A stretch of DNA of 64,000 nt, from NCBI RefSeq assembly GCF_001543895.1, contig NZ_JYIJ01000018.1, positions 186,001 through 250,000 of the forward strand, in the 5' to 3' direction. Positions 1 to 64,000 of the stretch are shown here, piece by piece (position 1 is the first letter of the stretch; each line of letters starts with the position of its first letter). The notes under the pieces are model-generated. The model made no database searches and was not told where the DNA came from. It worked only from the letters and a program-made list of their open reading frames with translations. Source of the stretch: Carbonactinospora thermoautotrophica. Its GTDB lineage: Bacteria; Actinomycetota; Actinomycetes; Streptomycetales; Carbonactinosporaceae. A program made the position numbers and the translations under genes.

Positions 1-705
1 TCGAGCCCGGAACTGCTGTGGATGAGCACCGACCGCGCGCTGACAGCCGCCGAGCAGGCCGATGACATGTTGGCCTTGGCGTCCGCGGTCTGGTACTACG
101 CGCACGCGGTACGCGCGGTCGGCGAGGGCGAGCGCGCGACCGAGATGGTCGTGACGATGGCGGAGCAGATCGAGCCGCGGCTTGAGAGGTTCGACGGGCC
201 AGACTTCGTTGAGCATCTGGCGATGTGGGGAACCCTGTATCTGTGCGCCGCGCTGACCGTCGCGCGGGCCGGCGACTCCGGCGACGCGTGGCGGTACTGG
301 GACCGCGCCGACTCGGCGGCGCGCAGGCTGCCGGACGGATACGCGCACCCGTGGCACATGTTCGGCCGCGCCAACGTCGACCTGTACGGGGTGTCGATCG
401 CAGTCGAGCTCAACCACCCCGAGGAGGCGCTGCGACGAGCCCAGGACATCCGCCTGTCGTCGATCCCCTCACGTGAACGGCGGGCCCGGCACCTGATCGA
501 GCTCGCGCGCGGCTACCACCGCGACGGCGACCAGCTCGGCACGGTGAACATGCTCAAGCAGTCGTACGAGGTGTCACCGGAGGTGCTTCGGTACAACGTC
601 ATCGGCCGGGCGATGCTGCGCGACCTGGTGCGCAAGGGCCGGGCAAGCGTCCGGGACGACGTCGAGCGGCTGGCGGAGGAGACGGGCGTGCTCGTCGACG
701 TGTGA
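1..705 (+). CDS. C-terminal part of a TPR-like XRE-type regulator (5' end outside window)
   Basis: The frame is open from the first base of the window, so the ATG at 22 is probably internal and the gene begins upstream. About 230 residues remain. They are rich in alternating helices with Ala/Leu/Arg (AVWYYAHAV, EEALRRAQDI, ARHLIELARGYH), as in the tetratricopeptide-like sensor half of actinomycete XRE regulators; the DNA-binding half would lie outside the window. A microprotein operon in the same orientation starts 126 bp downstream, so it may regulate that operon, as the second regulator (8402-9703) may for the other copy. This is inferred from fold and context; no DNA-binding motif is visible here. 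Confidence 0.6.
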   Translation, partial: SSPELLWMSTDRALTAAEQADDMLALASAVWYYAHAVRAVGEGERATEMVVTMAEQIEPRLERFDGPDFVEHLAMWGTLYLCAALTVARAGDSGDAWRYWDRADSAARRLPDGYAHPWHMFGRANVDLYGVSIAVELNHPEEALRRAQDIRLSSIPSRERRARHLIELARGYHRDGDQLGTVNMLKQSYEVSPEVLRYNVIGRAMLRDLVRKGRASVRDDVERLAEETGVLVDV

Positions 706-740
706 CCGCGTCGGGCCCGCAAGGGGCCCAGATCGGGACA

Positions 741-759
741 GGGGCCCAGATCGGGCCCC
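741..759 (+). terminator. Hairpin terminator after the partial regulator gene
   Basis: GGGGCCC and GGGCCCC form a 7-bp perfect stem around a 5-nt loop, followed by TTCTC. An upstream direct repeat of the same arm (723-735) could form an alternative, longer hairpin. It lies between the regulator stop (705) and the next gene (832). Confidence 0.55.
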
Positions 760-831
760 TTCTCGCGTTGATGGGTCTATATGGTCACCGGGCACAGACC
801 GTGATCGAGATCTCACGGGGAGAGGTGACCC

Positions 832-999
832 ATGGTCAGCCGCGAGACCCTTGAGCGCGCCCTCGCCGCGTTACAGCGCATCCAGGAGCCCGAGCCGCCT
901 GCGCCGGCCGCCCCGATCCGCCTGGTGCCGGACGTCACCCCGCTGCCGCGGCGGACCCCGGCCAGGATCCCTGGCCAGCGGCGAGGGGAGGCACGGTGA
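832..999 (+). CDS. Microprotein operon A, first gene (55 aa, unknown)
   Basis: ATG follows a good ribosome site (GGGGAGAGG, 816-824). The product has a helical N-terminus (SRETLERALAALQRI) and a Pro/Arg-rich tail ending QRRGEAR. The stop overlaps the GTG of the next gene (GTGA), implying translational coupling. The last residues and the overlap match a shorter 33-aa gene in the same position of the second operon (8118-8219, ending QRRGEVPA), which supports this being a real gene. Function is not recognised. Confidence 0.6.
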   Translation: MVSRETLERALAALQRIQEPEPPAPAAPIRLVPDVTPLPRRTPARIPGQRRGEAR

Positions 1000-1247
1000 C
1001 CATCCCTCCACAGCAGAGCCCCAACGGCCACGTCACCCACTTCCCGCCGGCCCCGCCCACGCTGGAGGAATACCTGCAGGGCATCCGCGCCGGCGCGCAG
1101 ATCCAGAACCCGACGTTGCAGGACCTGCTCACGTACAAGCAGTGGACCGGCCTGCTCGCCGGCCTCGTCGCGAACCTGCTCGAAACCCACCCTGCCATCC
1201 GGCCCAGCGTCGAAGCGCACGCCCGCACGTGGGGGTGGCGAGGATGA
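996..1247 (+). CDS. Microprotein operon A, second gene (83 aa, conserved with 7879-8121)
   Basis: GTG start inside the preceding stop. The protein begins MTIPPQQ, has a Pro-rich linker and then a helical segment (LEEYLQGIRAGAQIQNP, LQDLLTYKQW) ending HARTWGWRG. The protein encoded at 7879-8121 on the other strand shares the start (MTIP), the middle (EEFLQQVRAWAQHPNPS, LQDLL/VQDLL) and the end (HVHTWGWRE). Two diverged copies keeping this pattern show it is a genuine protein family. It has no signal peptide or membrane segment and I do not recognise the family. It is coupled to the next gene by an ATGA overlap. Confidence 0.75.
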   Translation: MTIPPQQSPNGHVTHFPPAPPTLEEYLQGIRAGAQIQNPTLQDLLTYKQWTGLLAGLVANLLETHPAIRPSVEAHARTWGWRG

Positions 1248-1435
1248 CCGGGCAGACGTCCTCATCCGACATCGCCGTCAACCCGGCCGACCCGAACTGC
1301 GCCACCTGCCGCGGCAAGGGCAAGGTCATCGGCCGAGACGGGCGGGAGTGGCGCTGCACTCCATGCTCGGTGCGCTTGAGCTACGAGACCGAAGCCCGCA
1401 TCGGAGCGAACCCCCATGCGCCAGCCCAGTCGTGA
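1244..1435 (+). CDS. Microprotein operon A, third gene: zinc-ribbon-like 63-aa protein
   Basis: ATG overlaps the upstream stop (ATGA). The protein has a CATC pair near residue 19 and a CTPC pair near residue 39 (NCATCRGKGKV, then REWRCTPCSV), a four-cysteine arrangement that would bind one zinc ion, as in DnaJ-type zinc ribbons. The tail is NPHAPAQS. In the second operon the same gene is broken into two overlapping frames (7719-7882). The short length and lack of other domains suggest an adaptor or nucleic-acid-binding role, but no function can be assigned. Its last 20 bases overlap the start of the next gene. Confidence 0.7.
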   Translation: MTGQTSSSDIAVNPADPNCATCRGKGKVIGRDGREWRCTPCSVRLSYETEARIGANPHAPAQS

Positions 1436-1523
1436 AACCGAGGTCACGCTGATCATCCTCGTCGGCCTGGTCCTGCTGGCGCTCCCCGGTTTCCTGTACG
1501 CCCTGGGCTGGCTGCCCCGCTGA
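1416..1523 (+). CDS. Microprotein operon A, fourth gene: 35-aa single-pass membrane peptide
   Basis: ATG at 1416 lies inside the previous gene in another frame. The product has a charged head (MRQPSRETE), one hydrophobic segment (VTLIILVGLVLLALPGFLY) and ends GWLPR. The second operon encodes the same peptide with only a few changes (7631-7738, also 35 aa, ending ELGWLPR). Conservation of length, membrane segment and ending between two diverged copies is strong evidence that this tiny gene is translated. It could be a membrane anchor or sensor for the zinc-ribbon partner; that is a guess. Confidence 0.7.
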   Translation: MRQPSRETEVTLIILVGLVLLALPGFLYALGWLPR

Positions 1524-1568
1524 GCCAGCCCTCCCCTCGGCCGCCCCGACCCCCACCGCCCCCAGGGC

Positions 1569-1598
1569 GGGGACGGCCTCAAGCTACGGCCCGTCCCC
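1569..1598 (+). terminator. Hairpin closing microprotein operon A
   Basis: GGGGACGG and CCGTCCCC form an 8-bp stem with a 14-nt loop, 46 bp after the last stop. The second microprotein operon is followed by the same two arms (7553-7586), so the terminator is part of the duplicated unit. Confidence 0.55.
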
Positions 1599-2116
1599 AG
1601 GGAGCGGCAGAGGGTACGGGCCATTCCGGCGCCGGCGGTCCCCAGGGTTCGATGGGGATGGGGACCGGACCGGCGCGGCGGGCCGGCCAGCGAGTGACAG
1701 GGCTAGGGGACGCTGGCCGGCCCCCCGATCTGGTGTCCGCGCCGCCCCTTCCCGGCGCGGACACCACGGATCGCTGCCCTGGTACCCCCGCCGGGGCAGC
1801 ACCGGCCGCCCAGCGCATACCTCACCTCCACCTCCCCAGCGCTGGGCGGCCGCCCAGACGGCCCGGCCATGTCCCTGCACACATAGGGCCGGGCATAGGC
1901 GGGTCATAGAACCACAGCGCCTATGACCCGCCGGTCATAGGCCGCCCGGCGCGACTCTCGCGGCGCCTTCGGCGCCGGGCGGCCCGCCAGGCCGGCGGGC
2001 CGTGCGGGCCTGGACTCCCGCGCCACCGGCTCAACTCACGTCCCCTCAACCCTGGTGACACGAGAGGAACCGCCCGTACGGCCCGCCATCCAGACAAACC
2101 ACGAAAAAGGAGAGCG
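1599..2116. other. Gene-free stretch with an inverted repeat and the first TIR-bounded element
   Basis: No convincing gene is seen between the microprotein operon and the RiPP precursor. At 1898-1909 and 1921-1932 there is a 12-bp perfect inverted repeat (GGCGGGTCATAG / CTATGACCCGCC, 11-nt loop), and a further GGTCATAG follows at once; without a T tract it looks more like an operator or a structured RNA than a terminator. The conserved 94-bp element (1994-2087) follows just before the precursor gene. Confidence 0.5.
1994..2087. repeat. TIR-bounded 94-bp element, copy A (upstream of RiPP precursor)
   Basis: The element is bounded by 15-bp inverted repeats (GGCGGGCCGTGCGGG at 1994-2008 and CCCGTACGGCCCGCC at 2073-2087, one mismatch). 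Read in reverse complement, 7374-7466 carries the same arms and most of the same interior, including GGACTCCCGCGCCACC and CAACCCTGGTGAC. Both copies end about 28-30 bp before the start codon of a short reading frame. It may be a shared promoter or structured leader, or a miniature mobile element. Confidence 0.7.
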
Positions 2117-2317
2117 ATGAATCGGTTGAGCTGCCAGCCCGGTGCGCAGGCCGACACGATCGACGCCCACGACGACCTCGACGTCCCAGCCCCCCTCGCC
2201 CCGGTCGGGAGCCGCCTCCCGCTGGACACGCCGACCAACACGGTGGTGGATATCACGGGCAGGCCGCGGCTGCTGGCCGTGATGGTCGCCGTGCCGATCC
2301 CCGAGGCAGAGGCATGA
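2117..2317 (+). CDS. Putative ATP-grasp-modified RiPP precursor (66 aa)
   Basis: ATG is preceded by AAAAAGGAGAG. The short protein has an acidic middle (TIDAHDDLDVPAP), then PLAPVGSRLPLD, TPTNTVVDITGRPR and a hydrophobic tail ending PIPEAEA. The arrangement of a Pro-Leu stretch, a D-x-T-x-T segment and a DxxGRP motif recalls precursors that are partners of TgmB-type ATP-grasp ligases (TIGR04186-like), but the usual repeated Thr/Glu or Thr/Asp core is not obvious. The stop overlaps the ATG of the ligase gene (ATGA), a typical precursor-enzyme coupling. The role rests mostly on context. Confidence 0.6.
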   Translation: MNRLSCQPGAQADTIDAHDDLDVPAPLAPVGSRLPLDTPTNTVVDITGRPRLLAVMVAVPIPEAEA

Positions 2318-3276
2318 TCCTCGTCCTCTCCCAGCCGTTCGACGCCACCGCCACGCTCGTCATCGACGAGCTCAAGCGCCGCCGCCTCCCGGTGGTGCGG
2401 ATGGACGTTGCCTGGTTCCCCGCACAGGTCACCCTGGCCGCCCGCCTCGACCGCGGCGGCTGGGGCGGCCGGCTGCACCTGGGCGGGCGAACCGTCGACC
2501 TGGTGGAGATCCGCGCGGTGTACTACCGCAAGCCGGGCAACCACTGGATCAGCGACCGGCTCTCCCCCCAGGAGCGGGTCATCGCCGAGCGGGAAGCCCG
2601 GCTGGGGTTCGGCGGGCTGCTGTTCAGCCTGCCCGTCTTCTGGCTGCCGCACCCGGCGCGGGTGGCGGACGCCGAGTACAAGCCGGCCCAGCTCGCCGCC
2701 GCGCGCCGGGCCGGGCTGGCGGTGCCGGACACGCTGATCACCAACAAGCCGGCCGAGGCCCGTGCGTTCGCTGAGCGGCACGGCTGGAACGTGGTGTACA
2801 AGACGTTCACCCCGGTCACCGTCACCCGCGGCGGCGCCGGCTACCACACCTACACCACGCCGGTCACCCCCGAGCTCCTTGAGGACGAGGCGGTCCGCTA
2901 CACCGCCCACCTGTTCCAGGAGCGGATTGACAAGGCCTACGACGTGCGCCTGGTCTGCGTCGACGACCGCATGTTCGCGGTCGAGATCCACTCTCCCGCC
3001 GGCGACTGGCGGCGGGCCTACAACGCCAACCGCTACCAGGTGTGCGAGGTACCCGACGAGGTCGCCACAGGCATGCGCGCCATGCTGGCGGCCTTGAGGT
3101 TGCACTTCTGCGCCGCGGACTTCGCCGTCGACCACGACGGCCGCTGGTGGTTCCTCGACCTCAACCCCAACGGCCAGTGGGGCTGGCTGGAGCAGGCCAC
3201 CGGCGTGCCCATCTCCAGCGCCATCGCCGACCTGCTGGTGCGCAAACACCGCTCGCTGAAACGCCGCGCCACCTGA
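2314..3276 (+). CDS. ATP-grasp RiPP maturase (TgmB/MvdD-like graspetide ligase)
   Basis: This 320-aa protein belongs to the RimK-like ATP-grasp ligases that form ester or amide macrocycles in graspetide precursors. Visible features: an N-terminal pre-grasp domain (MILVLSQPFDAT, with the VYYRKPG segment near residue 70), a central lysine for ATP (VVYKTFTPV, about 165-175), a basic substrate segment (EIHSPAGDWRRAY) and the C-terminal metal-binding motif FLDLNPNGQWGW typical of this branch. It is cytosolic, with no signal peptide. The precursor lies immediately upstream with a 4-bp overlap. The methyltransferase often found with tgmAB-type operons is absent here, so this is a two-gene minimal system. 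A strong terminator follows. Confidence 0.88.
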   Translation: MILVLSQPFDATATLVIDELKRRRLPVVRMDVAWFPAQVTLAARLDRGGWGGRLHLGGRTVDLVEIRAVYYRKPGNHWISDRLSPQERVIAEREARLGFGGLLFSLPVFWLPHPARVADAEYKPAQLAAARRAGLAVPDTLITNKPAEARAFAERHGWNVVYKTFTPVTVTRGGAGYHTYTTPVTPELLEDEAVRYTAHLFQERIDKAYDVRLVCVDDRMFAVEIHSPAGDWRRAYNANRYQVCEVPDEVATGMRAMLAALRLHFCAADFAVDHDGRWWFLDLNPNGQWGWLEQATGVPISSAIADLLVRKHRSLKRRAT

Positions 3277-3348
3277 GCGGCGGCCCACGACCCCCGGCGC
3301 GTGCCCATCCCTGTCCAGCCGGTGCCACCGGGCGCGCGTCGGGCTGTC

Positions 3349-3381
3349 GGAGCCCCGGCCTCACGCGAAGGCCGGGGCTCC
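3349..3381 (+). terminator. Strong terminator of the RiPP operon
   Basis: GGAGCCCCGGCC and GGCCGGGGCTCC form a 12-bp perfect stem with a 9-nt loop, 72 bp after the ATP-grasp stop. Confidence 0.75.
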
Positions 3382-3468
3382 GTCGTTGTGGCCGGGTGGG
3401 GCAGGAACGGGTCACCCGATCCCTCGGGAACCCTCGCGAGCGCAACGGAACGCAACGCAACACAAGCG

Positions 3469-3503
3469 CCTGACCTGCGGCGGCCGGAAAGCCGCAGGTC
3501 AGG
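3469..3503. terminator. Second hairpin between convergent genes
   Basis: CCTGACCTGCGGC and its complement form a 13-bp perfect stem with a 9-nt loop. It lies between the RiPP operon (+) and the DUF1540 gene (-), so it may stop transcripts from either side; a run of CGCAAC-like direct repeats precedes it. Confidence 0.55.
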
Positions 3504-3719
3504 GCGATGCCTCGGCGTGACTTGAGGTCAAACCGCTCCGGCGTCGATCGCTTCGGCGGAGGCGGACTGTGATGCCCGTTGATCGGGTCCGTGTTCCTCG
3601 GTGATCCGGTGTGGTGGTCAAGCGCCTCGCCCACGTTCTGGCCCTGGAACCGATGGGGCGCTGGGGCGAGCCGGACGATCGAGGGAGAGGTTCACGGCCG
3701 GGGACTTCCCCGAGGCCGT

Positions 3720-4004
3720 TCAGCGGCGCTGGTACGTCAGGCAGTCCGCTGCGTTCTGCTGGTAGCCGACAGTGATGCCGGGAGCCTGGCACTCAAGGCT
3801 GACGTTGTACTCGCAGTCGGCCATCTTGCACGCGCCGACGTGACCGACAGCGGACGGGTCCCCGCCCTTGATCGAGGCGCTGAAGAACGTGTCGCAGTGT
3901 GCGTGTCCGAGGTCACCGATCGTGATGGCTAGCGCATGACAGGCACGATCCCGGTTGTACGCACAGGCGTCCACCGCGCACTCGTTCACAAGAGGCATTT
4001 CCAT
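3720..4004 (-). CDS. DUF1540 domain protein (two cysteine-rich repeats)
   Basis: 94 aa from the ATG with GGGAGG at good spacing; longer in-frame upstream sequence is rejected. The protein contains two copies of the DUF1540 pattern: CAVDACAYNRDRACHALAITI then CDTF in the first half, and CKMADCEYNVSLECQAPGITV then DCLTY in the second. The regular cysteines suggest metal binding. Function of the family is unknown; such proteins are common in actinomycetes and firmicutes. No operon partner is visible. Confidence 0.85.
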   Translation of the reverse strand: MEMPLVNECAVDACAYNRDRACHALAITIGDLGHAHCDTFFSASIKGGDPSAVGHVGACKMADCEYNVSLECQAPGITVGYQQNAADCLTYQRR

Positions 4005-4443
4005 GGCATCCTCCCGGTTGCTTGGCTCGAACGGATGTGAACCCATCCCGGGCTGATCTCGCCGCAGGATGAGGTCAGCCAGCGATCCCGTACAGCCCAC
4101 TACCTTCCCGGTCAGGGCCCTACACCCGAGAACCGCGGCATTCGCTCGAGCGGAGGCGCCTGAATGGGGGTTACTCGGCCGTCGTCGCTGAGTGGCGTCC
4201 ACGGCGCTCACGTCTCGTCCGCGAACCGCCCTGGGCCTGATGGAGGCTCCGGTCCTCGCGGAGGACGGGAGTCACGGCATGGCCTGGACGGGATCAGGCG
4301 CTGGCAGGTGCTGGCTCCTGGGATTTCCGGCGTTGCAGGGCGTGTTCGCCGCCGGCGAGCGCGCCATACCCCGACCGCTCTTCGGCCATCTGGTCGGCGA
4401 ACCGCAGAGTCAGGGCTGGTTCACATGCGCAGCAGGCCGTTGC
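4005..4443. other. Gene-free stretch
   Basis: Between the DUF1540 gene start and the 3' end of the ASCH gene I see no reading frame with a ribosome site or recognisable product, and no strong repeat. The start of this stretch presumably holds the DUF1540 promoter. Confidence 0.4.
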
Positions 4444-4917
4444 CTACGAGGGAGTCGCTTCGGTCTGGCGCAGGATTCTGCTTGCCATGGGATGGCCGTC
4501 CACGAGTTGCCGCAGCACGCTTGAGGCGAGATAGCGGTAGCTCTGTGGCGGATGGAACGGCTGGGACGAGCGGAGATGAGCCAAGGGAACGGGCGTGGGA
4601 AGCTGCTCAACGTCGGTGAGCAGCAGGGCGCACGCCTGCGAGGCCCCAGCCATGTACTGGTCGAATTCTTCGCGGGTGAGCGCGGTGTGGGCGTGGAAGG
4701 ACGACCACACGTCATCGGGTTCGGCCACGTGGACCTCTGCCACGCGCGCCGTTCCGACGACCGCCATGACTGGAGCGGTGGCGTACAAGATGACGGTCGT
4801 GCCGGGCGGAACGGGGATCCGCTGGCGGCGTAGCTCCACGGACTTGGTGCCTTCCAGGATGGAAGTGGCGAAGCGCGGGTGCAGAGACAGCAGCAATGCG
4901 CGTTTGTGATCGCTCAC
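4444..4917 (-). CDS. Stand-alone ASCH-domain protein
   Basis: 157 aa, GTG start overlapping the stop of the larger upstream gene (GTGA). The N-terminal half shows the ASCH (PUA-like) signature: LLLSLHPRFATSILEGTKSV followed by ELRRQR, then a beta strand (TTVILYATAPV) and VVGTARVAEVHV. ASCH domains are predicted to bind RNA or modified nucleic acids. It is coupled to a GNAT-PIN-ASCH fusion protein, so the two probably act on the same substrate. No catalytic residues beyond the family core can be named. Confidence 0.8.
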   Translation of the reverse strand: MSDHKRALLLSLHPRFATSILEGTKSVELRRQRIPVPPGTTVILYATAPVMAVVGTARVAEVHVAEPDDVWSSFHAHTALTREEFDQYMAGASQACALLLTDVEQLPTPVPLAHLRSSQPFHPPQSYRYLASSVLRQLVDGHPMASRILRQTEATPS

Positions 4918-7037
4918 TCCGTGGACCGACCTTCCTGGTAGACAGCCGCGAAGAGTTCGGTACTGATCTTCGACGTCGACCTTACCGTGACGGTCTGGCC
5001 AAGCGCCCCGGCCAGTGCTTTCAGCCGCTGAAGGCTGACCGGCTTGGGGAACATCTCAGTATCGGCGAAGCGCAAGGCGAGAGCTCGACCCTTGTCCGCA
5101 GCACCCTCGACGTGTTCCCGGCTCCAGACTCCGAGGTGCTGGAAGCGGGCGTGCAGCGCCACGGGGTCGTCCACGACGACTTCCTCCAGGCGCGAACAAC
5201 CGATGACCGACGAGATCTGCTGCCCCTTGTCACTGCTTCCGTACCACAGGATGCGCGCTGGAGCATGCTCCCCGCGCGAGTGGGGGCTGCGGTAGTACAC
5301 ATGCTCCCGGCTGATGCCCAGTTCCTCTGGGCGGGGGATGAGAGATGCCGGTATGCCGAACAGCATGCTGGACCACTGCGGCTGAATCGGAACCAGGAAC
5401 GTCTCCAGATCGGAGTCGGTGATCTTCGCGGGCCAGAGTCGGCGTTCCAGGCTTGACGCCACTACTGCGGACATTCCAGGCTCCAGCACCGGGAAGGCCA
5501 GGCCCGCGCGTGCTGCGGCGTTCGAGGCTGCTGTGCCGACGGCCTCAGAGTCCCCGCACACGTCGATGACGAGGGCCACCAGGTCCTCACCTTGCGGGAC
5601 GAAACCGTCGTCGATGGCGGCCGAGCGTACGACCGCGGGCGCGTGGGGGTCTGCGACGCGTAGCACGCTCAGGCGTAGCTCCCGGCATCGCTTGCGAAGC
5701 AGGAACAGCATCTGGCGGGCGAGGGTATCGGCGAGCGGAGTCGAGCGGACCCGCAGAAAGGGCACCACCAACTCGTGGTTCCGTACCCTCGCGGCATAGA
5801 AAGCGACTGGGTGGCCGTCAGGATCGCGTATCTGCTTGCGTTCCCACCGCAGGGGGCCAACGGCGAGTTCACGCAGACGTGCGAGGAACACAGACTGTCG
5901 CTCGCCCCCCGGCCTGTCCAGGAAATCGAGCTGATTCCGCTCGGTACCGGAGGGGAGTGTGACCATGCTGTATTCGGTATCCAGCAAACTGGCTGGCTGA
6001 TAGACCTGCGCGCGGGTGAGCTCATCAACGTGTACTGCCACGTCCACCGGCCGCAGGATGCGGACCTGGCAGACATCCAGCGCCACTTCCGCCAGTCGCA
6101 GGAGAGAATCGTCCCGCGTGACCAGGAACCGCACCCCCGCGGTTGCGGCCTCCGCGATGTATCGGATGCCCTCGCCGTCCCCCGGTCTGGTCGACAGCTC
6201 CGAACCCAGGCGCTCCCGTGCCGTGGTGACCAGCCGTTGGATCATGTCGTCGACCAGGTTCGTATCCGGATTCAGCAGCCGGTAGCCTTGGACCTCGGCT
6301 CGCTGTCGTCGTCTCTCCGCAGCGTCGGATATTCGGTTGAGCTCCCGTAACAGCGTCGGGGTCACGACTAGTTCGACTAGATCGGCAAGCCAGTCGGCGA
6401 GGAGCCCTTTGGACTCCTTCGCACCGATGCGGTCGTGGGAGGCATGTAGGTCGGCGAAGACGTTCCAGTCCATCGCGACCGTCAGCAGCGCGGGCGTCTC
6501 CACAACCGAGAACAGATCCGGATGCCCGTGGTCCCGCCACCACACGCCTAGCGGCAACCGCTGCTTGCCTCGGCCGGGAACCTCCCCGCGCGGCTGGAAG
6601 CCCAGCTTTAACCACATGTCGTCAAGGCCATAGTCGCGCCGGCACTTCAACACGATCCCGAACCGGTCCGAGTGGCGCCTGCTGATCTCGTCCACCAGCA
6701 GACGCGCGATGCCGCGACCCCGGAACTCGGGGGCAACACACAGGTGCGTGAGCCGAACCTGTTGACGGGGTAAGGCGTACAGCGCGTATCCGACCACCGC
6801 GTCGTCGCGTAACGCGGCCAGTAGCGTTCCCTTTGCCGCCGCCTGCTCGAAGGCGGAGGGTGTCAGGAAACCGAGTGTCTTGCTCGCCCGATCCCCAAGC
6901 TCGATGATGGCTGCGATTACCGATTTCTCGCCGGGTTCGACCTGCCGTATCCGGACGCCCGGTCCGTCCTCGCCCCCTCCTCGCACCATGGTGTCAGTGT
7001 CCTGGTTCGCATGGCCCCGTGTTGAAGGTGTCACCAT
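4914..7037 (-). CDS. Multidomain GNAT - PIN-like - ASCH-like protein
   Basis: About 707 aa from the ATG at 7037 (a TTG at 7055 and an ATG at 6989 are alternatives; no start has a strong ribosome site). The N-terminal 160 residues are a GNAT acetyltransferase with the acetyl-CoA loop EFRGRGIARLLVDE. Residues of about 185-345 look like a PIN nuclease: MDWNVFADL, TPTLLRELNR, GDGEGIRYIAEA and VTRDDSLL supply the acidic positions. A second GNAT-like segment follows, and the last 170 residues start VPIQPQWSSML and resemble an ASCH/EVE-type PUA fold. A nuclease, an acetyltransferase and an RNA-binding fold in one chain, plus a coupled ASCH protein, point to an RNA-directed activity, perhaps toxin-like or defensive. 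This is inference from domains. Confidence 0.75.
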   Translation of the reverse strand: MVTPSTRGHANQDTDTMVRGGGEDGPGVRIRQVEPGEKSVIAAIIELGDRASKTLGFLTPSAFEQAAAKGTLLAALRDDAVVGYALYALPRQQVRLTHLCVAPEFRGRGIARLLVDEISRRHSDRFGIVLKCRRDYGLDDMWLKLGFQPRGEVPGRGKQRLPLGVWWRDHGHPDLFSVVETPALLTVAMDWNVFADLHASHDRIGAKESKGLLADWLADLVELVVTPTLLRELNRISDAAERRRQRAEVQGYRLLNPDTNLVDDMIQRLVTTARERLGSELSTRPGDGEGIRYIAEAATAGVRFLVTRDDSLLRLAEVALDVCQVRILRPVDVAVHVDELTRAQVYQPASLLDTEYSMVTLPSGTERNQLDFLDRPGGERQSVFLARLRELAVGPLRWERKQIRDPDGHPVAFYAARVRNHELVVPFLRVRSTPLADTLARQMLFLLRKRCRELRLSVLRVADPHAPAVVRSAAIDDGFVPQGEDLVALVIDVCGDSEAVGTAASNAAARAGLAFPVLEPGMSAVVASSLERRLWPAKITDSDLETFLVPIQPQWSSMLFGIPASLIPRPEELGISREHVYYRSPHSRGEHAPARILWYGSSDKGQQISSVIGCSRLEEVVVDDPVALHARFQHLGVWSREHVEGAADKGRALALRFADTEMFPKPVSLQRLKALAGALGQTVTVRSTSKISTELFAAVYQEGRSTE

Positions 7038-7129
7038 TCCGTGATCGTTTTGCAATCATGGGTGAGCGGCTCGGAGCCTGAACAGCCAGATCGTCGAATC
7101 CCGGCACGGCAACCCCCCGAGTCAACCGG

Positions 7130-7351
7130 TCAGCCCTTCGGCCTCGGGGAGCCGCCTGGTAGCCAGGGCACCCCCGGGTGGGGTCCCACCATCCGCAGCG
7201 GTGAGACCACCCGCTCAGGGGCCATCGGCGGGCGCTGTCGGACTCGTTGAGCCAAAGCTTCCCGGGTTTCGTCGTGGCCGTAGTCGGGCTCGTGCCCGTC
7301 GCTCAGGTCGCCTTCCTTGTCAGGGGCGTAGTCCTTGACGTGCTCGGCCAT
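7130..7351 (-). CDS. Possible small gene (73 aa) behind TIR element B
   Basis: The reading frame starts 22 bp after the second TIR-bounded element, as the RiPP precursor does after the first. The N-terminal third is acidic and polar (KDYAPDKEGDLSDGHEPDYG) with GC-rich third positions; the rest is Pro/Arg-rich (RQRPPMAPERVVSPLRM). There is no clear Shine-Dalgarno sequence and no recognised family. It could be a precursor-like peptide or a spurious frame; the shared upstream element is the main reason to list it. Confidence 0.35.
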   Translation of the reverse strand: MAEHVKDYAPDKEGDLSDGHEPDYGHDETREALAQRVRQRPPMAPERVVSPLRMVGPHPGVPWLPGGSPRPKG

Positions 7352-7373
7352 GAGTTACCCAGTGAGTTTGGGT

Positions 7374-7466
7374 GGCGGGCCGTGCGGGCGGTTTCTCTCG
7401 GGTCACCAGGGTTGCGGGGGCGTTGTTGGATTGGTGGCGCGGGAGTCCGGGCCCGCACGGCCCGCC
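7374..7466. repeat. TIR-bounded 93-bp element, copy B
   Basis: Perfect 15-bp terminal inverted repeats (7374-7388 and 7452-7466). In reverse complement it matches 1994-2087, with most of the differences confined to about 20 interior bases. It lies 11 bp from the 48-bp palindrome at 7478. Confidence 0.7.
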
Positions 7467-7477
7467 GGCTCCGGCCG

Positions 7478-7525
7478 CGTCGAGTGTGCGTGTCGTCACA
7501 CGTGTGACGACACGCACACTCGACG
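7478..7525. repeat. 48-bp perfect palindrome, copy 1 of 3
   Basis: Two 24-nt arms meet without a loop (centre ACAC/GTGT). The same element, 50 bp long, is at 21433-21482 and 54066-54115. Here one base pair in each arm differs (GAGTG...CACTC instead of GGGTG...CACCC), so both arms changed together. It lies at the 3' side of the minus-strand microprotein operon. Confidence 0.9.
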
Positions 7526-7552
7526 GAAAGGCCCGGCCGGCGGGGCACCACG

Positions 7553-7586
7553 GGGGACGGTGTACCGGCCGGGCCAGGCCGTCCCC
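7553..7586 (-). terminator. Hairpin closing microprotein operon B
   Basis: Same arms (GGGGACGG / CCGTCCCC) as the hairpin after operon A, here with an 18-nt loop, 44 bp past the last stop of the minus-strand operon. Confidence 0.5.
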
Positions 7587-7630
7587 GCCCCGGGAGGCGG
7601 CGAGGGTCGGGGCAGCCCGGGAGGGTGGCC

Positions 7631-7738
7631 TCAGCGGGGCAGCCAGCCGAGTTCGTACAACAGGCCGGGCAACGCCAACAGGGCCAGGCCGACCAGCAGG
7701 ATCAACGCGACTTTGGCCTCACGGCTGAGCCGGCGCAT
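7631..7738 (-). CDS. Microprotein operon B, last gene: 35-aa membrane peptide
   Basis: Encodes a 35-aa peptide that starts MRRLSREAKV, has a hydrophobic stretch (ALILLVGLALLALPGLLY) and ends ELGWLPR. It is a clear paralogue of 1416-1523 on the other strand: same length, same topology and same ending. Its start lies within the preceding frame, as in operon A. Confidence 0.7.
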   Translation of the reverse strand: MRRLSREAKVALILLVGLALLALPGLLYELGWLPR

Positions 7739-7882
7739 CGGGCACCTTCTTCCCGTACAGGAAGGCGATCTCGCTCGGGGTCAGCAACAGTGAGCACGGG
7801 CCGCACGGGTGGCCGTTCACGGTGCCGGTGCTCATGAGCAGGTGGCGCACGCGGGGTCGATGACGGCGCGCGGTTCGGTCAT
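7719..7882 (-). pseudogene. Microprotein operon B zinc-ribbon gene, split in two frames
   Basis: The first frame (7832-7882) gives MTEPRAVIDPACATCS and stops. The second (7719-7835) starts at an ATG overlapping that stop and gives a 38-aa protein with CGPC and a tail ending DAPAQP. Together they line up with the intact 63-aa protein of operon A (CATC, CTPC, HAPAQS). The spacing between the two cysteine pairs is shorter and out of frame. This is either a frameshifted gene or a natural split into two coupled peptides. Confidence 0.6.
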
Positions 7883-8121
7883 TCGCGCCACCCCCAGGTG
7901 TGGACGTGCCGCTCGACGCTGTCGCGGACCTGCGGGTGGGTGGCGAGCAGGCTGATCAGCGCCTCGGTCGCGCTGGTGAGCCACTTGGGGTAGCTGAGCA
8001 GGTCCTGCACCGAGGGGTTGGGGTGCTGGGCCCAGGCGCGGACCTGTTGCAGGAACTCCTCCACGCTCATCGGGCGGGAGGCCCCGTTCTGCCGGGTGGG
8101 TTCCGGGTGGGGGATGGTCAC
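7879..8121 (-). CDS. Microprotein operon B, second gene (80 aa)
   Basis: GTG start overlapping the upstream stop. It is the paralogue of 996-1247: MTIP start, Pro-rich linker, EEFLQQVRAWAQHPNPS, VQDLLSYPKW and the HVHTWGWRE end. It stops inside the ATG of the next gene (ATGA). The two copies have diverged a good deal outside these blocks, so the duplication is not recent. Function unknown. Confidence 0.75.
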   Translation of the reverse strand: MTIPHPEPTRQNGASRPMSVEEFLQQVRAWAQHPNPSVQDLLSYPKWLTSATEALISLLATHPQVRDSVERHVHTWGWRE

Positions 8122-8219
8122 GCCGGCACCTCCCCACGGCGCTGGGCGGAAACGCGGGGCCGGTCAGGCGCGGGCGGGCCGCCGGCAGGCGTCCGGCGCA
8201 AGGTCGGGTGACCGAGCAT
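8118..8219 (-). CDS. Microprotein operon B, first gene (33 aa)
   Basis: ATG with GGAGGGG upstream. The product ends QRRGEVPA and its stop overlaps the GTG of the next gene, as in the 55-aa gene of operon A (ending QRRGEAR). Otherwise Pro/Arg-rich and of unknown function; a different in-frame start may exist. Confidence 0.45.
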   Translation of the reverse strand: MLGHPTLRRTPAGGPPAPDRPRVSAQRRGEVPA

Positions 8220-8401
8220 CGGCTGTCCCCTCCATGCGGGTGGTGATCGATTCGCGGATCACCGTGCTCTCGCCGCGCCGGATGTTTCAACGCTGTTCCA
8301 GCGGATGTTCTCCGGCTTTTCCCGTGTCATTCCTTCGGGTGATTTGCGAGGAATACCGATGATCCGATACTCGGCGCAGGACGCGGCAGGATCAAGACCT
8401 G

Positions 8402-9703
8402 TTGGGGGAGCCAGTGCACGAAAGAACGCCGAACGACGTCCTGCGTGGTGTGCGCGAGTCGTTGAACCTGGGGCAGGGGGAGTTCGCCGCCGCGATCAAC
8501 CGGGCCGGGGAGGCGGCCGGTGACGAGTTGCGGTGCGATATCCGCCTGGTCGCGAGGTGGGAGGCCGGCGAGGTGCAGTGGCCGCAGGGCCGGTACCGGC
8601 GGGCGTTGGAGGCCGTGACGGGAATGCCCTGCACGGCGCTGGGTTTTCGGCCCCACCCGCCGCGCAGCACCCGCAGGGGAACGGTATCGCCAAGGTCGGT
8701 CGGCGCGTTTACCGTGGAATCAACGCGCGACCTGGAGGACCCCGTGCAGCGACGCGAATTCCTGGCGGGTGCCCTGGCGATGGCCGCTCCTACGCCGCTG
8801 TCACCCGGCGACGGCAAAAGGGCTGTCAACGCCTACGTGGAGGACGCCGAACGCACCCTGACGCAGTTGCAGGACCTGGAACGCAAGTTCGGCGCTGGGT
8901 ACCTCGTCAGACTGGCCGAGGCTCAGGCCGATGAGTTGGTTCGGCTGCTCGACGCGGGAATGGATTCACCGGGCCTGCAATCCGTTGCCGCATCCGCGCA
9001 TACGCTGGCTGGATTGATGCAGTTCGACGCCGGTAATCAAGGCCGGGCCCGCTACTTGTACAAGGAAGCCCTCTACCTGGCGCAGCTCGCCGGTGATCGG
9101 GGACTGGTGGCCCGGATCGCTGCCGCGATGAGCATGCAAGCCAACAACCTGCAACGCCCGCACGAGGCCGTGAAGCTCGCGCGGTTCGGCGCGGAACACG
9201 CTCCCGACGGGGGGCGTGTCGCGGCGCTGCTGGCGGTGCGGGAAGCCCGGGGATGGGCGCTGCTGGGTGCGGAACGCGAAGCCGAGGCGGCGTTGCGGCG
9301 TGCGACGGACTCCTACGAGCGCGCCGGGGCGGACCCGGCCTGGGTCATGTTCTTCAACGAGAGTGAGTTAGTCGGAGCGATCGGACGAGTCGCGGGCGAT
9401 CTCGGTGATTGGGGGAAGGCGCAGGACTTGGCACGCCAGGCGGCCGCTGATCCCTCGTTGCCGTTGCGGGCGCATGTCCTGTGGGAATTGCTCCTCGCTG
9501 AGGTGATGGCGCGCGGCGGCGACGTACAGGGAGCCGTGGACGTGGTGGCCGCCGTGCTGCCCGCGTTGGACCGCTTGTCGTCGGATCGGGTGGCCAGCCG
9601 CATACGCGCGCTGGCCGCGCTCCCGGTGGGGGAGAGCAGCGCCGCCCGGACGTGGCGAGAACAGCTTCAAGCGCACATGCCCGGCAGCACGCCAATGACT
9701 TAG
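8402..9703 (+). CDS. XRE-family regulator with TPR-like sensor domain
   Basis: About 430 aa. Start is TTG 8402 or GTG 8414. The N-terminal 70 residues form a helix-turn-helix domain (VLRGVRESLNLGQGEFAAAI, then VARWEAGEVQWP). A linker with QRREFLAGALAMAAPTPLS follows, and the rest is TPR-like (AGLMQFDAGNQGRARYLYKE, EALYLAQLAGDRG, ANNLQRPHEAVKLA), the usual build of actinomycete regulators that sense a ligand or peptide through the repeats. It is divergent from microprotein operon B, with a 180-bp shared promoter region, and probably controls it. The CRISPR leader starts 120 bp downstream. Confidence 0.85.
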   Translation: MGEPVHERTPNDVLRGVRESLNLGQGEFAAAINRAGEAAGDELRCDIRLVARWEAGEVQWPQGRYRRALEAVTGMPCTALGFRPHPPRSTRRGTVSPRSVGAFTVESTRDLEDPVQRREFLAGALAMAAPTPLSPGDGKRAVNAYVEDAERTLTQLQDLERKFGAGYLVRLAEAQADELVRLLDAGMDSPGLQSVAASAHTLAGLMQFDAGNQGRARYLYKEALYLAQLAGDRGLVARIAAAMSMQANNLQRPHEAVKLARFGAEHAPDGGRVAALLAVREARGWALLGAEREAEAALRRATDSYERAGADPAWVMFFNESELVGAIGRVAGDLGDWGKAQDLARQAAADPSLPLRAHVLWELLLAEVMARGGDVQGAVDVVAAVLPALDRLSSDRVASRIRALAALPVGESSAARTWREQLQAHMPGSTPMT

Positions 9704-9826
9704 CGGCTCTGTACCGAGCGCCGTCCGCCACGGGGGGTCAGGTCCGGTGGTCTGCGTCCCCGCGGTGTTTTCCCGGCTGCCGGCGATGTGGCCTGGATCA
9801 TGCCGTCGCCGCCCCTTCCCGGGGGC

Positions 9827-9919
9827 AGGTGCGCGCGATGATCTTCATCGCCGCTGCTCAGAGCCGCCGAAAACGGCGAAGGGTTTCCGCTGACCGCCCG
9901 CGCGAGAGGGCATAGAAAC
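9827..9919 (+). CRISPR. CRISPR leader plus first repeat, left unit
   Basis: The 56-bp leader segment (9827-9882) and the 37-bp repeat (9883-9919) are nearly identical to 21032-21124 (three leader differences, one repeat difference). The repeat starts GTTTCCGCTGACCGCCCGC and ends GAGGGCATAGAAAC; the last eight bases resemble the 5' handle of type III crRNAs. A weak second repeat may start at 9952 after a 32-nt spacer, but that sequence is also the hairpin downstream of cas6. The leader contains a 25-codon frame (9838-9915). Confidence 0.8.
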
Positions 9920-10012
9920 CGTGCAGAACCCTGCAACCAGCAGCTCAGCCAGGTTCCGCCGCCCGCCCGCAGGAGCGGGCGGCGGGCCGGTGCGAGCGTC
10001 CGGGGGTTTCGC

Positions 10013-10723
10013 CTAGCGGGTGACGGTGACGGCGCCGAGGCCGTGGGTGGTGCCGCGGCCGAGGCCGGCGAGGCCGGCGAAGAGGCTCAGGGTGGTGAAG
10101 GCGGCGGCGAGGGGGTGGGGGGTGTCGCGGGGGATGTGGAAGGTGACGGTGCCGGTGAAGCCGACGCTGACCCGCCCGTGCCAGGTGAAGGGCCGGGTGC
10201 GGATGTCGTGGTCGCGCACGGTGACGGTCTTGGCCAGCTCGCGGGCCTGTTCGGGGGTGAGGGTTCCGGTGGCGCCGCGGAGGGCGAGGTAGCGGCGGGC
10301 GAGGCTGGTGTAGGTGATGTGCGGGTCGGGCAGCGGGTAGTCGCGGCCGTGGTGGTGGAACACGGCGGGGCTGGTGACGTCGAACCGGACGCGGTAGGCG
10401 ACCGGGGCGGCCTCCAAGGCGGGGTAGGGGATGATCTCCTGCCCGGTGGCGACGACGGGCACCCGCCAGGGGCCGACGGGCAGGGCGGCGGGGATAGTGA
10501 CGGCCGGGGGCGGGTCGGTCAGCCAGGTGAGGGTGATGCGCGGCCCGGCGGCCAGGCCACCGGGGGTGGGGGTGACGCGGGCGGCGAACGGCTTGGTGGT
10601 GGCGGTGTGGTCGCTGTGGGGGTGTTCGAGCAGGGCGCAGGCGATGCCGTGGACGGCGTCGTAGCGGGTGTGCAGCGGGTCGCCGGGATCCTCGGCCAGG
10701 TCGATGGTCCAGCGGGTGGGCAT
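10013..10723 (-). CDS. cas6: Cas6 CRISPR repeat endoribonuclease
   Basis: 236 aa, ATG with GGAGGAC upstream. Cas6 cuts the CRISPR transcript within each repeat to give crRNAs with an 8-nt 5' handle. Seen here: an N-terminal ferredoxin-like half with the helix HTRYDAVHGIACALLE, which holds candidate catalytic histidines; the internal block DVTSPAVFHHHGRDYPLPDP; and a C-terminal glycine-rich loop (GLAGLGRGTTHGLG, residues about 219-232), the RAMP hallmark. It is transcribed away from the cas10 operon with a degenerate repeat between them. An inverted repeat just past its stop (about 9964-9985) may terminate it. Confidence 0.9.
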   Translation of the reverse strand: MPTRWTIDLAEDPGDPLHTRYDAVHGIACALLEHPHSDHTATTKPFAARVTPTPGGLAAGPRITLTWLTDPPPAVTIPAALPVGPWRVPVVATGQEIIPYPALEAAPVAYRVRFDVTSPAVFHHHGRDYPLPDPHITYTSLARRYLALRGATGTLTPEQARELAKTVTVRDHDIRTRPFTWHGRVSVGFTGTVTFHIPRDTPHPLAAAFTTLSLFAGLAGLGRGTTHGLGAVTVTR

Positions 10724-10792
10724 CGTGCGGTCGTCCTCCAGCGGCGGGCGGTCTGGCCGCTACGGTAGCCGGGAGATCGTCGCAGCCCGCGA

Positions 10793-10848
10793 CCGCCGAA
10801 AACGACGAAGGGTAGCCCCACGTCGCCCGCACGAAAGGGCCGCATACG
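10793..10848 (+). CRISPR. Decayed leader-repeat relic between cas6 and cas10
   Basis: CCGCCGAAAAC and GACGAAGGGT match the end of the leader in the other two units, and 10812-10848 lines up with the repeat, keeping the core CGCCCGCACGA and AAGGGC. The GTTTCC start and GAAAC end are lost, so it is unlikely to be functional. Confidence 0.55.
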
Positions 10849-11269
10849 CCTAGCTGGGTCGGAGGGGGAGCTGGGCGGTTCGGTTGTGCCCGTGCTGCGG
10901 ATGTGACGTGCGCGAGGGTACCGCCTGGCGTAAATACGTCGAAGGGTTGTCTCGTGGTGGCGGACGACCGCGCGGACCCGGTCAAATGATCGACGCGGTC
11001 GTGAAAACGACCGCGTGGTGGACCCGCGGGGTCGTTCGCGTGATGTGTCGAGGGCGCGCGGAGGACTGAGGCGGGTCGGTTCGCCGTATGGCGGGGAGGC
11101 TCTGCGGGGGATTCGGATGCCGATGCAGGATCTGGTGTTCGCTTTCTGCGGCGTTTCGGCGGGGACCGGTGAGGTGCGCTCGGCGTCGGCGGCTGGGGGC
11201 TCCGAATGGTCTGGAGCGTCTGCCGTGGTGGGTGGTCGGGTGCGGTGGTTGCCTGAGCGGGGGTAGGCG
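10849..11269. other. Gene-free stretch upstream of cas10
   Basis: No supported gene. It holds a hairpin at 10993-11016 (ACGCGGTCGT, GAAA tetraloop, ACGACCGCGT; 10-bp perfect stem). The promoter of the cas10 operon should lie here. Confidence 0.5.
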
Positions 11270-12895
11270 GTGGCGTGGGTTCATCTGGTGCTGTTCGAGG
11301 CATGGAATATTACGCGGTTCGTGTTCGTGACGAACAAGCGCCGGGAGATCGCCGGGGCGTCGGAGCTGATCACCTACCTGGACCGGCGGTGGGTGTACGA
11401 AGCGTTGGGGCGGGTGTTTCCCGGGTTCGCCGAAGAGTGGCGGGTGGAGGAGCGGCCGGCGGAACTGCTCGCGGCGGGGGCGGGCAGCGTGAAGGTGCTG
11501 GTCCGGGATCGGGAGTCGGCGGTGCGGCTGGTCACGGAGGTGACGACGGCCGTGTTGCGGGAGGCGCCGGGCCTGGACGTGTGCGGGGTGGTAAGCGAGC
11601 CGTTCGACTGGGCGGCTGACGGCCAGTTGGCGGAGGCGGTGCGGCAGGTGCACCGGGACTTCGCGGCGGTGCGCACAAGCCGGCCGGGCCCGGACGCGCG
11701 GTTTTTGCGCCTGCCGGTGGTGGACGAGTGCGCCACCACGGGCTTGCCGGCCGCGGTGCTGGTGGCGCAGCCGGATGGGGGGGGTGAGCCGCGGTCGGCG
11801 GAGAGCCTGGCGAAGTGGGTCGCCTACGGCAAGCGGGACGAGGGGGACGGGCTGGCGCGGCTCGCGGCGCTGGCGGGGACAACGCCGCAGGCACTGGGCC
11901 GGGTCGTGCGGTACCTGAGCGATGAGGCTGAGTGGGTGGGTGTCGTCTACGTGGACGGCAACGGGCTGGGACAGGTCTTCCAGCACTTCGAGCGGTGCGT
12001 GCCGGACGGGACGAACCGCTCCTACGCGGACACGCTGCGTGGCTTCACGACAGGCCTGCAGGAGTGCGCGGAAGACGCGTTCCGCGCCGCGGTGGCGGAG
12101 CTGTCCGGGCCGCCGACGGAGCCGGATGGCCCGGGTGGTCCGGACGGCCGCGATCGTGTCGTGCCGGTGTTGCCGCTGATCCTCGGCGGGGATGACCTGA
12201 TCGCGCAGTGCGACGGGGCGGTGGCGTTGCCGTTCGCGCGCGCGTACCTGCGGGCGTTCGAACGACTGACCGGCGAGCGGCCGGAGATCACCGAGGCGTT
12301 GCGGCGTGGCGGGCTGGCTCCGAGGCTGTCGGCGTCGGCGGGGGTGGCGATCGTGAAGCCGCACTTTCCGTTCGAGGCGGGCGCCCGGCTGGCGTACGCG
12401 TTGCTGAGGGAGGCCAAGCAGGTCAAGGCGCAGGTGGCGGGCCCGTGCGCGGGGCTGGCGTTCCACGTGCTGTACGACAGCTCGGACGCGGACCTGGCGC
12501 GGCTGCGCGGGCAGGCCACGCTGGGGGACGGCACACGGCTGGTGGCGCAGCCGTACGTGGTCAGCGACGTGCCGGCCGACGAGGGGTGGATGCGGGGCCG
12601 GCACTGGCACGACTTGGTGCGGCGGGTCGCCGCGCTGCGGGCGGTGGATGAGGACGGGGAACGCCTGCTGCCTGCCGCGCAGTTGCACGACCTGCGCGCG
12701 GGGTTGTTCTTGGGCAGGGAGGTGGCCGATGCCCGGTTCGCCAACCTGGTGTCGCGCTACCGGGGTCGGGGACTGGAGGCGCTGGCGGGCACGGGGGACA
12801 GCCTGTTCTGGGCCGAGCCGTCGGGGCGGTATGTGACGGGGTTGCTCGACGCCCTGGACGCGGCCGATTTCGTCTCTGCGGGGGCGGGGTCGTGA
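11270..12895 (+). CDS. cas10: Cas10, cyclase-type, without HD domain
   Basis: 541 aa from the GTG. It begins directly with a Palm-like region (FVFVTNKRREIAGASELITY), with no preceding HD nuclease domain, so the usual target-activated DNase seems absent. The second Palm domain has VGVVYVDGNGLGQVF (about 222-236) and an intact GGDD (residues 306-309, context LILGGDD), the active site that makes cyclic oligoadenylates from ATP on target RNA binding. SASAGVAIVKPHFPFEAG follows, also typical of Cas10 Palm 2. At 541 aa it is short for Cas10. It overlaps the next gene by 4 bp (GTGA). Expected role: large subunit of the effector complex and signal generator. Confidence 0.9.
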   Translation: MAWVHLVLFEAWNITRFVFVTNKRREIAGASELITYLDRRWVYEALGRVFPGFAEEWRVEERPAELLAAGAGSVKVLVRDRESAVRLVTEVTTAVLREAPGLDVCGVVSEPFDWAADGQLAEAVRQVHRDFAAVRTSRPGPDARFLRLPVVDECATTGLPAAVLVAQPDGGGEPRSAESLAKWVAYGKRDEGDGLARLAALAGTTPQALGRVVRYLSDEAEWVGVVYVDGNGLGQVFQHFERCVPDGTNRSYADTLRGFTTGLQECAEDAFRAAVAELSGPPTEPDGPGGPDGRDRVVPVLPLILGGDDLIAQCDGAVALPFARAYLRAFERLTGERPEITEALRRGGLAPRLSASAGVAIVKPHFPFEAGARLAYALLREAKQVKAQVAGPCAGLAFHVLYDSSDADLARLRGQATLGDGTRLVAQPYVVSDVPADEGWMRGRHWHDLVRRVAALRAVDEDGERLLPAAQLHDLRAGLFLGREVADARFANLVSRYRGRGLEALAGTGDSLFWAEPSGRYVTGLLDALDAADFVSAGAGS

Positions 12896-15201
12896 CGGTG
12901 TTGCGGGTCGCGGTGACCATGCTCAGCGACTGGCACGTCGGTACCGGCGCAGGCCGGCACGGTGTCGTCGACCGGATGGTGCAGCGGGACCGGGACGGGT
13001 TGCCGTACGTGCCGGCCAAGACCCTGGTGGGGGTGTGGCGGGACGCGTGCGAGATCGCCGCGTACGCGCTGGACGAGGGCGAATCGGGGGTGTGGGGCGC
13101 GTGGGTGGAGTACTTGTTCGGCAGTCAGCCGGCGCTGAGCGAGCGCGGCGTGCTGCCCGCCTCGGGCACCGGGCGCCCGCGCGAGGCGGCGCTGGTCGTG
13201 TCCAGCCTGCACTACCCACGGTCGGTGGCGGCGGCGCTGGCGGGCAAACCGCTGGTGCGGACGGCGGTGACCTTCCCCAAACCGGGCGTGGCCATCGATC
13301 CGGCCACCGGGCGGGCGGCCAACCGGCTGCTGCGGTATGAGGAGATGGCTCGGGCCGGGGCGGTGCTGGTCGGCCAGGCCGAGATCCTGGGGTTCGCTGG
13401 GCTGGACGCCGAGCGGCAGCGATGCGTGGCCGCGCTGCTGGGAGCCGGGGCGCGGCTGGTGGAGAGCTTGGGCGGCAAGCGGCGCCGCGGCGCGGGCCGG
13501 TGCCGGCTCGAGGTCGACGGCTTGGCGGTGGACTGGGACTGGCTGCGGGAGACTCCCACGCCGCCCGGCCCGCCGCAGCAGCCGGAGACGGCGGCGCCCT
13601 CGGCGTCGTCCCCAGTGCCGTCCTCAGGGGCGGCGCCCGAGGCGACGGGCGGGGATTGGGAGATCGCTGAGCTGCGCCTGGTGCTGGACAGTCCGCTGGT
13701 GGTGCACGAGCGCACGGTCGGCAACGCGATCCGCAGCCTGGACCACGTGCCGGGATGGGTGCTGCTGCCCGCTGTGCTGCAGCGCCTGGCCCGCCCGGAG
13801 GCGGCCGAGGCGGCGCGCCGTGGCGATCTGGTCGTCACCAACGCCACCGTGGAGGTCGACGGTCGGCCGGGCCGCCCCGCGCCGCTGGCGCTGGTGCACG
13901 ACAAGGAGGATGCGTCGCGGCTGTGCAACCTGATGGCCGAGTCGGTGCCGGACGGGCTGCGCGCGGAGTTGTTCGACGGCGCCTACGTGGGGGAGTACAC
14001 GCCGGGGCGGCCGCTGCCGGTACGGCACTGCCCGCGCAGTGAGCATGCGCACAACACGATCGACGACGCGGTGCAGCGGCCCACCGAACAGGTCGGCGGA
14101 GTCTACACCTACCAGGCTATCGCGGCCGGCACCGTGCTGCGCGCGCAGGTGCGGGCCCGGGAGGGGCTGCTCGCCCCCGGTTGGCCCGAGCGGTTGGCCG
14201 GCGTCTGGCGGCTTGGCCGGTCGAGGAAGGACGACTACGGGCGGGCCCGGGTGACGGCGACACCGGCCCGTCCACCCGATGCCCGGCCGGTGCCGGTCGG
14301 GCCCTTGCGGGTGTGGCTGCTCTCCGACGCGCTGGTCGTCGACGAGCGGCTGCGCCCGAGCACCGACCCGGCGCACCTGGCCGCGGCGTTGGGCCGGGCG
14401 TTGGGGGTCACACTGCGGCCGCTGCCCGACCCCGGCGGGGCCGGCCTCGCCACCCGGGCGAGTGAGGCCCGGCGGCTGGAGTCCTGGCACCGCCGCTGGG
14501 GCCTGCCCCGTCCCACGCTGCTGGGGCTGCGCGCCGGCAGCTGCCTGTCGTTCGAGGTGGTGAGCGGGACGGTCGATCCGGAGGCGGTGCGGCGGGTGGA
14601 GCTCGCCGGGGTAGGGCTGCGCCGGGCCGAGGGGTTCGGGCAGGTCCGGATCGGGGACCCGCTGTTGCACGCAGCGTTTCGCGGCGCGCCCGCCGACGGC
14701 ACGCCCACCCCACCGTCGGAACCGGCACCACCCCTGCCGCCCCTGGGGGAGCATGCCGGGATGGTACGGGTGGTCGAGGAGGCCGCCTGGCGGCAGGAGA
14801 TCCGCCGCGCCTGCGAGGCGCTGGCCGCCACCAGGCGCGGCCGGGTGCTCGGCGAGGGGTACGAGCAGGTGCCCCCGTCGCAGCTGGGGGCCTTGCGCGT
14901 GCTGGTCACCAACCTGACGGGCCCGCGTGATGCCCGCGCCGGGTGGTGGCTGGACCGGCTGACCGCGACACGGGGACGCCAGAGCGCCTGGCCCGAGGCG
15001 ACCCGACACCAGCTGCGCCGGCTGCTCACCGAGCCCGACACCGTGTGGGAGATCCTCGCCCTGCCCGAGGCCGACCTGACCGTCACCGAGAACGGGCGGG
15101 CGGAGCTGCGCGAGCGGCTGTGGGCCGAGGCGGTGCGCACCCTGGTCACCGATTGCCTCACCGCACACGCCCGGGCCGTGGATGCGCGAGGGGAGGCCTG
15201 A
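12892..15201 (+). CDS. Cas7-Cas5-Cas11-like fusion (Csx10-type RAMP protein)
   Basis: 769 aa, GTG start coupled to cas10. Three parts are visible. Residues 1-210 are a RAMP/Cas7-like domain (MLSDWHVGTGAGRHGVVDR, PYVPAKTLVG, and a glycine-rich GGKRRRGAGRC near 193). After a Pro/Ser linker, residues about 250-600 form Csx10/Cas5-like RAMP folds (VLDSPLVVHERTVGNAIRS, RLGRSRKDDYGRARV, and GVGLRRAEGFGQVRIG near 575). Residues about 620-769 are helical without RAMP motifs, as expected for a Cas11-like small subunit. This three-in-one layout matches the Cas7-Cas5-Cas11 subunit of type III-Dv complexes. The Cas11 label is inferred from position and helix content. Confidence 0.75.
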   Translation: MTVLRVAVTMLSDWHVGTGAGRHGVVDRMVQRDRDGLPYVPAKTLVGVWRDACEIAAYALDEGESGVWGAWVEYLFGSQPALSERGVLPASGTGRPREAALVVSSLHYPRSVAAALAGKPLVRTAVTFPKPGVAIDPATGRAANRLLRYEEMARAGAVLVGQAEILGFAGLDAERQRCVAALLGAGARLVESLGGKRRRGAGRCRLEVDGLAVDWDWLRETPTPPGPPQQPETAAPSASSPVPSSGAAPEATGGDWEIAELRLVLDSPLVVHERTVGNAIRSLDHVPGWVLLPAVLQRLARPEAAEAARRGDLVVTNATVEVDGRPGRPAPLALVHDKEDASRLCNLMAESVPDGLRAELFDGAYVGEYTPGRPLPVRHCPRSEHAHNTIDDAVQRPTEQVGGVYTYQAIAAGTVLRAQVRAREGLLAPGWPERLAGVWRLGRSRKDDYGRARVTATPARPPDARPVPVGPLRVWLLSDALVVDERLRPSTDPAHLAAALGRALGVTLRPLPDPGGAGLATRASEARRLESWHRRWGLPRPTLLGLRAGSCLSFEVVSGTVDPEAVRRVELAGVGLRRAEGFGQVRIGDPLLHAAFRGAPADGTPTPPSEPAPPLPPLGEHAGMVRVVEEAAWRQEIRRACEALAATRRGRVLGEGYEQVPPSQLGALRVLVTNLTGPRDARAGWWLDRLTATRGRQSAWPEATRHQLRRLLTEPDTVWEILALPEADLTVTENGRAELRERLWAEAVRTLVTDCLTAHARAVDARGEA

Positions 15202-15202
15202 C

Positions 15203-16834
15203 ATGCCGCGCCCGGGACGCCCGATGCTGGCCCGGCTGCGGGTCCGCGGGTGGCTGCAGGTGCGCACCCCGCTGCACGTGGGCGGGGCGGAGCGGGACCC
15301 GAACGGGGACCTGCAGGTCGCGGTGAACGGCCGCGGCCAGCCCTACGTGCCCGGCACCAGCCTGGCCGGGGCGCTGCGCGCCTTCGCCGAGGGCGACCGG
15401 CCGCCCGCGGAGCGGCTCGACTCCCCCTGGGGGTACGTGATGCCCGGCACCCAGAAGGGGACCGCCAGCCGGGTGGTGGTCCAGGACGCGCTCATCACGA
15501 ACACTCCCAGCCTGGGCAAGGACGGTCTGCCGGACGACGTGCTCGACCCCGCCCAGCTGGAGACCCGGGTGTCGGTCGGGGTGGACCGGGTCAGCGGGAC
15601 CGCCGCGCACGGCTTCCTGCACGGGCGGCTCGTCGTGCCGCGCGGGGCGTACCTGCGGCTGGAACTCGACGTCGAGTCCACCCCGGACGACCTTGGGGAA
15701 GACCGGGTCTGGCTGGGACGGCTGTTGGGGGCGCTGGCCGAGGGCCGGGTGCGGTTGGGCGCGGCGAAGACCCGGGGCCTGGGCCGGGTGGAACTGCTCA
15801 CCGAGGCGTTGCAGATCCACGAGCAACGGTTCGACAACCGCGCCGGCCTGCTGGCCGCCCTGCACGGCGACGGCGGCCAGGCGTGGACGCTCACAGACCT
15901 GCGCCCAGACCAGGATCAGGCGGTGCGGCAGGCCCTGGGGATAGAAATCGGCTGGCGCCCGGCCGCGCCGGTCATGGTCCGCTCGGCCGTGGACGGTGTC
16001 GCCGTGGACGCGGTCCCGCTCACCAGCGCGACCAGCCCCACGCAGGTCGCGCCGGTCCTGCCGGGCAGCGCGCTGAAGGGCCGGCTGCGGGCCCAAGCGG
16101 AGCGGATCGAACGCACGGTGCGCGCGCTGGACGCGCCGACCGCCGGGGACGAGGCCGGGCCGGCCGAACGCAGCGCCGCCTTCCGCCGCCAGCTCGACCA
16201 GCTCGCGGCGGTGCGGGCCCTGTTCGGCGCCGCACCTGCCCCTCGCGCACGGGACACGACGTCGAACCCTGCCTCGGAGGAGGATTCCCGTGGGGTGGGC
16301 GCGGTCGCGGTCGACGACTGCTTCGCCACCTCGAGCATCCCAGCCGAGGTGTGGAACGCGGTGTACTGCGTGCCGGGCGACGACCCGCAGGCGGCGGGGG
16401 AGCCGCAAGGGCTGGACCCGGGTGCGCGCGAGGAGCTCGCCCGGTACGGGTTGGAGCAGGCCGACCACGTGGCGATCGACCGGTGGACCGGGGGTGCGGC
16501 GGAGGGCCGCCTGTACAGCGTGCTCGAACCGCACGGCCTCGCCTGGGAGCCGATCACCCTGACCGTGGACCTGGACCGGCTCGCCCGCCACCGGGACGTC
16601 TCCGCTGATGCGGCACTGGCCCTGTTGCTGCTCGTGCTGCGGGACCTCAAGGCCGGGCGGGTGCCGCTCGGCTACGCCACCAACCGGGGCCTGGGCGACA
16701 TCACCGTCGACGCCGTCACGCTCACTTTCCCCGACCAGCGAGGCCAGGTCGAGCTGGACGAGTTCCTGGCCTCGCCCGAGGCCGACCGCCTCACCGGCGC
16801 GTGGTGCGCCTACATCGACGGGAGCACCCCATGA
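15203..16834 (+). CDS. Double Cas7 (Cas7-2x / fused Csm3-like RAMP protein)
   Basis: 543 aa from the ATG that has GGGGAGG at proper spacing; an in-frame ATG at 15182 is less likely. Two Cas7 (Csm3-like) domains are joined head to tail. Domain 1 has LHVGGAERDPNGDLQVAV, where Asp36 is the candidate RNA-cleaving residue, PYVPGTSLAGALR, and the glycine-rich GAAKTRGLGRVEL near 186. Domain 2 has PVLPGSALKGRLRAQ near 288 and GYATNRGLGDITV near 490. Cas7 domains line the crRNA backbone and cut target RNA at 6-nt steps. The fusion corresponds to the Cas7-2x subunit of type III-Dv. Coupled to csx19 by an ATGA overlap. Confidence 0.82.
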   Translation: MPRPGRPMLARLRVRGWLQVRTPLHVGGAERDPNGDLQVAVNGRGQPYVPGTSLAGALRAFAEGDRPPAERLDSPWGYVMPGTQKGTASRVVVQDALITNTPSLGKDGLPDDVLDPAQLETRVSVGVDRVSGTAAHGFLHGRLVVPRGAYLRLELDVESTPDDLGEDRVWLGRLLGALAEGRVRLGAAKTRGLGRVELLTEALQIHEQRFDNRAGLLAALHGDGGQAWTLTDLRPDQDQAVRQALGIEIGWRPAAPVMVRSAVDGVAVDAVPLTSATSPTQVAPVLPGSALKGRLRAQAERIERTVRALDAPTAGDEAGPAERSAAFRRQLDQLAAVRALFGAAPAPRARDTTSNPASEEDSRGVGAVAVDDCFATSSIPAEVWNAVYCVPGDDPQAAGEPQGLDPGAREELARYGLEQADHVAIDRWTGGAAEGRLYSVLEPHGLAWEPITLTVDLDRLARHRDVSADAALALLLLVLRDLKAGRVPLGYATNRGLGDITVDAVTLTFPDQRGQVELDEFLASPEADRLTGAWCAYIDGSTP

Positions 16835-17430
16835 CTACCCCGACGACCACCCTGTACGCCCGGGCCGCGGACGGCATCGGCCTGCCGGACGCCCTGGCCC
16901 GTGCCGGTTTCCGCTCCGCCGTGGCGTTGCTGTCCACGCCGACCGCCCACACCGTCGCGCAGGTCCGCGACGGCGACTGCCGCACCCCCGCCGGCCCTTG
17001 CGACCTGGCCGAGGTGTTCGAGGCCCGGATCTTCAACCCCGAGATGGAGCTGCGCTGGCTGCACGAGGCGGGCGGGCTGGGCCGGGCGGTCGTCCTCGGC
17101 GAGGACGAGGCGGCGCTACCGGCGGCGTTCGGCGACCCGCTGGCGCCGCTCCACGCTATCGAGGTGCTCGCCGCGCACTACCTGCTGTGGGGTCGGCCCG
17201 TCGACGACACGCCTGAAGGGTGGACCACCCTGTACACCGCTCGCGTCGGGGTCCTGCGGGTGCCGGCCACGGTGTCCACCTCCGACCACCGGCTGCGGCT
17301 GGTGGCCCGCGAGTACGTCGTCGTCGAACCCCGGCACGGCAACGCCTATGTCGGCGAGGAACGCCTGCTCGGCTTGGAGGAGACGCCGGTGCCCGCTCCG
17401 GCCAGACAGGGGGAAGGCAGGACGCCATGA
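16831..17430 (+). CDS. csx19: Csx19 (type III-D subunit)
   Basis: 199 aa from the ATG overlapping the Cas7-2x stop. Features typical of Csx19: EARIFNPEMELRWLHEAG (about 64-81), YLLWGRP, LYTARVGVLRVP, RLRLVAREYV and the C-terminal GNAYVGEERLLGLEE. Csx19 marks type III-D loci; in III-Dv complexes it is a structural subunit. Its presence between the two large Cas7 genes fixes the subtype. Overlaps the next gene by ATGA. Confidence 0.82.
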   Translation: MTTPTTTLYARAADGIGLPDALARAGFRSAVALLSTPTAHTVAQVRDGDCRTPAGPCDLAEVFEARIFNPEMELRWLHEAGGLGRAVVLGEDEAALPAAFGDPLAPLHAIEVLAAHYLLWGRPVDDTPEGWTTLYTARVGVLRVPATVSTSDHRLRLVAREYVVVEPRHGNAYVGEERLLGLEETPVPAPARQGEGRTP

Positions 17431-19922
17431 GCGAGCAGACCCGCACCGGGGTGCTGGCCTGGGACGGTGACCGCAAGCGGCTGGTCATCGTCGAAGCCGG
17501 CGGCGGCAAGCCGCGCCCGGTCAGCAACCCCGACCGCGACCTGGCACCAGAGCTGCGGGCGCGGTTCGGCCCAGGCCTGGACGGGACGCGCGTCGACTTC
17601 ACCTGGCGCAAGGGCCAGCCACGCCAGATCCGCCCGGCCGGCGCCTCCGCCCCGGTACGCCCCGCCGCCCCCCGGCCCGTGGCCGCGGACAGCTTCCTCA
17701 ACCCCTACACATTCGTCCCCGCCCTCCCCCGCGACCACGCCGGCGGTGACCTCGCCGACGCCGTACCGATCGGCCACCACCGACTGGCCCCGCACCGGTG
17801 GAGCGGCCGCATCGGAGTGGTCCTCACCGTGGTCACCCCGCTGCTGGTCCTAGACACCGCCCGCGCCGACCGGGATCCCGCCACCGGGCACGCGACCTAC
17901 CCGGTGCTGCTGCGCGACGGCTCCCCACACCTGCCCGCCACCTCGGTCAAAGGCATGCTCCGCGCGGCGTACGAGGCGGTGACCAACTCCCGGCTGGGGG
18001 TTTTCACCGGCCACACCGACCGGCTCGCCTTCCGGATGCCGGCCGCCGACAGCCAGCGCATGGTCCCGGCCCGCATCAGCGACGACGGGACGAAGATCGT
18101 GCTGCTGCCCGGCGACACGCCCCCCGGCGGGCAGACGCGACCCAACCCGGTCCTGCACGCCGCCTGGCTGCCCCGCTACCGGGGCGCCTGCGTCACCTAC
18201 CCGGACAAGACCCTGCCCGGCCACGGGGACGAGGTGGAGGCCGAGGTCGAGCTGGTCCAGCACTACCGCTGGAACAAGTGGGCGAACCGGCACGAGGAGG
18301 ACTTCCAGGTGTGGCGGGTGCGGTCCCTGGCCCGCGCCGGACAGGCCCCGCCTGCCCCCACGGGCCAGCCGCCGCAGCCCCGACGCGCCGGCCGTTCGTA
18401 TTACGAGCCGACGGGGCGGACCAAGCGGATCCGCGGGTGGGTCTTCGTGACCAACCGCAACATCAACCGCAAGCACGATGAGCGGATCTTCTTCACCGGT
18501 GAGGAGCCCGAGCGGATCCACGAGCTGACCGGCGAGCTGCGCGCCCAGTGGGAGAACCTCATCCGCGACTACCGGGCCGCCCACCGCGAGGCCGAGATCT
18601 GGGAACGCCCCGGCAAGAACGGCGTGGTCAGGCCCGACGAGTACATCGACGACAGGCCCGGCCGCACGGCGTGGAGCCCTCACCTGTACGACGAGGGCTA
18701 TCTCGCCCTCAAGCCCGGCGACCTGTGCTATGCCCACGTGAACGACACCGGGGAGATCGAGGGCCTGTACCCGGTCGCGGTGTCCCGCCGCCTGTTCCGC
18801 GCCGCGCCGGAGGACTTGCTGCACCCCACCCTGCGCCCCGCGACCAGCCTCGCCGAGCTGTCCCCGGCCGATCGGGTGTTCGGCTGGGTGGCGCCGTCCG
18901 GCCCCGGTTCCTATCGGGGTCACCTGCGCGTCGGGCCGGTCACCTGCGACCAGGGGCCGGAGGCGGTCGCCGACTTCGGCGCCGACGGGGTGCCGCTGGC
19001 GATCCTCGGCCAGCCCAAACCGCAGCAGGGCCGCTTCTACCTCGCCCACAGCGCGCAGGCCCCGGACCGCCCGCTGTCACCCGGGCTCGGCAAGGACCGC
19101 TGGTACACCGAGGGCCAGGCCCTGCGCGGGCGCAAGGTGTACCGGCACCACGCCGGACTGCCCGAAGGCTACTGGGCAGACCCCACCGAGGACCGCACCC
19201 AACAGCTCACCGGCGGCCGCTACCAGGAGTACCGCCGGCCCCGCCAGGGCACCGAGAAGGGCGAACTCACCCCCGATGGGCGCGCTTTCGTCACCGACCC
19301 GGAGAAGGAACAGCGCGACGACCAGAACCGCTCGATCCGCGGCTGGATCCAACCCGGCACGACGTTCCGCTTCACCCTTGAGGTCGACAACCTCAGCGCA
19401 GTGGAACTCGGGGCCCTGGCCTGGCTGCTGCGACTACCCGAGGGGCACTACCACCGGCTCGGCTACGGCAAGCCGCTCGGATTCGGCAGCGTACGCCTCG
19501 ACATCGACCCAGCCCGCACCGACCTGCGCAGCGGCGAACAGTGGACCGCCTACTACCGCACGCTGCGCCCCGACACCAGCCCCAGCGCCGAGCACGCGGG
19601 CGAACACGCCTCGACGATCCTCGACCAGGCGCGCCACGCCTTCGAACAGGCCGCCGCCGGCGGCCAGCCGGTGAACCAGACACCCCACCTCGCGGCGTTC
19701 CTCGCCGCGGCCCAGGGCAGGCCGGGGGTGGCCGTGCACTACCCGCGCGTACGACCTGAAGGCATGCCCGAGGACGTCCCCGTGCCGCCCGACCCGCGCG
19801 GCCAGTCGTTCTCCTGGTTCGTCGAGAACGAGCGGCAAGAGCGCCGCCGGATCCGCACCGACCGCGGACTGAGCCTGCCCGCCGGAAACGAACCCCTACC
19901 CATCTACCCAGACAGCCGCTGA
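17427..19922 (+). CDS. TIGR03986-family RAMP protein (Cas7 with insertion)
   Basis: 831 aa. An N-terminal OB-like segment (TRTGVLAWDGDRKRLVIVEA) precedes the family signature NPYTFVPALPR (about 92-102) and the RAMP block LPATSVKGMLRAAYEA (about 168-183). A long insertion fills the middle, and the C-terminal RAMP end is HYHRLGYGKPLGFGSVRLDI (about 672-691). This corresponds to the Cas7-insertion subunit of III-Dv-like complexes. Expected to bind crRNA/target near one end of the complex. Starts inside the csx19 stop. An S-4TM gene follows after 48 bp. Confidence 0.82.
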   Translation: MSEQTRTGVLAWDGDRKRLVIVEAGGGKPRPVSNPDRDLAPELRARFGPGLDGTRVDFTWRKGQPRQIRPAGASAPVRPAAPRPVAADSFLNPYTFVPALPRDHAGGDLADAVPIGHHRLAPHRWSGRIGVVLTVVTPLLVLDTARADRDPATGHATYPVLLRDGSPHLPATSVKGMLRAAYEAVTNSRLGVFTGHTDRLAFRMPAADSQRMVPARISDDGTKIVLLPGDTPPGGQTRPNPVLHAAWLPRYRGACVTYPDKTLPGHGDEVEAEVELVQHYRWNKWANRHEEDFQVWRVRSLARAGQAPPAPTGQPPQPRRAGRSYYEPTGRTKRIRGWVFVTNRNINRKHDERIFFTGEEPERIHELTGELRAQWENLIRDYRAAHREAEIWERPGKNGVVRPDEYIDDRPGRTAWSPHLYDEGYLALKPGDLCYAHVNDTGEIEGLYPVAVSRRLFRAAPEDLLHPTLRPATSLAELSPADRVFGWVAPSGPGSYRGHLRVGPVTCDQGPEAVADFGADGVPLAILGQPKPQQGRFYLAHSAQAPDRPLSPGLGKDRWYTEGQALRGRKVYRHHAGLPEGYWADPTEDRTQQLTGGRYQEYRRPRQGTEKGELTPDGRAFVTDPEKEQRDDQNRSIRGWIQPGTTFRFTLEVDNLSAVELGALAWLLRLPEGHYHRLGYGKPLGFGSVRLDIDPARTDLRSGEQWTAYYRTLRPDTSPSAEHAGEHASTILDQARHAFEQAAAGGQPVNQTPHLAAFLAAAQGRPGVAVHYPRVRPEGMPEDVPVPPDPRGQSFSWFVENERQERRRIRTDRGLSLPAGNEPLPIYPDSR

Positions 19923-19970
19923 CCCCGTTCTCTGGACCCGACACGCCGTCTGCGATCACCAGTTAAGGCC

Positions 19971-20906
19971 ATGACCACTACCGATCCCGACCCCGCCCCC
20001 GTTCTCGGCCAGCCGCACCGAATCTGCCAGCGGCAGAACGAGACCCGCTTTCGGGAGATGCTCGCCGCCTACAGTTACCGGTACCGCGTCGCCAGCGTCT
20101 ACCGGCGCCTGCGGGTCACCGGCACCATCGCCCTCGCCGCCCTCGCCCCCGTCTTCAGCGTCCTCTGGCCGCAGGCCGCCCCCACCCTCGGCGCCGTCGC
20201 CGCCTTGTGGCTCGTCCTGGGCCGCACCCTGCTCGACGCCGCCGAACAAGCCCACATCGACCGCGCCGCCCGCATCCAGGAATACTTCGACACCCACCTG
20301 TTCGGCCTGCCCTGGAACCCCGACCTCGGCCGGGAAGAACTCGTCTGCGAGGACATCGCCACCGACGCCCGCCGTGGCCCCCGCCCCGACTCCGACCGCT
20401 ACCAGGACTGGTACGACGACGACGGCGCCACCCCCTGGCCCCTCGATGTTCTCCTGTGCCAGTACCAGAACGCTGCCTGGGGGCGACGCAACCACCAGGC
20501 CTACGTGCCCTGGCTCGCCGCCGCCGGCGCCGCTGTCTTCCTCCTCGGCCTGGCCCTCGCGATCACCCGCCACATGTCCGTCTCCACCTACCTGGTGCAG
20601 CTGCTCCTGCCCACAAGTCCAGCTCTGCTCGACCTGGCCTTGCTCGCCCGCGACCACAAGCGCCACGCCACCGCCAAGCAACGGGTCGAGGACGACATCA
20701 ACAACCTGCTCAACCGCTACCTCACCGGGGAACAAGTCACAGCCACCGACTGCCGGAAAATCCAGGATGCGATCTACCGGCTACGCCGCACCGGGCCACG
20801 CATCCCCCACTGGTTCTACCGGAGCCAGCGCCAGAAAGACACACGCGCGACCGCGGCGAGCATCCAGCAACTACGTGACCGCATCAAAGCCAAGACCGCG
20901 AACTAG
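19971..20906 (+). CDS. S-4TM family putative pore-forming effector
   Basis: 311 aa, ATG after AAGG. Four membrane segments in two pairs: about 47-63 and 67-84 (GTIALAALAPVFSVLWP; LGAVAALWLVLGRTLLD), then about 177-197 and 202-222 (WLAAAGAAVFLLGLALAIT; YLVQLLLPTSPALLDLALL). Between them are family motifs: AARIQEYFDTHLFGLPWNP, YQDWYDDD and LLCQYQNAAWGRR. S-4TM proteins are predicted pore-forming effectors of nucleotide-signal defence systems. There is no CARF or SAVED domain, so how it senses a signal is unclear. Placement directly after the type III operon, before the right leader-repeat unit, suggests it is the membrane-active arm of this system. Confidence 0.85.
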   Translation: MTTTDPDPAPVLGQPHRICQRQNETRFREMLAAYSYRYRVASVYRRLRVTGTIALAALAPVFSVLWPQAAPTLGAVAALWLVLGRTLLDAAEQAHIDRAARIQEYFDTHLFGLPWNPDLGREELVCEDIATDARRGPRPDSDRYQDWYDDDGATPWPLDVLLCQYQNAAWGRRNHQAYVPWLAAAGAAVFLLGLALAITRHMSVSTYLVQLLLPTSPALLDLALLARDHKRHATAKQRVEDDINNLLNRYLTGEQVTATDCRKIQDAIYRLRRTGPRIPHWFYRSQRQKDTRATAASIQQLRDRIKAKTAN

Positions 20907-21031
20907 ACCTACCACCGAACCCGCTCCCAGCGAGGAAGGCCAGCTGCGCGCGACCACATCCGCGCAGCTCAACGGCGGTTCGACAACCATGTGTGAGGCG
21001 GGTCACCATGACGGGCCGCCCTCGGAAAAGG

Positions 21032-21204
21032 AGGTGCGCACGATGATCTTCATCGCCGCGGCTCAGGGCCGCCGAAAACGGCGAAGGGTTTCCGCTGACC
21101 GCCCGCACGAGAGGGCATAGAAACGCATGACGTTTGCAGAAGTAGCACACGTCGTCTGAGCCGGGACGGTTCCATTGACCGCCCGCACGAGAGGGGATTT
21201 CGCA
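21032..21204 (+). CRISPR. Right leader and two-repeat CRISPR array
   Basis: Leader segment 21032-21087, repeat 1 at 21088-21124 (ending CATAGAAAC), one 43-nt spacer (21125-21167) and a terminal degenerate repeat (21168-21204) that keeps TGACCGCCCGCACGAGAGGG but loses the GAAAC end. Only one spacer is present. The leader holds a 25-codon frame with an AAAAGGAGGT ribosome site (21043-21120) that stops within the repeat. Confidence 0.85.
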
Positions 21205-21206
21205 CG

Positions 21207-21368
21207 GTTTCCGTGCGCCTCGATGGGCTTGGCGAGCTTGGCCTTCTCGACGGTGTGCTTCCACCCCGGGTGGGGCTTGACGCTGACGGAGGCCAGCGGC
21301 TGCTCGGCCGGGAAAAGCACCTCAAGCTTGATCGTGCTCGCGTTCGGGCGCTCGTTGGGCACCCGGAA
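21207..21368 (-). pseudogene. Fragment of a ycnI (DUF1775) gene
   Basis: The minus strand encodes FRVPNERPNASTIKLEVLF, then PAEQPLASVSVKPHPGW and AKLAKPIEAHGN, which matches the middle of actinobacterial YcnI-like copper-related secreted proteins. Both ends are missing: upstream there is no signal peptide half, and downstream the frame runs into the terminal CRISPR repeat. About 54 codons survive. It marks a recombination junction at the right edge of the CRISPR locus. Confidence 0.7.
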
Positions 21369-21432
21369 TGATCGGAGAGGGTGCCCGTAGCGAGAGCAGC
21401 CGACAACGAGGCGGGCGCGCCGGCTCCGGGCC

Positions 21433-21482
21433 CGTCGGGTGTGCGTGTCGTCACACGCGTGTGACGACACGCACACCCGACG
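21433..21482. repeat. 50-bp perfect palindrome, copy 2 of 3
   Basis: Two 25-nt arms, identical to 54066-54115 over all 50 bp. Flanking GGCTCCGG upstream also occurs beside copy 1. It lies 75 bp past the stop of the PPOX gene (minus strand). Confidence 0.9.
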
Positions 21483-21557
21483 CCATGTGGCCGCCCGGCG
21501 TACGGCGGCCGGCGGAGCGGTGTGTGGCGGATGCGGGGTTCGAGCCCGCGCCAGGCC

Positions 21558-21953
21558 TCAGCCCATGACCGCCCTGGCGGTCGGGGTTATCCGGACGATG
21601 ACGCGTTCCTCGCCGGGCTGGCGGTACGGGTAGGTGTCGACGCCCAGGTACTTCTTGGCCAGCGCGTCGATGTGCTCGTCGGCCCCCTCCTCGATCAGCT
21701 CGGCCCGGCCCCGGATGGCCAGCATCTTGTAGGGGTTCGCGTCGTCGGTCAGCGAGACCGCCACGTTCGGGTTCCGGGTCAGGTTGCGGTGCTTGACCCG
21801 GCCCTTCGCGGTGTTGAACAGCACCGCCTCGCCGTCGGTGTCGATCCACACCGGGGTGACTTGGGGCGTGCCGTCCGGCATGACGGTGGCCACGTGGGCG
21901 AACACCGGCTTGCGCAGCAGCTCGATGTCCTCGTCGCTGAGCCGTACTGCCAC
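21558..21953 (-). CDS. PPOX-class (split beta-barrel) F420/FMN-dependent oxidoreductase
   Basis: 131 aa. The protein shows the pyridoxamine-phosphate-oxidase-like barrel: FAHVATVMPDGTPQVTPVWI, AVLFNTAKGRVKHRNLTRNP, NVAVSLTDDANPYKMLAIRG and a C-terminal VIVRITPTARAVMG. These short actinobacterial proteins are usually F420H2-dependent reductases (FDOR-B) and act in the cytosol on unknown substrates. The KGRVKHRNL segment is typical of phosphate contacts. It is a single-gene unit with the palindrome at its 3' side. The cofactor (F420 or FMN) cannot be settled from sequence alone. Confidence 0.85.
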   Translation of the reverse strand: MAVRLSDEDIELLRKPVFAHVATVMPDGTPQVTPVWIDTDGEAVLFNTAKGRVKHRNLTRNPNVAVSLTDDANPYKMLAIRGRAELIEEGADEHIDALAKKYLGVDTYPYRQPGEERVIVRITPTARAVMG

Positions 21954-22088
21954 CTGGTACCTCCATAAGTGTTGGGCGCCGGTGCCGGCTGCTCGCCGAA
22001 CCGGCGGCGCTCTGATTCCCGTCCTAATCGTTCCCGGTCATGGTCACCGCCACTCCGCGTACGCCACCGCGGTAGCGCCGCCGACCCC

Positions 22089-23111
22089 TCAGGTGTCGGG
22101 CGGGTCCTGCCCGGCGGCGGGGCGCAGCTCCGCCAGCGGCTGGGTCACCACGCCCGTGCCGGCGAGGTCGCGGGCGAGCAGGCAGGCGTTGGTGACGGCC
22201 CGCGCCCGGGCCGCCCCGTGCACGATCACCACGGTCTGGGACAGGCCCAGGAGAGCGGCGCCGCCGTAGGTGTCCGGGTCGAAGCGGCTCGCCAGCCGGC
22301 GCAGCCGTCCGCGGTGCGGCAGGGCGGCGAGCCGGGCGACGGGGTGGGCGGTCAGCGCGTCGCGGATCTCGGTGACCGCGAACCGTAGCGCGCCCTCCAG
22401 CGACTTCAGCACCACGTTGCCGGTGAACCCGTCGGTGACCACCACGTCGGCGGCCCCGGCGAGCAGGTCGCCGCCCTCCACGTTGCCGACGAACCGCACC
22501 GGCGCCGCGGCGAGGTGCGCGTGCGCCCGCCGGGCCAGCCGGTTGCCCTTCTCCGGCTCCGCCCCGATCGACAGCAGGCCCACCCGGGGATCGGCCACAC
22601 CCAGGGTGGCGCCCGCGTAGGCCGTGCCGAGCAGCGCGAACTGGACGAGCATGGCGGGGCTCGGGTCGGCCGTGGCGCCCACGTCGAGGAGCACCATCGG
22701 AGACGGCCGGGTGGGCAGTATCACGGCGATCGCCGGGCGCAGCACTCCGGGCGCGGTGCCCAGCCGCCGGGTCGCCGCCGCGACGACCGCGCTGGTGGAG
22801 CCGGCGGACACCAGCGCCTGGGCCTGGCCGGAGCGCACCAGCTCGCAGCCGATCGCCACGCTGGATCGGGTGCGCCGCCAGGCGGAGAGGGCGCCTTCGT
22901 GCATCCGCACCTCCTGGTCGGCGGGCACGACCTCCACCTGCCCGTCGACCCCGTGGATGGTGAGCAGCCGGCGCACCTCGGGCTCCTTGCCGACGAGGAC
23001 GATCTCCAGCCCGTGGTCGCGGGCCGCCGCGACCGCTCCGGCCACGATCTCCGCGGGGGCGTGGTCGCCGCCCATGGCGTCCACCGCCACCCGTACCCGT
23101 TGCTCAGGCAT
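22089..23111 (-). CDS. plsX: Phosphate acyltransferase PlsX
   Basis: 340 aa from the ATG giving MPEQRVRVAVDAMGGDHAP. PlsX converts acyl-ACP to acyl phosphate, the donor for PlsY in phospholipid synthesis, and acts at the inner membrane surface. Motifs: VDAMGGDHAPAEIVAG at the start, SAGSTSAVV, LLDVGATAD, GNVEGGDLLAGAADVVVTDG and GFTGNVVLKSLEG. It is not beside rpmF/rnc as in many bacteria but between single genes. It is about 3-9 kb from the accACD/fab genes that supply acyl-ACP. Confidence 0.93.
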   Translation of the reverse strand: MPEQRVRVAVDAMGGDHAPAEIVAGAVAAARDHGLEIVLVGKEPEVRRLLTIHGVDGQVEVVPADQEVRMHEGALSAWRRTRSSVAIGCELVRSGQAQALVSAGSTSAVVAAATRRLGTAPGVLRPAIAVILPTRPSPMVLLDVGATADPSPAMLVQFALLGTAYAGATLGVADPRVGLLSIGAEPEKGNRLARRAHAHLAAAPVRFVGNVEGGDLLAGAADVVVTDGFTGNVVLKSLEGALRFAVTEIRDALTAHPVARLAALPHRGRLRRLASRFDPDTYGGAALLGLSQTVVIVHGAARARAVTNACLLARDLAGTGVVTQPLAELRPAAGQDPPDT

Positions 23112-23197
23112 CCGACCCTGCCGCATCCGGCCACGATACGTACCTCGGCGCGAGTGGGCGCACCGCAGGCGGCGCCCGGCCGGGCCGCTCACGGTCG

Positions 23198-23788
23198 CTA
23201 CCGGCGCCGCCAGGCGACGAACAGCCCCGCGCCCACCGGCACCGTCACCGTCTCGAACGCGGGCGACGACCAGGCCGCGGTCAGGAAGTCGGACACCTCC
23301 TCAGCGTGCGACACCGCGTTGTCCGCGACCAGCAGCCCGCCCGGCCGCAGTACCCGGCTCAGCTCGGGCCACCACCGGCCGTACAACGACTTGGGCCGGA
23401 CGTCCAGGAACACCACGTCCACCTCGGCGTCCGGCAGCTCGGCCAGCACGTGGCTCCCGTCGGCGGTGAGCAGCTCCACGTACGTGTCCAGGCCGACCGT
23501 CCGCAGGTTCGCCGCGGCCCGGGCGTGCGCATCCGCGCTGACGTCCACCGTGACCACCCGCCCGCCGGTGTCCCGGACCGCGTCCGCCAGCCACAGCGTG
23601 GAGTAGCCGTTCGAGGTGCCGAGCTCCAGCACGGACCGCGCGCCCGCCGCGCGGGTGAGCATGGCCAGCACGGCCGCGGAGTCGGGGTGCAGGTTGCTGC
23701 GGTGCCGCAGCCGGTCCGGCTCGGCCACGTCGTGCACCCGCCCTTCCTCGCAGAGCGCGTGCAGGAACTCGCTGAGGGTCTGGTCCAC
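23198..23788 (-). CDS. SAM-dependent O-methyltransferase (family 3 type)
   Basis: 196 aa. Class I methyltransferase fold: SVLELGTSNGYSTLWLADAV (SAM-binding motif I), GGRVVTVDVSADAH (motif II), DAEVDVVFLDVRPKSLYGRW and LRPGGLLVADNAVSHAEEV. This pattern fits catechol/caffeoyl-CoA-type O-methyltransferases, and the metal-binding D..DN residues are partly visible. The start is probably the GTG at 23788. Substrate unknown; 87 bp upstream of plsX in the same direction. Confidence 0.85.
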   Translation of the reverse strand: MDQTLSEFLHALCEEGRVHDVAEPDRLRHRSNLHPDSAAVLAMLTRAAGARSVLELGTSNGYSTLWLADAVRDTGGRVVTVDVSADAHARAAANLRTVGLDTYVELLTADGSHVLAELPDAEVDVVFLDVRPKSLYGRWWPELSRVLRPGGLLVADNAVSHAEEVSDFLTAAWSSPAFETVTVPVGAGLFVAWRRR

Positions 23789-23911
23789 GCACTCACGCTA
23801 GGCGCTGCGCGCGGGCCGGGCCAAGACCGGTGATCAGATCCGCCGCGCGGCCCATGGGCGGCCGCCGGGAGTTCCGCGATCGTCGCCGCTGTGCTGGCCG
23901 GGAGCGCCTGC

Positions 23912-24745
23912 CTACCAGCCGAAGCCGTTGCGGTAGGTCACCTCGGCGAGGACCGTTTGGCCGGCCTTGTTCGGGTGGAAGTAGTCCCACGAGCTGATCT
24001 GGCTCGCGACGAACGGGTAGTCGAAGACCGCGTTGTCGTCGAACTCGCAGTTCGGGTACTCCGCGCAGACGCGGGCGAGCACGGTGTTGTAGTCGATGAC
24101 CCGCTGCCGTACCCGGTCCCGCCGGGCCTCGTCCGCCGCCGCGGTGGAGGTGGGGTTGGCGAGCATGCTCTGGCAGATGCCGGCGAACGCCCACACCGAC
24201 CGGGCCGCGGGGTTGTTCTTGAGGACGTACCAGAGCCGCTTGATGTCCGGGATGCTGGAGACGAAGATCGCCGCGTCCGGCAGGCCGGACTCGAGCGTGT
24301 CCATCGCGGCCCGGAAGCGTGTCTCGAACGTGCTGACCGGCGTCATCGTCGACTCCGAGGAGGTGCAGGCGTCGTTCGCGCCGATCAGGATGGTCACGTA
24401 CTGGACGTTCTGCCGCACCGCCTTGCTGGCCTGGCTGTCGAGGTCGGCGACCTTGGCCCCGCTGACCGCGTAGTTGTAGGCGTGGCCCTGGATCTCGGGG
24501 TTCTTCGCGAGGAGGCGGGTGTAGTGGCTGCGGACGCGGGAGTCGGTGCCGGTCGACCAGGTCATGGAGCGGCACTCGACGTACCAGCCGCAGGCGTTGA
24601 ACCCGGCGGTGATCGAGTCACCGAGGGCGGCCATGGAGCTGGGGATCGTGGCGGTGGCCTGCGCGGCGGGCGCGGCCAGCGCGGTGAGCGAGACCAGGAG
24701 TGCGAGCCCTAAGCGGGTGATGAGACGCAGCGGCCTGCGGGACAT
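23912..24745 (-). CDS. Secreted SGNH/GDSL hydrolase
   Basis: 277 aa from the ATG with GGAAGG upstream. A Sec signal peptide is clear (RRPLRLITRLGLALLVSL, then APAAQATA cleavage region). The SGNH esterase blocks are AALGDSITAGFNACG (Ser nucleophile), a Gly in the YNYAVSGAKVADL block, LIGANDAC (Asn) and SSWDYFHPNKAGQ (Asp and His). Paired cysteines (ACGWYVEC, EYPNCEF) fit extracellular folding. It probably hydrolyses an ester outside the cell, such as a lipid or polysaccharide ester. Confidence 0.92.
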   Translation of the reverse strand: MSRRPLRLITRLGLALLVSLTALAAPAAQATATIPSSMAALGDSITAGFNACGWYVECRSMTWSTGTDSRVRSHYTRLLAKNPEIQGHAYNYAVSGAKVADLDSQASKAVRQNVQYVTILIGANDACTSSESTMTPVSTFETRFRAAMDTLESGLPDAAIFVSSIPDIKRLWYVLKNNPAARSVWAFAGICQSMLANPTSTAAADEARRDRVRQRVIDYNTVLARVCAEYPNCEFDDNAVFDYPFVASQISSWDYFHPNKAGQTVLAEVTYRNGFGW

Positions 24746-25124
24746 GACGATGCCTTCCGGTGGGTGGACAGGCTGCAACCGGCCGGTCTCCGAAGAAGGA
24801 GGTACCGGCCGAATCCCGCGGGTGCGATCGAGATCGTAGAGAGTCGCCGCGAAGTGGACAAGGAGAATTCAGCCCATTCGGCGTGCACTCGTTGGCGTGA
24901 AGCCGCCAGGAGTCGCTGAGTACAGCCTGCTCGGGCTCGATTACGTTAGGTAGCGAAGTTCCCGCATGAATGCTGCGACAGCGCGTCGACCGTTTTACGG
25001 AACGTAGCCCCAACCCCCTGGTGCCTCTGTGACGCATGGTGCACAATGTGATCTGCTGGTCCTTCCAGGCAGGAAGTGAGGCCGCTGGGGAAGGCGCACC
25101 TCGCATCAAGGCCTGGAGGTCCCG
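24746..25124. other. Divergent intergenic region with a 5' leader hairpin
   Basis: This 379-bp gap carries the promoters of the SGNH hydrolase (-) and DUF3145 (+). At 24780-24811 CGGCCGGT and ACCGGCCG with inner CTCC/GGAG pairs form a hairpin in the hydrolase leader. No known riboswitch pattern was recognised. Confidence 0.45.
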
Positions 25125-25619
25125 GTGACGACACGTGGGGTTCTCTATATCCACTCCGCGCCGCCTGCGTTGTGCCCGCACATCGAGTGGGCCGTCGCGG
25201 GGGTGCTCGGCGTGCGCGTGAGCCTGGACTGGATCCGCCAGCCGGCGGCGCCGGGCACATGGCGCGCCGAATTGTCCTGGCAGGGCGAGCCGGGCACGGC
25301 TGCCAAGCTGGCCTCCGCCCTGCGTGGCTGGCACTTGCTCCGGTTTGAGGTGACCGAGGAGCCGAGCAAGGGTTGTGAGGGGGAGCGTTACTCCAGCACG
25401 CCGACGCTCGGTCTCTTCCACGCCGTCACCGGCGTGCACGGGGACATCCTCATCCCGGAGAACCGCCTGCGCGCCGCCATGCTCAGAGCGGCCCAGGGGG
25501 AGACGACGCTGGAGGAAGAGCTCAACCTGCTGCTCGGCAAGCCCTGGGACGACGAGCTGGAGCCGTTCCGGTACGCCGGGGACGGCGCGCCGGTGCGCTG
25601 GCTGCACCAGGTCGTCTGA
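25125..25619 (+). CDS. DUF3145 protein
   Basis: 164 aa, GTG start with TGGAGGT upstream. The whole protein fits the actinobacterial DUF3145 family: MTTRGVLYIHSAPPALCPHI, EWAVAGVLG, LRGWHLLRFEVTEEPS, SSTPTLGLFHAVTGVHGD and the end PVRWLHQVV. The family is found next to fatty acid synthesis genes in streptomycetes and relatives, as here, but its biochemical role is unknown. It is cytosolic and convergent with the carboxylase gene, with two hairpins between them. Confidence 0.9.
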   Translation: MTTRGVLYIHSAPPALCPHIEWAVAGVLGVRVSLDWIRQPAAPGTWRAELSWQGEPGTAAKLASALRGWHLLRFEVTEEPSKGCEGERYSSTPTLGLFHAVTGVHGDILIPENRLRAAMLRAAQGETTLEEELNLLLGKPWDDELEPFRYAGDGAPVRWLHQVV

Positions 25620-25672
25620 GCCTGCCGGTCAGGTGACCGGCGGGCTCGGGAAGACTCGCCGGGGAAGGCGAA

Positions 25673-25787
25673 GCCATGGGCGGGGCGGCGTCACCCGCGG
25701 TCCCGCCCATGGCGTCTCCCGGGTGCCCGCGCTCGGGGACCAGGACCTGGACGGAACAGGACGAGGGCCCGCTTGTGGCGGGCCCTC
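25673..25787. terminator. Two hairpins between convergent genes
   Basis: 25673-25713: GCCATGGGCGGG and CCCGCCCATGGC, 12-bp stem with 17-nt loop. 25763-25787: GAGGGCCCGC and GCGGGCCCTC, 10-bp stem with 5-nt loop, followed by GGTCTTCCTC. They probably end both the DUF3145 and the carboxylase transcripts. Confidence 0.65.
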
Positions 25788-25809
25788 GGTCTTCCTCGTA
25801 CGGGAAGTC

Positions 25810-27273
25810 TCAGAGCGGGATGTTGCGGTGCTCGCCGCGGACCTGCGGCGCCTCGCTGATGGCGCGGGCGAGCGCGGTGCGGGTCTTGGCCGGCTCGATG
25901 ACCTCGTCGACCACGCCAAGCTCGATCGCCCTGTTCAGGCCGCCGGCGACCTTCTCGTGCTCGGCCGCCAGCTCCTGCTCGACCTGCGGGCGCAGCTCTT
26001 CTGGCACCTCGGCCAGCCGGCGCCGGTGCAGGATGCGCACCGCGGCGACCGCGCCCATGACCGCGACCTCCGCGGTCGGCCACGCGAAGACCTTGGTGGC
26101 GCCGAGACAACGGGCGTTCATCGCGATGTACGCCCCGCCGTACGCCTTGCGGGTCACCAGCGTCACCCGCGGGACCACCGCCTCGGCGAACGCGTGCAGC
26201 AGCTTCGCGCCGCGCCGGACCACGCCGTCCCACTCCTGGCCGACGCCGGGCAGGTACCCGGGCACGTCCACCACGACCACCAGCGGGACGCCGAACGCGT
26301 CGCACATCCGCACGAACCGCGCCGCCTTCTCCGCGGACGCCGCGTCCAGGCAGCCGCCCAGCCGCAGCGGGTTGTTCGCGATCACCCCCACCGTGCGCCC
26401 GCCCAGGCGGCCCAGCGTGGTGGTGATGTTCGGCGCCCACTTCGGGTGCAGCTCCAGGCCCGGCTCGTCCAGCAGTTGCTCCACCAGCGGGTGCACGTCG
26501 TAGGCGCGTTTCGGCGACTCGGGCAGGATGCCGGACAGGTCCCGCTCCTCGACCCGGTCCAGGTCGAGCTCGCCCTGGGCGCCGAGCAGCACCGCGAGCC
26601 GGCGCGCCTCCTCGTAAGCGTCCTCGGTCGTGGGCGCGACCACGTGCACCACGCCGGAGCGACGGCCGTGCGGCTCCGGGCCGCCCAGGCGCAGCGCGTC
26701 CACGGCCTCGCCGGTCACCGAGCGGACCACGTCCGGGCCGGTCACGAACACCCGCCCGTCCGGGCCGAGGATGACCACGTCGGTCAGGGCCGGCCCGTAC
26801 GCCGCGCCGCCGGCGGCCGGGCCCAGCACCACCGAGATCTGCGGGATCTTGCCCGACGCGTGGGTCATGATCGCGAAGATCTGCCCCACCGCGTGCAGGC
26901 TCAGCACGCCCTCGCGCAGCCGGGCGCCGCCGGAGTGCCACAGGCCGATGATCGGCACGCCGTCGGCGAGCGCCCGCTCGTACGCGCGCAGGATGACCTG
27001 GCAGCCCTCATCGCCCATGGCGCCGCCCTGCACGCGGGCGTCCGAGGCGAACACGACCACAGGCGTGCCCTGGATCCGGCCGGTGGCGGCGAGGAAGCCG
27101 CAGTCGTTCTCCGCCGAGATCAGCTCGCAGCTTCCGGGGTCGACCAGCTTCTCGATCCGCAGGCGCGGATTCCGGGGATCGCTCTCCGGGTCGGGCGGTG
27201 CTGGCTTGTCCGCCGGCTTGGCTGATGAGGCGGTCGTTTCGGGCTGGCTCTCCAGAATCGTCACTTGGTTCAA
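25810..27273 (-). CDS. accD: Acyl-CoA carboxylase beta subunit (carboxyltransferase)
   Basis: 487 aa. Carboxyltransferase of the actinobacterial acetyl/propionyl-CoA carboxylase type, which makes malonyl-CoA or methylmalonyl-CoA using biotin carried by a separate alpha subunit. Two crotonase-like halves are visible: GLWHSGGARLREGVLSLHAV and LGPAAGGAAYGPALTD in the first, VVDVPGYLPGVGQEWDG, RKAYGGAYIAMNARCLGA and WPTAEVAVMGAVAA in the second. The N-terminal ~35 residues are a Pro/Ala-rich extension. No zinc finger as in E. coli AccD. It sits at the end of the fab gene cluster, so malonyl-CoA supply is the likely role. Confidence 0.92.
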   Translation of the reverse strand: MNQVTILESQPETTASSAKPADKPAPPDPESDPRNPRLRIEKLVDPGSCELISAENDCGFLAATGRIQGTPVVVFASDARVQGGAMGDEGCQVILRAYERALADGVPIIGLWHSGGARLREGVLSLHAVGQIFAIMTHASGKIPQISVVLGPAAGGAAYGPALTDVVILGPDGRVFVTGPDVVRSVTGEAVDALRLGGPEPHGRRSGVVHVVAPTTEDAYEEARRLAVLLGAQGELDLDRVEERDLSGILPESPKRAYDVHPLVEQLLDEPGLELHPKWAPNITTTLGRLGGRTVGVIANNPLRLGGCLDAASAEKAARFVRMCDAFGVPLVVVVDVPGYLPGVGQEWDGVVRRGAKLLHAFAEAVVPRVTLVTRKAYGGAYIAMNARCLGATKVFAWPTAEVAVMGAVAAVRILHRRRLAEVPEELRPQVEQELAAEHEKVAGGLNRAIELGVVDEVIEPAKTRTALARAISEAPQVRGEHRNIPL

Positions 27274-27288
27274 GCCCCCTCTCGCGGG

Positions 27289-28521
27289 TCACGCGTAACG
27301 GCGGAAGACCAGGGCGATGTTGTGGCCGCCGAATCCGAACGAGTTGTTCAGGGCGGCGAAATCACCGTCGGGGAGCTTGTACGGCTCACCCCGCGCGATC
27401 GTCAGGTCGACCTCGTCGTCCGGGTCGTCCAGGTTGATGGTTGGCGGCGCCACCTGCTCGTACACGGCGAGGATCGTCGCGACCGCCTCGAGCGCGCCGG
27501 CCGCGCCCAGCAGGTGGCCGGTCATGGACTTCGTCGAGGTGAGCACCACGTTGTCCGCGTGCTCGCCCAGGACCGCCCGGATCGCCTTCACCTCGGCCAC
27601 GTCACCTTGCGGGGTCGAGGTGGCGTGCGCGTTCACGTGCGCGATCAGGTCCGGGGTCAGGCCCGCGTCCGCCAGGGCGAACCGCATCGCCCGGGCCGCG
27701 CCCCGGCCCTCCGGCTCGGGCTGCGCGATGTGGTGCCCGTCGGCGCTCATGCCCGCGCCGGCCAGCTCGCAGTAGATCCGCGCGCCGCGCGCCCGGGCGT
27801 GCTCCTCGGCCTCGAGCACGACGACGGCCGCGCCCTCGCCGAGCACGAACCCGTCCCGGCCCTTGTCCCACGGCCGGGAGGCGCGCTCCGGCTCGTCGTT
27901 GCGCTTCGACAGCGCCATCATCGCGGCGAACGCGGCGATCGGCAGCGGGTGGATCACCGCCTCCGCGCCGCCGGCCACCACGACGTCCGCCCGGCCTGAG
28001 CGGATCATCTCCATCCCGTACGCGATCGCCTCGTTGCTGGAGGCGCAGGCGCTGACCGTGGCGTGCACGCCGGCGCGCGCGCCGAACTCCAGGCCGACCC
28101 AGGCGGCCGGGCCGTTCGGCATGATCGCCGGGATGGTGTGCGGGGAGACCCGGCGCGGCCCCTTCTCCTTCATCGCGTCCCAGGCGTTGAGCAGCGTGAC
28201 CGCGCCGCCGATGCCGGACGCCACGGCCACGCCCAAGCGGTCGCGGTCCACCTCGGGCGCGCCGGCGTCCCGCCACGCCTCGCGCGCGGCGATCAGCGCC
28301 ATCTGCTCGGACCGGTCGAGCTTGCGGGCCTCCACCCGGTCCATGACTTCGGTGGGCTCGACAGCTGCCGGCGCGGCGATCTGCACCGGCAGCTGCTCGG
28401 CCCACTCCTCGGTGAGACGGCGCACGCCGGACTTGCCGGCGAGCAGCCCTGACCAGGTCGTCGCGACATCGCCGCCGACAGGCGTGGTCGCGCCGAGACC
28501 GGTGACGACTACCTTTCTCAC
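27289..28521 (-). CDS. fabF: 3-oxoacyl-ACP synthase II, FabF
   Basis: 410 aa from the GTG giving MRKVVVTGLGATTPVG; an upstream in-frame ATG is rejected because GAGAGGAC precedes this GTG. FabF elongates acyl-ACP with malonyl-ACP. The catalytic Cys is in VSACASSNEAI, the histidines in NAHATSTPQGD and KSMTGHLLGAAG, and the end FGFGGHNIALVFRRYA is typical. It is last but one in the fab cluster, about 160 bp after acpP. Confidence 0.95.
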   Translation of the reverse strand: MRKVVVTGLGATTPVGGDVATTWSGLLAGKSGVRRLTEEWAEQLPVQIAAPAAVEPTEVMDRVEARKLDRSEQMALIAAREAWRDAGAPEVDRDRLGVAVASGIGGAVTLLNAWDAMKEKGPRRVSPHTIPAIMPNGPAAWVGLEFGARAGVHATVSACASSNEAIAYGMEMIRSGRADVVVAGGAEAVIHPLPIAAFAAMMALSKRNDEPERASRPWDKGRDGFVLGEGAAVVVLEAEEHARARGARIYCELAGAGMSADGHHIAQPEPEGRGAARAMRFALADAGLTPDLIAHVNAHATSTPQGDVAEVKAIRAVLGEHADNVVLTSTKSMTGHLLGAAGALEAVATILAVYEQVAPPTINLDDPDDEVDLTIARGEPYKLPDGDFAALNNSFGFGGHNIALVFRRYA

Positions 28522-28684
28522 TGTCGCTGTCCTCTCGTAGCGCTCACGACGCCGCCTCGCTTCGCTCAGCGGCTTTGTGAGCAAGCGCGTTGACGGTTGC
28601 TGCGCTCGCTCACGCGGCGGCTGCCGCCGGGGTAGCGGCGGGGCCGCGGGTGCTGACCTGGCCCAGTCACCCGGGTTGCGTGTC

Positions 28685-28930
28685 TCAGGCCGCCTTCAGG
28701 ATGTAGTTGACGGCGTCGCCCACGGTCCTGAGGTTCTTGACGTCGTCGTCCGGGATCTTCACGCCGAACTTCTCCTCAGCGGCGACGACGACCTCGACCA
28801 TGGACAGCGAGTCGATGTCCAGGTCGTCGGTGAAGGACTTGTCCAGTTGGACCTCGTCCGCGGGAACCCCGGCCACCTCGTTCACGATCTCCGCGAGGCC
28901 GGCGAGGATCTCCTCCTGGCTGGCAGCCAT
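28685..28930 (-). CDS. acpP: Acyl carrier protein
   Basis: 81 aa, acidic four-helix carrier. The phosphopantetheine attachment serine is in DDLDIDSLSMVEVVVAAEEK (DSL motif, about residue 41). ATG preceded by GGAGCG. It sits between fabH and fabF, as in streptomycetes, and carries the growing chain for all FAS II enzymes. Confidence 0.96.
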   Translation of the reverse strand: MAASQEEILAGLAEIVNEVAGVPADEVQLDKSFTDDLDIDSLSMVEVVVAAEEKFGVKIPDDDVKNLRTVGDAVNYILKAA

Positions 28931-29002
28931 GTAGGACGCTCCTTACGTACTTGCTGTTGGGTGTGTGAGGGATCGCCCGCGACGCGTGTGCGCCGCGGGA
29001 GT

Positions 29003-30028
29003 TCACGGAAGGGTTACCACCTGGGCGGCGTACACGAGCCCGGCGCCGAAGCCGATGAGCAGCGCGGTGCCGCCGCTCTTGGCCTCTCCGGTCTCCAGCA
29101 TCCGCTCCATCGCCAGCGGGATCGAAGCCGCTGAGGTGTTGCCCTGCTCGGCGATGTCCCGCGCCACTGGTACGTGCGCGGGCAGCTTGAGTGCCCTGAT
29201 CATGGCGTCGGTGATCCGCATGTTCGCCTGGTGCGGGATGAAGGCGTCCAGCTCCTCGGGGCGCACCCCGGCCAGCTCCATGGCCTTCCGGGCGACCGGC
29301 ACCATCTCGTACGACGCCCAGCGGAACACCTGCTGGCCCGACATGCGCAGCGCCGGGTAGGAGGCGTCGGCGCGCACCCGCCGGCTCTCGGCGTCCATGC
29401 GCAGCTCATCCCACGGCACGGTCTGCTCGATCGCGTCAAGCTGCGCGCCGTCGGAGCCCCAGACCACCGGGCCGATGCCCGGGAAGTCCGACGGCCCCAC
29501 CACGGCCGCGCCCGCACCGTCACCGAAGAGGAAGGCGGTCGTACGGTCGCTGAAATCGGTCAGGTCGGTCAGCCGCTCCACGCCGATCACGACGACGTAC
29601 TTGGCGCTGCCGCCGCGGACCATGTCATTGGCCAGCGCCAGGCCGTAGCAGAAGCCGGCGCACGCGGCGGAGATGTCGAAGGCGGCCGCGCGGGTCGCGC
29701 CCAGCCGGTACGCGATGTCACAGGCGACCGACGGCGTCTGCCGCAGGTGCGACACCGTGGACACCAGGACGCAGCCGACCTCCTCCGGCGGGACGCCGGC
29801 GTTGGCCAGCGCCTTGCCGGCGGCGGCGGTCGCCATGTCGGCGACGGTCTCGTCCGGGCTCGCGTGCCGGCGGGTGACGATGCCGGACCGGGTGCGGATC
29901 CACTCGTCGCTGGAGTCGATCCGCTGGCAGATCTCCTCGTTGGTGACCAGGCGGCGGGGCCGGTACCCGCCGACCCCGTGGATGCGCGCGTACGGCGCGC
30001 CGACGGCTGGTCTGATGGACGCTGTCAT
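29003..30028 (-). CDS. fabH: 3-oxoacyl-ACP synthase III, FabH
   Basis: 341 aa. FabH starts fatty acid synthesis by condensing an acyl-CoA primer with malonyl-ACP. The active-site Cys lies in DISAACAGFCYGLALA, His in FIPHQANMRITDAM and Asn in EQGNTSAASIPLAM. N-terminal DSSDEWIRTRSGI is typical. The ATG overlaps the fabD stop (ATGA), so the two are coupled. In actinomycetes this enzyme often uses branched primers. Confidence 0.96.
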   Translation of the reverse strand: MTASIRPAVGAPYARIHGVGGYRPRRLVTNEEICQRIDSSDEWIRTRSGIVTRRHASPDETVADMATAAAGKALANAGVPPEEVGCVLVSTVSHLRQTPSVACDIAYRLGATRAAAFDISAACAGFCYGLALANDMVRGGSAKYVVVIGVERLTDLTDFSDRTTAFLFGDGAGAAVVGPSDFPGIGPVVWGSDGAQLDAIEQTVPWDELRMDAESRRVRADASYPALRMSGQQVFRWASYEMVPVARKAMELAGVRPEELDAFIPHQANMRITDAMIRALKLPAHVPVARDIAEQGNTSAASIPLAMERMLETGEAKSGGTALLIGFGAGLVYAAQVVTLP

Positions 30029-31203
30029 GATGCCTCCGGGTGCAAGCGGACCAGGGGCTGTCCCGGCGACACCGGGTCGCCGTCCTCGACGAGCCACTCG
30101 ATGACCGTGCCCCCGTGCGGCACCGTGATCTGCTGCTCGTCCCGGTGCGACACGACCGCGCCGACGACCGCGCCGGGTTCCAGCGTGGTGCCGAGCGCGA
30201 CGCCGGCCGATCGGAACTTGCCGGAGAACGGAGCCACCACGAGCCGCCATGAGGGCGCGTCGTCCAGCGGGCTGGGCGTGCCGTGCTTCTCGACCAGCGC
30301 GCGAGCGGCGTCCAGGTCGTCGGGGGTCTTCAGGGCGAGGGTTTCCACGCCGGGCAGGGCCCGCTTGATCAGGCCGGTCAGCACGCCCGCTGGCGGCATC
30401 TCGATCACCGCGGTCGCGCCCAGCTCGCCGAGCGTGCGCATGCACAGGTCCCAGCGGACCGGCTTGGCGATCTGGTCGACGATCCGGTTGAGCACCTGCC
30501 GGCCGTCTTGCACCACGGCGCCGTCCCGGTTGGACAGCAGCCGGGTCCGCGGGTCGCGGGTGGTGATCGCCTTCGCGAGCCGGGCGACGTGGTCGACCGC
30601 CGGGGCCATGTGGTGGGTGTGGAACGCGCCGGCCACCTGCAGCGGGCGCAGTCGGGCCTTCTCCGGCGGGTCCGCCTGGAACCGCTCCAGCTGCTCCAGG
30701 GTCCCGGCGGCGACGATCTGGCCGGCGCCGTTGTTGTTGGCGGGTGTCAGGCCGTGCTGCTCGATCTTCGCCAGGACCTCCTCGGGGTCGCCGCCGAGGA
30801 CCGCGGTCATGCCGGTCGGTACCTTGGCGGAGGCCTCGGCCATGGCGCGACCCCGCTCGCGGGTGAGCACCAGCGCCGCCTCGGCGTTGATCACGCCGGT
30901 GCCGGCCGCGGCGGTGAGCTCGCCCACGCTGTGGCCCGCGACGGCGCCGACGACTTTGAACGCGTCGCCGGGGTGCGGGAACAGCGCGAGCGCGGCGGCG
31001 AGGCCGGAGGCGACCAGCAGCGGCTGGGTGATCGCCGTGTCCTTGATCTCCTCGGCGGTCGCCTTGGTCCCGTAGTAGATGAGGTCGAGCCCGGTGACCG
31101 CCGACCACCAGGTCAGGCGGTCGGCCACACCGGGCACGTCAAGCCATGGTTCCAGGAAACCGGGCGTCTGGGCGCCCTGACCGGGAGCGACGAGTACGAG
31201 CAC
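30025..31203 (-). CDS. fabD: Malonyl-CoA:ACP transacylase FabD with C-terminal lipoyl-like domain
   Basis: About 392 aa from the GTG at 31203 (GAAGG upstream; gives MLVLVAPGQGAQTPGF); a GTG at 31212 is in frame. Residues 1-310 are FabD: GAVAGHSVGELTAAAG holds the catalytic Ser, VAGAFHTHHMAP the His. Family members are usually about 310 aa. The extra 75 residues (LVVAPFSGKFRSAG, VVGAVVSHRDEQQITVPHGG, VIEWLVEDGDPVSPGQPL) look like a biotinyl/lipoyl hammerhead fold, but the modified Lys position reads HRD, so it is probably not biotinylated or lipoylated. It transfers malonyl groups from CoA to ACP. First structural gene of the operon, after fasR. Confidence 0.93.
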   Translation of the reverse strand: MLVLVAPGQGAQTPGFLEPWLDVPGVADRLTWWSAVTGLDLIYYGTKATAEEIKDTAITQPLLVASGLAAALALFPHPGDAFKVVGAVAGHSVGELTAAAGTGVINAEAALVLTRERGRAMAEASAKVPTGMTAVLGGDPEEVLAKIEQHGLTPANNNGAGQIVAAGTLEQLERFQADPPEKARLRPLQVAGAFHTHHMAPAVDHVARLAKAITTRDPRTRLLSNRDGAVVQDGRQVLNRIVDQIAKPVRWDLCMRTLGELGATAVIEMPPAGVLTGLIKRALPGVETLALKTPDDLDAARALVEKHGTPSPLDDAPSWRLVVAPFSGKFRSAGVALGTTLEPGAVVGAVVSHRDEQQITVPHGGTVIEWLVEDGDPVSPGQPLVRLHPEAS

Positions 31204-31283
31204 AACTAACACCTTCGCTGTTACTCCCGAGTCATGCCGGGTGTCGACGCGGACGAGATCTCGGGTCAGGCTTTGTTGGGGTC

Positions 31284-32450
31284 CTACAAATGCTGCTCCG
31301 ACTCAGCGAGTCGGCCCAGGATGAGCGCGATCTGCAAGGTGAACGCGGCCCGGCTCTGCGTGGGCACGTAGCCCGTGATGTCGGTCACCCGGCGGAGCCG
31401 GTACCGCACGGTGTTCGGGTGTACGAACAACATCCGCGCCGCCGCCTCCAGGCTGGTGGCCTGCTCCAGGTACGTGGCCAGCGTTTCCAGCAGCGCCGCG
31501 CCGGCGTCCCGCAGCGGCATGTAGATGTCCTCCACCAGCCGGCGCCGGGCGATGTCGTCCCCGGCCAGCGCGCGTTCCGGGAGCAGGTCGTCCGCCAGCA
31601 CCGGGCGCGGCGCGTCCGGCCACGCCGGGGCCGCGCGCAGCCCCGCGATCGCGGCTCGGGCCGACGCGGGCGCGGCCAGTAGATCGGGCACGGTCTGGCC
31701 CACCACGACCGGGCCCGGACCGAACTGCGACAGCAGCGTCTTGGTCGCGGCCAGCGGATCGTCGTTGCCGCCCAGGACCGCGATCAGCCGGTCGCCCTGC
31801 ACGCCGGCGAGCACGTTCAGGCCGGCGTGCCGGGCGGCCCGGTGGATGCCGTCGATGATGGCCTCCGGGTCGCTGTCCGGCGCGTGCCCGGCGACCACGG
31901 CCACGCGCTCCGGCGCCCCCCACCCCAGCGCCGCCGCCCGGGACCGCAGCGCCTCGTCGGCCTCGTCCCGCAGCAGCGCGTCCACCACGAGCGCCTCCAG
32001 CCGCGCGTCCCAGGCGCCCCGGGCCTCAGCCGCCGCCGCGTACACCTGCGCCGCCGCGAACGCGATCTCCCGGGAGTAGCGCAGCAGCGCCTCGCGCAGC
32101 TCCGCCTCCCCGCCGGGCGCGGCGAGCTCGTTGATGCGTTCCTCGACGACCTCGATCGTGATCCGCACCAGCTCCACGGTCTGCCGCAGCGACACCGCCC
32201 GGGCCAGCTCGCGCGGCGCGGTGCCGAACACGTCCGCGCTGATCGCCCGGGGGCTCGCCGGGTCGCGGAACCACTCGGTGAACGCCGCGATACCCGCCTG
32301 CGCCACCAGCCCCACCCAGGACCGCTGCTCGGCCGGCATCTTCCGGTACCAGGGCAGCTTCTCCTCCATGCGCGCGATGGCCGCGCCCGCCAGCGTCCCG
32401 GTCGCCCGGTGCAGCCGGCGCCACGTCGCCTCGCGAGAACGCTTGGACAT
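31284..32450 (-). CDS. fasR: PucR/CdaR-type regulator FasR
   Basis: 388 aa from the ATG giving MSKRSREATWRRL; upstream in-frame codons overlap the promoter region. The C-terminal helix-turn-helix is of PucR type (YLEQATSLEAAARMLFVHPN, then TVRYRLRRVTDITGYVP), and the central region has a GGDEF-like/CdaR fold. In Streptomyces coelicolor the gene in this position (fasR) activates the fabD-fabH-acpP-fabF operon. Here it also lies directly upstream of fabD, in the same direction with an 80-bp gap, so the same role is expected. Confidence 0.88.
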   Translation of the reverse strand: MSKRSREATWRRLHRATGTLAGAAIARMEEKLPWYRKMPAEQRSWVGLVAQAGIAAFTEWFRDPASPRAISADVFGTAPRELARAVSLRQTVELVRITIEVVEERINELAAPGGEAELREALLRYSREIAFAAAQVYAAAAEARGAWDARLEALVVDALLRDEADEALRSRAAALGWGAPERVAVVAGHAPDSDPEAIIDGIHRAARHAGLNVLAGVQGDRLIAVLGGNDDPLAATKTLLSQFGPGPVVVGQTVPDLLAAPASARAAIAGLRAAPAWPDAPRPVLADDLLPERALAGDDIARRRLVEDIYMPLRDAGAALLETLATYLEQATSLEAAARMLFVHPNTVRYRLRRVTDITGYVPTQSRAAFTLQIALILGRLAESEQHL

Positions 32451-32690
32451 GCCCGCAGCGTATGCCGTGCTTGCCCGGTCCACCCGCCGAGGACCACGTT
32501 GCGAGTGCGTGCCGTCGCGTCGGAGGGCACGCACTCCACGTCAAGGGCGCGCCCTGAGGATCACCCGCCCGGGTACGGCTCCGGGGAAGCGCCCCGACCT
32601 TACGGGACGGCGCGGGCGGGCCGGGTTCCGGGACGCCGGAAACGGATAGAACCCCGGTACGGGGACCAGCGCCCAGAGAGGGGCGATGAG

Positions 32691-33344
32691 ATGACCGATC
32701 AGGTGCCCCGGCAGTTGGTGCGGTTCCTGGTGTTCTCCGCCTCACTGCGCCGGGATTCGCTGAACTCCCGCCTCGCCGAGCTGGCGGCCCGCACGATCGA
32801 GGCCAACGGCGGGAAGGTGGACCGGGCCACCATGCGGGAGTTCGACGTGCCCTCCTACGACCAGGACGCGCAGGAGCAGGCGGGGTTCCCGCTGGGGGCG
32901 CAGGAGTTCCGCCGCCGGTTGGAGACGAGCGACGCCTTCGTGATCTCCTCGCCGGAGTACAACTTCTCGATGCCGGGCGTGCTCAAGAACGCCATCGACT
33001 GGGTGTCCCGGTACCGGCCGCAGCCGTTCAACGAGCGGCACGGCATGCTGCTCTCGGCGTCGCCGTCGATGGCCGGCGGCAACCGGGGGCTGTGGGCGCT
33101 GCGGGTGCCGCTGGAACACCTGGGTGCTCGGGTGTACCCGGACATGTTCTCCCTCGCCCAGGCGCACCAGGCGTTCGACGGGGACGGCCGGATCGCCGAC
33201 CGCCAGCTCCAGGAGTGGTTCGAGCGCAACGTCGTCGGTTTCATGGACCTAGTCGAGGCGGCGAAACACTATGTGTGCGCCAAGACCGCCTGGATCGAGT
33301 TCCTGGGCGAGCGGCCGGATCCGGCGACCCGCCGTGTGGAGTGA
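32691..33344 (+). CDS. NADPH-dependent FMN reductase
   Basis: 217 aa. Flavodoxin-like fold: FLVFSASLRRDSLNSRLAEL (FMN phosphate loop) and ISSPEYNFSMPGVLKNAIDW (flavin contact) are the family hallmarks; SMAGGNRGLWALR follows. It reduces FMN or azo/quinone-type substrates with NAD(P)H. Divergent from fasR. The nearby siderophore locus could use reduced flavin for iron release, but no operon link is seen. The next gene starts within its last codons. Confidence 0.9.
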   Translation: MTDQVPRQLVRFLVFSASLRRDSLNSRLAELAARTIEANGGKVDRATMREFDVPSYDQDAQEQAGFPLGAQEFRRRLETSDAFVISSPEYNFSMPGVLKNAIDWVSRYRPQPFNERHGMLLSASPSMAGGNRGLWALRVPLEHLGARVYPDMFSLAQAHQAFDGDGRIADRQLQEWFERNVVGFMDLVEAAKHYVCAKTAWIEFLGERPDPATRRVE

Positions 33345-34326
33345 CCCGACCGGGGACCGGTACCGGGAAGACCGGCTGTCCAGGTATCTTCCCGCCGTGA
33401 TCACCTCCGGGGAACGCGTCTGGTGGTTGCGCCTGCGGCGCCGCGTGGACGTGTTGTGGCAGGTGAGGCTGCTGGGCGAGGAGTCGCTCGAGGACACCGC
33501 CCTGTTCGAGATGTCCGGCGTCCAGTACGAGCTGTGGGCGGCGCCGCCGGACCGGTGGCGGCTGCGGCGCGGCGGCCGGCCCGCCGGGCTGCCGCTGCCC
33601 CGGGACGAGCGGATCATCGAGGGGAACCGCTGGTACTGGCTGGGACCGGACGACGGGGTGGAGTGGGGCGACGCGGCGGACTCCGCGCCTCCCACGTTCC
33701 GTCACCTGTTCGAGCCGTGGACGCTGCTGGAGCGCTGCCAGGTCAGCGAGACGGGCGCCGAGCCGGTCGCCGGGCGACCGGCGCGCGTGGTGGTCGCGCG
33801 CCCGCGGGACGGGGCCGACGTCACCGACTGGGGCGCGGGCGCGGACTCCTACCGGCTGCACCTGGACGCGGAGCTGGGCGTGGCGCTGCGCGCCGAGGCG
33901 TCCGGGCAGGGAGGCGTCTTCCAGGTGGAGGAGGTGCTGGAGCTGCGCGAGGAGCCGGACCCGGCGCCGGACCTGTTCCGGTTCACGCCGGGGCCGGATG
34001 ACGTGCTGTACCGGACGGGCGAGTCCGGGCCGGGGAAGCTCCTGCCGCTGGAGGACGCGGTCCGGGCGGCCCGGGCCGCCGGGTTCGACCTGCTGCTGCC
34101 GTACCCCCTGCCGGAGGGGGCGCGGCTGCGCGCCTGGCTGCACCGGCCCGGCGCGCAGCCCAGGGTGCGCGTCCAGGTGGACCTGGCCGACGGGGCGCGC
34201 GTGGTGCTGGTGCAGCGCGTCGCCGGCCCGGGCGAGAAGCCCCTGTGGGGCAACACGTACGTGGAGGTGTCCGGCTCGCTCCCGCAGGCGGAGCAGGTGC
34301 TGGCCGGGCTCGCGCCGGTGTCCTGA
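33334..34326 (+). CDS. Conserved-looking hypothetical protein (330 aa)
   Basis: GTG start overlapping the end of the FMN reductase gene. The protein is rich in aromatic beta segments (ERVWWLRLRRRVDVLWQVRL, YELWAAPPDRWRLRRGG, EGNRWYWLGPDDGVEWGD), then LFEPWTLLERCQV, AGRPARVVVARPRDG and repeats of acidic/Leu-rich stretches. The half-barrel pattern recalls LolA/RseB-like folds, but there is no signal peptide and I do not recognise a family. Strong overlap with the upstream gene argues for co-expression. Stops 140 bp before the first siderophore gene. Confidence 0.6.
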   Translation: MWSDPTGDRYREDRLSRYLPAVITSGERVWWLRLRRRVDVLWQVRLLGEESLEDTALFEMSGVQYELWAAPPDRWRLRRGGRPAGLPLPRDERIIEGNRWYWLGPDDGVEWGDAADSAPPTFRHLFEPWTLLERCQVSETGAEPVAGRPARVVVARPRDGADVTDWGAGADSYRLHLDAELGVALRAEASGQGGVFQVEEVLELREEPDPAPDLFRFTPGPDDVLYRTGESGPGKLLPLEDAVRAARAAGFDLLLPYPLPEGARLRAWLHRPGAQPRVRVQVDLADGARVVLVQRVAGPGEKPLWGNTYVEVSGSLPQAEQVLAGLAPVS

Positions 34327-34402
34327 CCCGAGCGTGCGTGACTCAAGTCACAGGAGCAGATCATGGCGTAGTGCTGCGCGCCGACCCCTTTCTTGGTCAA
34401 GA

Positions 34403-34445
34403 TTAGGTAAGCCTTACCTTCCTTTGCTAGGTTAGGCGAACCTAA
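34403..34445 (+). promoter_or_regulatory. Tandem iron boxes before the siderophore importer
   Basis: Two sites for the DmdR/IdeR iron repressor: TTAGGTAAGCCTTACCTT at 34403-34420 and CTAGGTTAGGCGAACCTAA at 34427-34445. Both match the actinobacterial consensus TTAGGTTAGGCTAACCTAA in most positions. The downstream permease gene starts 21 bp later, so binding would block transcription of the importer when iron is plentiful. Confidence 0.85.
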
Positions 34446-34466
34446 TTCCAGGAGGGGGGTTGTGGC

Positions 34467-35465
34467 ATGCCCGGCGTGCGCGCGCGGGCGGCGGCGTTAC
34501 TCGTGGTCGCTGTCGTCGCACTCTGCGGCTGCGTCCTGCTGAGCCTGTTCGTGGGCTCGCGAGGCATCGGCCCGCGAGCCGTCGTCGAGGCGTTCACCGC
34601 GTACGACGGGTCAACGGCGCACCTGGTGGTCCGGGAGATCCGGCTGCCGCGCACGCTGCTCGGCGTCGTGGTCGGGGCGGGCCTGGCCGTCGCCGGCGCG
34701 CTCATGCAGGGTCTCACCCGCAACCCGCTGGCCTCGCCCAGCGTGCTCGGGGTGAGCTCCGGCGCAGCGTTCGCGGTCGTGCTGGCGATCTACCTGCTCG
34801 GCATCGACTCGCCGCTGGGGTACGTCTGGTTCGCCGTGCTGGGGGCGCTGACGTGCGCGGTCGGCGTCCACGTGATCGCCGGGCGCGCGCAGGCCGGGCC
34901 GGTCCGGCTCGCGCTGAGCGGCGCGGTGCTGTCGACGATGCTCTCGTCTTGGAGCTACACGCTCATGGCGCTGAACAAGCGCACCGCCGACGAGGCCCGG
35001 TTCTGGCTCGCCGGCTCGCTCGCCGGGCGGCCGCTCGACGTGGTGTACGTGATCACGCCGTTCCTCGCCGTGGGCGTGGTGCTCGCCCTGGCGCTGATCC
35101 GGCCGCTCAACGCGCTGGCGCTCGGGGACGAGGCCGCGGTCTCCCTGGGCGTGCGGCCCGCACGGGCCCGGGTGCTCGGCGGGGCGGCGGTCGTGCTGCT
35201 CGCCGGGGGCGCGGTCGCCGGGGCGGGGCCGATCGCGTTCGTCGGCCTGGCCGTGCCGCACCTGGTCCGCCTGGTCACCGGACCCGACCACCGCTGGCTC
35301 GTGCCCGGGTGCCTGCTGGCCGGGCCGGTGCTGCTGCTCGCCGCGGACATGGCCGGCCGCGTCGTCATGGCCCCGCTGGAGCTGGAGGTGGGCATCGTCA
35401 CCGCGTTCCTCGGCGCTCCCGCGCTGTTCCTGCTGGCCCGCTACGCGAAGGTGGTGTCGCGGTGA
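34467..35465 (+). CDS. FecCD-type siderophore ABC permease 1
   Basis: 332 aa. About nine to ten membrane segments and the FecCD family blocks: REIRLPRTLLGVVVGAGLAV, GALMQGLTRNPLASPSVLGV, SGAAFAVVLAIYL, and near the end GPIAFVGLAVPHLVRLVTGP (the coupling-helix region that meets the ATPase). It imports ferric siderophore with the following permease, ATPase and binding protein. ATG with GGAGGGGGG upstream; a GTG 5 bp earlier is out of frame. Overlaps the next gene (GTGA). Confidence 0.93.
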   Translation: MPGVRARAAALLVVAVVALCGCVLLSLFVGSRGIGPRAVVEAFTAYDGSTAHLVVREIRLPRTLLGVVVGAGLAVAGALMQGLTRNPLASPSVLGVSSGAAFAVVLAIYLLGIDSPLGYVWFAVLGALTCAVGVHVIAGRAQAGPVRLALSGAVLSTMLSSWSYTLMALNKRTADEARFWLAGSLAGRPLDVVYVITPFLAVGVVLALALIRPLNALALGDEAAVSLGVRPARARVLGGAAVVLLAGGAVAGAGPIAFVGLAVPHLVRLVTGPDHRWLVPGCLLAGPVLLLAADMAGRVVMAPLELEVGIVTAFLGAPALFLLARYAKVVSR

Positions 35466-36520
35466 GCCGCGTCCGGCCTCGCCTCGCCCCGGCCCGTCCC
35501 GCCCCGGCCCGTCCCGCCGCGTCCGCGTCGCGCGGCCGGTCGGCGACGGTGGCGCTGGTCGCCGCCCTGGCCGCCGTCCCGGCGCTCGCCGCCTGGGCGT
35601 TGACCCTCGGCGACTACCCGATCTCGATCCCCGACGCGGTACGGGCGGCGTTCGGTCTCGGTACGGGCTCCGACGTGCTGGTCGTGCGGGAGTGGCGGCT
35701 GCCGCGCGTGCTCGCCGCGCTCGTGGTGGGCGCGGCGCTGGCGACCTCCGGCGCGCTGCTGCAGGGCCTGGTCCGCAACCCGCTGGCGGCCCCGGACGTG
35801 ATCGGCATCAGCGAGGGCGCGGCCCTGAGCGTGGTGTTGGGCACCGTGCTCGGCCTGCCGGCGCTGCTGCTGCCGGCGGCGGCCTTCGGCGGCGCGCTGG
35901 CGGCCGCGGCCCTGCTGGCGCTGCTCGCCTGGCGGCGCACCGTGTCGGAGGACCGGCTGGTGCTCATGGGCATCGCCCTGCACACCGCGCTGGCGGCGGC
36001 GGTGACCTTCCTTGTCGTCCGCTTCCCCGTGGACATCGCCCAGCAGGCGGTGCTGTGGACGGTGGGCAGCCTGTACGCGCGCGACTGGTTCCAGGTCGGG
36101 TTCGGCGCCGCCGCCCTCGCGGTGCTGCTGCCGGCGGCCGGCGCGCTGCTGCGCCCGCTGGGCGTGCTCCAGCTCGGGGACGACCTCGCCGCCGCCCTCG
36201 GCCAGCGGGTGGTGGCGACCCGGCTCGGCGTGCTCGGGGTCGCGGTGGCCCTGGCCGCGACCGGCGTGGCCGTCGGCGGCCCGATCGCCTTCGTCGCGCT
36301 GGCCGTGCCGCACATGGCGCGGTTCCTGGGCGGGTCGCTGCGAGCGGCCACGCTCACGCTCACCGCGGCGCTCGGCGCGCTGGTCGTGCTGGCCGCCGAC
36401 GTCGCCGCCCAGTACGCGCTCGGCTTCCCCCTGCCGGTGGGCGCGGTCACCGCCACGGTCGGGGCGCCTCTCTTCCTCTGGCTGTTGCTGCGTCACCATC
36501 GATCGGGAGTCGCCGAATGA
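35462..36520 (+). CDS. FecCD-type siderophore ABC permease 2
   Basis: 352 aa, GTG start within the first permease stop. Its Pro/Ala/Arg-rich N-terminus (30 residues) precedes the same family blocks: VREWRLPRVLAALVVGAAL, GALLQGLVRNPLAAPDVIGI, LGDDLAAALGQRVVATRL and GGPIAFVALAVPHMARFLGG. It forms the heterodimeric membrane pore with permease 1. The next gene starts 4 bp inside its stop. Confidence 0.93.
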   Translation: MSRVRPRLAPARPAPARPAASASRGRSATVALVAALAAVPALAAWALTLGDYPISIPDAVRAAFGLGTGSDVLVVREWRLPRVLAALVVGAALATSGALLQGLVRNPLAAPDVIGISEGAALSVVLGTVLGLPALLLPAAAFGGALAAAALLALLAWRRTVSEDRLVLMGIALHTALAAAVTFLVVRFPVDIAQQAVLWTVGSLYARDWFQVGFGAAALAVLLPAAGALLRPLGVLQLGDDLAAALGQRVVATRLGVLGVAVALAATGVAVGGPIAFVALAVPHMARFLGGSLRAATLTLTAALGALVVLAADVAAQYALGFPLPVGAVTATVGAPLFLWLLLRHHRSGVAE

Positions 36521-37353
36521 GCAGGTTGCGCGCCCAAGGGCTCACGCTCTCCTACGACGGGCGGATCGTGGTCGAAGGCCTGGACCTGGCGCTGCCCGAC
36601 GGCTCCTTCACCGTGATCGTCGGGCCGAACGCCTGCGGCAAGTCCACGCTGCTGCGCGGCCTGGCGCGCCTGCTCGCCCCCGACGCCGGGGTGGTCACCC
36701 TCGACGGCAAGGCGATCCACCGGATGCCGACGCGCGAGGTGGCCCGCACGCTCGGGCTGCTCCCGCAGTCCCCGGTGACCCCGGAGGCGATCTCGGTGGA
36801 GGCGCTGGTCCGCCGGGGCCGGTACCCGCACCAGCGGTTCCTCCAGCCCTGGAGCGCCGCCGACCAGGCCGCGGTGGACGCCGCGCTGGAGCGCACCGGC
36901 CTGGCGGAGCTGCGCGACCGGCCGGTGGACGAGCTGTCCGGCGGGCAGCGCCAGCGGGCGTGGATCGCGCTCGCGCTCGCCCAGGAGACGCCGCTGCTCC
37001 TGTTGGACGAGCCGACCACGTACCTGGACCTGCGCCACCAGCTCGACGTGCTCGACCTGCTGGCCGAGCTGCACGCCGCCCGGCGCACGGTCGTCGCGGT
37101 CCTGCACGACCTCAACCAGGCCTGCCGGTACGCCAGCCACCTGGTCGTCATGCGCGCCGGTCGGATCGTCGCGGCCGGCGAACCGGGCGAGGTGCTGACC
37201 GCCGAGCTGGTCGATCAGGTCTTCGGGGTGCCGTGCGCGATCGTGCCGGACCCGTTCACCGGCACCCCGCTGGTGGTGCCGCGCCCGCGGGCGTCCCGGA
37301 CGCCGCAGGCGCCGTCCCCGGTTGTCCCCGTTCCCCGCGCACAGGAAGGATGA
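36517..37353 (+). CDS. Siderophore ABC transporter ATPase
   Basis: 278 aa, FepC/FecE-like. Walker A is GPNACGKSTLLRGL, signature motif VDELSGGQRQRAWIA, Walker B LLLLDEPTTYLD and the switch His in AVLHDLNQACRYA. Residues 250-278 are a Pro-rich tail. It drives import of ferric siderophore and is part of the iron-regulated operon. Confidence 0.95.
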   Translation: MSRLRAQGLTLSYDGRIVVEGLDLALPDGSFTVIVGPNACGKSTLLRGLARLLAPDAGVVTLDGKAIHRMPTREVARTLGLLPQSPVTPEAISVEALVRRGRYPHQRFLQPWSAADQAAVDAALERTGLAELRDRPVDELSGGQRQRAWIALALAQETPLLLLDEPTTYLDLRHQLDVLDLLAELHAARRTVVAVLHDLNQACRYASHLVVMRAGRIVAAGEPGEVLTAELVDQVFGVPCAIVPDPFTGTPLVVPRPRASRTPQAPSPVVPVPRAQEG

Positions 37354-37355
37354 GC

Positions 37356-38336
37356 ATGATCTCCCTACGCCAGCGAGGCCGCTGGCTGGGCTACGCGTTC
37401 GCGTGCCTGGCCGCCGTCCTCCTCACCGCCTGCTCCGGTTCCGGCGGATCCGGGCAGGCCGCCCAGGATGCCGGACCGGGCTTCCCGGTGACGGTCAAGC
37501 ACGCCATGGGCGAGACGACGATTCCGAAGCGTCCGCAGCGGGTGGTCGTCCTGGACACCCCGGAGATGGACGCGGTCACCCTGCTGGGGATCGAGCCCGT
37601 GGGCGCCGCCGTCGTGGACCCGGCGACCGGGCAGTTCCCGGCGTACCTGAAGGACAAGATGGCCCGCACCGAGAAGGTCGGCTCGCTGGACGAGCCCAGC
37701 GTCGAGAAGATCGCGGCGCTCAAGCCGGACCTGATCCTGTCCTCCAAGGTGCGCCACGAGCAGATCTACGCCCAGCTGTCCAAGATCGCGCCGACGGTGT
37801 TCGCCGAGACCCCGGGCGCGCCGTGGAAGGACAACCTCAAGCTGTACGCCAAGGCGCTCGGCAAGGAGCAGGAGGCGGCGCAGGCGCTCGCCCGCTACCA
37901 GGAGCGCGCCCGTGAGCTGGGCGAGGCGATCAAGGCCAAGCACGGCGGCCAGGCGCCGACCGTCTCGGTGGTGCGGTTCGTCGACGGCCCGACCCGCTTC
38001 TACCAGAAGAAGAACTTCAGCGGCATCGTGCTCTCCGACGTCGGTGTGCGCCGGCCGCCGTTGCAGGACAAGGACGACTTCTCCCTCGACGTCGGCCCGG
38101 AACTGGCGGACCAGGCCGACGCGGACTACGTGTTCGTGATGGCGTACGGCGACCCGAGCAAGACCCAGAAGCAGGCGTTCCAGGCCAGCCCGCTGTGGCA
38201 GCGGATGAACGCCGTCAAGAACAACCGGGTCTTCGAGGTCGAGGACGAGGTCTGGATGCTCGGCATCGGGGTCCAGGGCGCGCACCTGATCCTGGACGAC
38301 CTCGCCCGCGCCGCGGGCGTGGATCCCCGTCGCTGA
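37356..38336 (+). CDS. Siderophore-binding lipoprotein (FecB/FepB-like)
   Basis: 326 aa from the ATG at 37356, which has AGGAAGG at normal spacing; the ATG at 37350 is too close to it. Lipoprotein signal peptide with lipobox LLTACSG. Class III periplasmic binding fold: TTIPKRPQRVVVLDTPEMDA, GIEPVGAAVV, VEKIAALKPDLILSS and the C-terminal NNRVFEVEDEVWMLGIGVQG. It should catch the ferric siderophore outside the membrane and hand it to the two permeases. Confidence 0.93.
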   Translation: MISLRQRGRWLGYAFACLAAVLLTACSGSGGSGQAAQDAGPGFPVTVKHAMGETTIPKRPQRVVVLDTPEMDAVTLLGIEPVGAAVVDPATGQFPAYLKDKMARTEKVGSLDEPSVEKIAALKPDLILSSKVRHEQIYAQLSKIAPTVFAETPGAPWKDNLKLYAKALGKEQEAAQALARYQERARELGEAIKAKHGGQAPTVSVVRFVDGPTRFYQKKNFSGIVLSDVGVRRPPLQDKDDFSLDVGPELADQADADYVFVMAYGDPSKTQKQAFQASPLWQRMNAVKNNRVFEVEDEVWMLGIGVQGAHLILDDLARAAGVDPRR

Positions 38337-38397
38337 GCAGCCCCAGCGGGGCCGGCCGGCCCCGGCCCCGCACCGCCTGATCCCGCGAAAGGTTCCC

Positions 38398-39654
38398 ATG
38401 GCCATCGAGCTGCCGCCGTCCGCCGCGCCACTGGACGCCCTGCCCGCGAGCGCCCTGCCCGGCCACGTGGCCGCGAAGCTGCACGCCCTCGCCGCGGGCG
38501 AGGAGCCGGTGAGCGCGTACCTGTACGACCCCGGCGTCGCCGCGGCCCGCGCCCGGGCCTTGCGGGCGGCTCTCCCCGGATGGGCGGAGGTCTGCTACGC
38601 GGTCAAGGCCAACTCCTTCCCGCCGGTGCTGGCCGCCCTGGCGAGCGGTGTGGACGGGTTCGAGGTCGCCTCGGTCACCGAGATCGCGCTGGCCCAGGAG
38701 GCGGCCGCCGCGGCGGGCCGGCCGGCCCGCCTGGTCGCCAGCGGGCCGGGCAAGAGCGCCCCGCTGCTCGCCGCGCTGGTCGAGGCGGGGGTCGAGGTGG
38801 TCAACGTCGAGAGCGTGCTGGAGCTGCACCGGCTGAACGCCGCCGCCGTGCGGGCCGGCCGGCGGGTCCCGGTCGCGCTGCGGGTGAACCCCGCCCGGGT
38901 GCCGGTCACCGGGTCGCTGCACATGGGCGGCACGGCCACGCAGTTCGGCGTCCCCGAGGCGGATGTGCCGGAAGCGCTGGCGGTGGCGCGGGCCCTGCCC
39001 GGCCTGGACGTGGTGGGCTTCCACGTCCACGCGGTGTGCAACAACCTGGACGCGGCCGCGCACGTGGCGTACGTGCGCTGGTGCCTGGACTGGAGCGCCC
39101 GCACGGCCGCCGCGCACGGCGTGGACCTGCGCGTGGTGGACGTGGGCGGCGGCATCGGGGTCGCGTTCGGCGGCGAGGACCCCTTCGACCTGGCGGTGTT
39201 CGGCGAACTGATGGCCGGTGTGCGGCCACCGGCCGGGGTGCGCGTGGTGTTCGAGCCGGGCCGCTGGCTGGTCGCCGACTGCGGCTACTACGCCGCGGAG
39301 GTGACCGACCTCAAGCACGCGTACGGCACCTGGTTCGCGGTGCTGCGCGGCGGCATCCACCACTTCCAACTGCCCACGTCCTGGGAGATCGCGCACAACT
39401 TCGCGGTGCTGCCGGTGGACGCCTGGCCGCACCCGTTCCCCCGCCCGGAGGTGCGGGACACGCCGGTCACGGTGGTGGGGGAGCTGTGCACGCCGGAGGA
39501 CACGCTGGCCAGGGACGTCACGGTGTCCCGCATCCGAGCCGGGGACGTGGTCGTGTTCCCCAACGCCGGGTCGTACGGCTGGGAGTTCGCCATGCACGAG
39601 TTCCTGGGCCATCCGCGCGCACCGCGCATCGCGCTCGGGGACGGGGCGGGCTGA
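38398..39654 (+). CDS. PLP-dependent decarboxylase, SbnH/DapDC fold type III
   Basis: 418 aa. Alanine-racemase-like (type III) decarboxylase. The PLP lysine lies in VCYAVKANSFPPVLAALA; GFHVHAVCNN, VDVGGGIGVAFGG, FEPGRWLVADCGYY and LCTPEDTLARDV supply PLP-phosphate and substrate contacts. In staphyloferrin B synthesis the homologous SbnH decarboxylates a citryl-diaminopropionate intermediate, and related enzymes act on diaminopimelate or ornithine. Sitting between the importer and the synthetases, it probably decarboxylates an amino-acid or citryl-amino-acid intermediate here. The precise substrate is not determined by sequence. Confidence 0.82.
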   Translation: MAIELPPSAAPLDALPASALPGHVAAKLHALAAGEEPVSAYLYDPGVAAARARALRAALPGWAEVCYAVKANSFPPVLAALASGVDGFEVASVTEIALAQEAAAAAGRPARLVASGPGKSAPLLAALVEAGVEVVNVESVLELHRLNAAAVRAGRRVPVALRVNPARVPVTGSLHMGGTATQFGVPEADVPEALAVARALPGLDVVGFHVHAVCNNLDAAAHVAYVRWCLDWSARTAAAHGVDLRVVDVGGGIGVAFGGEDPFDLAVFGELMAGVRPPAGVRVVFEPGRWLVADCGYYAAEVTDLKHAYGTWFAVLRGGIHHFQLPTSWEIAHNFAVLPVDAWPHPFPRPEVRDTPVTVVGELCTPEDTLARDVTVSRIRAGDVVVFPNAGSYGWEFAMHEFLGHPRAPRIALGDGAG

Positions 39655-39679
39655 GGGATTCCCCCGGCTCGACAGGAAG

Positions 39680-39698
39680 TTAGGTTAGGCTAACCTTA
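39680..39698 (+). promoter_or_regulatory. Iron box before the siderophore biosynthesis operon
   Basis: TTAGGTTAGGCTAACCTTA matches the DmdR/IdeR consensus at all but one or two positions. It lies 37 bp before the ATG of the aminotransferase and 25 bp after the decarboxylase stop, giving the biosynthetic genes their own iron-controlled promoter. Confidence 0.9.
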
Positions 39699-39735
39699 TC
39701 TTGATCACGATCACCTTCTGTCCCGGAGTCTGCCT

Positions 39736-41115
39736 ATGTCGGTCTGCACGGAGCTCACCGCTCCCGACCTCATGGCCGGGGTGCTGCACCGCCAGCGCAC
39801 CCGCGAATCCTCGGCGCGCACCTACGCCAGGTCGTTCCCGATCGTGCCGGTCCGCGCCCAGGGCATCACCGTGGAGGGCGCGGACGGCCGCCGCTACCTC
39901 GACTGCCTGTGCGGCGCCGGAACCCTGGCGCTCGGCCACAACCACCCGGTGGTCGTGGCGGCGGTCCGGCGCGTCCTGGACAGCGGCGCGCCGCTGCACA
40001 CCCTCGACATCGCTACCGCGGAGAAGGACGAGTTCGTCTCCACCCTGTTCGACACGCTGCCGGCGGAACTGGCCCGCGGCGCCCGGATCCACTTCTGCGG
40101 CCCGGCCGGCACCGACGCGGTCGAGGCCGCGCTGAAACTCGCCCAGACCGCCACCGGGCGGCGGGGGCTGCTCACCTTCACCGGCGCCTACCACGGCATG
40201 ACCGCCGGGGCGCTCGCGGTCTCCGGCGGGGTCGCGGTCAGGGAACCGCTCGCCGCGTTCACCGGCGAGGTGACCCGGCTGCCGTACCCGTACTCCTACC
40301 GCTGCCCGTTCGGCGTCGGCGGGCCGCAGGGGGCGCAGCTGGCCGCCGCGTATGCCGAGCGGCTGCTGGACGACCCGCACTCCGGGGTGGTGGCGCCCGC
40401 CGCGATGATCCTGGAGGTAGTGCAGGGCGAGGGCGGCGTGGTGCCCGCGCCCGACGAGTGGCTGCGGGCGATGCGGCGGATCACCGCCGAGCGCGGCATC
40501 CCGCTCATCGTCGACGAGGTGCAGACCGGGGTGGGGCGCACCGGCGCGTTCTGGGCCGTCGAACACAGCGGGGTGGTGCCCGACATCCTCGTGCTCTCCA
40601 AGGCCATCGGCGGCAGCCTGCCGCTCGCCGTGATCGTGTACCGGGAGGAGCTGGACGCCTGGGCGCCCGGCGCGCACACCGGAACCTTCCGCGGCAACCT
40701 GCTGGCCATGGCGGCCGGCGCGGCCACCTTGCGTTTCGTCGCCGCGGAGGGGCTGGACCGGCGGGCCGCCGAGCTGGGCGACCGGATGCTCGGCCAGCTG
40801 CGGGCGCTGCAGGCCGAGCACCCGGTGATCGGCGACGTCCGGGGCCGCGGGCTCATGATCGGGGTGGAGCTGGTCGACCCGGCCGCCGACCCCGACCCCT
40901 GCGGCGCCCGGCCCGCCGCGCCGGACCTCGCCCGGCGGGTCCGGGAGGAGTGCCTGCGCCGCGGCCTGATCGTCGAGCTGGGCGGCCGCCACGACGCGGT
41001 CGTGCGGCTGCTGCCGCCGCTCACCCTCACCGACGAGGAGGCCGGCGCCGTCCTGGACCGCCTGGCCGATGCCGTGGTCGCGGCCGAGCGGGAGCACGGG
41101 AGGGCCCGCCCGTGA
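39736..41115 (+). CDS. Diaminobutyrate-2-oxoglutarate aminotransferase (RhbA-like)
   Basis: 459 aa, class III aminotransferase. It makes L-2,4-diaminobutyrate from aspartate semialdehyde. Blocks: CLCGAGTLALGHNHPVV, FTGAYHGMTAGALA, IVDEVQTGVGRTGAFWA, and the PLP lysine in ILVLSKAIGGSLPLAVIV; then HTGTFRGNLLAMAAGAA. It is followed, with a GTGA overlap, by a diaminobutyrate-decarboxylase-like gene, the RhbA-RhbB pair that yields 1,3-diaminopropane in rhizobactin 1021 and schizokinen pathways. Confidence 0.88.
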   Translation: MSVCTELTAPDLMAGVLHRQRTRESSARTYARSFPIVPVRAQGITVEGADGRRYLDCLCGAGTLALGHNHPVVVAAVRRVLDSGAPLHTLDIATAEKDEFVSTLFDTLPAELARGARIHFCGPAGTDAVEAALKLAQTATGRRGLLTFTGAYHGMTAGALAVSGGVAVREPLAAFTGEVTRLPYPYSYRCPFGVGGPQGAQLAAAYAERLLDDPHSGVVAPAAMILEVVQGEGGVVPAPDEWLRAMRRITAERGIPLIVDEVQTGVGRTGAFWAVEHSGVVPDILVLSKAIGGSLPLAVIVYREELDAWAPGAHTGTFRGNLLAMAAGAATLRFVAAEGLDRRAAELGDRMLGQLRALQAEHPVIGDVRGRGLMIGVELVDPAADPDPCGARPAAPDLARRVREECLRRGLIVELGGRHDAVVRLLPPLTLTDEEAGAVLDRLADAVVAAEREHGRARP

Positions 41116-42611
41116 GCGGCGTGGGTTTCGTCGAGCCGGCCGCCGAGCCGCACCCGGCGGCGCTCGCCGGCGGCGCGGCGCTCCTGCGCCCGCTCCTCGA
41201 GGCCGCCCTGGCCGCCCTGGAGGACGGCGTGGCCCGGCGCGGCGGGCCGGTCCCCTCCGGTGAGCCGGGGGAGCTGGCCGAGCTGGTCCGGGCGACCCTC
41301 GGCGAGGCGCTGCCCGCCACCGGGACGGGAGCCGTCGCCGCGCTGGAGCAGCTCACCCGGCTGCTCGCGTACGGCTCGGCCGACCCGGCGGACCCCGCGT
41401 GCGCGGCGCACCTGCACTGCCCGCCGCTCGCGGTCGCCGTGGCCGCCGAGATGGCCGCCGCCGCCCTCAACCCCTCGCTGGACTCCTGGGACCAGGCGCC
41501 CGCCGCCACCGCCTTGGAGGACGAGGTCGTCCGCGGCCTCGCCGGGCTGGTCGGGTTCGACCCGGACCGGGCGGCCGGCGTGGTCACCTGCGGCGGCACC
41601 GAGTCCAACCTCATGGGCCTGCTGCTCGCCCGGGACGCGGCGGTCCGGCGGGAGACCGGGCTGGACCCGGCGCTGGAGGGGCTGCCCGTGGTCGCGTGCC
41701 GGTTGCGGGTTTACGCCTCGGAGGCGGCCCACTTCTCCGTGCAGCGCAACGCCGCGCTGCTCGGGCTGGGCGAGACCGCGGTGGTGCCGGTGCCGGTGGA
41801 CGCGCGGCACCGGATGGACCCCGCGGCGCTGGAGCGCGCGCTGGACACCGGCGGCGGCGTGTCGATGGCGATCGTGGCCACGGCGGGGACGACCGACTTC
41901 GGCAGCGTCGACCCGCTGCCTGAGATCGCCGACCTCGCACGCCGGCACGGCGCCTGGCTGCACGTGGACGCCGCGTACGGCGGCGGGGCGCTGTTCTCCA
42001 GCCGCCTCGCCGGCCTGCTGGACGGGATCGCCGCCGCCGACTCGGTCGCGCTCGACCTGCACAAGCTGGGCTGGCAGCCGGTCGCGGCCGGGGTGTTCCT
42101 GGCCCGGGAGGCGGCGGCGATGGCGCCGCTGGCCCGGCGGGTCGCCTACCTCAACCCCGCCGACGACGAGGCCGCCGGGTACGTGAGCCTGCTCGGCAGG
42201 TCGCTGCGCACCACCCGCCGCGCCGACGTGTTCAAGATCGCGGTCACGCTGCGCGCCCTCGGCCGGGAAGGGCTGGGCCGGCTCGTGGACGCCTGCCACG
42301 ACCTCGCCCGCCACGCCGCGGACCGGATCGCCGCGCACCCCAGGCTCGAACTGGCCGCCGAGCCCGTGCTCACCACCGTGGTCTTCCGGTACCTCCCGAC
42401 CACCGGCGACCCGGACCGGGTGAACGCCGCGTTGCGCCGCCGGCTGCTGCGCGCCGGCCGGGCCGTGGTCGGCCGCACCGAGCTGGGCGGCGCGGAGCCG
42501 GGCGGCAGGGTGCGGCTCAAGCTCACCCTGCTCAACCCGCACGCCACCCGCGCTGACGTGGACGCGCTGCTCGCCGCCGTGGTGGCGGCCGGTGCGGAGG
42601 AGGACCGGTGA
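41112..42611 (+). CDS. L-2,4-diaminobutyrate decarboxylase (RhbB-like, group II)
   Basis: 499 aa. Group II PLP decarboxylase: GVVTCGGTESNLMGLLLARD, HVDAAYGGGALFSS, and the PLP lysine in SVALDLHKLGWQPVAAGVFL. Converts 2,4-diaminobutyrate to 1,3-diaminopropane, a backbone of hydroxamate NIS siderophores. Coupled on both sides: GTG inside the aminotransferase stop, and the next gene's GTG inside its stop. Confidence 0.88.
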   Translation: MSGVGFVEPAAEPHPAALAGGAALLRPLLEAALAALEDGVARRGGPVPSGEPGELAELVRATLGEALPATGTGAVAALEQLTRLLAYGSADPADPACAAHLHCPPLAVAVAAEMAAAALNPSLDSWDQAPAATALEDEVVRGLAGLVGFDPDRAAGVVTCGGTESNLMGLLLARDAAVRRETGLDPALEGLPVVACRLRVYASEAAHFSVQRNAALLGLGETAVVPVPVDARHRMDPAALERALDTGGGVSMAIVATAGTTDFGSVDPLPEIADLARRHGAWLHVDAAYGGGALFSSRLAGLLDGIAAADSVALDLHKLGWQPVAAGVFLAREAAAMAPLARRVAYLNPADDEAAGYVSLLGRSLRTTRRADVFKIAVTLRALGREGLGRLVDACHDLARHAADRIAAHPRLELAAEPVLTTVVFRYLPTTGDPDRVNAALRRRLLRAGRAVVGRTELGGAEPGGRVRLKLTLLNPHATRADVDALLAAVVAAGAEEDR

Positions 42612-44380
42612 GCCGGCTCTCCCCACTGGCCCCGGGCGAGCCCGATCCCTTGGCCCCGGGCGAGCCCGACCCGCTCGACCACCCCGACCCGGCCCGCGTC
42701 GCCGACGCCGCCGCCGTCGAGGGGTTGCTGCGCTGCTACGTGCGCGAGGCGGGCGTCCCGGTTCCGTCGGCCGGGCCGCTGCTGCTGGAGTTGCCGGCCA
42801 CCGGGCTGCGCCTGGAGGTGCCGGTGCGCTACCGGTCGGTGACCGGCTGGCACCGGTTCGGCCCGGCCCGGCTCGCGAGCGGCGCCCCGGCCGACGCCGC
42901 GCTGGTCGCCGCTGCCCTCGCCCGGGAGGCGTGCACCCGCCTCGGGTTGGACCCGCACGCCGGGACGGGCGCGGTCGCCCGGGTCCTCGACTCCGCCCGG
43001 CGCGTCGCCGCGCACGTGGCCGCGCGCCGCGCCCGCCCGGACGACCCGCCCGGGGTGTCCCCGTTCCTCGCCGGGGAGCAGGCGCTGCTGCTCGGCCACC
43101 CGTTCCACCCCACGCCGAAGAGCCGGGAGGAGGCCAGCGACGCCGAGCTGGCCGAGTACTCCCCGGAGCTGCGCGGGGCGTTCCCGTTGCACTGGTTCGC
43201 CGCCCACCGCTCGGTGGTCGCCGGTGACAGCGCCGGCCCGCCCGTCGCGGACCTGGCCCGGGAGCTGGCCGGCGCGGGGCTGCGCCCGCCGCCGGACACC
43301 GTGCCGGTGCCCGCCCACCCGTGGCAGGCCCGCGAGGTGCGCCGCCGCCCCGGGGTCCGCGCGCTGCTGGAGGCCGGGCTGCTGCACGACCTCGGCCCCG
43401 CCGGCCCGGCCTGGCATCCCACCTCGTCGGTGCGGACCGTCTACCGCGCGGACGCCCCCTACATGCTCAAGCTCTCCCTCGGCCTGCGCATCACCAACTC
43501 CCGGCGCAACAACCTGCGCTCCGAACTGGACCTGGGGGTGCGGGTGGCGCGGCTGCTCGCCGCCGGGCTGGCCGACCGGCTGGCCGCGGCGCACCCGGCG
43601 TTCCGCATCGTGCGCGACCTGGCCTGGATCTCGGTGGACGCCCCCGGCGAGGCGCCCGAGAGCGGCCTGGAGACCGCGATCCGGGAGAACCCTTTCGGCC
43701 CGGGCGAGCGGGTCGTGTGCGTCTCCGGCCTGGTCGCCGAGCGTCCCGGCCTGGGCCCGTCCCGGCTGGGCGAGACCGTCCGGGCGCTGGCCGCCCGCTC
43801 CGGGCGCGGCCTGGACGAGGTGAGCGCCGAATGGTTCGACCGCTACCTGCGGGTGGTGGCGATCCCGTTGCTGTGGCTGTACGCCGAGCACGGGCTCGCG
43901 CTGGAGGCGCACCAGCAGAACACCCTGGTCACCCTGGACGTCGACGGCTGGCCGACCGGCGGCTGGTACCGGGATAGCCAGGGGTACTACGTGGCCGCGT
44001 CCAAGGTGGGGCGCGTGCGCGCCCTGCTGCCCGGCTTCGACGAGGGCGTGCCGGTGGTGTTCGACGACGCGCTGGTGGACGAGCGGGTCGGCTACTACGT
44101 CGGCGTCAACAACCTGCTCGGGCTCATCGGCGCGTTCGGCGCCCAGGGGCTGGCCGACGAGACCGCGCTGCTGGCCCGGCTGCGCCACGCCCTGGCCGCG
44201 GCGGCCCGCGCCTACGACCCGACCCCGCGCGTGGTGGAGCTGCTGCTCGACGCGCCCACCCTGCGCTGCAAGGCCAACCACCTGACCTGCGTCGACGGGC
44301 GGGACGAGCTCGTCGGCAGCGTGGAGACCCAGTCCGTGTACGTGGAGATCCCCAACCCTCTCGCGGAGGTACGCCCGTGA
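42608..44380 (+). CDS. NIS siderophore synthetase 1 (IucA/IucC family)
   Basis: 590 aa. NRPS-independent synthetases adenylate a carboxylate (usually citrate) and condense it with an amine. Family blocks: LLLGHPFHPTPKSREEASDA, PVPAHPWQAREV, HPTSSVRTVYR, LKLSLGLRITNSRRNNLRSE, a conserved AEHGLALEAHQQNTLV and a FhuF-like C-terminal region ending CKANHLTCVDG. The N-terminus has a tandem duplication of LAPGEPDP (24 bp repeated). The next gene starts in its stop (GTGA). Confidence 0.92.
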   Translation: MSRLSPLAPGEPDPLAPGEPDPLDHPDPARVADAAAVEGLLRCYVREAGVPVPSAGPLLLELPATGLRLEVPVRYRSVTGWHRFGPARLASGAPADAALVAAALAREACTRLGLDPHAGTGAVARVLDSARRVAAHVAARRARPDDPPGVSPFLAGEQALLLGHPFHPTPKSREEASDAELAEYSPELRGAFPLHWFAAHRSVVAGDSAGPPVADLARELAGAGLRPPPDTVPVPAHPWQAREVRRRPGVRALLEAGLLHDLGPAGPAWHPTSSVRTVYRADAPYMLKLSLGLRITNSRRNNLRSELDLGVRVARLLAAGLADRLAAAHPAFRIVRDLAWISVDAPGEAPESGLETAIRENPFGPGERVVCVSGLVAERPGLGPSRLGETVRALAARSGRGLDEVSAEWFDRYLRVVAIPLLWLYAEHGLALEAHQQNTLVTLDVDGWPTGGWYRDSQGYYVAASKVGRVRALLPGFDEGVPVVFDDALVDERVGYYVGVNNLLGLIGAFGAQGLADETALLARLRHALAAAARAYDPTPRVVELLLDAPTLRCKANHLTCVDGRDELVGSVETQSVYVEIPNPLAEVRP

Positions 44381-45759
44381 CCGAGCCCAGCACCCCCCGC
44401 CCCGCCGCCTCGCCGTACGACCTGGTCGGCATCGGCATCGGGCCGTTCAACCTGGCGCTGGCCGCCCTGGCCGAACCGGTTGACGGGCTGCGGTCCCTCT
44501 TCCTGGAGGCGCGGCCCTGCTTCTCCTGGCATCCGGGGCTGCTCATGGAGGGCACCACCCTGCAGGTGCCGTTCCTGGCCGACCTGGTCACCATGGTCGA
44601 CCCGACCAGCCGTTGGTCGTTCCTCAACTACCTGCGCGTCCACGGCCGGATGTTCCCGTTCTTCTTCGCCGAGCGGTTCCACGTCCCGCGCCGCGAGTAC
44701 GACCACTACTGTCGCTGGGTCGCCGAGTCGCTGCCGTCCTGCCGGTTCGGTGCCCGGGTGACCGGGCTGGGCTGGGACGACGCCGCGCAGGCGTTCACCG
44801 TGGAGTACGCGGACGCCGCGACCGGGGCGCGGCAGCGGGTGCTCGCCCGCAACGTCGTGCTCGGGGTCGGCACCGAGCCGGTGGTGCCCGAGCCGCTGGC
44901 CGGCCTGGTCGGCGAGCACGTCTTCCACTCCGCGGCCTACCTGGACCGGCGCGCCTCCCTCGCCGGTGCGCGCGACGTCACCGTGGTCGGGTTCGGGCAG
45001 TCCGGCGCCGAGGTGTTCCTCGACCTGCTGCGCGCGCAAGAAGCGGAGGGCTGGCGGCTGCGCTGGCTCGCCCGCACCCCCGCCTTCGCGCCGATGGAGT
45101 ACTCCAAGCTCGGCCTGGAACACTTCACCCCCGACTACATCCGCTACTTCCGCGGCCTGCCCGAGGACGTGCGCGAGCGGCTGATCCCCCGGCAGTGGCA
45201 GCTGTACAAGGGCATCAGCGAGCAGACCATCGCCGACATCTACGACCTGCTGTACGAGCGCAGCGTCGGCGGCGCCCGCCCGGACGTGACCCTGATGCCG
45301 AACGTCGCCGTCACCGGGGCGCGCCGCGCCGGGGACCGGTACGAGCTGGACTGCCGGCACGTTGAGCAGGGGCGCGACTTCACCGTGGTCACCGACCGGG
45401 TGGTGCTCGCCACCGGGTACGCCCCGCGCCGCCCGGCCTTCCTCGAGCCGCTCGCGCCGCTGGTCGACTGGGACGCCAAGGGCCGCTACCGGGTGGACGG
45501 GCAGTACCGGGTCGCGCTCGATCCCCGGGTGACCGGCGGGCTGTACGTGCAGAACGCCGAGATGCACACCCACGGTGTTGGCGCCCCCGACCTCACCCTG
45601 GGCGCGTGGCGGGCCGCCACGATCCTCAACGCGATCGCCGGCCGGGAGATCCAGCCGGTGCCCTCCGCCGTCGCCTTCACCACCTTCGGCGTGCCCGAGG
45701 CGGCGCCCGCGCCTGAGAAGACGGCGGCTGCGGAGCCGATACCGGCGGCGCCACGGTGA
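44377..45759 (+). CDS. L-lysine/ornithine/diamine N6-monooxygenase (IucD/RhbE-like)
   Basis: 460 aa flavin N-hydroxylase. FAD-binding GIGIGPFNLALAALAEP at the N-terminus, CFSWHPGLLMEGTTLQVPFL, PTSRWSFLNYLRVHGRMFPF, the NADPH motif VVGFGQSGAEVFLDLL and the C-terminal DRVVLATGYAPRR. N-hydroxylates a diamine (here most likely 1,3-diaminopropane or its derivative) before acylation to a hydroxamate. The final 30 residues are Ala/Pro-rich. Coupled to the exporter gene. Confidence 0.92.
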   Translation: MTEPSTPRPAASPYDLVGIGIGPFNLALAALAEPVDGLRSLFLEARPCFSWHPGLLMEGTTLQVPFLADLVTMVDPTSRWSFLNYLRVHGRMFPFFFAERFHVPRREYDHYCRWVAESLPSCRFGARVTGLGWDDAAQAFTVEYADAATGARQRVLARNVVLGVGTEPVVPEPLAGLVGEHVFHSAAYLDRRASLAGARDVTVVGFGQSGAEVFLDLLRAQEAEGWRLRWLARTPAFAPMEYSKLGLEHFTPDYIRYFRGLPEDVRERLIPRQWQLYKGISEQTIADIYDLLYERSVGGARPDVTLMPNVAVTGARRAGDRYELDCRHVEQGRDFTVVTDRVVLATGYAPRRPAFLEPLAPLVDWDAKGRYRVDGQYRVALDPRVTGGLYVQNAEMHTHGVGAPDLTLGAWRAATILNAIAGREIQPVPSAVAFTTFGVPEAAPAPEKTAAAEPIPAAPR

Positions 45760-46928
45760 GCGCGCTCGTCACGGGGCTCGCCGGGACGCCGCCGCGGCAG
45801 GCCGCCGTGCTGCTGCTCGTCATCGGGCTGCACCTGGTGGCGGAGACCGCGCTCACGCCGTTCCTCCCGCAGCTGTTCCGGACCTTGTACGGGATCGACG
45901 ACCTGGCGGCCACCGGCACGTACGTGTGGGTCTGCCGGGTCGTCGGGTTCCTCGCGCTGCCGTTGTGGGGGCTCGCCGCCCGGCGCTGGCCGCTGCCGCG
46001 CCTGGTGTTCACCGGGCTGTGCGCCTCGGCGGTCCTCGACGCCGCGCTGGGCTTCGCCCCGAGCTACGCGGCGTTCACCGCCCTGTCCGCGGCCGTCGTC
46101 GCCACCAACACCGCGCTGCTGCTCGCCTACCCGGCGCTCGTCGCCGGCTACGAGGGCGGCGACCGGCTGCCCGGCGTGCGCGCGTACGTCGCGGTCTTCC
46201 ACGCCGCGACCGTGGTCTCCACGCTGGCCGGCGCGGCCGTCATGGCGCTGCCCGACCCCCGGTTCGGCATCTCGGCGTTCGCGGTCGCCGACGCTGCCCT
46301 GGCCGTGCTGTGCCTGCGGGTCCTGGGTGTCCCGCACCGCCCGGCGGCCGGTGACGCCGTGGCCCGGCGCGCGGTGCGGGCCCGGGACGTGGCGGCGGTC
46401 GCCGCGCTGGCGGTGTTCTTCGAGATCGCGGCCAACGTGATCCGGCCGTTCTTCGTCGAGTACGCCGCCTCCGGCGGGTTCGGCACGACCGCCGCGGCCC
46501 TGCTGTTCCTGCTGCCCGCCGTCGCCGCGCTGGCCGTCATGCCGCTGGCCGAACAGGCGCGCCGGGCGCTGGGCGGGGCCTTCCTCCCGGTGGCGTTCAC
46601 CCTCGCCGCCGTCGGCCTGGCCTGGCAGGCGCTGGCGCCCGAGGAGCTGCCCCTGATCGGCGGGCGGATCCTGTTCGGCGTTGGCCTGGGGCTGAGCCAG
46701 GTCGCGCTCGACCTGCGCATGTTCGAGGCCACCGGCACCGCCGGCCCCGCCTACACCGTGGTGGAGACCGCCCGCACCGGCGCCCTGTTCGTCACCCCCG
46801 TGCTGGCCGCCGCCATGGCGGCCCACGAGCTGGCCCTGCCGCTGGGCGTCGCGGCCGGCCTGTACCTGGCCGCCGCCGCGCTCGCCCCCCGACTCGCGCC
46901 CGCCTCGGAGGAGAACGTTGTCCCTTGA
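45756..46928 (+). CDS. MFS transporter, probable siderophore exporter
   Basis: 390 aa with about twelve membrane segments. Start GTG inside the hydroxylase stop. Short loop with RRWPLPRLVF between helices 2 and 3 fits MFS, and the central loop (GVPHRPAAGDAVARR) splits two halves. Being inside the biosynthesis operon, it should export the finished siderophore. Overlaps the next synthetase gene by 11 bp. Confidence 0.85.
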   Translation: MSALVTGLAGTPPRQAAVLLLVIGLHLVAETALTPFLPQLFRTLYGIDDLAATGTYVWVCRVVGFLALPLWGLAARRWPLPRLVFTGLCASAVLDAALGFAPSYAAFTALSAAVVATNTALLLAYPALVAGYEGGDRLPGVRAYVAVFHAATVVSTLAGAAVMALPDPRFGISAFAVADAALAVLCLRVLGVPHRPAAGDAVARRAVRARDVAAVAALAVFFEIAANVIRPFFVEYAASGGFGTTAAALLFLLPAVAALAVMPLAEQARRALGGAFLPVAFTLAAVGLAWQALAPEELPLIGGRILFGVGLGLSQVALDLRMFEATGTAGPAYTVVETARTGALFVTPVLAAAMAAHELALPLGVAAGLYLAAAALAPRLAPASEENVVP

Positions 46929-48792
46929 CACCAGCACCGACACCAGCGCCTACCCCAGCACCGCCCGCCTCGCCCTGCTGCCCGGCCTGACCGCCGACGC
47001 CTGGCGCCTGGCCGGGCAGGCCCTGCTCGCCAAGATGATCGGCGAGCTGGCGTACGAGGAGATGCTCACCCCCGAGCCGGCCGGCGCCCCGGGCGAGACC
47101 GCGGCCGGCACCTCGGAGGACACAGCGGCCGAGTACCGGCTGGCGCTGCCCGGCGGCGTGGTGTACGCCTTCCGGGCCCGCCGCGGCTCGTTCGGCGCCT
47201 GGCGGATCGACCCGGCCACGCTGGTGCGCCGGTGCGCGAGTACCCCGGACGGCACAGCCGCCCCGGCCGACGACCCGGTGCGGTTCGTGCTCGACGCGCG
47301 GGCCGCGCTCGGCCTGGACGGGGTCGTGGTCGCCGACCTGCTGCGCGAGCTGATCGCCACCCAGGCCGCCGACACCCGGCTGCGCCAGGAGGCCCCGGAC
47401 GCGGCCACCCTGGCCGACCTGCCGTACGTGGAGCTGGAGAGCCACCAGACCGGCCACCCGTGCATGTTCCTCAACAAGGGCCGGCTCGGCTTCTCCGCCT
47501 CCGACGCCGCCCGGTACACCCCGGAAGCCCGCCGCCCGCTGCGCCTGTGGTGGCTCGCCGCCCACCGGGACCTGGCCGGCTACCAGGGCGTGGCCGGGCT
47601 GCCGGCGGACCGGCTGCTGGCAGAAGAGCTGGACGCGGGGACCCGTGCCCGGTTCGCGGCGGTGCTGGCGGAGCGCGGCGTGGACCCGGCCGGGTACGTG
47701 TGGTTCCCGGTCCACCCGTTCCACCTCGACGAAGCGGTCCTGCCGCTGTTCGCCCCCTATCTCGCCGACGGGCGCCTGGTGCCGCTGGGGGAGGCCCCCG
47801 ACCGGTACCGGCCGCTGCAGTCGGTCCGCACCCTCGCCAACGTGGACGCGCCGGGCAAGCGCGACGTCAAGCTGCCCCTGCTGATCCGCAACACGCTGGT
47901 GTGGCGGGGGCTGTCCACCGAGCCGACCGCGGCCGCCCCGGACGTCACCGCCTGGCTGCGGGGCATCCGTGACCGCGACCCGTTCCTCCGCGACGAGGCC
48001 CGCATCGTGCTGCTCGGCGAGGTCGCCTCGGTCGCGGTGCGCCACCCGGCGTACGAGGAGGTGGCCGACGCCCCGTACCGGTACCACGAACTGCTCGGCG
48101 CGGTGTGGCGCGAGCCGGTCCAGGCGCACCTGGAGCCCGGCGAGCGGGCCCGCACCATGGCCGCGCTGCTCTGGGTGGACCCGCACGGGCGGGCGCTGGT
48201 CGAGGAGCTGGTCGCCCGCTCCGGCCTGGACGCCCGCGCCTGGCTGCGCCGCTTCTTCCGCGCGCTGCTGCCGGGGCTGTTGCACTACCTGTACCGCTAC
48301 GGGGTGGCGTTCTGCCCGCACGGGGAGAACACCGTCGTCATCTACGACGAGCGCGACGTGCCGGTGCGGATCGCGGTCAAGGACTTCGCCGAGGACGTCA
48401 ACCTGGTGCCGCAGCCGCTGCCGGAGTACGCCGACCTGCCGCCCCGCGCCGACGCCGTCCTGCTGCGCTGGCCCCCGGCGGACCTGTGCCACTCCATCCA
48501 GAGCGCGATCTTCGCCGGGCACTTCCGGTTCTTCACCGACGTGGTGGAGCGCCACCTCGGCGTGCCCGAGGGAGAGTTCTGGGCGATGGTCCGCGCCGAG
48601 GTGCTCGCCTACCAGGAGCGCTTCCCCGAGCTGGCCGAGCGGTTCGCGATGTTCGACCTGCTCGCGCCCACCTTCGGGCGGGTGTGCCTGAACCGCGAAC
48701 AGCTGCTCGGCGGGGGCTTCCACGACCGGGCCGACCGGGACGAGTCCTTCGACGTGATGCACGGCGTGGTGCCCAACCCGCTGCACCGCTGA
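46918..48792 (+). CDS. NIS siderophore synthetase 2 (IucA/IucC family)
   Basis: 624 aa from a TTG with GGAGGAG five bases upstream. Family blocks: ELESHQTGHPCMFLNKGRLG, GYVWFPVHPFHLDEAVL, PLQSVRTLANVDAPGKRDVK, GVAFCPHGENTVVIYDERDV and the C-terminal GRVCLNREQLLGGG with the FhuF-like tail. Probably completes the siderophore by joining the second arm, as IucC and RhbF do. Only 12 bp separate it from the glutamine-synthetase-like gene. Confidence 0.93.
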   Translation: MSLDTSTDTSAYPSTARLALLPGLTADAWRLAGQALLAKMIGELAYEEMLTPEPAGAPGETAAGTSEDTAAEYRLALPGGVVYAFRARRGSFGAWRIDPATLVRRCASTPDGTAAPADDPVRFVLDARAALGLDGVVVADLLRELIATQAADTRLRQEAPDAATLADLPYVELESHQTGHPCMFLNKGRLGFSASDAARYTPEARRPLRLWWLAAHRDLAGYQGVAGLPADRLLAEELDAGTRARFAAVLAERGVDPAGYVWFPVHPFHLDEAVLPLFAPYLADGRLVPLGEAPDRYRPLQSVRTLANVDAPGKRDVKLPLLIRNTLVWRGLSTEPTAAAPDVTAWLRGIRDRDPFLRDEARIVLLGEVASVAVRHPAYEEVADAPYRYHELLGAVWREPVQAHLEPGERARTMAALLWVDPHGRALVEELVARSGLDARAWLRRFFRALLPGLLHYLYRYGVAFCPHGENTVVIYDERDVPVRIAVKDFAEDVNLVPQPLPEYADLPPRADAVLLRWPPADLCHSIQSAIFAGHFRFFTDVVERHLGVPEGEFWAMVRAEVLAYQERFPELAERFAMFDLLAPTFGRVCLNREQLLGGGFHDRADRDESFDVMHGVVPNPLHR

Positions 48793-48804
48793 CCGAGGAG
48801 AACC

Positions 48805-50163
48805 ATGCCCCTCACCCTTGACCAGCTACGCGCCGCCGCGGCGGCCGGCGAGATCGAGGACGTCGTCGTCGCCCTGCCCGACCTGCAGGGCCGGCTCCAG
48901 GGCAGCCGGCTGTCGGTGGACTACTTTCTTGACCACGTGGCCGAGGCCGGGTTCGGCGCCTGCGTGTACCTGCTGGCCGTGGACGTGGACATGAACACCG
49001 GCCCCGGCTACGGCATCGACCCGTGGGCCGCCGGGTTCGGCGACTTCATCCTGCGTCCGGACCTGGCCACCCTGCGCCGCGTCCCGTGGCTGGACCGCAC
49101 CGCCCTGGTCATCGCCGACGCCCACTGGCCGGACGGGTCCCCGGTGGCGGCCGCGCCCCGGCAGGTGCTGCGCGCCCAGCTCGACCGGCTCGCCGCGCGC
49201 GGGTTGACCGCGCTGGCCGGCACCGAGCTGGAGTTCCTGGTGTTCCGCGAGAGCTACCAGGAGGCCTGGGACCGCGGCTACCGGGACCTGCGGCCCGCCA
49301 CCCGGTACAACGTCGACTACTCGTTGCAGGGCCTGGGTGAGCTCGAGCCGGTGGTGCGGCGCATCAAGCGGGCCATGGCGGCCGCCGGCATGGCGGTGGA
49401 GACCGCGCGCGGGGAATGCCACCCCGGCCAGTACGAGATCGTGTTCCGGTACGCCGACGCGCTGCTCACCTGCGACAACCACGTCCTGTACAAGACCGGC
49501 GCCAAGCAGATCGCGGCCGAGGAGGGGGTTGCCCTCACGTTCATGGCCAAGTACGACGAGGGCGAGGGCAACTCCTGCCACGTCCACCTCAGCCTGCGCT
49601 CGGCCGACGGCGCGCCGGTCTTCGCCGGCCACGGCACCGGGGAGCGGGCCGGCATGTCCCGGCTCATGGAGCACTTCGTCGCCGGGCAGCTCGCCTGCCT
49701 GGCCGACTTCACGCTGCTGTACGCCCCGAACGTGAACTCCTACAAGCGCCTGCGGCCCGGCTCGTTCGCGCCCGTCAACGTCGCGTGGGGGCGGGACAAC
49801 CGCACCTGCCCGATCCGGGTGGTCGGATCGGGGGAGAGCCTGCGGATCGAGCACCGGGTGCCGGGCGGGGACGCCAACCCCTACCTGGCCGTCGCCGCGA
49901 TCCTCGCCGCCGGGCTGTACGGCATCGAGCAGGAGCTGGAGCTGGAGCCTGCCCGCGAGGGCAACGCCTTCCAGGCGTCCGCGCCGCGACTGCCCGCCAC
50001 GCTGCGAGACGCGGTGGAGCGCTGGGAGGCGAGCGCGCTGGCCCGCAAGGCCTTCGGTGAGGAGGTGGTCGACCACTACGCGCGCGCCGCCCGGGCCGAG
50101 CTGGCCGCGTTCGAGGCCGCCGTCACCGACTGGGAACGCGTCCGCGGCTTCGAGCGACTCTGA
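48805..50163 (+). CDS. Glutamine-synthetase-like gamma-glutamyl ligase
   Basis: 452 aa. GS fold with the ATP/metal acidic residues in LAGTELEFLVFRESYQ, ECHPGQYEIVFRYADALLTC, TFMAKYDEGEGNSCHVHLSL, and the substrate/ATP site VNSYKRLRPGSFAPVNVAWG plus RIEHRVPGGDANPYLAVAA. It is shorter than and diverged from housekeeping GlnA, and closer to ligases that glutamylate polyamines or amines (GlnA3/GlnA4, PuuA-like). Ribosome site GAGGAGAACC. Being last in the siderophore operon, it may act on 1,3-diaminopropane or the siderophore scaffold; substrate is unknown. Confidence 0.85.
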   Translation: MPLTLDQLRAAAAAGEIEDVVVALPDLQGRLQGSRLSVDYFLDHVAEAGFGACVYLLAVDVDMNTGPGYGIDPWAAGFGDFILRPDLATLRRVPWLDRTALVIADAHWPDGSPVAAAPRQVLRAQLDRLAARGLTALAGTELEFLVFRESYQEAWDRGYRDLRPATRYNVDYSLQGLGELEPVVRRIKRAMAAAGMAVETARGECHPGQYEIVFRYADALLTCDNHVLYKTGAKQIAAEEGVALTFMAKYDEGEGNSCHVHLSLRSADGAPVFAGHGTGERAGMSRLMEHFVAGQLACLADFTLLYAPNVNSYKRLRPGSFAPVNVAWGRDNRTCPIRVVGSGESLRIEHRVPGGDANPYLAVAAILAAGLYGIEQELELEPAREGNAFQASAPRLPATLRDAVERWEASALARKAFGEEVVDHYARAARAELAAFEAAVTDWERVRGFERL

Positions 50164-50190
50164 AACCGGCCCTTCCCGCGCCGCGCCGGA

Positions 50191-50991
50191 TCAGCCTGCC
50201 GCGGCCGCGATGCGGGGGCAGTTCGAGCACACATCCTCCGGGCACAGCGTGTAGTACAGGCAGCAGGTGAGCCGGGTTCGCGTGTAGGCACGGTCCCGCA
50301 GCTCCACCGTCCGGAAGCCCGCGCCGCCCACGAAGGGCGGGGTGCCGCCCGGCAGCAGCGCCGTCGCCTCGGCGACCGCCTCCTCCTCCCGGCCGAGCGC
50401 CTTGCCGAGGTGCCACAGCGTCCCGGCCAGCTCGTCGGTCACCATGCCCCACAGGGCGTGCGGGCCGCGGCGCACGTGCGGGCGGAAGGCCGCCAGGACG
50501 GGGGCGAGGTGCCCGGCCACTGTGTCCCGCGCGACGCGCCGCAGCGCGTCGGCGTCGGCCACGACCCGCGCCTGCGGGTGGTCGGCCGCCGGGTCGCCAG
50601 GCAGGCAGGCGAAGCCGGGGACCGCGACCGTCACCGGGCCGGCGAGCACCCCGGTGCGGCGGGGCACGGCGACGTCGCCCGGCCCCAGCAGGGGCACCCG
50701 GCGGTCCAGCAGCAGCGGCCCAGCGACGAGCAGGCAGGCGAGCCAGGCGTAGTGGTGGAACGCCCAGCTGGCGACCACGTCGCGGCGGGCGGGCCGCCCG
50801 TACTCCTGCTCCATGCGGGCGGCCTTCGCGTCGACGAACTCGACCAGCCGCTTCGCGTCGGCGGTCAGCTGCGCGCCGGTGGTCCAGCTCTCCGGGTCCG
50901 GTGGCCGCCCCACCTGGATCTGCAGGAAATCGCAGGCGGCGGCGACTCGCGCGTACGTCTCGCCGAGCGGCGGCGTGGTCGAGACAGGCAT
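50191..50991 (-). CDS. FhuF-like [2Fe-2S] ferric-siderophore reductase
   Basis: 266 aa. The C-terminal cysteines form the FhuF cluster motif (TCCLYYTLCPEDVCSNCPR; CC, then C and CxxC). The N-terminal half is helical, with HYAWLACLLVAGPLLLDRRV. It reduces ferric siderophore in the cytosol to release iron. Convergent with the glutamine-synthetase-like gene (27-bp gap). An iron box lies 27 bp upstream of its start. Confidence 0.88.
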   Translation of the reverse strand: MPVSTTPPLGETYARVAAACDFLQIQVGRPPDPESWTTGAQLTADAKRLVEFVDAKAARMEQEYGRPARRDVVASWAFHHYAWLACLLVAGPLLLDRRVPLLGPGDVAVPRRTGVLAGPVTVAVPGFACLPGDPAADHPQARVVADADALRRVARDTVAGHLAPVLAAFRPHVRRGPHALWGMVTDELAGTLWHLGKALGREEEAVAEATALLPGGTPPFVGGAGFRTVELRDRAYTRTRLTCCLYYTLCPEDVCSNCPRIAAAAG

Positions 50992-51017
50992 GGGACTCCC
51001 GGAGCGGCAAACCTTCC

Positions 51018-51036
51018 TTAGGTAAGGCTAACCTTA
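51018..51036 (-). promoter_or_regulatory. Iron box of the FhuF-like gene
   Basis: TTAGGTAAGGCTAACCTTA, close to the DmdR/IdeR consensus, lies 27 bp upstream of the minus-strand reductase start. The pirin gene (+) starts 148 bp away on the other side. Confidence 0.88.
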
Positions 51037-51183
51037 GCCTGATTCTCACTCGTTCGAGCGCCGTGTCACCCGATCGGATGCACGCCGGGGTGCGGGGCGC
51101 TCCCCGGCCCTGCGATGGAGCACGTCCGGCGCGTGGGGGAAGCTGGACCTATGGTGGGTATCCGATCCGAGGAGGTGGCGCGG

Positions 51184-51909
51184 ATGAGCCAGGTCGAGAT
51201 CCGTAAGGCGGACGAGCGGTTCCGCACCCGTACCGACTGGCTGGACTCGCGGCACTCGTTCTCGTTCGGGCCGCACTACGATCCGCGCAACACCCACTTC
51301 GGGCTGCTGCTGGTCTCGAACGACGACGTGGTGCGGCCCGGCGCCGGATTCCCGCCGCACGACCACCAGGACATGGAGATCGTCACCTGGGTGCTGTCCG
51401 GCGCGCTCGCGCACGAGGATTCGGCCGGCAACGCCGGGGTCATCCGGCCGGGTCTGGTGCAGCGGATGACCGCCGGCGCCGGCATCCGGCACTCGGAGAT
51501 GAACGCCTCGGACACCGAGCCGGTGCGCTTCGTGCAGATGTGGGTGGTGCCGGACCAGACCGGGCTCACTCCCTCCTACGAGCAGGCGGACGTCTCCGCG
51601 CGGCTCGACTCCGACTACCTGGTCCCGGTCGCCTCCGGGCGGCCCGAGCACCGACCGGCCGTCCGGATTCACCAGCGCGACGCCACGCTATACGTGGCGC
51701 GGCTCCCCGTCGGCCACGACGTGACCCTGCCGGCCGCGCCGTTCGTGCACCTGTACGTCGCCGAGGGCGGCGTCTACCTGGAGGCGTCCGGCCCGCTCGA
51801 CGCCGGCGACGCGGCCCGGATCACCGGCTCGGAAGGCCACCGGGTGACCGCCACCGAGCCCGCCGAGATCCTGGTGTGGGAGATGTACAGCACGCTGCGG
51901 AGCGCGTAG
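51184..51909 (+). CDS. Pirin family protein
   Basis: 241 aa from the ATG with GAGGAGGTGG upstream. Two cupin domains: the first holds the metal site in FPPHDHQDMEIVTWVLSGAL and IRHSEMNASD, the second is degenerate (DATLYVARLPVGHDVTLPAA). Pirins are iron-binding proteins of the cytosol; some have quercetinase activity. No operon with neighbours is visible. Confidence 0.92.
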   Translation: MSQVEIRKADERFRTRTDWLDSRHSFSFGPHYDPRNTHFGLLLVSNDDVVRPGAGFPPHDHQDMEIVTWVLSGALAHEDSAGNAGVIRPGLVQRMTAGAGIRHSEMNASDTEPVRFVQMWVVPDQTGLTPSYEQADVSARLDSDYLVPVASGRPEHRPAVRIHQRDATLYVARLPVGHDVTLPAAPFVHLYVAEGGVYLEASGPLDAGDAARITGSEGHRVTATEPAEILVWEMYSTLRSA

Positions 51910-52030
51910 CCGGCCAGGCGCGCGGGCCGGGAGCGTCCGCGCCGACCGCCGCGACCTGAGGGCGTCCCGGCCTGCCGTGATGCCGGGGACACTGGGAAGC
52001 GAACCGATCGCGAAACCCGAGGAGTGAACG

Positions 52031-52519
52031 TTGCGTCTCGACGCCCTGGACCAGCGGATCATCGCGGAGCTGATGCGGGACGCGCGCGCCAGCTACGCCG
52101 ACATCGGCGCCCAGGTGGGCCTTTCCGCGCCCGCCGTGAAACGCCGCGTGGACCGGCTGCGCGCCGCAGGGGTGATCAAGGGGTTCACCGCGCTCGTCGA
52201 ACCCTCGGCGCTCGGCTGGACCACTGAGGCGTACGTGGAGCTGTACTGCACGAAGACCTCGCCCGCCGAGATCCTCGCCTGCGTGGCCAAGCATCCGGAA
52301 GTGGTCTCCGCGTGCACCGTGACCGGGGAGGCGGACGCACTGGTGCACGTCCTCGCCTCCGACGTCCAGCACCTGGAGCGGGTCGTGGAACGCATCGCCG
52401 CTGAACCCTGCGTGGTCCGCACGAAGAGCGTGATCGTGCTGTCGCGCCTGCTCAGCCGAGCCGCGACCGCCCCCGGCGAGCCCGCCGTGGCCGCCGCGCC
52501 GATGGCTGCCGCGCGGTAG
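52031..52519 (+). CDS. Lrp/AsnC-family regulator
   Basis: 162 aa, TTG start after GAGGAG. An N-terminal helix-turn-helix (LDALDQRIIAELMRDARASY, then IGAQVGLSAPAVKRRVDRL) is followed by a RAM (ACT-like) effector domain (AYVELYCTKTSPAEILACVA, CTVTGEADALVHVLASD). It probably senses an amino acid and controls the ornithine aminotransferase gene downstream, as its relatives do for amino acid catabolism. Confidence 0.9.
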   Translation: MRLDALDQRIIAELMRDARASYADIGAQVGLSAPAVKRRVDRLRAAGVIKGFTALVEPSALGWTTEAYVELYCTKTSPAEILACVAKHPEVVSACTVTGEADALVHVLASDVQHLERVVERIAAEPCVVRTKSVIVLSRLLSRAATAPGEPAVAAAPMAAAR

Positions 52520-52805
52520 CGGGAACAGGCGCGCAACGAATCGACAGATCCGGCGTGGTGAACGCAACGAACCGCATGGAACGCGCAACGGGAACGCGTT
52601 GGAAAGCCGGTGACCGGTTCCTAAGCTGCTGAAACGACCGGCTGGTGGCCCACGTGGCCGTCGCCGTCGGCGCGGTATGGCACCCCCCACCCGCCGAGGA
52701 GCGGCGGCCACGGCCGTGGCCGCCGAGTTCCGGACCGCTCCGAGCCGTGCCGGACCGGCCTGCCCGGCCGTGCCAGGCCGGTCCCGAGCGCCAGGAGGTT
52801 CGCGT

Positions 52806-54041
52806 ATGAGCGTCACCGCCGAGAACGCCACTCGCCAGGTCATCGCACTCGCCGAGGAGAGCAGCACGCACAACTACCACCCGCTCCCGGTCGCGATCGC
52901 GCACGCCGAGGGCGCCTGGGTGACCGACGTGGACGGCCGGCGGTACCTGGACTGCCTCGCCGGATACTCCGCGCTCAACTTCGGCCACCGCCACCCGGAC
53001 CTCATCGCCGCCGCCCGCGCGCAACTGGACCGGGTCACGCTCACCAGCCGGGCCTTCCACCACGATCAGTTCGGCCCGTTCTGCCGCGAGCTCGCCGACC
53101 TGGCCGGCAAGGACCTGGTGCTGCCCATGAACACCGGCGCGGAGGCCGTGGAGACCGGCATCAAGGTGGCGCGCAAGTGGGGGTACCAGGTCAAGGGCGT
53201 GCCGGACGGGCAGGCCACGATCATCGTCGCGGAGAACAACTTCCACGGCCGCACCACGACCATCATCAGCTTCTCCACCGACCCGGTGGCCCGCGACGGC
53301 TTCGGCCCCTACACCCCCGGCTTCAAGATCGTCCCGTACGGCGACGCCGAGGCGATCGAGCGGGCGATCGACGACACGACCGTGGCCGTGCTGCTGGAGC
53401 CGATCCAGGGCGAGGCCGGCGTGATCGTGCCCCCGCCCGGCTACCTCGCCGCGGTCCGTAAGCTCTGCACGGAGCGGAACGTGCTGTTCCTCGCCGACGA
53501 GATCCAGTCCGGCCTGGGCCGCACCGGCGCCACCTTCGCCTGCGACCACGAGGACGTCGAGCCGGACCTGTACCTGCTCGGCAAGGCGCTCGGCGGCGGC
53601 GTGGTGCCCGTCTCGGCCGTCGTCGGCGACCGGGACGTGCTCGGCGTGTTGAAGCCGGGCGAGCACGGCAGCACCTTCGGGGGTAACCCGCTGGCCTGCG
53701 CCGTCGGCCGGGCGGTGGTGCGGCTGCTGGCCACCGGCGAGTACCAGGCGCGCGCCCGCGAGCTGGGCGAGCACCTGCACGAACGGCTCGCCGCGCTGGT
53801 CGGCGACGGCGTGGTCGAGGTACGCGGCCGGGGGCTGTGGGCCGGCATCGACATCGACCCGGCGCTGGCCACCGGCCGCGAGATCTGCGAGCGGCTCGCC
53901 GCCCGGGGCGTGCTCGCCAAGGACACCCACGGCTCCACGATCCGGCTCGCCCCGCCCCTGGTCGTGGACAAGGACGAGCTGGACTGGGCCGTGGACCAGT
54001 TGGTGGCGGTGCTGCGCGAGGTGGCCCGCGAGCGGGCGTGA
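52806..54041 (+). CDS. rocD: Ornithine-oxo-acid transaminase
   Basis: 411 aa, ATG with AGGAGG upstream. Class III aminotransferase with the ornithine-specific pattern: STHNYHPLPVAIAHAEGAWV, DCLAGYSALNFGHRHP, ENNFHGRTTTIISFSTDP, ADEIQSGLGRTGATFAC and the PLP lysine in LLGKALGGGVVPVSAVV. Converts ornithine to glutamate semialdehyde. Placed after an Lrp regulator. It could draw ornithine away from other pathways, but no link to the siderophore locus is evident. Confidence 0.92.
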   Translation: MSVTAENATRQVIALAEESSTHNYHPLPVAIAHAEGAWVTDVDGRRYLDCLAGYSALNFGHRHPDLIAAARAQLDRVTLTSRAFHHDQFGPFCRELADLAGKDLVLPMNTGAEAVETGIKVARKWGYQVKGVPDGQATIIVAENNFHGRTTTIISFSTDPVARDGFGPYTPGFKIVPYGDAEAIERAIDDTTVAVLLEPIQGEAGVIVPPPGYLAAVRKLCTERNVLFLADEIQSGLGRTGATFACDHEDVEPDLYLLGKALGGGVVPVSAVVGDRDVLGVLKPGEHGSTFGGNPLACAVGRAVVRLLATGEYQARARELGEHLHERLAALVGDGVVEVRGRGLWAGIDIDPALATGREICERLAARGVLAKDTHGSTIRLAPPLVVDKDELDWAVDQLVAVLREVARERA

Positions 54042-54065
54042 CGGGCTCCCCGGCGGGTTGCTCCG

Positions 54066-54115
54066 CGTCGGGTGTGCGTGTCGTCACACGCGTGTGACGA
54101 CACGCACACCCGACG
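54066..54115. repeat. 50-bp perfect palindrome, copy 3 of 3
   Basis: Same 50 bases as at 21433-21482. It lies between the convergent rocD and aceE genes, next to a separate normal terminator (54144-54173), so ending transcription is not its only possible role. Confidence 0.9.
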
Positions 54116-54143
54116 TATCCTGGGGCGCCGCCGAAGACACGGA

Positions 54144-54173
54144 GGGCCCCCGCCCACCCACGGGCGGGGGCCC
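54144..54173. terminator. Bidirectional terminator between rocD and aceE
   Basis: GGGCCCCCGCCC and GGGCGGGGGCCC form a 12-bp perfect stem around a 6-nt loop, followed by TTTCC. Confidence 0.8.
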
Positions 54174-54188
54174 TTTCCGCGCGGGTCG

Positions 54189-56930
54189 TCAGGCGTCGCC
54201 GCCGGCCGGGCCGTGGCCGGCCGCCCGGATGTCGTGGAGTTGGTACTTCGTGATCGCCTCGGTGACCGTCTCCGGCTTGATCTCGCCGCGCTTGGCGAGC
54301 AGCTGGAGCACCGCGACGGCGATCGACTCGGCGTCCACGTGGAAGTACCGCCGGGTCGCGCCACGGGTGTCCGACATGCCGAAGCCGTCCGTGCCGAGCG
54401 AGGTGTAGTCGGTGGGCACCCACCGGGAGATCTGGTCCGGCACCGCGCGCATCCAGTCGGAGACCGCGACCACCGGGCCGGGCCGGCCCTCCAGCTGCTG
54501 GGTCACGAACGGCACCCTGCGCTCCCGATCGGGGTGGAGCAGGTTGTGCTTCTCGCACTCCACCGCGTCGCGGCGCAGCTCGTTCCACGAGGTCGCCGAC
54601 CACACGTCGGCCGCGACCCCCCAGTCCTGGGCGAGCAACTCCTGGGCTCGCAGCGCCCACTGCATGGCCACGCCCGAGGCGAGGATCTGCGCCCGCGGCG
54701 CCTCGGCGTTCGGCTCCGGCGCGGCCTGGTAGTGGTACAGGCCCTTGAGCAGGCCGGTCACGTCGAGGTTCGCCGGCTCCTCCGGCTGCACGTACGGCTC
54801 GTTGTAGAGCGTGAGGTAGTAGAAGACGTCCTCGGGGTTCTCCCCGTACATCCGCCGCAGGCCGTCCCGGACGATGTACGCGATCTCGTACGCCCACGCC
54901 GGGTCGTACGCCACGCACGCCGGGTTCGTCGAGGCGAGCAGCAGCGAGTGGCCGTCGTTGTGCTGCAGGCCCTCACCGGCCAGCGTGGTCCGACCGGCGG
55001 TGGCGCCGAGCAGGAACCCGCGCGCCATCTGGTCGGCCGCCGCCCACATCTGGTCGCCGGTCCGCTGGAACCCGAACATCGAGTAGAAGATGTAGACCGG
55101 GATCATCGGCTCCCCGTGGGTGGCGTACGAGGTGCCGGCGGCGATGAACGAGCCCATCGAGCCGGCCTCGTTGATGCCCTCGTGCAGCAGCTGGCCGGAC
55201 TCCGACTCCTTGTACGAGAGCAGCAGCTCCCGGTCCACCGCCTCGTACCGCTGGCCCAGCGGGTTGTAGATCTTGGCGGTCGGGAACAGCGAGTCCATGC
55301 CGAAGGTGCGGGCCTCGTCCGGGATGATCGGCACCCAGCGGAAGCCGATCTCCTTGTCCTTCATGAGGTCCTTCAGCAGCCGGACGAACGCCATGGTCGT
55401 GGCCACCGGCTGCTTGCCCGAGCCCTTCTTCAGCGACGAGTACACCGGGTCGCCGGGCAGCTTCAGCGGCTTGGACCTGACCCGCCGCTCGGGCAGGAAC
55501 CCGCCGAGCTGGCGGCGCCGCTCCAGCATGTACTGGATCTCGTCGCTGTCCATGCCCGGGTGGTAGTACGGCGGCAGGTCCGACTCCTCGATCTGCTTGT
55601 CGCTGATCGGCAGGTACAGCCGGTCGCGGAACTCCTTCAGGTCCGCCTTGGTGAGCTTCTTCATCTGGTGGGTCGCGTTGCGGCCCTCGAAGCTCTTCAG
55701 GGTCCAGCCCTTGATGGTCTTGGCGAGGATCACCGTCGGCTGGCCGACGTGCTCGCGCGCGGCCTTGAACGCCGCGTACACCTTGCGGTAGTCGTGGCCG
55801 CCGCGCGACAGCTTGCGCAGGTCGTCGTCGGACAGGTGCTCGACCATCTTGCGCAGCCGCGGGTCGTCGCCGAAGAAGTGCTCGCGGATGTAGGCGCCGG
55901 ACTCCACCGAGTACGTCTGGAACTGCCCGTCGGGCGTGGTGTTCATCTTGTTGACGAGCACGCCGTCGACGTCCTGGGCCAGCAGCGGGTCCCAGTCCCG
56001 GCCCCAGATCACCTTGATGACGTTCCAGCCGGCGCCGCGAAAGAACGACTCCAGCTCCTGGATGATCTTGCCGTTGCCGCGGACCGGGCCGTCCAGCCGC
56101 TGCAGGTTGCAGTTGATGACGAACGTGAGGTTGTCCAGCTCCTCGCGGGCGGCGAGCCCGATCGCCCCCAGCGACTCCGGCTCGTCCATCTCACCGTCGC
56201 CGAGGAACGCCCAGACGCGCTGGTCGCTGGTGTCCTTGATCCCGCGGTTGTGCAGGTACCGGTTGAACCGCGCCTGGTAGATCGCGTTGATCGGGCCCAG
56301 GCCCATGGAGACGGTCGGGAACTCCCAGAAGTTCGGCATCAGCCGCGGGTGGGGGTAGGAGGAGAGCCCGCCGCCGGGGTGGGACAGCTCCTGGCGGAAC
56401 CCGTCGAGCTGGTCCTCGGTGAGCCGCCCCTCCAGGAACGCGCGCGCGTAGATGCCCGGCGCCGCGTGGCCCTGGATGAACACCTGGTCGCCGCCGCCCG
56501 GGTGGTCCTTGCCGCGGAAGAAGTGGTTGAAACCGACCTCGTACAGGCTCGCGCTCGACGCGTACGTCGCGATGTGCCCGCCCACGGACAGCTCCGGCCG
56601 GTTGGCGCGGGAGACCATGACCGCCGCGTTCCAGCGGATGTAGGCCCGGATCCGGCGCTCGACGTACTCGTCGCCCGGGAACCACGGCTCCCGCTCCGGC
56701 GGGATCGTGTTGATGTAGTCGGTGCTCCGTAGGGCGGGCACGCCGACCTGACGCTCCCGCGATCGCTCGAGCAGGCGAAGCATCACGTAGCGGGCGCGCT
56801 GACGGCCCCGCTCGTCGATGACGGCATCGAGGGACTCGAGCCACTCTCTTGTCTCCTCGGGGTCGATGTCCGGGAGCTGGCTCGGGAGGCCGTCACTAAT
56901 GATCGAGAAGCGCTCTCGTCCGGAAGCCAC
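54189..56930 (-). CDS. aceE: Pyruvate dehydrogenase E1 component (homodimeric)
   Basis: 913 aa from the GTG giving [18 protein letters not shown], the usual actinobacterial start; GAAGGACC precedes it. Long AceE-type E1: thiamine diphosphate site in [59 protein letters not shown] and the C-terminal transketolase-like half ending [15 protein letters not shown]. It decarboxylates pyruvate and acetylates the lipoyl E2. The order aceE, DUF3052 and AhpE is also found in streptomycetes. Confidence 0.96.
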
Positions 56931-57300
56931 GCTGGTCCTTCGCTTTATGTCGATGTCTCCTCGCCGACCACCTCCATCGTCGTGCCAGGACTCGCCGTCC
57001 ATCGTCGCTACCAGCCGGTGATCCGTTGTCGCTACCGGCCGATAACAGGGTTCAGCGGCCGTCGATGTGGGTGGTCGGCCCCTTGTCGGCCCTGTCACGC
57101 GGTGGCGTGAAAGCAAGGCTCATGAGCACCATACGCCGGAATCGGCGGCGAATGATATCGGCCGTCCACCAAGTGGATCGCGGGGCTGCGGGCGATCACA
57201 TCGTGACCAGCGGGGTACATCTGTCCAAAAGGGGTCTTCACCTTTACCCGAATCACGGGGAAGACTGTGGAATGAGGACTCGGGAAGGGAGGTCCTGCTG
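56931..57300. other. Divergent promoter region of aceE and the DUF1918 gene
   Basis: No gene seen. Near the aceE side a direct repeat TCGCTACCAGCCG / TCGCTACCGGCCG (about 57004-57045) may be a regulator site. GGGAAGGGAGG precedes the DUF1918 gene. Confidence 0.4.
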
Positions 57301-57543
57301 ATGCGAGCGACCGTGGGAGATCGACTGCACGTACACGGCAAGACAGTTGGCCAGCACGACCGGATAGGCGAGATCATCGAGGTCCGCGGCCCGAACGGTG
57401 CTCCGCCGTACGTCGTGCGCTTCGAGGACGGCCACACCGGCCTGGTGTTCCCCGGCCCGGACGCGGTGGTCGAGCGTCCCGAGGAGGTGCAGGTCGAAGC
57501 GGCGGCGCAGTCCCGGAAGCAGGGCCAGCGTTCCGGCTGGTGA
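57301..57543 (+). CDS. DUF1918 protein
   Basis: 80 aa small beta-barrel protein: MRATVGDRLHVHGKTVG, DRIGEIIEVRGPNGAPPYVV, then RFEDGHTGLVFPGPDA. The family is found in actinobacteria and has an SH3-like fold; role unknown. A basic tail (QSRKQGQRSGW) follows. Strong ribosome site. Confidence 0.9.
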   Translation: MRATVGDRLHVHGKTVGQHDRIGEIIEVRGPNGAPPYVVRFEDGHTGLVFPGPDAVVERPEEVQVEAAAQSRKQGQRSGW

Positions 57544-57577
57544 CCATGCCGCCGCGCACCGCTGACAGACTGGCGGT

Positions 57578-57991
57578 ATGCGGACACAGGTCATCGAGGT
57601 GCACACCGGGACGCGGGAGACGGTCCGGGACCTGACCCGGGACTGCGCCGCGTTCCTTCGGGAGGTGGCTGAAGGACAAGACGGGCTGCTCCACGTGTTC
57701 GTCCCGCATGCCACCGCGGGCGTGGCGATCCTGGAGACCGGTGCGGGGAGCGAGGAGGATCTGCTCACCGCGTTGCGGGACCTGCTACCCCCCGATGATC
57801 GCTGGCGGCATCGGCACGGCTCACCCGGGCACGGCCGCGATCACGTCGTGCCCGGGTTCATTCCTCCCTACGCCACGATTCCGGTCATCGGCGGTCGGAT
57901 GGCCCTGGGCACGTGGCAGTCGATCGTGCTCGTGGACACCAACGGTGACAATCCACACCGAAAGGTAAGACTTTCCTTCCTCGGCGGCTGA
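57578..57991 (+). CDS. YjbQ / UPF0047 family protein
   Basis: 137 aa. Single-domain YjbQ fold with VFVPHATAGVAILETGAGSE, HRHGSPGHGRDHVVPGFIPP and LGTWQSIVLVDTNGD. Conserved His residues (PHATAG, GHGRDH) form the putative active site. Homologues have weak thiamine phosphate synthase activity in vitro; true function is unsettled. Located 34 bp after DUF1918. Confidence 0.9.
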   Translation: MRTQVIEVHTGTRETVRDLTRDCAAFLREVAEGQDGLLHVFVPHATAGVAILETGAGSEEDLLTALRDLLPPDDRWRHRHGSPGHGRDHVVPGFIPPYATIPVIGGRMALGTWQSIVLVDTNGDNPHRKVRLSFLGG

Positions 57992-58120
57992 TGAGTTTCC
58001 GGTTCGCCGGGTGACGTTTCGCCGTCTACCTGGCCTGGGTACTTGCGCGGACAGCCGTCCCCGCTGTGGACTACGGCCCACACCCCCGGAAGTCGGGGGC
58101 CGAAAGCTGGAGGTCAATCG

Positions 58121-58561
58121 GTGAGCGCGACCGCGGACCACGCGGACGAACTGCCCAATCCCGCAGCCCGTCTAGGGCTTCAGCCCGGACAGGTGGTCCA
58201 GGAGCTCGGGTACGACGAGGACTGTGACGAGGAGCTCCGCGAGGCGATCGAGGAGCTGACCGGCAACGAGCTCGTCGACGAGGACTACGACGACGTGGTC
58301 GACGTCGTCCTGCTCTGGTGGCGGGACGGGGACGGAGACCTGGTCGACGCCCTCGTCGACGCGCTCACGCCGCTGGCCGACGGCGGCGTGATCTGGCTCC
58401 TCACCCCCAAGGCCGGGAGAGACGGCCACGTCGAACCGAGTGACATCGGCGAGGCAGCGCCGACCGCCGGCCTGTCTCCGACCAAGAGCATCAACGCGGC
58501 CAAGGACTGGTCCGGCACTCGGCTGGTGGCGCCGAAGGCCGCCCGTACCGGCAGGCGTTGA
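58121..58561 (+). CDS. DUF3052 family protein
   Basis: 146 aa from the GTG with TGGAGGTC upstream. Acidic protein: LGLQPGQVVQELGYDEDCDE, YDDVVDVVLLWWRDGDGDLV, DGGVIWLLTPKAGRDGHVEP and AAKDWSGTRLVAPKAA. Typical for actinobacterial DUF3052, an uncharacterised family often next to aceE and ahpE. Terminated by a strong hairpin. Confidence 0.92.
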   Translation: MSATADHADELPNPAARLGLQPGQVVQELGYDEDCDEELREAIEELTGNELVDEDYDDVVDVVLLWWRDGDGDLVDALVDALTPLADGGVIWLLTPKAGRDGHVEPSDIGEAAPTAGLSPTKSINAAKDWSGTRLVAPKAARTGRR

Positions 58562-58571
58562 GCGACGTGAG

Positions 58572-58605
58572 GTCGTCCCCGCCCCGGGGCCGGGGCGGGG
58601 ACGAC
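58572..58605 (+). terminator. Terminator of the DUF3052 gene
   Basis: GTCGTCCCCGCCCC and GGGGCGGGGACGAC form a 14-bp perfect stem with a 6-nt loop, 10 bp after the stop. Confidence 0.8.
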
Positions 58606-58780
58606 GCGCGTCTGCCGGCCCTGCTACCAGGCCTGCGTCCCGGGTGCGGTTCGCCGTCGCGCCGGCCGTAGCGTCCGGGGTATTCCGTCACGTCCTGCGC
58701 GCCGATCCCCGCGCGCCCGGGCGCGTCCGTGTCACACTGGCACGCGAGGTGGTTTCGACCCGTGGGGAAAGGACGTGTCG

Positions 58781-59242
58781 ATGGCGGTCGAAGTAGGCGA
58801 TAAGGCCCCGGACTTCGAGCTCAAGGACCAGCACGGCCAGCCCGTGAAGCTGTCCGACTTCCGCGGCGACAAGAACGTCGTCCTGGTCTTCTACCCGTTC
58901 GCGTTCACCGGGGTGTGCACCGGTGAGCTGTGCGCGATCCGGGACGAGCTCGTGCCCGTGCTCCCCGACGCCGACGCCCAGGTGCTGGCCGTGTCCTGCG
59001 ACACGATGTTCGCCCTGCGGGTTTTCGGCGAGCAGCAGGGGCTCGAGTACCCCCTGTTGTCCGACTACTGGCCGCACGGTGCCGTCGCCCGCGAGTACGG
59101 TGTCTTCGACGAGACCAAGGGCTGCGCGGTGCGCGGCACGTTCATCATCGACAAGGACGGGATCGTCCGCTGGAAGGTGGTCAACGCGATCCCGGACGCG
59201 CGTGACGTGAACGAGTACCGGCAGGTGCTCGAGTCCCTGTAG
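58781..59242 (+). CDS. ahpE: Peroxiredoxin (AhpE-type)
   Basis: 153 aa from the ATG with GGAAAGGA upstream; a GTG six bases earlier is in frame. The peroxidatic Cys lies in [20 protein letters not shown] (TxxC motif, near residue 46), supported by the downstream Arg in [12 protein letters not shown]. Reduces hydrogen peroxide and organic peroxides using thiols. 1-Cys or atypical 2-Cys use is not clear. Confidence 0.93.
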
Positions 59243-59285
59243 GAGTCCCGGGGCACGAGTGCCCCACGTCCGACATGGGGGAGAG

Positions 59286-59639
59286 ATGCCCTGCTTCCGC
59301 TGCGGGGCCCGGCAGACCGACCCAGTTCGCGGCGTGAGCGCTTGGCGGCGTGGCGTTCGCGCCGGTACCCAGGTCCTGATCTGCCCCGACTGTCAGCAGG
59401 CGTACGACTGGACCCGCGACCTGGACCGCTGCGTGTCCTGCGGGTCCACCGCGCTCGTCCGCATCCTCGGGGAGACCCAGTGCCGCTCCTGCGGCGCGGT
59501 GGACGTGGTGGTGCCCGTGCCGCCGGGCGTGGGCACCGCGCCGCGGGGTGTCGCGGGCAGCATGGTGCCCGGTCTCGCCGAGGACGTCCAGGCCGCGCTC
59601 GAACGCGTGCTGCGCCGCCAGCCGGGACGCCGGGTGTGA
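59286..59639 (+). CDS. Zinc-ribbon protein (117 aa)
   Basis: Three CxxC pairs and more: MPCFRCGARQTDP, VLICPDCQQAYDW, DRCVSCGSTALV and TQCRSCGAVDVVV. It should bind two zinc ions. An arginine-rich tail ends RRQPGRRV. Homologues lie beside ahpE in related genomes; function unknown. Ribosome site GGGGGAGAG, 44 bp after ahpE. Confidence 0.82.
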   Translation: MPCFRCGARQTDPVRGVSAWRRGVRAGTQVLICPDCQQAYDWTRDLDRCVSCGSTALVRILGETQCRSCGAVDVVVPVPPGVGTAPRGVAGSMVPGLAEDVQAALERVLRRQPGRRV

Positions 59640-59643
59640 CCCG

Positions 59644-59686
59644 CCAGGGCCACGCGCCCGCCTCCGGGCACGGTGCGTGGCCCTGG
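59644..59686 (+). terminator. Hairpin after the zinc-ribbon gene
   Basis: CCAGGGCCACGC and GCGTGGCCCTGG form a 12-bp stem with a 19-nt loop, five bases past the stop. Confidence 0.6.
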
Positions 59687-60062
59687 GTCACGCTGTGCGT
59701 TTCGGCCATTCGGCCGCTGGCGTTGTGACCTGATCGGGTGTTTGCTGGAGGCAAGGCCGCCGTCGCCGCTGGCCCGAGACTCCGGCGACCGCGGCCGACC
59801 GCTGTGCGGCCGCATGGTCCGCCCCTTCCCGGGTACCCGAAACCTTGAGTCCCCGGCACCGGACCCTGAGCCCTCCGGAACCGGGGACAGGAACCGTCAG
59901 ACCGTGCCCAGGGCCATCGCCGGCCCGACGCCCGCGGGCATCAGCGAGGCGCCTCGGACGACTGAGCCCTGGTACGCGCCGCTTGCGCCACCCGATCACC
60001 CGGGTGGCGCAAGCACGCGCCGAATCCCGGTACGCTACGGTGCGTACGGAACCGTCCTCCGC
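59687..60062. other. Gene-free stretch before the tRNA
   Basis: No supported coding region. The tRNA promoter should lie in the last 60 bases (GCACGC, then TACGCTACGG). Confidence 0.4.
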
Positions 60063-60136
60063 GGGCGCATAGCTCAGTTGGTCAGAGCGTCGGTCTTACA
60101 AACCGAAGGTCGCTGGTTCGAGTCCGGCTGCGCCCA
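60063..60136 (+). tRNA. tRNA-Val (anticodon TAC)
   Basis: Cloverleaf is complete: acceptor GGGCGCA pairs with TGCGCCC, D arm AGCTCAGTTGGTCAGAGC, anticodon stem CGGT/ACCG with loop CTTACAA (anticodon TAC at loop positions 3-5) and T arm with GGTTCGAGTCC. CCA is not encoded. A terminator follows. Confidence 0.96.
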
Positions 60137-60190
60137 CTGCACGGCACTCGCGGCCCGCCTGGCCGGCCGCGCCGTTTCCGCACGCCAGAA

Positions 60191-60218
60191 GGGGTCCCGG
60201 GCGGTCGCCCGGGACCCC
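60191..60218 (+). terminator. tRNA-Val terminator
   Basis: GGGGTCCCGGGC and GCCCGGGACCCC form a 12-bp stem with a 4-nt loop, followed by TTGCTCG. Confidence 0.8.
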
Positions 60219-60638
60219 TTGCTCGTCCCGCCCGGGTCCGGCTGTCCGCGGTTCGCACATCGTTCACGGGTGTCCGCGGAGAGATTTTGGCTAGGTCCCG
60301 GGCGCGTCTTCCCTGGTCAGGTACGGCGCAAGGGCGCCCTCGACGCGTTGGAGGGCGACCTGCGGAGTCGGTGCCGAACCGATCGAGGCGGCGTCGGAGG
60401 ATCTCCGCCAGGCGTGGGCCGGGTCTCCCTTGCGGCACGGTGCTTCAGCGCCCGCTCCTCCCGCGACGTGCCCGAGTCGGTCCAGGCGGAACCCGCCTGC
60501 GGCGCGTTGTGCCCGGCGTGGATCCACCCCCAGCCGCCGCCCTGACGAGAGCGCCGTGAACACGCCCCCATCCGCAGCGGGCATCCGCTGGGGCGGCCGA
60601 CGGCTGAAGGCCGCCGACGGGAGGGCTACGCTCGCACC
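60219..60638. other. Gene-free stretch
   Basis: No supported gene, repeat or RNA seen between the tRNA terminator and the phosphatase-like gene. Confidence 0.4.
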
Positions 60639-61067
60639 GTGACCGCTACCTGGGAGCCCACGGCGGCGGGTGTGCTGCGACTGCCCTCGGGCCGACTCGT
60701 CCGCGGCCGGGGACTGAGACGGCCGCTCCCGCCGGGCCCGCAGCCCACCTTCGCGCTCTACCTGCTGGGCCACCGGCCACCGCCCGTCGCCTGGGAATAC
60801 CGATGGCTTCGCTGGCCCGACTTCTGGCTGCCGTCCGACCGGACAGCGACCATCGACGCGCTGCGCGAGGCATGGGCACGCGCCGAGGCCGAACGCGTCG
60901 AGATCGCCTGTGCCGGCGGACACGGACGCACCGGCACGGCCCTGGCCTGCCTCGCCGTGCTCGATGGGGTACCCAACCGTGAGGCGGTCGCCTACGTCCG
61001 CGAGCATTACTCTCCACGCGCCGTTGAGACACCCTGGCAACGCCGCTTCGTCTCCCGCTTCCAGTAG
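60639..61067 (+). CDS. Protein-tyrosine-phosphatase-like protein
   Basis: 142 aa, GTG start. The P-loop IACAGGHGRTGTALA (Cys, then GxGRTG) is the CX5R active site of dual-specificity phosphatases, and WLRWPDFWLPSDRTATIDAL carries a candidate general-acid Asp. N-terminal residues 1-50 are Pro/Arg-rich. The fold is short and single-domain. It could remove phosphate from Tyr/Ser/Thr or a small molecule. The IS200/IS605 element lies just downstream. Confidence 0.82.
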   Translation: MTATWEPTAAGVLRLPSGRLVRGRGLRRPLPPGPQPTFALYLLGHRPPPVAWEYRWLRWPDFWLPSDRTATIDALREAWARAEAERVEIACAGGHGRTGTALACLAVLDGVPNREAVAYVREHYSPRAVETPWQRRFVSRFQ

Positions 61068-61321
61068 GCCGCATTCATCAGCCACAACCCCAAGACGCCC
61101 CGCCGACCCGGTGAACGTTGCCGGTCGCAGCATGGGGGTTTGCTTGGTGGCGACCGAAAGGAGTTGCTTGCGAGGCGCTATGGTCGCAGGGTCAGGGTGA
61201 CGCTGCCGTGCTGCGTTGCCGTTCCGGCCCCCCGCGTAGACCGCCAACACTGGCCGGTAACGGCAGAGCTGATGACGGCTCGGCCAGCGTGGCGTGATTG
61301 ATCGAAATTCTTAGGCGCAGA

Positions 61322-61342
61322 CCCCCGGCTTCAGCCGTGGGG
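61322..61342. repeat. Left-end hairpin of the IS element
   Basis: 21-nt imperfect palindrome with a GGCT/AGCC inner stem and CCCC/GGGG outer stem, the expected TnpA-binding site at the left end. Confidence 0.75.
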
Positions 61343-61400
61343 TTAGCCCATCCCTCTCGATCCTCAGACATTAGATAGCTCCAAGCTGTATACTGTTTGG

Positions 61401-61799
61401 GTGGCTGTAACACTGCGGTCGAACAGCAACGTCGTCTTCCAGTGCGCGTACCACGTCGTGTGGTGCCCGAAGTACCGGCGGCGCGTGCTGGGCGGCCGGA
61501 TCGAAGAGCGGTTGAAGGACCTCATCCGCGAGGTGGTGGACGAGAAAGGGGCATGGCTGGTGGAGATGGAGGTCATGCCCGACCACGTCCATCTGCTGGT
61601 CGAAGTCGATCCGCAGTACGGCATCCACCGCCTGGTGAAGGCCATCAAGGGCCGCTCGTCCCGCGTGCTGCGGGAGGAGTTCCCGCACCTGAAGTCGCAG
61701 TTGCCGACGTTGTGGACGAACTCCTACTTCGTAGCCACGGTCGGCGGCGCGCCACTGGCGGTGGTGAAGCGGTACGTCGAGCAGCAGAAGGGACGCTGA
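61401..61799 (+). CDS. tnpA: IS200/IS605 transposase TnpA (Y1 HUH)
   Basis: 132 aa, GTG start. Single-strand transposase with the HUH metal site in VMPDHVHLLVEV and the catalytic Tyr in VVKRYVEQQ. YHVVWCPKYRRRVLGG and a dimer interface are present. Length is normal for the family. It excises and inserts the element as a single strand at TTGAT-like targets. Its stop is directly followed by the tnpB ATG. Confidence 0.94.
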   Translation: MAVTLRSNSNVVFQCAYHVVWCPKYRRRVLGGRIEERLKDLIREVVDEKGAWLVEMEVMPDHVHLLVEVDPQYGIHRLVKAIKGRSSRVLREEFPHLKSQLPTLWTNSYFVATVGGAPLAVVKRYVEQQKGR

Positions 61800-62993
61800 A
61801 TGCTGACCGGCCGCCGCTACCTGCTCGCATTCACCCCCGAGCAGGAGGAGTTCGCCGAGAAGATCGGTGACGCCTGCCGGGTTGTGTGGAACACCGCCTT
61901 GGAGCAGCGGCGCGCCTACCGCCGTCGCGGCGCGTTCATCGGTTACGTAGAGCAGGCGCGGCAGATGGCCGAGGCCAAGAAGGACTTTCCGTGGCTGGCC
62001 GAGGCCCCGTCGCACACGCTTCAGCAAACGCTGCGCGACCTGGAGCGGGCATGCACGAGGCACGGCACGTTCAAGGTCCGATGGCGCTCCAAGCGGAAAA
62101 ACGCGCCGACGTTTCGCTTCCCCGATGCCAAGCAGATCACCGTGGAGCGAATCTCCCGTCGCTGGGGCCGGGTCAAGCTGCCCAAGCTGGGCTGGACCCG
62201 CTTCCGGTGGACACGCCCGCTCGGCGGGCAACTTCGCAATGCCACCGTGCTCAAGGACGGCGGGCGCTGGTACATCTCCTTCTGCGTCGAAGACGGGCTG
62301 GTGGAGTCCGCACCGAACGGCAAACCCCCGGTGGGGGTGGATCGTGGTGTCACTGTCGCAGTCGCCACCTCGTCCGGGTGGATGCGTGACCGCGAGTTCG
62401 TCACCCCAGGGGAGGCGGTACGACTCAAGCGGCTTCAGCAGCAGCTCGCCCGGCAGCGGAAGGGCTCCAACCGGCGCGCGGCCACCCGGGCGAAGCTGGC
62501 CAAGCTGAACGCCCGCATCCGCGCCCGGCGTACCGACTTCCTGGCGTGGACCGCCAACCGCCTCACCCGTGACCACGGACTGGTCGTCGTGGAGGACCTG
62601 AACATCAAGAACATGACGGCCAGCGCAAAGGGAACCGTCGAACAGCCAGGCCAAAACGTCCGGCAGAAAGCCGGGCTGAACCGGGCGATCCTGGCCAAGG
62701 GCTGGGGCGGACTGCTGACCGCCTTGGAACACAAGGCTCGTTACAACGGCTCCCGGATTCTGCGGGTGCCACCTGCGTTCACGTCGCAGACCTGCCATGC
62801 CTGCGGGCACTGCGCGCCGGACAACCGTGAGAGCCAAGCGGTGTTCCGGTGCCGCGCCTGCGGCCACCAGGACAACGCCGACGTGAACGCCGCGAAGAAC
62901 ATCCTCGCCGCCGGGCTGGCGGTGACAGGGCGTGGAGACCTCGCCGTTGGGCGGTCTGTGAAGCGCCAACCACCCGAGGCCGAGGTCGCGTGA
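61800..62993 (+). CDS. tnpB: RNA-guided nuclease TnpB
   Basis: 397 aa. RuvC-type nuclease: first Asp in VGVDRGVTVAVA, Glu in VVVEDLNIKNM, last Asp in DNADVNAAKN. A zinc ribbon (CHACGHCAP, then CRACGHQ) lies between. The N-terminal part (residues 1-170) is the guide/TAM-recognition region. All catalytic residues are present, so it may be active. In ISDra2-type elements the guide RNA is made from the 3' end of tnpB plus the right end. Confidence 0.94.
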   Translation: MLTGRRYLLAFTPEQEEFAEKIGDACRVVWNTALEQRRAYRRRGAFIGYVEQARQMAEAKKDFPWLAEAPSHTLQQTLRDLERACTRHGTFKVRWRSKRKNAPTFRFPDAKQITVERISRRWGRVKLPKLGWTRFRWTRPLGGQLRNATVLKDGGRWYISFCVEDGLVESAPNGKPPVGVDRGVTVAVATSSGWMRDREFVTPGEAVRLKRLQQQLARQRKGSNRRAATRAKLAKLNARIRARRTDFLAWTANRLTRDHGLVVVEDLNIKNMTASAKGTVEQPGQNVRQKAGLNRAILAKGWGGLLTALEHKARYNGSRILRVPPAFTSQTCHACGHCAPDNRESQAVFRCRACGHQDNADVNAAKNILAAGLAVTGRGDLAVGRSVKRQPPEAEVA

Positions 62994-63061
62994 ACGCGCC
63001 TCAGCCACGGGAATCCCCCGCCTTCAGGCGTGGGGAGGAAGTCAATCAGAGAGTCGCTTCC
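62900..63061 (+). ncRNA. Predicted omega RNA of TnpB
   Basis: By analogy with ISDra2, the guide RNA overlaps the tnpB 3' end, includes the right-end hairpin (63015-63035) and continues into about 16 nt of flanking DNA from 63046, which acts as the guide. The 5' boundary is not seen in the sequence and is an estimate. Confidence 0.5.
63015..63035. repeat. Right-end hairpin of the IS element
   Basis: 21-nt imperfect palindrome with a GCCT/AGGC inner stem and CCCC/GGGG outer stem, ten bases before the TCAA right boundary. Confidence 0.75.
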
Positions 63062-63115
63062 AGCCGGCGTCTTCCCTTGCCACACTGATCGGCGTTCGGT
63101 AGTGGATGGAGGGGG

Positions 63116-64000
63116 ATGTTGTTCCAGTACGGTGCGCTGACGCGCGGCTCTGGCGTCGACCCGCGTGGCTTGACGTTCGCGGTCATTGACCTGGAGACGA
63201 CAGGGCTGGACCCGGCCAGGGGCTCGCGTGTCTGCGAGGTGGGCGTCGTCCGAATGCGGGGCGACGGCTACGTGCTCGACGAGTTCGCGACCCTGGTGAA
63301 CCCGCAGCTCTCGCGGATCAGCAACAGCGACGTGCACGGCATCACCACCGCGATGGTCAAGGACGCCCCGACGTTCGGTGAGATCGCCGGGGATCTGCTG
63401 GCCGTGCTCTCGGACGCGATCATCGTCGGACACAACCTGGAGTTCGAGGAGAAGTTCCTCGCCGCCGAGTTCACCCGCCTCGGTCTGCGCCCGACCGGAG
63501 TTCCCGGGCTGTGCACCCTGGTCACGGCTCGTTCCCAGCTCGACCTTTGGGGCTACCGATTGCCGGACCTGACCCTCCGACTGACTGGTGAATGGCCCAG
63601 CGCTCAGCATTCGGCCCTCGGGGACGCCCGGGCATGCGCCCTCGTGCTCGCCGAACTGATCTCCAACGCGCCCCACCCGCTGCGCTACGCCGGCCCTGCG
63701 CCTCGACCTCTTCCACCAGCTCCGCGGAGCGGACGTGTCGCGGCACGCGTGGTGGGCCTGCGCCGCGGGAACCAGGGCTGGCTGTCGTCCCTGGTCGCGC
63801 AACTGCCGCTGATGAGCCAGCCGCCGGTGCCTCGTCCCGCGGAGGTCGCGAAGTACAAGGCTCTGCTGGGTCATGTCCTCGCGGACGGCAAGGTCACCGG
63901 TGAGGAAGCCCAGCAGCTGGCCGTGCTCGCGGCTCGAGCCGGGCTGACGCAGACCACCGCGCAGCAGGTCCACCAGGAATTCCTTCTGGAGGTCCGGGCG
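63116..64000 (+). CDS. DnaQ-like 3'-5' exonuclease with TerB-like tail (3' end outside window)
   Basis: Open to the end of the window, at least 295 codons. ATG with GGAGGGGG upstream. DEDDh exonuclease: FAVIDLETTGLDPARGSRVC (DxE), IVGHNLEFEEKFLAAEF (middle Asp/Glu region) and HSALGDARACALVLAEL (HxxxxD). After a Pro-rich linker, the C-terminal part (KYKALLGHVLADGKVTGEEA) resembles a TerB-like helical domain. Epsilon-like proofreading or RNA/DNA trimming is expected. The IS element ends 70 bp upstream of its start, so its promoter may be affected. Confidence 0.85.
   Translation, partial: MLFQYGALTRGSGVDPRGLTFAVIDLETTGLDPARGSRVCEVGVVRMRGDGYVLDEFATLVNPQLSRISNSDVHGITTAMVKDAPTFGEIAGDLLAVLSDAIIVGHNLEFEEKFLAAEFTRLGLRPTGVPGLCTLVTARSQLDLWGYRLPDLTLRLTGEWPSAQHSALGDARACALVLAELISNAPHPLRYAGPAPRPLPPAPRSGRVAARVVGLRRGNQGWLSSLVAQLPLMSQPPVPRPAEVAKYKALLGHVLADGKVTGEEAQQLAVLAARAGLTQTTAQQVHQEFLLEVRA

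Follow-up and report, generated by a model that had tools for sequence, protein, structure and literature searches.

The perfect palindrome of 48-50 bp that occurs three times in the 64,000-nt stretch analysed here (the window) belongs to a family of about 65 copies dispersed through its own 5.13-Mb genome (5,134,156 bases, 19 contigs). The reading that we prefer, at a probability of roughly 0.6, is that these gene-end palindromes are tail-less (I-shaped) hairpins that work in both directions at 3' ends, with a terminator or mRNA 3'-end role, that they spread by duplication, and that they serve as the multicopy attB of a phage-satellite-like element.

The palindrome in the window

The palindromes and the features beside them are the following.

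7374-7466, no strand: cassette hairpin H1, arms 7374-7389 and 7451-7466 (GGCGGGCCGTGCGGGC / GCCCGCACGGCCCGCC), repeated with the cassette
7478-7525, no strand: palindrome copy 1, 48 bp, arms 24/24, loop 0, within the repeated cassette
7530-7575, no strand: cassette hairpin H3, GGCCCGGCCGGCGGGG ... GTGTACCGGCCGGGCC, repeated with the cassette
7631-7738, minus strand: 35-aa membrane-like ORF of the cassette, its 3' side toward the palindrome
21433-21482, no strand: palindrome copy 2, 50 bp
54066-54115, no strand: palindrome copy 3, 50 bp, identical to copy 2
54142-54176, no strand: G+C-rich ordinary hairpin with a short T run near copy 3, GGGCCCCCGCCC-ACCCAC-GGGCGGGGGCCCTTT

Re-reading of the sequence bore out the first-pass annotation, which had placed exact palindromes at these three positions and had described copies 2 and 3 as identical and copy 1 as having a paired arm change and a shorter centre: the change lies at arm position 6, where both arms carry A:T in copy 1 and G:C in copies 2 and 3, and the centre also differs. 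The window contains no other 100%-complementary inverted repeats with arms of at least 24 nt and a short centre, and the 12-mer GTGTCGTCACAC, with at most one mismatch, has six matches there against 0.48 expected, all of them inside the three palindromes. An Rfam search of the window returned tRNA only.

Copy 2 lies between the S_4TM gene (20058-20906, plus strand) and a convergent PNPOx gene (21558-21953, minus strand), 75 nt from the stop of the latter. Copy 3 stands, as had been noticed, between core genes and beside a T-tailed terminator, 24 nt beyond the stop of an aminotransferase gene (52806-54041, plus strand) and 73 nt from that of a convergent pyruvate dehydrogenase E1 gene (54189-56930, minus strand). 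It is true, as was also pointed out at first, that a type III CRISPR locus lies between copies 1 and 2, but a link to CRISPR was rejected because copies are found genome-wide and the window holds only 3 of about 65, and the bracketing looks incidental. Positions 10013-20906 hold this locus (Cas6, Cas10 and several RAMP proteins) and then the S_4TM (SMODS-associating 4TM) effector gene. The palindrome cassette also adjoins a 713-aa ORF on the minus strand (4914-7055) with a GNAT acetyltransferase domain and a weak PIN-domain match.

Size, sequence and distribution of the family

A genome-wide search with the 24-mer arm, allowing at most three mismatches, gave 66 forward and 65 reverse arm matches, and the intact inner core GTGTCGTCACAC..GTGTGACGACAC is present in 42 copies. 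The 63 members that were inspected all lie within the 2.29 Mb that were read. Their consensus arm is CGTCGAGTGTGCGTGTCGTCACAC (24 bp), the centre varies between 0, 2, 3 and 6 nt, the borders are sharp, and the flanks are unrelated from copy to copy, the exceptions being a repeated cassette and, in locus L049, a pair of sites that is duplicated. Other members also carry paired arm changes, such as CGTCGGG/CCCGACG, CGGCGAG/CTCGCCG, CGTTGAG/CTCAACG and CCCACGCGTGGG, and shorter perfect stems occur at L133, L159, L160 and L047. A second repeated hairpin (ATGGGTGTGCGTGCCGTGTCGGGGGCACGCACACCCAT) is present in four copies (L115:1658, L058:2656, L039:13264 and L039:17149) and has GTGTGCGTG in common with the palindrome arm.

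The first-pass annotation had three copies and suggested a count across the genome and its relatives; against the roughly 65 copies in its own genome, which is the sole representative of its taxonomic family in the genome set, neither strict nor relaxed searches turned up any in 59 further genomes of the same order. GTDB contigs, viral contigs and plasmids, in which the own genome and very near records were left out, likewise gave no match, so that, within the reach of these collections, the family is specific to its lineage.

Some copies, 17 in number, sit in the repeated cassette, which is made up of the 35-aa membrane-like ORF (product MRRLSREAKVALILLVGLALLALPGLLYELGWLPR), an 80-aa ORF in some cases, and flanking hairpins that form an array and are exchangeable. 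The cassette itself has roughly 20-25 copies, at 7374-8121 of the window and at L032, L042, L044, L045, L053, L060, L062, L072, L074 and L106-L110. Where a cassette is free of the palindrome, a different hairpin, GGCCGCCCGGCG..CGCCGGGCGGCC, takes that position, and hairpins thus seem to be swapped as modules.

Placement at gene ends

Placement was evaluated over 2.29 of the 5.13 Mb, in regions partly chosen for palindromes, with genes from a simple codon-usage gene caller of the author's own (78% coding). Within 30 nt of a copy there are 36 gene 3' ends, against 5.6±2.3 for random intergenic placement (maximum 14 in 2000), and a single gene 5' end, against 6.4 expected. Convergent gaps are enriched in copies (27 vs 10.6±2.9 expected) and divergent gaps are depleted (8 vs 18.6±3.6), the usual site being a few to a few tens of nucleotides beyond stop codons, between convergent or tandem genes. 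Cassette copies are different, as the closest annotated stop is about 110 nt away and they do not follow it directly. For the 46 non-cassette copies, 34 gene 3' ends lie within 30 nt, compared with 5.8±2.4 under a class-stratified, length-weighted null, which fits the question of where along intergenic DNA the copies lie; under a gap-equal null, which is very conservative because short gaps weigh as often as long ones, the expectation rises to 24.8±4.3 and the excess near stops is smaller.

A scan for near-perfect hairpins with arms of at least 16 nt yielded 50 that are unrelated to the palindrome and are placed alike, mostly without a T tail, with 33 gene 3' ends and two 5' ends within 30 nt, although a few, L133 and L160 among them, are probably related to the palindrome and have diverged from it. 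Since this placement is shared by 50 unrelated sequences, long tail-less hairpins past stop codons are a habit of this genome, of which the palindrome forms the largest sequence-related set.

The same comparison bears on the possibility that the palindrome is a selfish REP- or MITE-like sequence with no role in transcription, moving through a hairpin intermediate and persisting solely at the least harmful places, just beyond genes. Its arms are identical in spite of unrelated flanks, three unrelated loci share an asymmetric 39-bp form (the same in L046 and L065, with one base different in L116), cassettes exist with and without it, and it is confined to one lineage, all of which would suit such an origin. 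Unrelated long hairpins are placed in the same way, however, so that position follows the hairpin and not this particular sequence; moreover, the copies come without target duplications, without a conserved flanking motif and without a neighbouring transposase, and the four Y1 transposase loci that were read have ends unlike the arms. We consider this explanation unlikely. The earlier suggestion of a small mobile palindrome survives in part, in that identical arms in unrelated flanks and the asymmetric variant at unrelated loci speak for it, while no mobilising enzyme was found.

A putative two-way terminator

The predicted fold is very stable, from -44 to -47 kcal/mol at 37 C and -29 kcal/mol at 65 C, and only one of 63 copies has at least four T in the 8 nt behind either side. 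Within 50 nt of a copy there are 43 gene 3' ends, against 8.6±2.8 by chance, and this is the distance from the stop codon (50 bp) within which the I-shaped terminators of mycobacteria are found (PMC12288462); in Streptomyces clavuligerus, structured 3' ends that lack U and two-way terminators have been described (PMC8269248). Like these terminators of GC-rich actinobacteria (PMC12288462, PMC8269248), the palindromes combine a strong hairpin, the lack of a U tract and a position just behind stops, and would suit two-way action between convergent genes. Given their position, missing tail and symmetry, they probably end transcription in both directions. When transcribed from either side, a palindrome would fold into an RNA hairpin of about 22-23 bp, which would stop transcription or shield the mRNA 3' end in both directions, as an I-shaped terminator does. 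Other hairpins seemed depleted behind copy-bearing genes in a first test (p = 0.026), but the depletion was gone after length matching (2 vs 4.6±2.0). A terminator role is the best-supported among the functions that were raised at first, even though the family is not, as it might have been, a set of only three copies that are all plain terminators.

Terminators are normally unrelated in sequence. Unlike the I-shaped terminators described so far (PMC12288462, PMC8269248), for which the present case is a putative addition drawn from sequence, the approximately 65 palindromes have one 24-bp arm sequence in common. In 16 copies whose flanks resemble the cassette, in a few cases only in part, 31 of the 32 arms have the same outer 20 nt, whereas mean identity across the right flanks is 84%. 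The arm sequence is conserved beyond what pairing or termination needs, and recent spread, homogenisation or sequence-specific recognition must explain it.

Such conservation, together with a long perfect dyad, is what a double-stranded protein-binding site for a regulator or chromosome organiser would display over many copies. Nevertheless, the 0-6 nt variation of the centre would alter how the two half-sites are phased, arm-deleted copies are retained, and the copies avoid gene 5' ends, being found at gene 3' ends rather than promoters. The protein-binding site that had been proposed at first is therefore not favoured and seems highly improbable.

It had also been proposed that arm-matched changes mean that pairing or symmetry itself is kept. 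Many further paired changes agree with this, but template-switch repair of the palindrome could yield them without selection, and the changes may reflect either selection on pairing or templated palindrome repair. A stronger version puts them down to repair templated by the palindrome itself, through template switching or through gene conversion among arms or among copies, and not to selection on the hairpin, and holds that the family may lack a present function. In its favour, most changed full-length copies are altered in both arms, single-sided intermediates are few (L054, L068 and L074), and copies with diverged flanks still have identical arms. As a full account it is possible but rather doubtful, as it leaves unexplained both the 3'-end placement and the like placement of unrelated hairpins, and as a mechanism that keeps the arms alike it is compatible with the terminator reading. 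Under the latter, the arms would stay matched by selection on pairing, by palindrome-templated repair, or by both, and the copies would have been dispersed by some duplication process.

Comparison with REP elements and stem-loop families

A GTAG-like motif and mobilisation by a RAYT characterise REP elements (PMC8266576). No GTAG-like tetranucleotide is conserved at the foot of the hairpin in 12 flanking positions, and none of seven Y1_Tnp matches is a RAYT (TnpA-REP) bracketed by palindromes. Four Y1 loci were read, and only L179 contains a palindrome copy, 1.1 kb away; three of the four are near-identical elements whose ends are unlike the palindrome arms. Given the absent motif and these Y1 loci, membership in the REP/RAYT system was rejected on both the motif and the gene tests. 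The adjacent transposase that the first-pass annotation had proposed to look for is likewise missing next to the copies. IS605-type elements, in which a Y1 transposase is followed by a second ORF, are present at 61434-61787 of the window and at L178, L179 and L180; a pair of them shares 99.9% identity over 1.75 kb, and a third copy has 93%.

The palindrome family is not REP, yet it behaves like REP and like the repeated stem-loop families of PMC2267715. It resembles both (PMC8266576, PMC2267715) in being small, dispersed, intergenic, 3'-biased and amplified in one lineage, and differs from them in its longer and perfect arms, in having neither a GTAG-like motif nor an adjacent RAYT, and in numbering dozens and not hundreds. 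Amplification in the manner of REP/SLS repeats is the best reading of its origin. A MITE with target duplication was rejected, as direct repeats of 2-8 nt are not overrepresented in the flanks, and a search for empty sites by joined flanks gave mostly noise from the high GC.

A satellite-like element at the palindrome centre

The newly found part of this family's biology is a satellite-like element that, judged from its junctions, stands twice at the centre of a palindrome. Single half-sites had been considered as transposon ends, and this was replaced: two pairs are the attL/attR of one element, and the rest are degenerate or arm-deleted copies or chance. On contig C17, 9.65 kb of foreign DNA lie between two half-sites (L055 5316-14970), with a GC content of 65% against 72% for the genome window. 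The element encodes a large serine integrase of 474 aa (PF00239, PF07508 and PF13408; phrog_95), an excisionase-like HTH protein, an HNH/endonuclease VII protein and a terminase small subunit, a predicted gene set that resembles that of a phage satellite. Rebuilding from the junctions gives an attB, CGTCGAGTGTGCGTGTCGTCACA[CG]GGTGTGACGACACGCACACTCGACG, which is the 50-bp palindrome, and an attP, ..CGGCAAGCATACG[CG]CGTGTGCTTGCTGG.., that is, CAAGCATACG-CG-CGTGTGCTTG, and fixes the recombination core at L055 to the two bases CG.

The second site is at the end of contig C16 and the start of C13. Each contig breaks off after about 55 nt of identical element end, and an ordinary palindrome in an ordinary cassette results when the flanks of the two are joined. 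A second copy of the element is implied by these contig ends and probably broke the assembly there. The genome has only these four element ends, which are identical between the insertions, and both junctions of both insertions rebuild the standard palindrome and one attP. The palindrome is accordingly a predicted multicopy intergenic attB, on which the large serine integrase would recombine, and the early idea of a recombination site proves right for at least two copies, as junction rebuilding identifies them as attB of this element.

Dubu and Samy encode the most similar phage integrases (44% identity), and no relatives were confirmed in viral contigs. In Streptomyces phage Samy, attB is one conserved single-copy gene (PMC12924846). 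The two systems have in common a related large serine integrase and an attP that is an imperfect inverted repeat, while the attB of the present element, unlike the single gene used by Samy (PMC12924846), is multicopy, intergenic and fully symmetric, with a palindromic core that leaves orientation unfixed. IS elements that insert into REP palindromes are known (PMC1525189); here too a mobile element targets a dispersed intergenic palindrome, but by a large serine integrase in a satellite-like element and by conservative attB x attP recombination at a CG core (compare PMC1525189). A limited literature search found no report of a large serine integrase that uses such a repeat.

The palindromic CG core permits either orientation. 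With a palindromic attB the element would land harmlessly between convergent genes. Its integrase gene points inward at one end and another ORF points inward at the other, so the split hairpin may let host read-through reach these two inward-facing genes. Taken further, the satellite might specialise in two-way terminators, removing the stop by splitting the palindrome and taking the read-through of convergent genes into its two end genes, the integrase at one end, while a homogenising or copying activity keeps the host hairpins identical; this is speculative, and we hold it to be distinctly improbable.

Implications

The repeat family is real and ordinary in kind, with a likely terminator role, and its use as a multicopy attB adds interest. 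With paired changes, identical arms and centres of variable length, the family offers a compact system in which to weigh RNA-pairing selection against templated repair as the force that maintains long palindromes. If the integrase works on the palindromes, they would form a natural multicopy insertion system that leaves genes unbroken. More broadly, dispersed gene-end hairpins can turn into shared infrastructure, in this genome as some 65 interchangeable, intergenic and symmetric landing sites predicted for a serine integrase.
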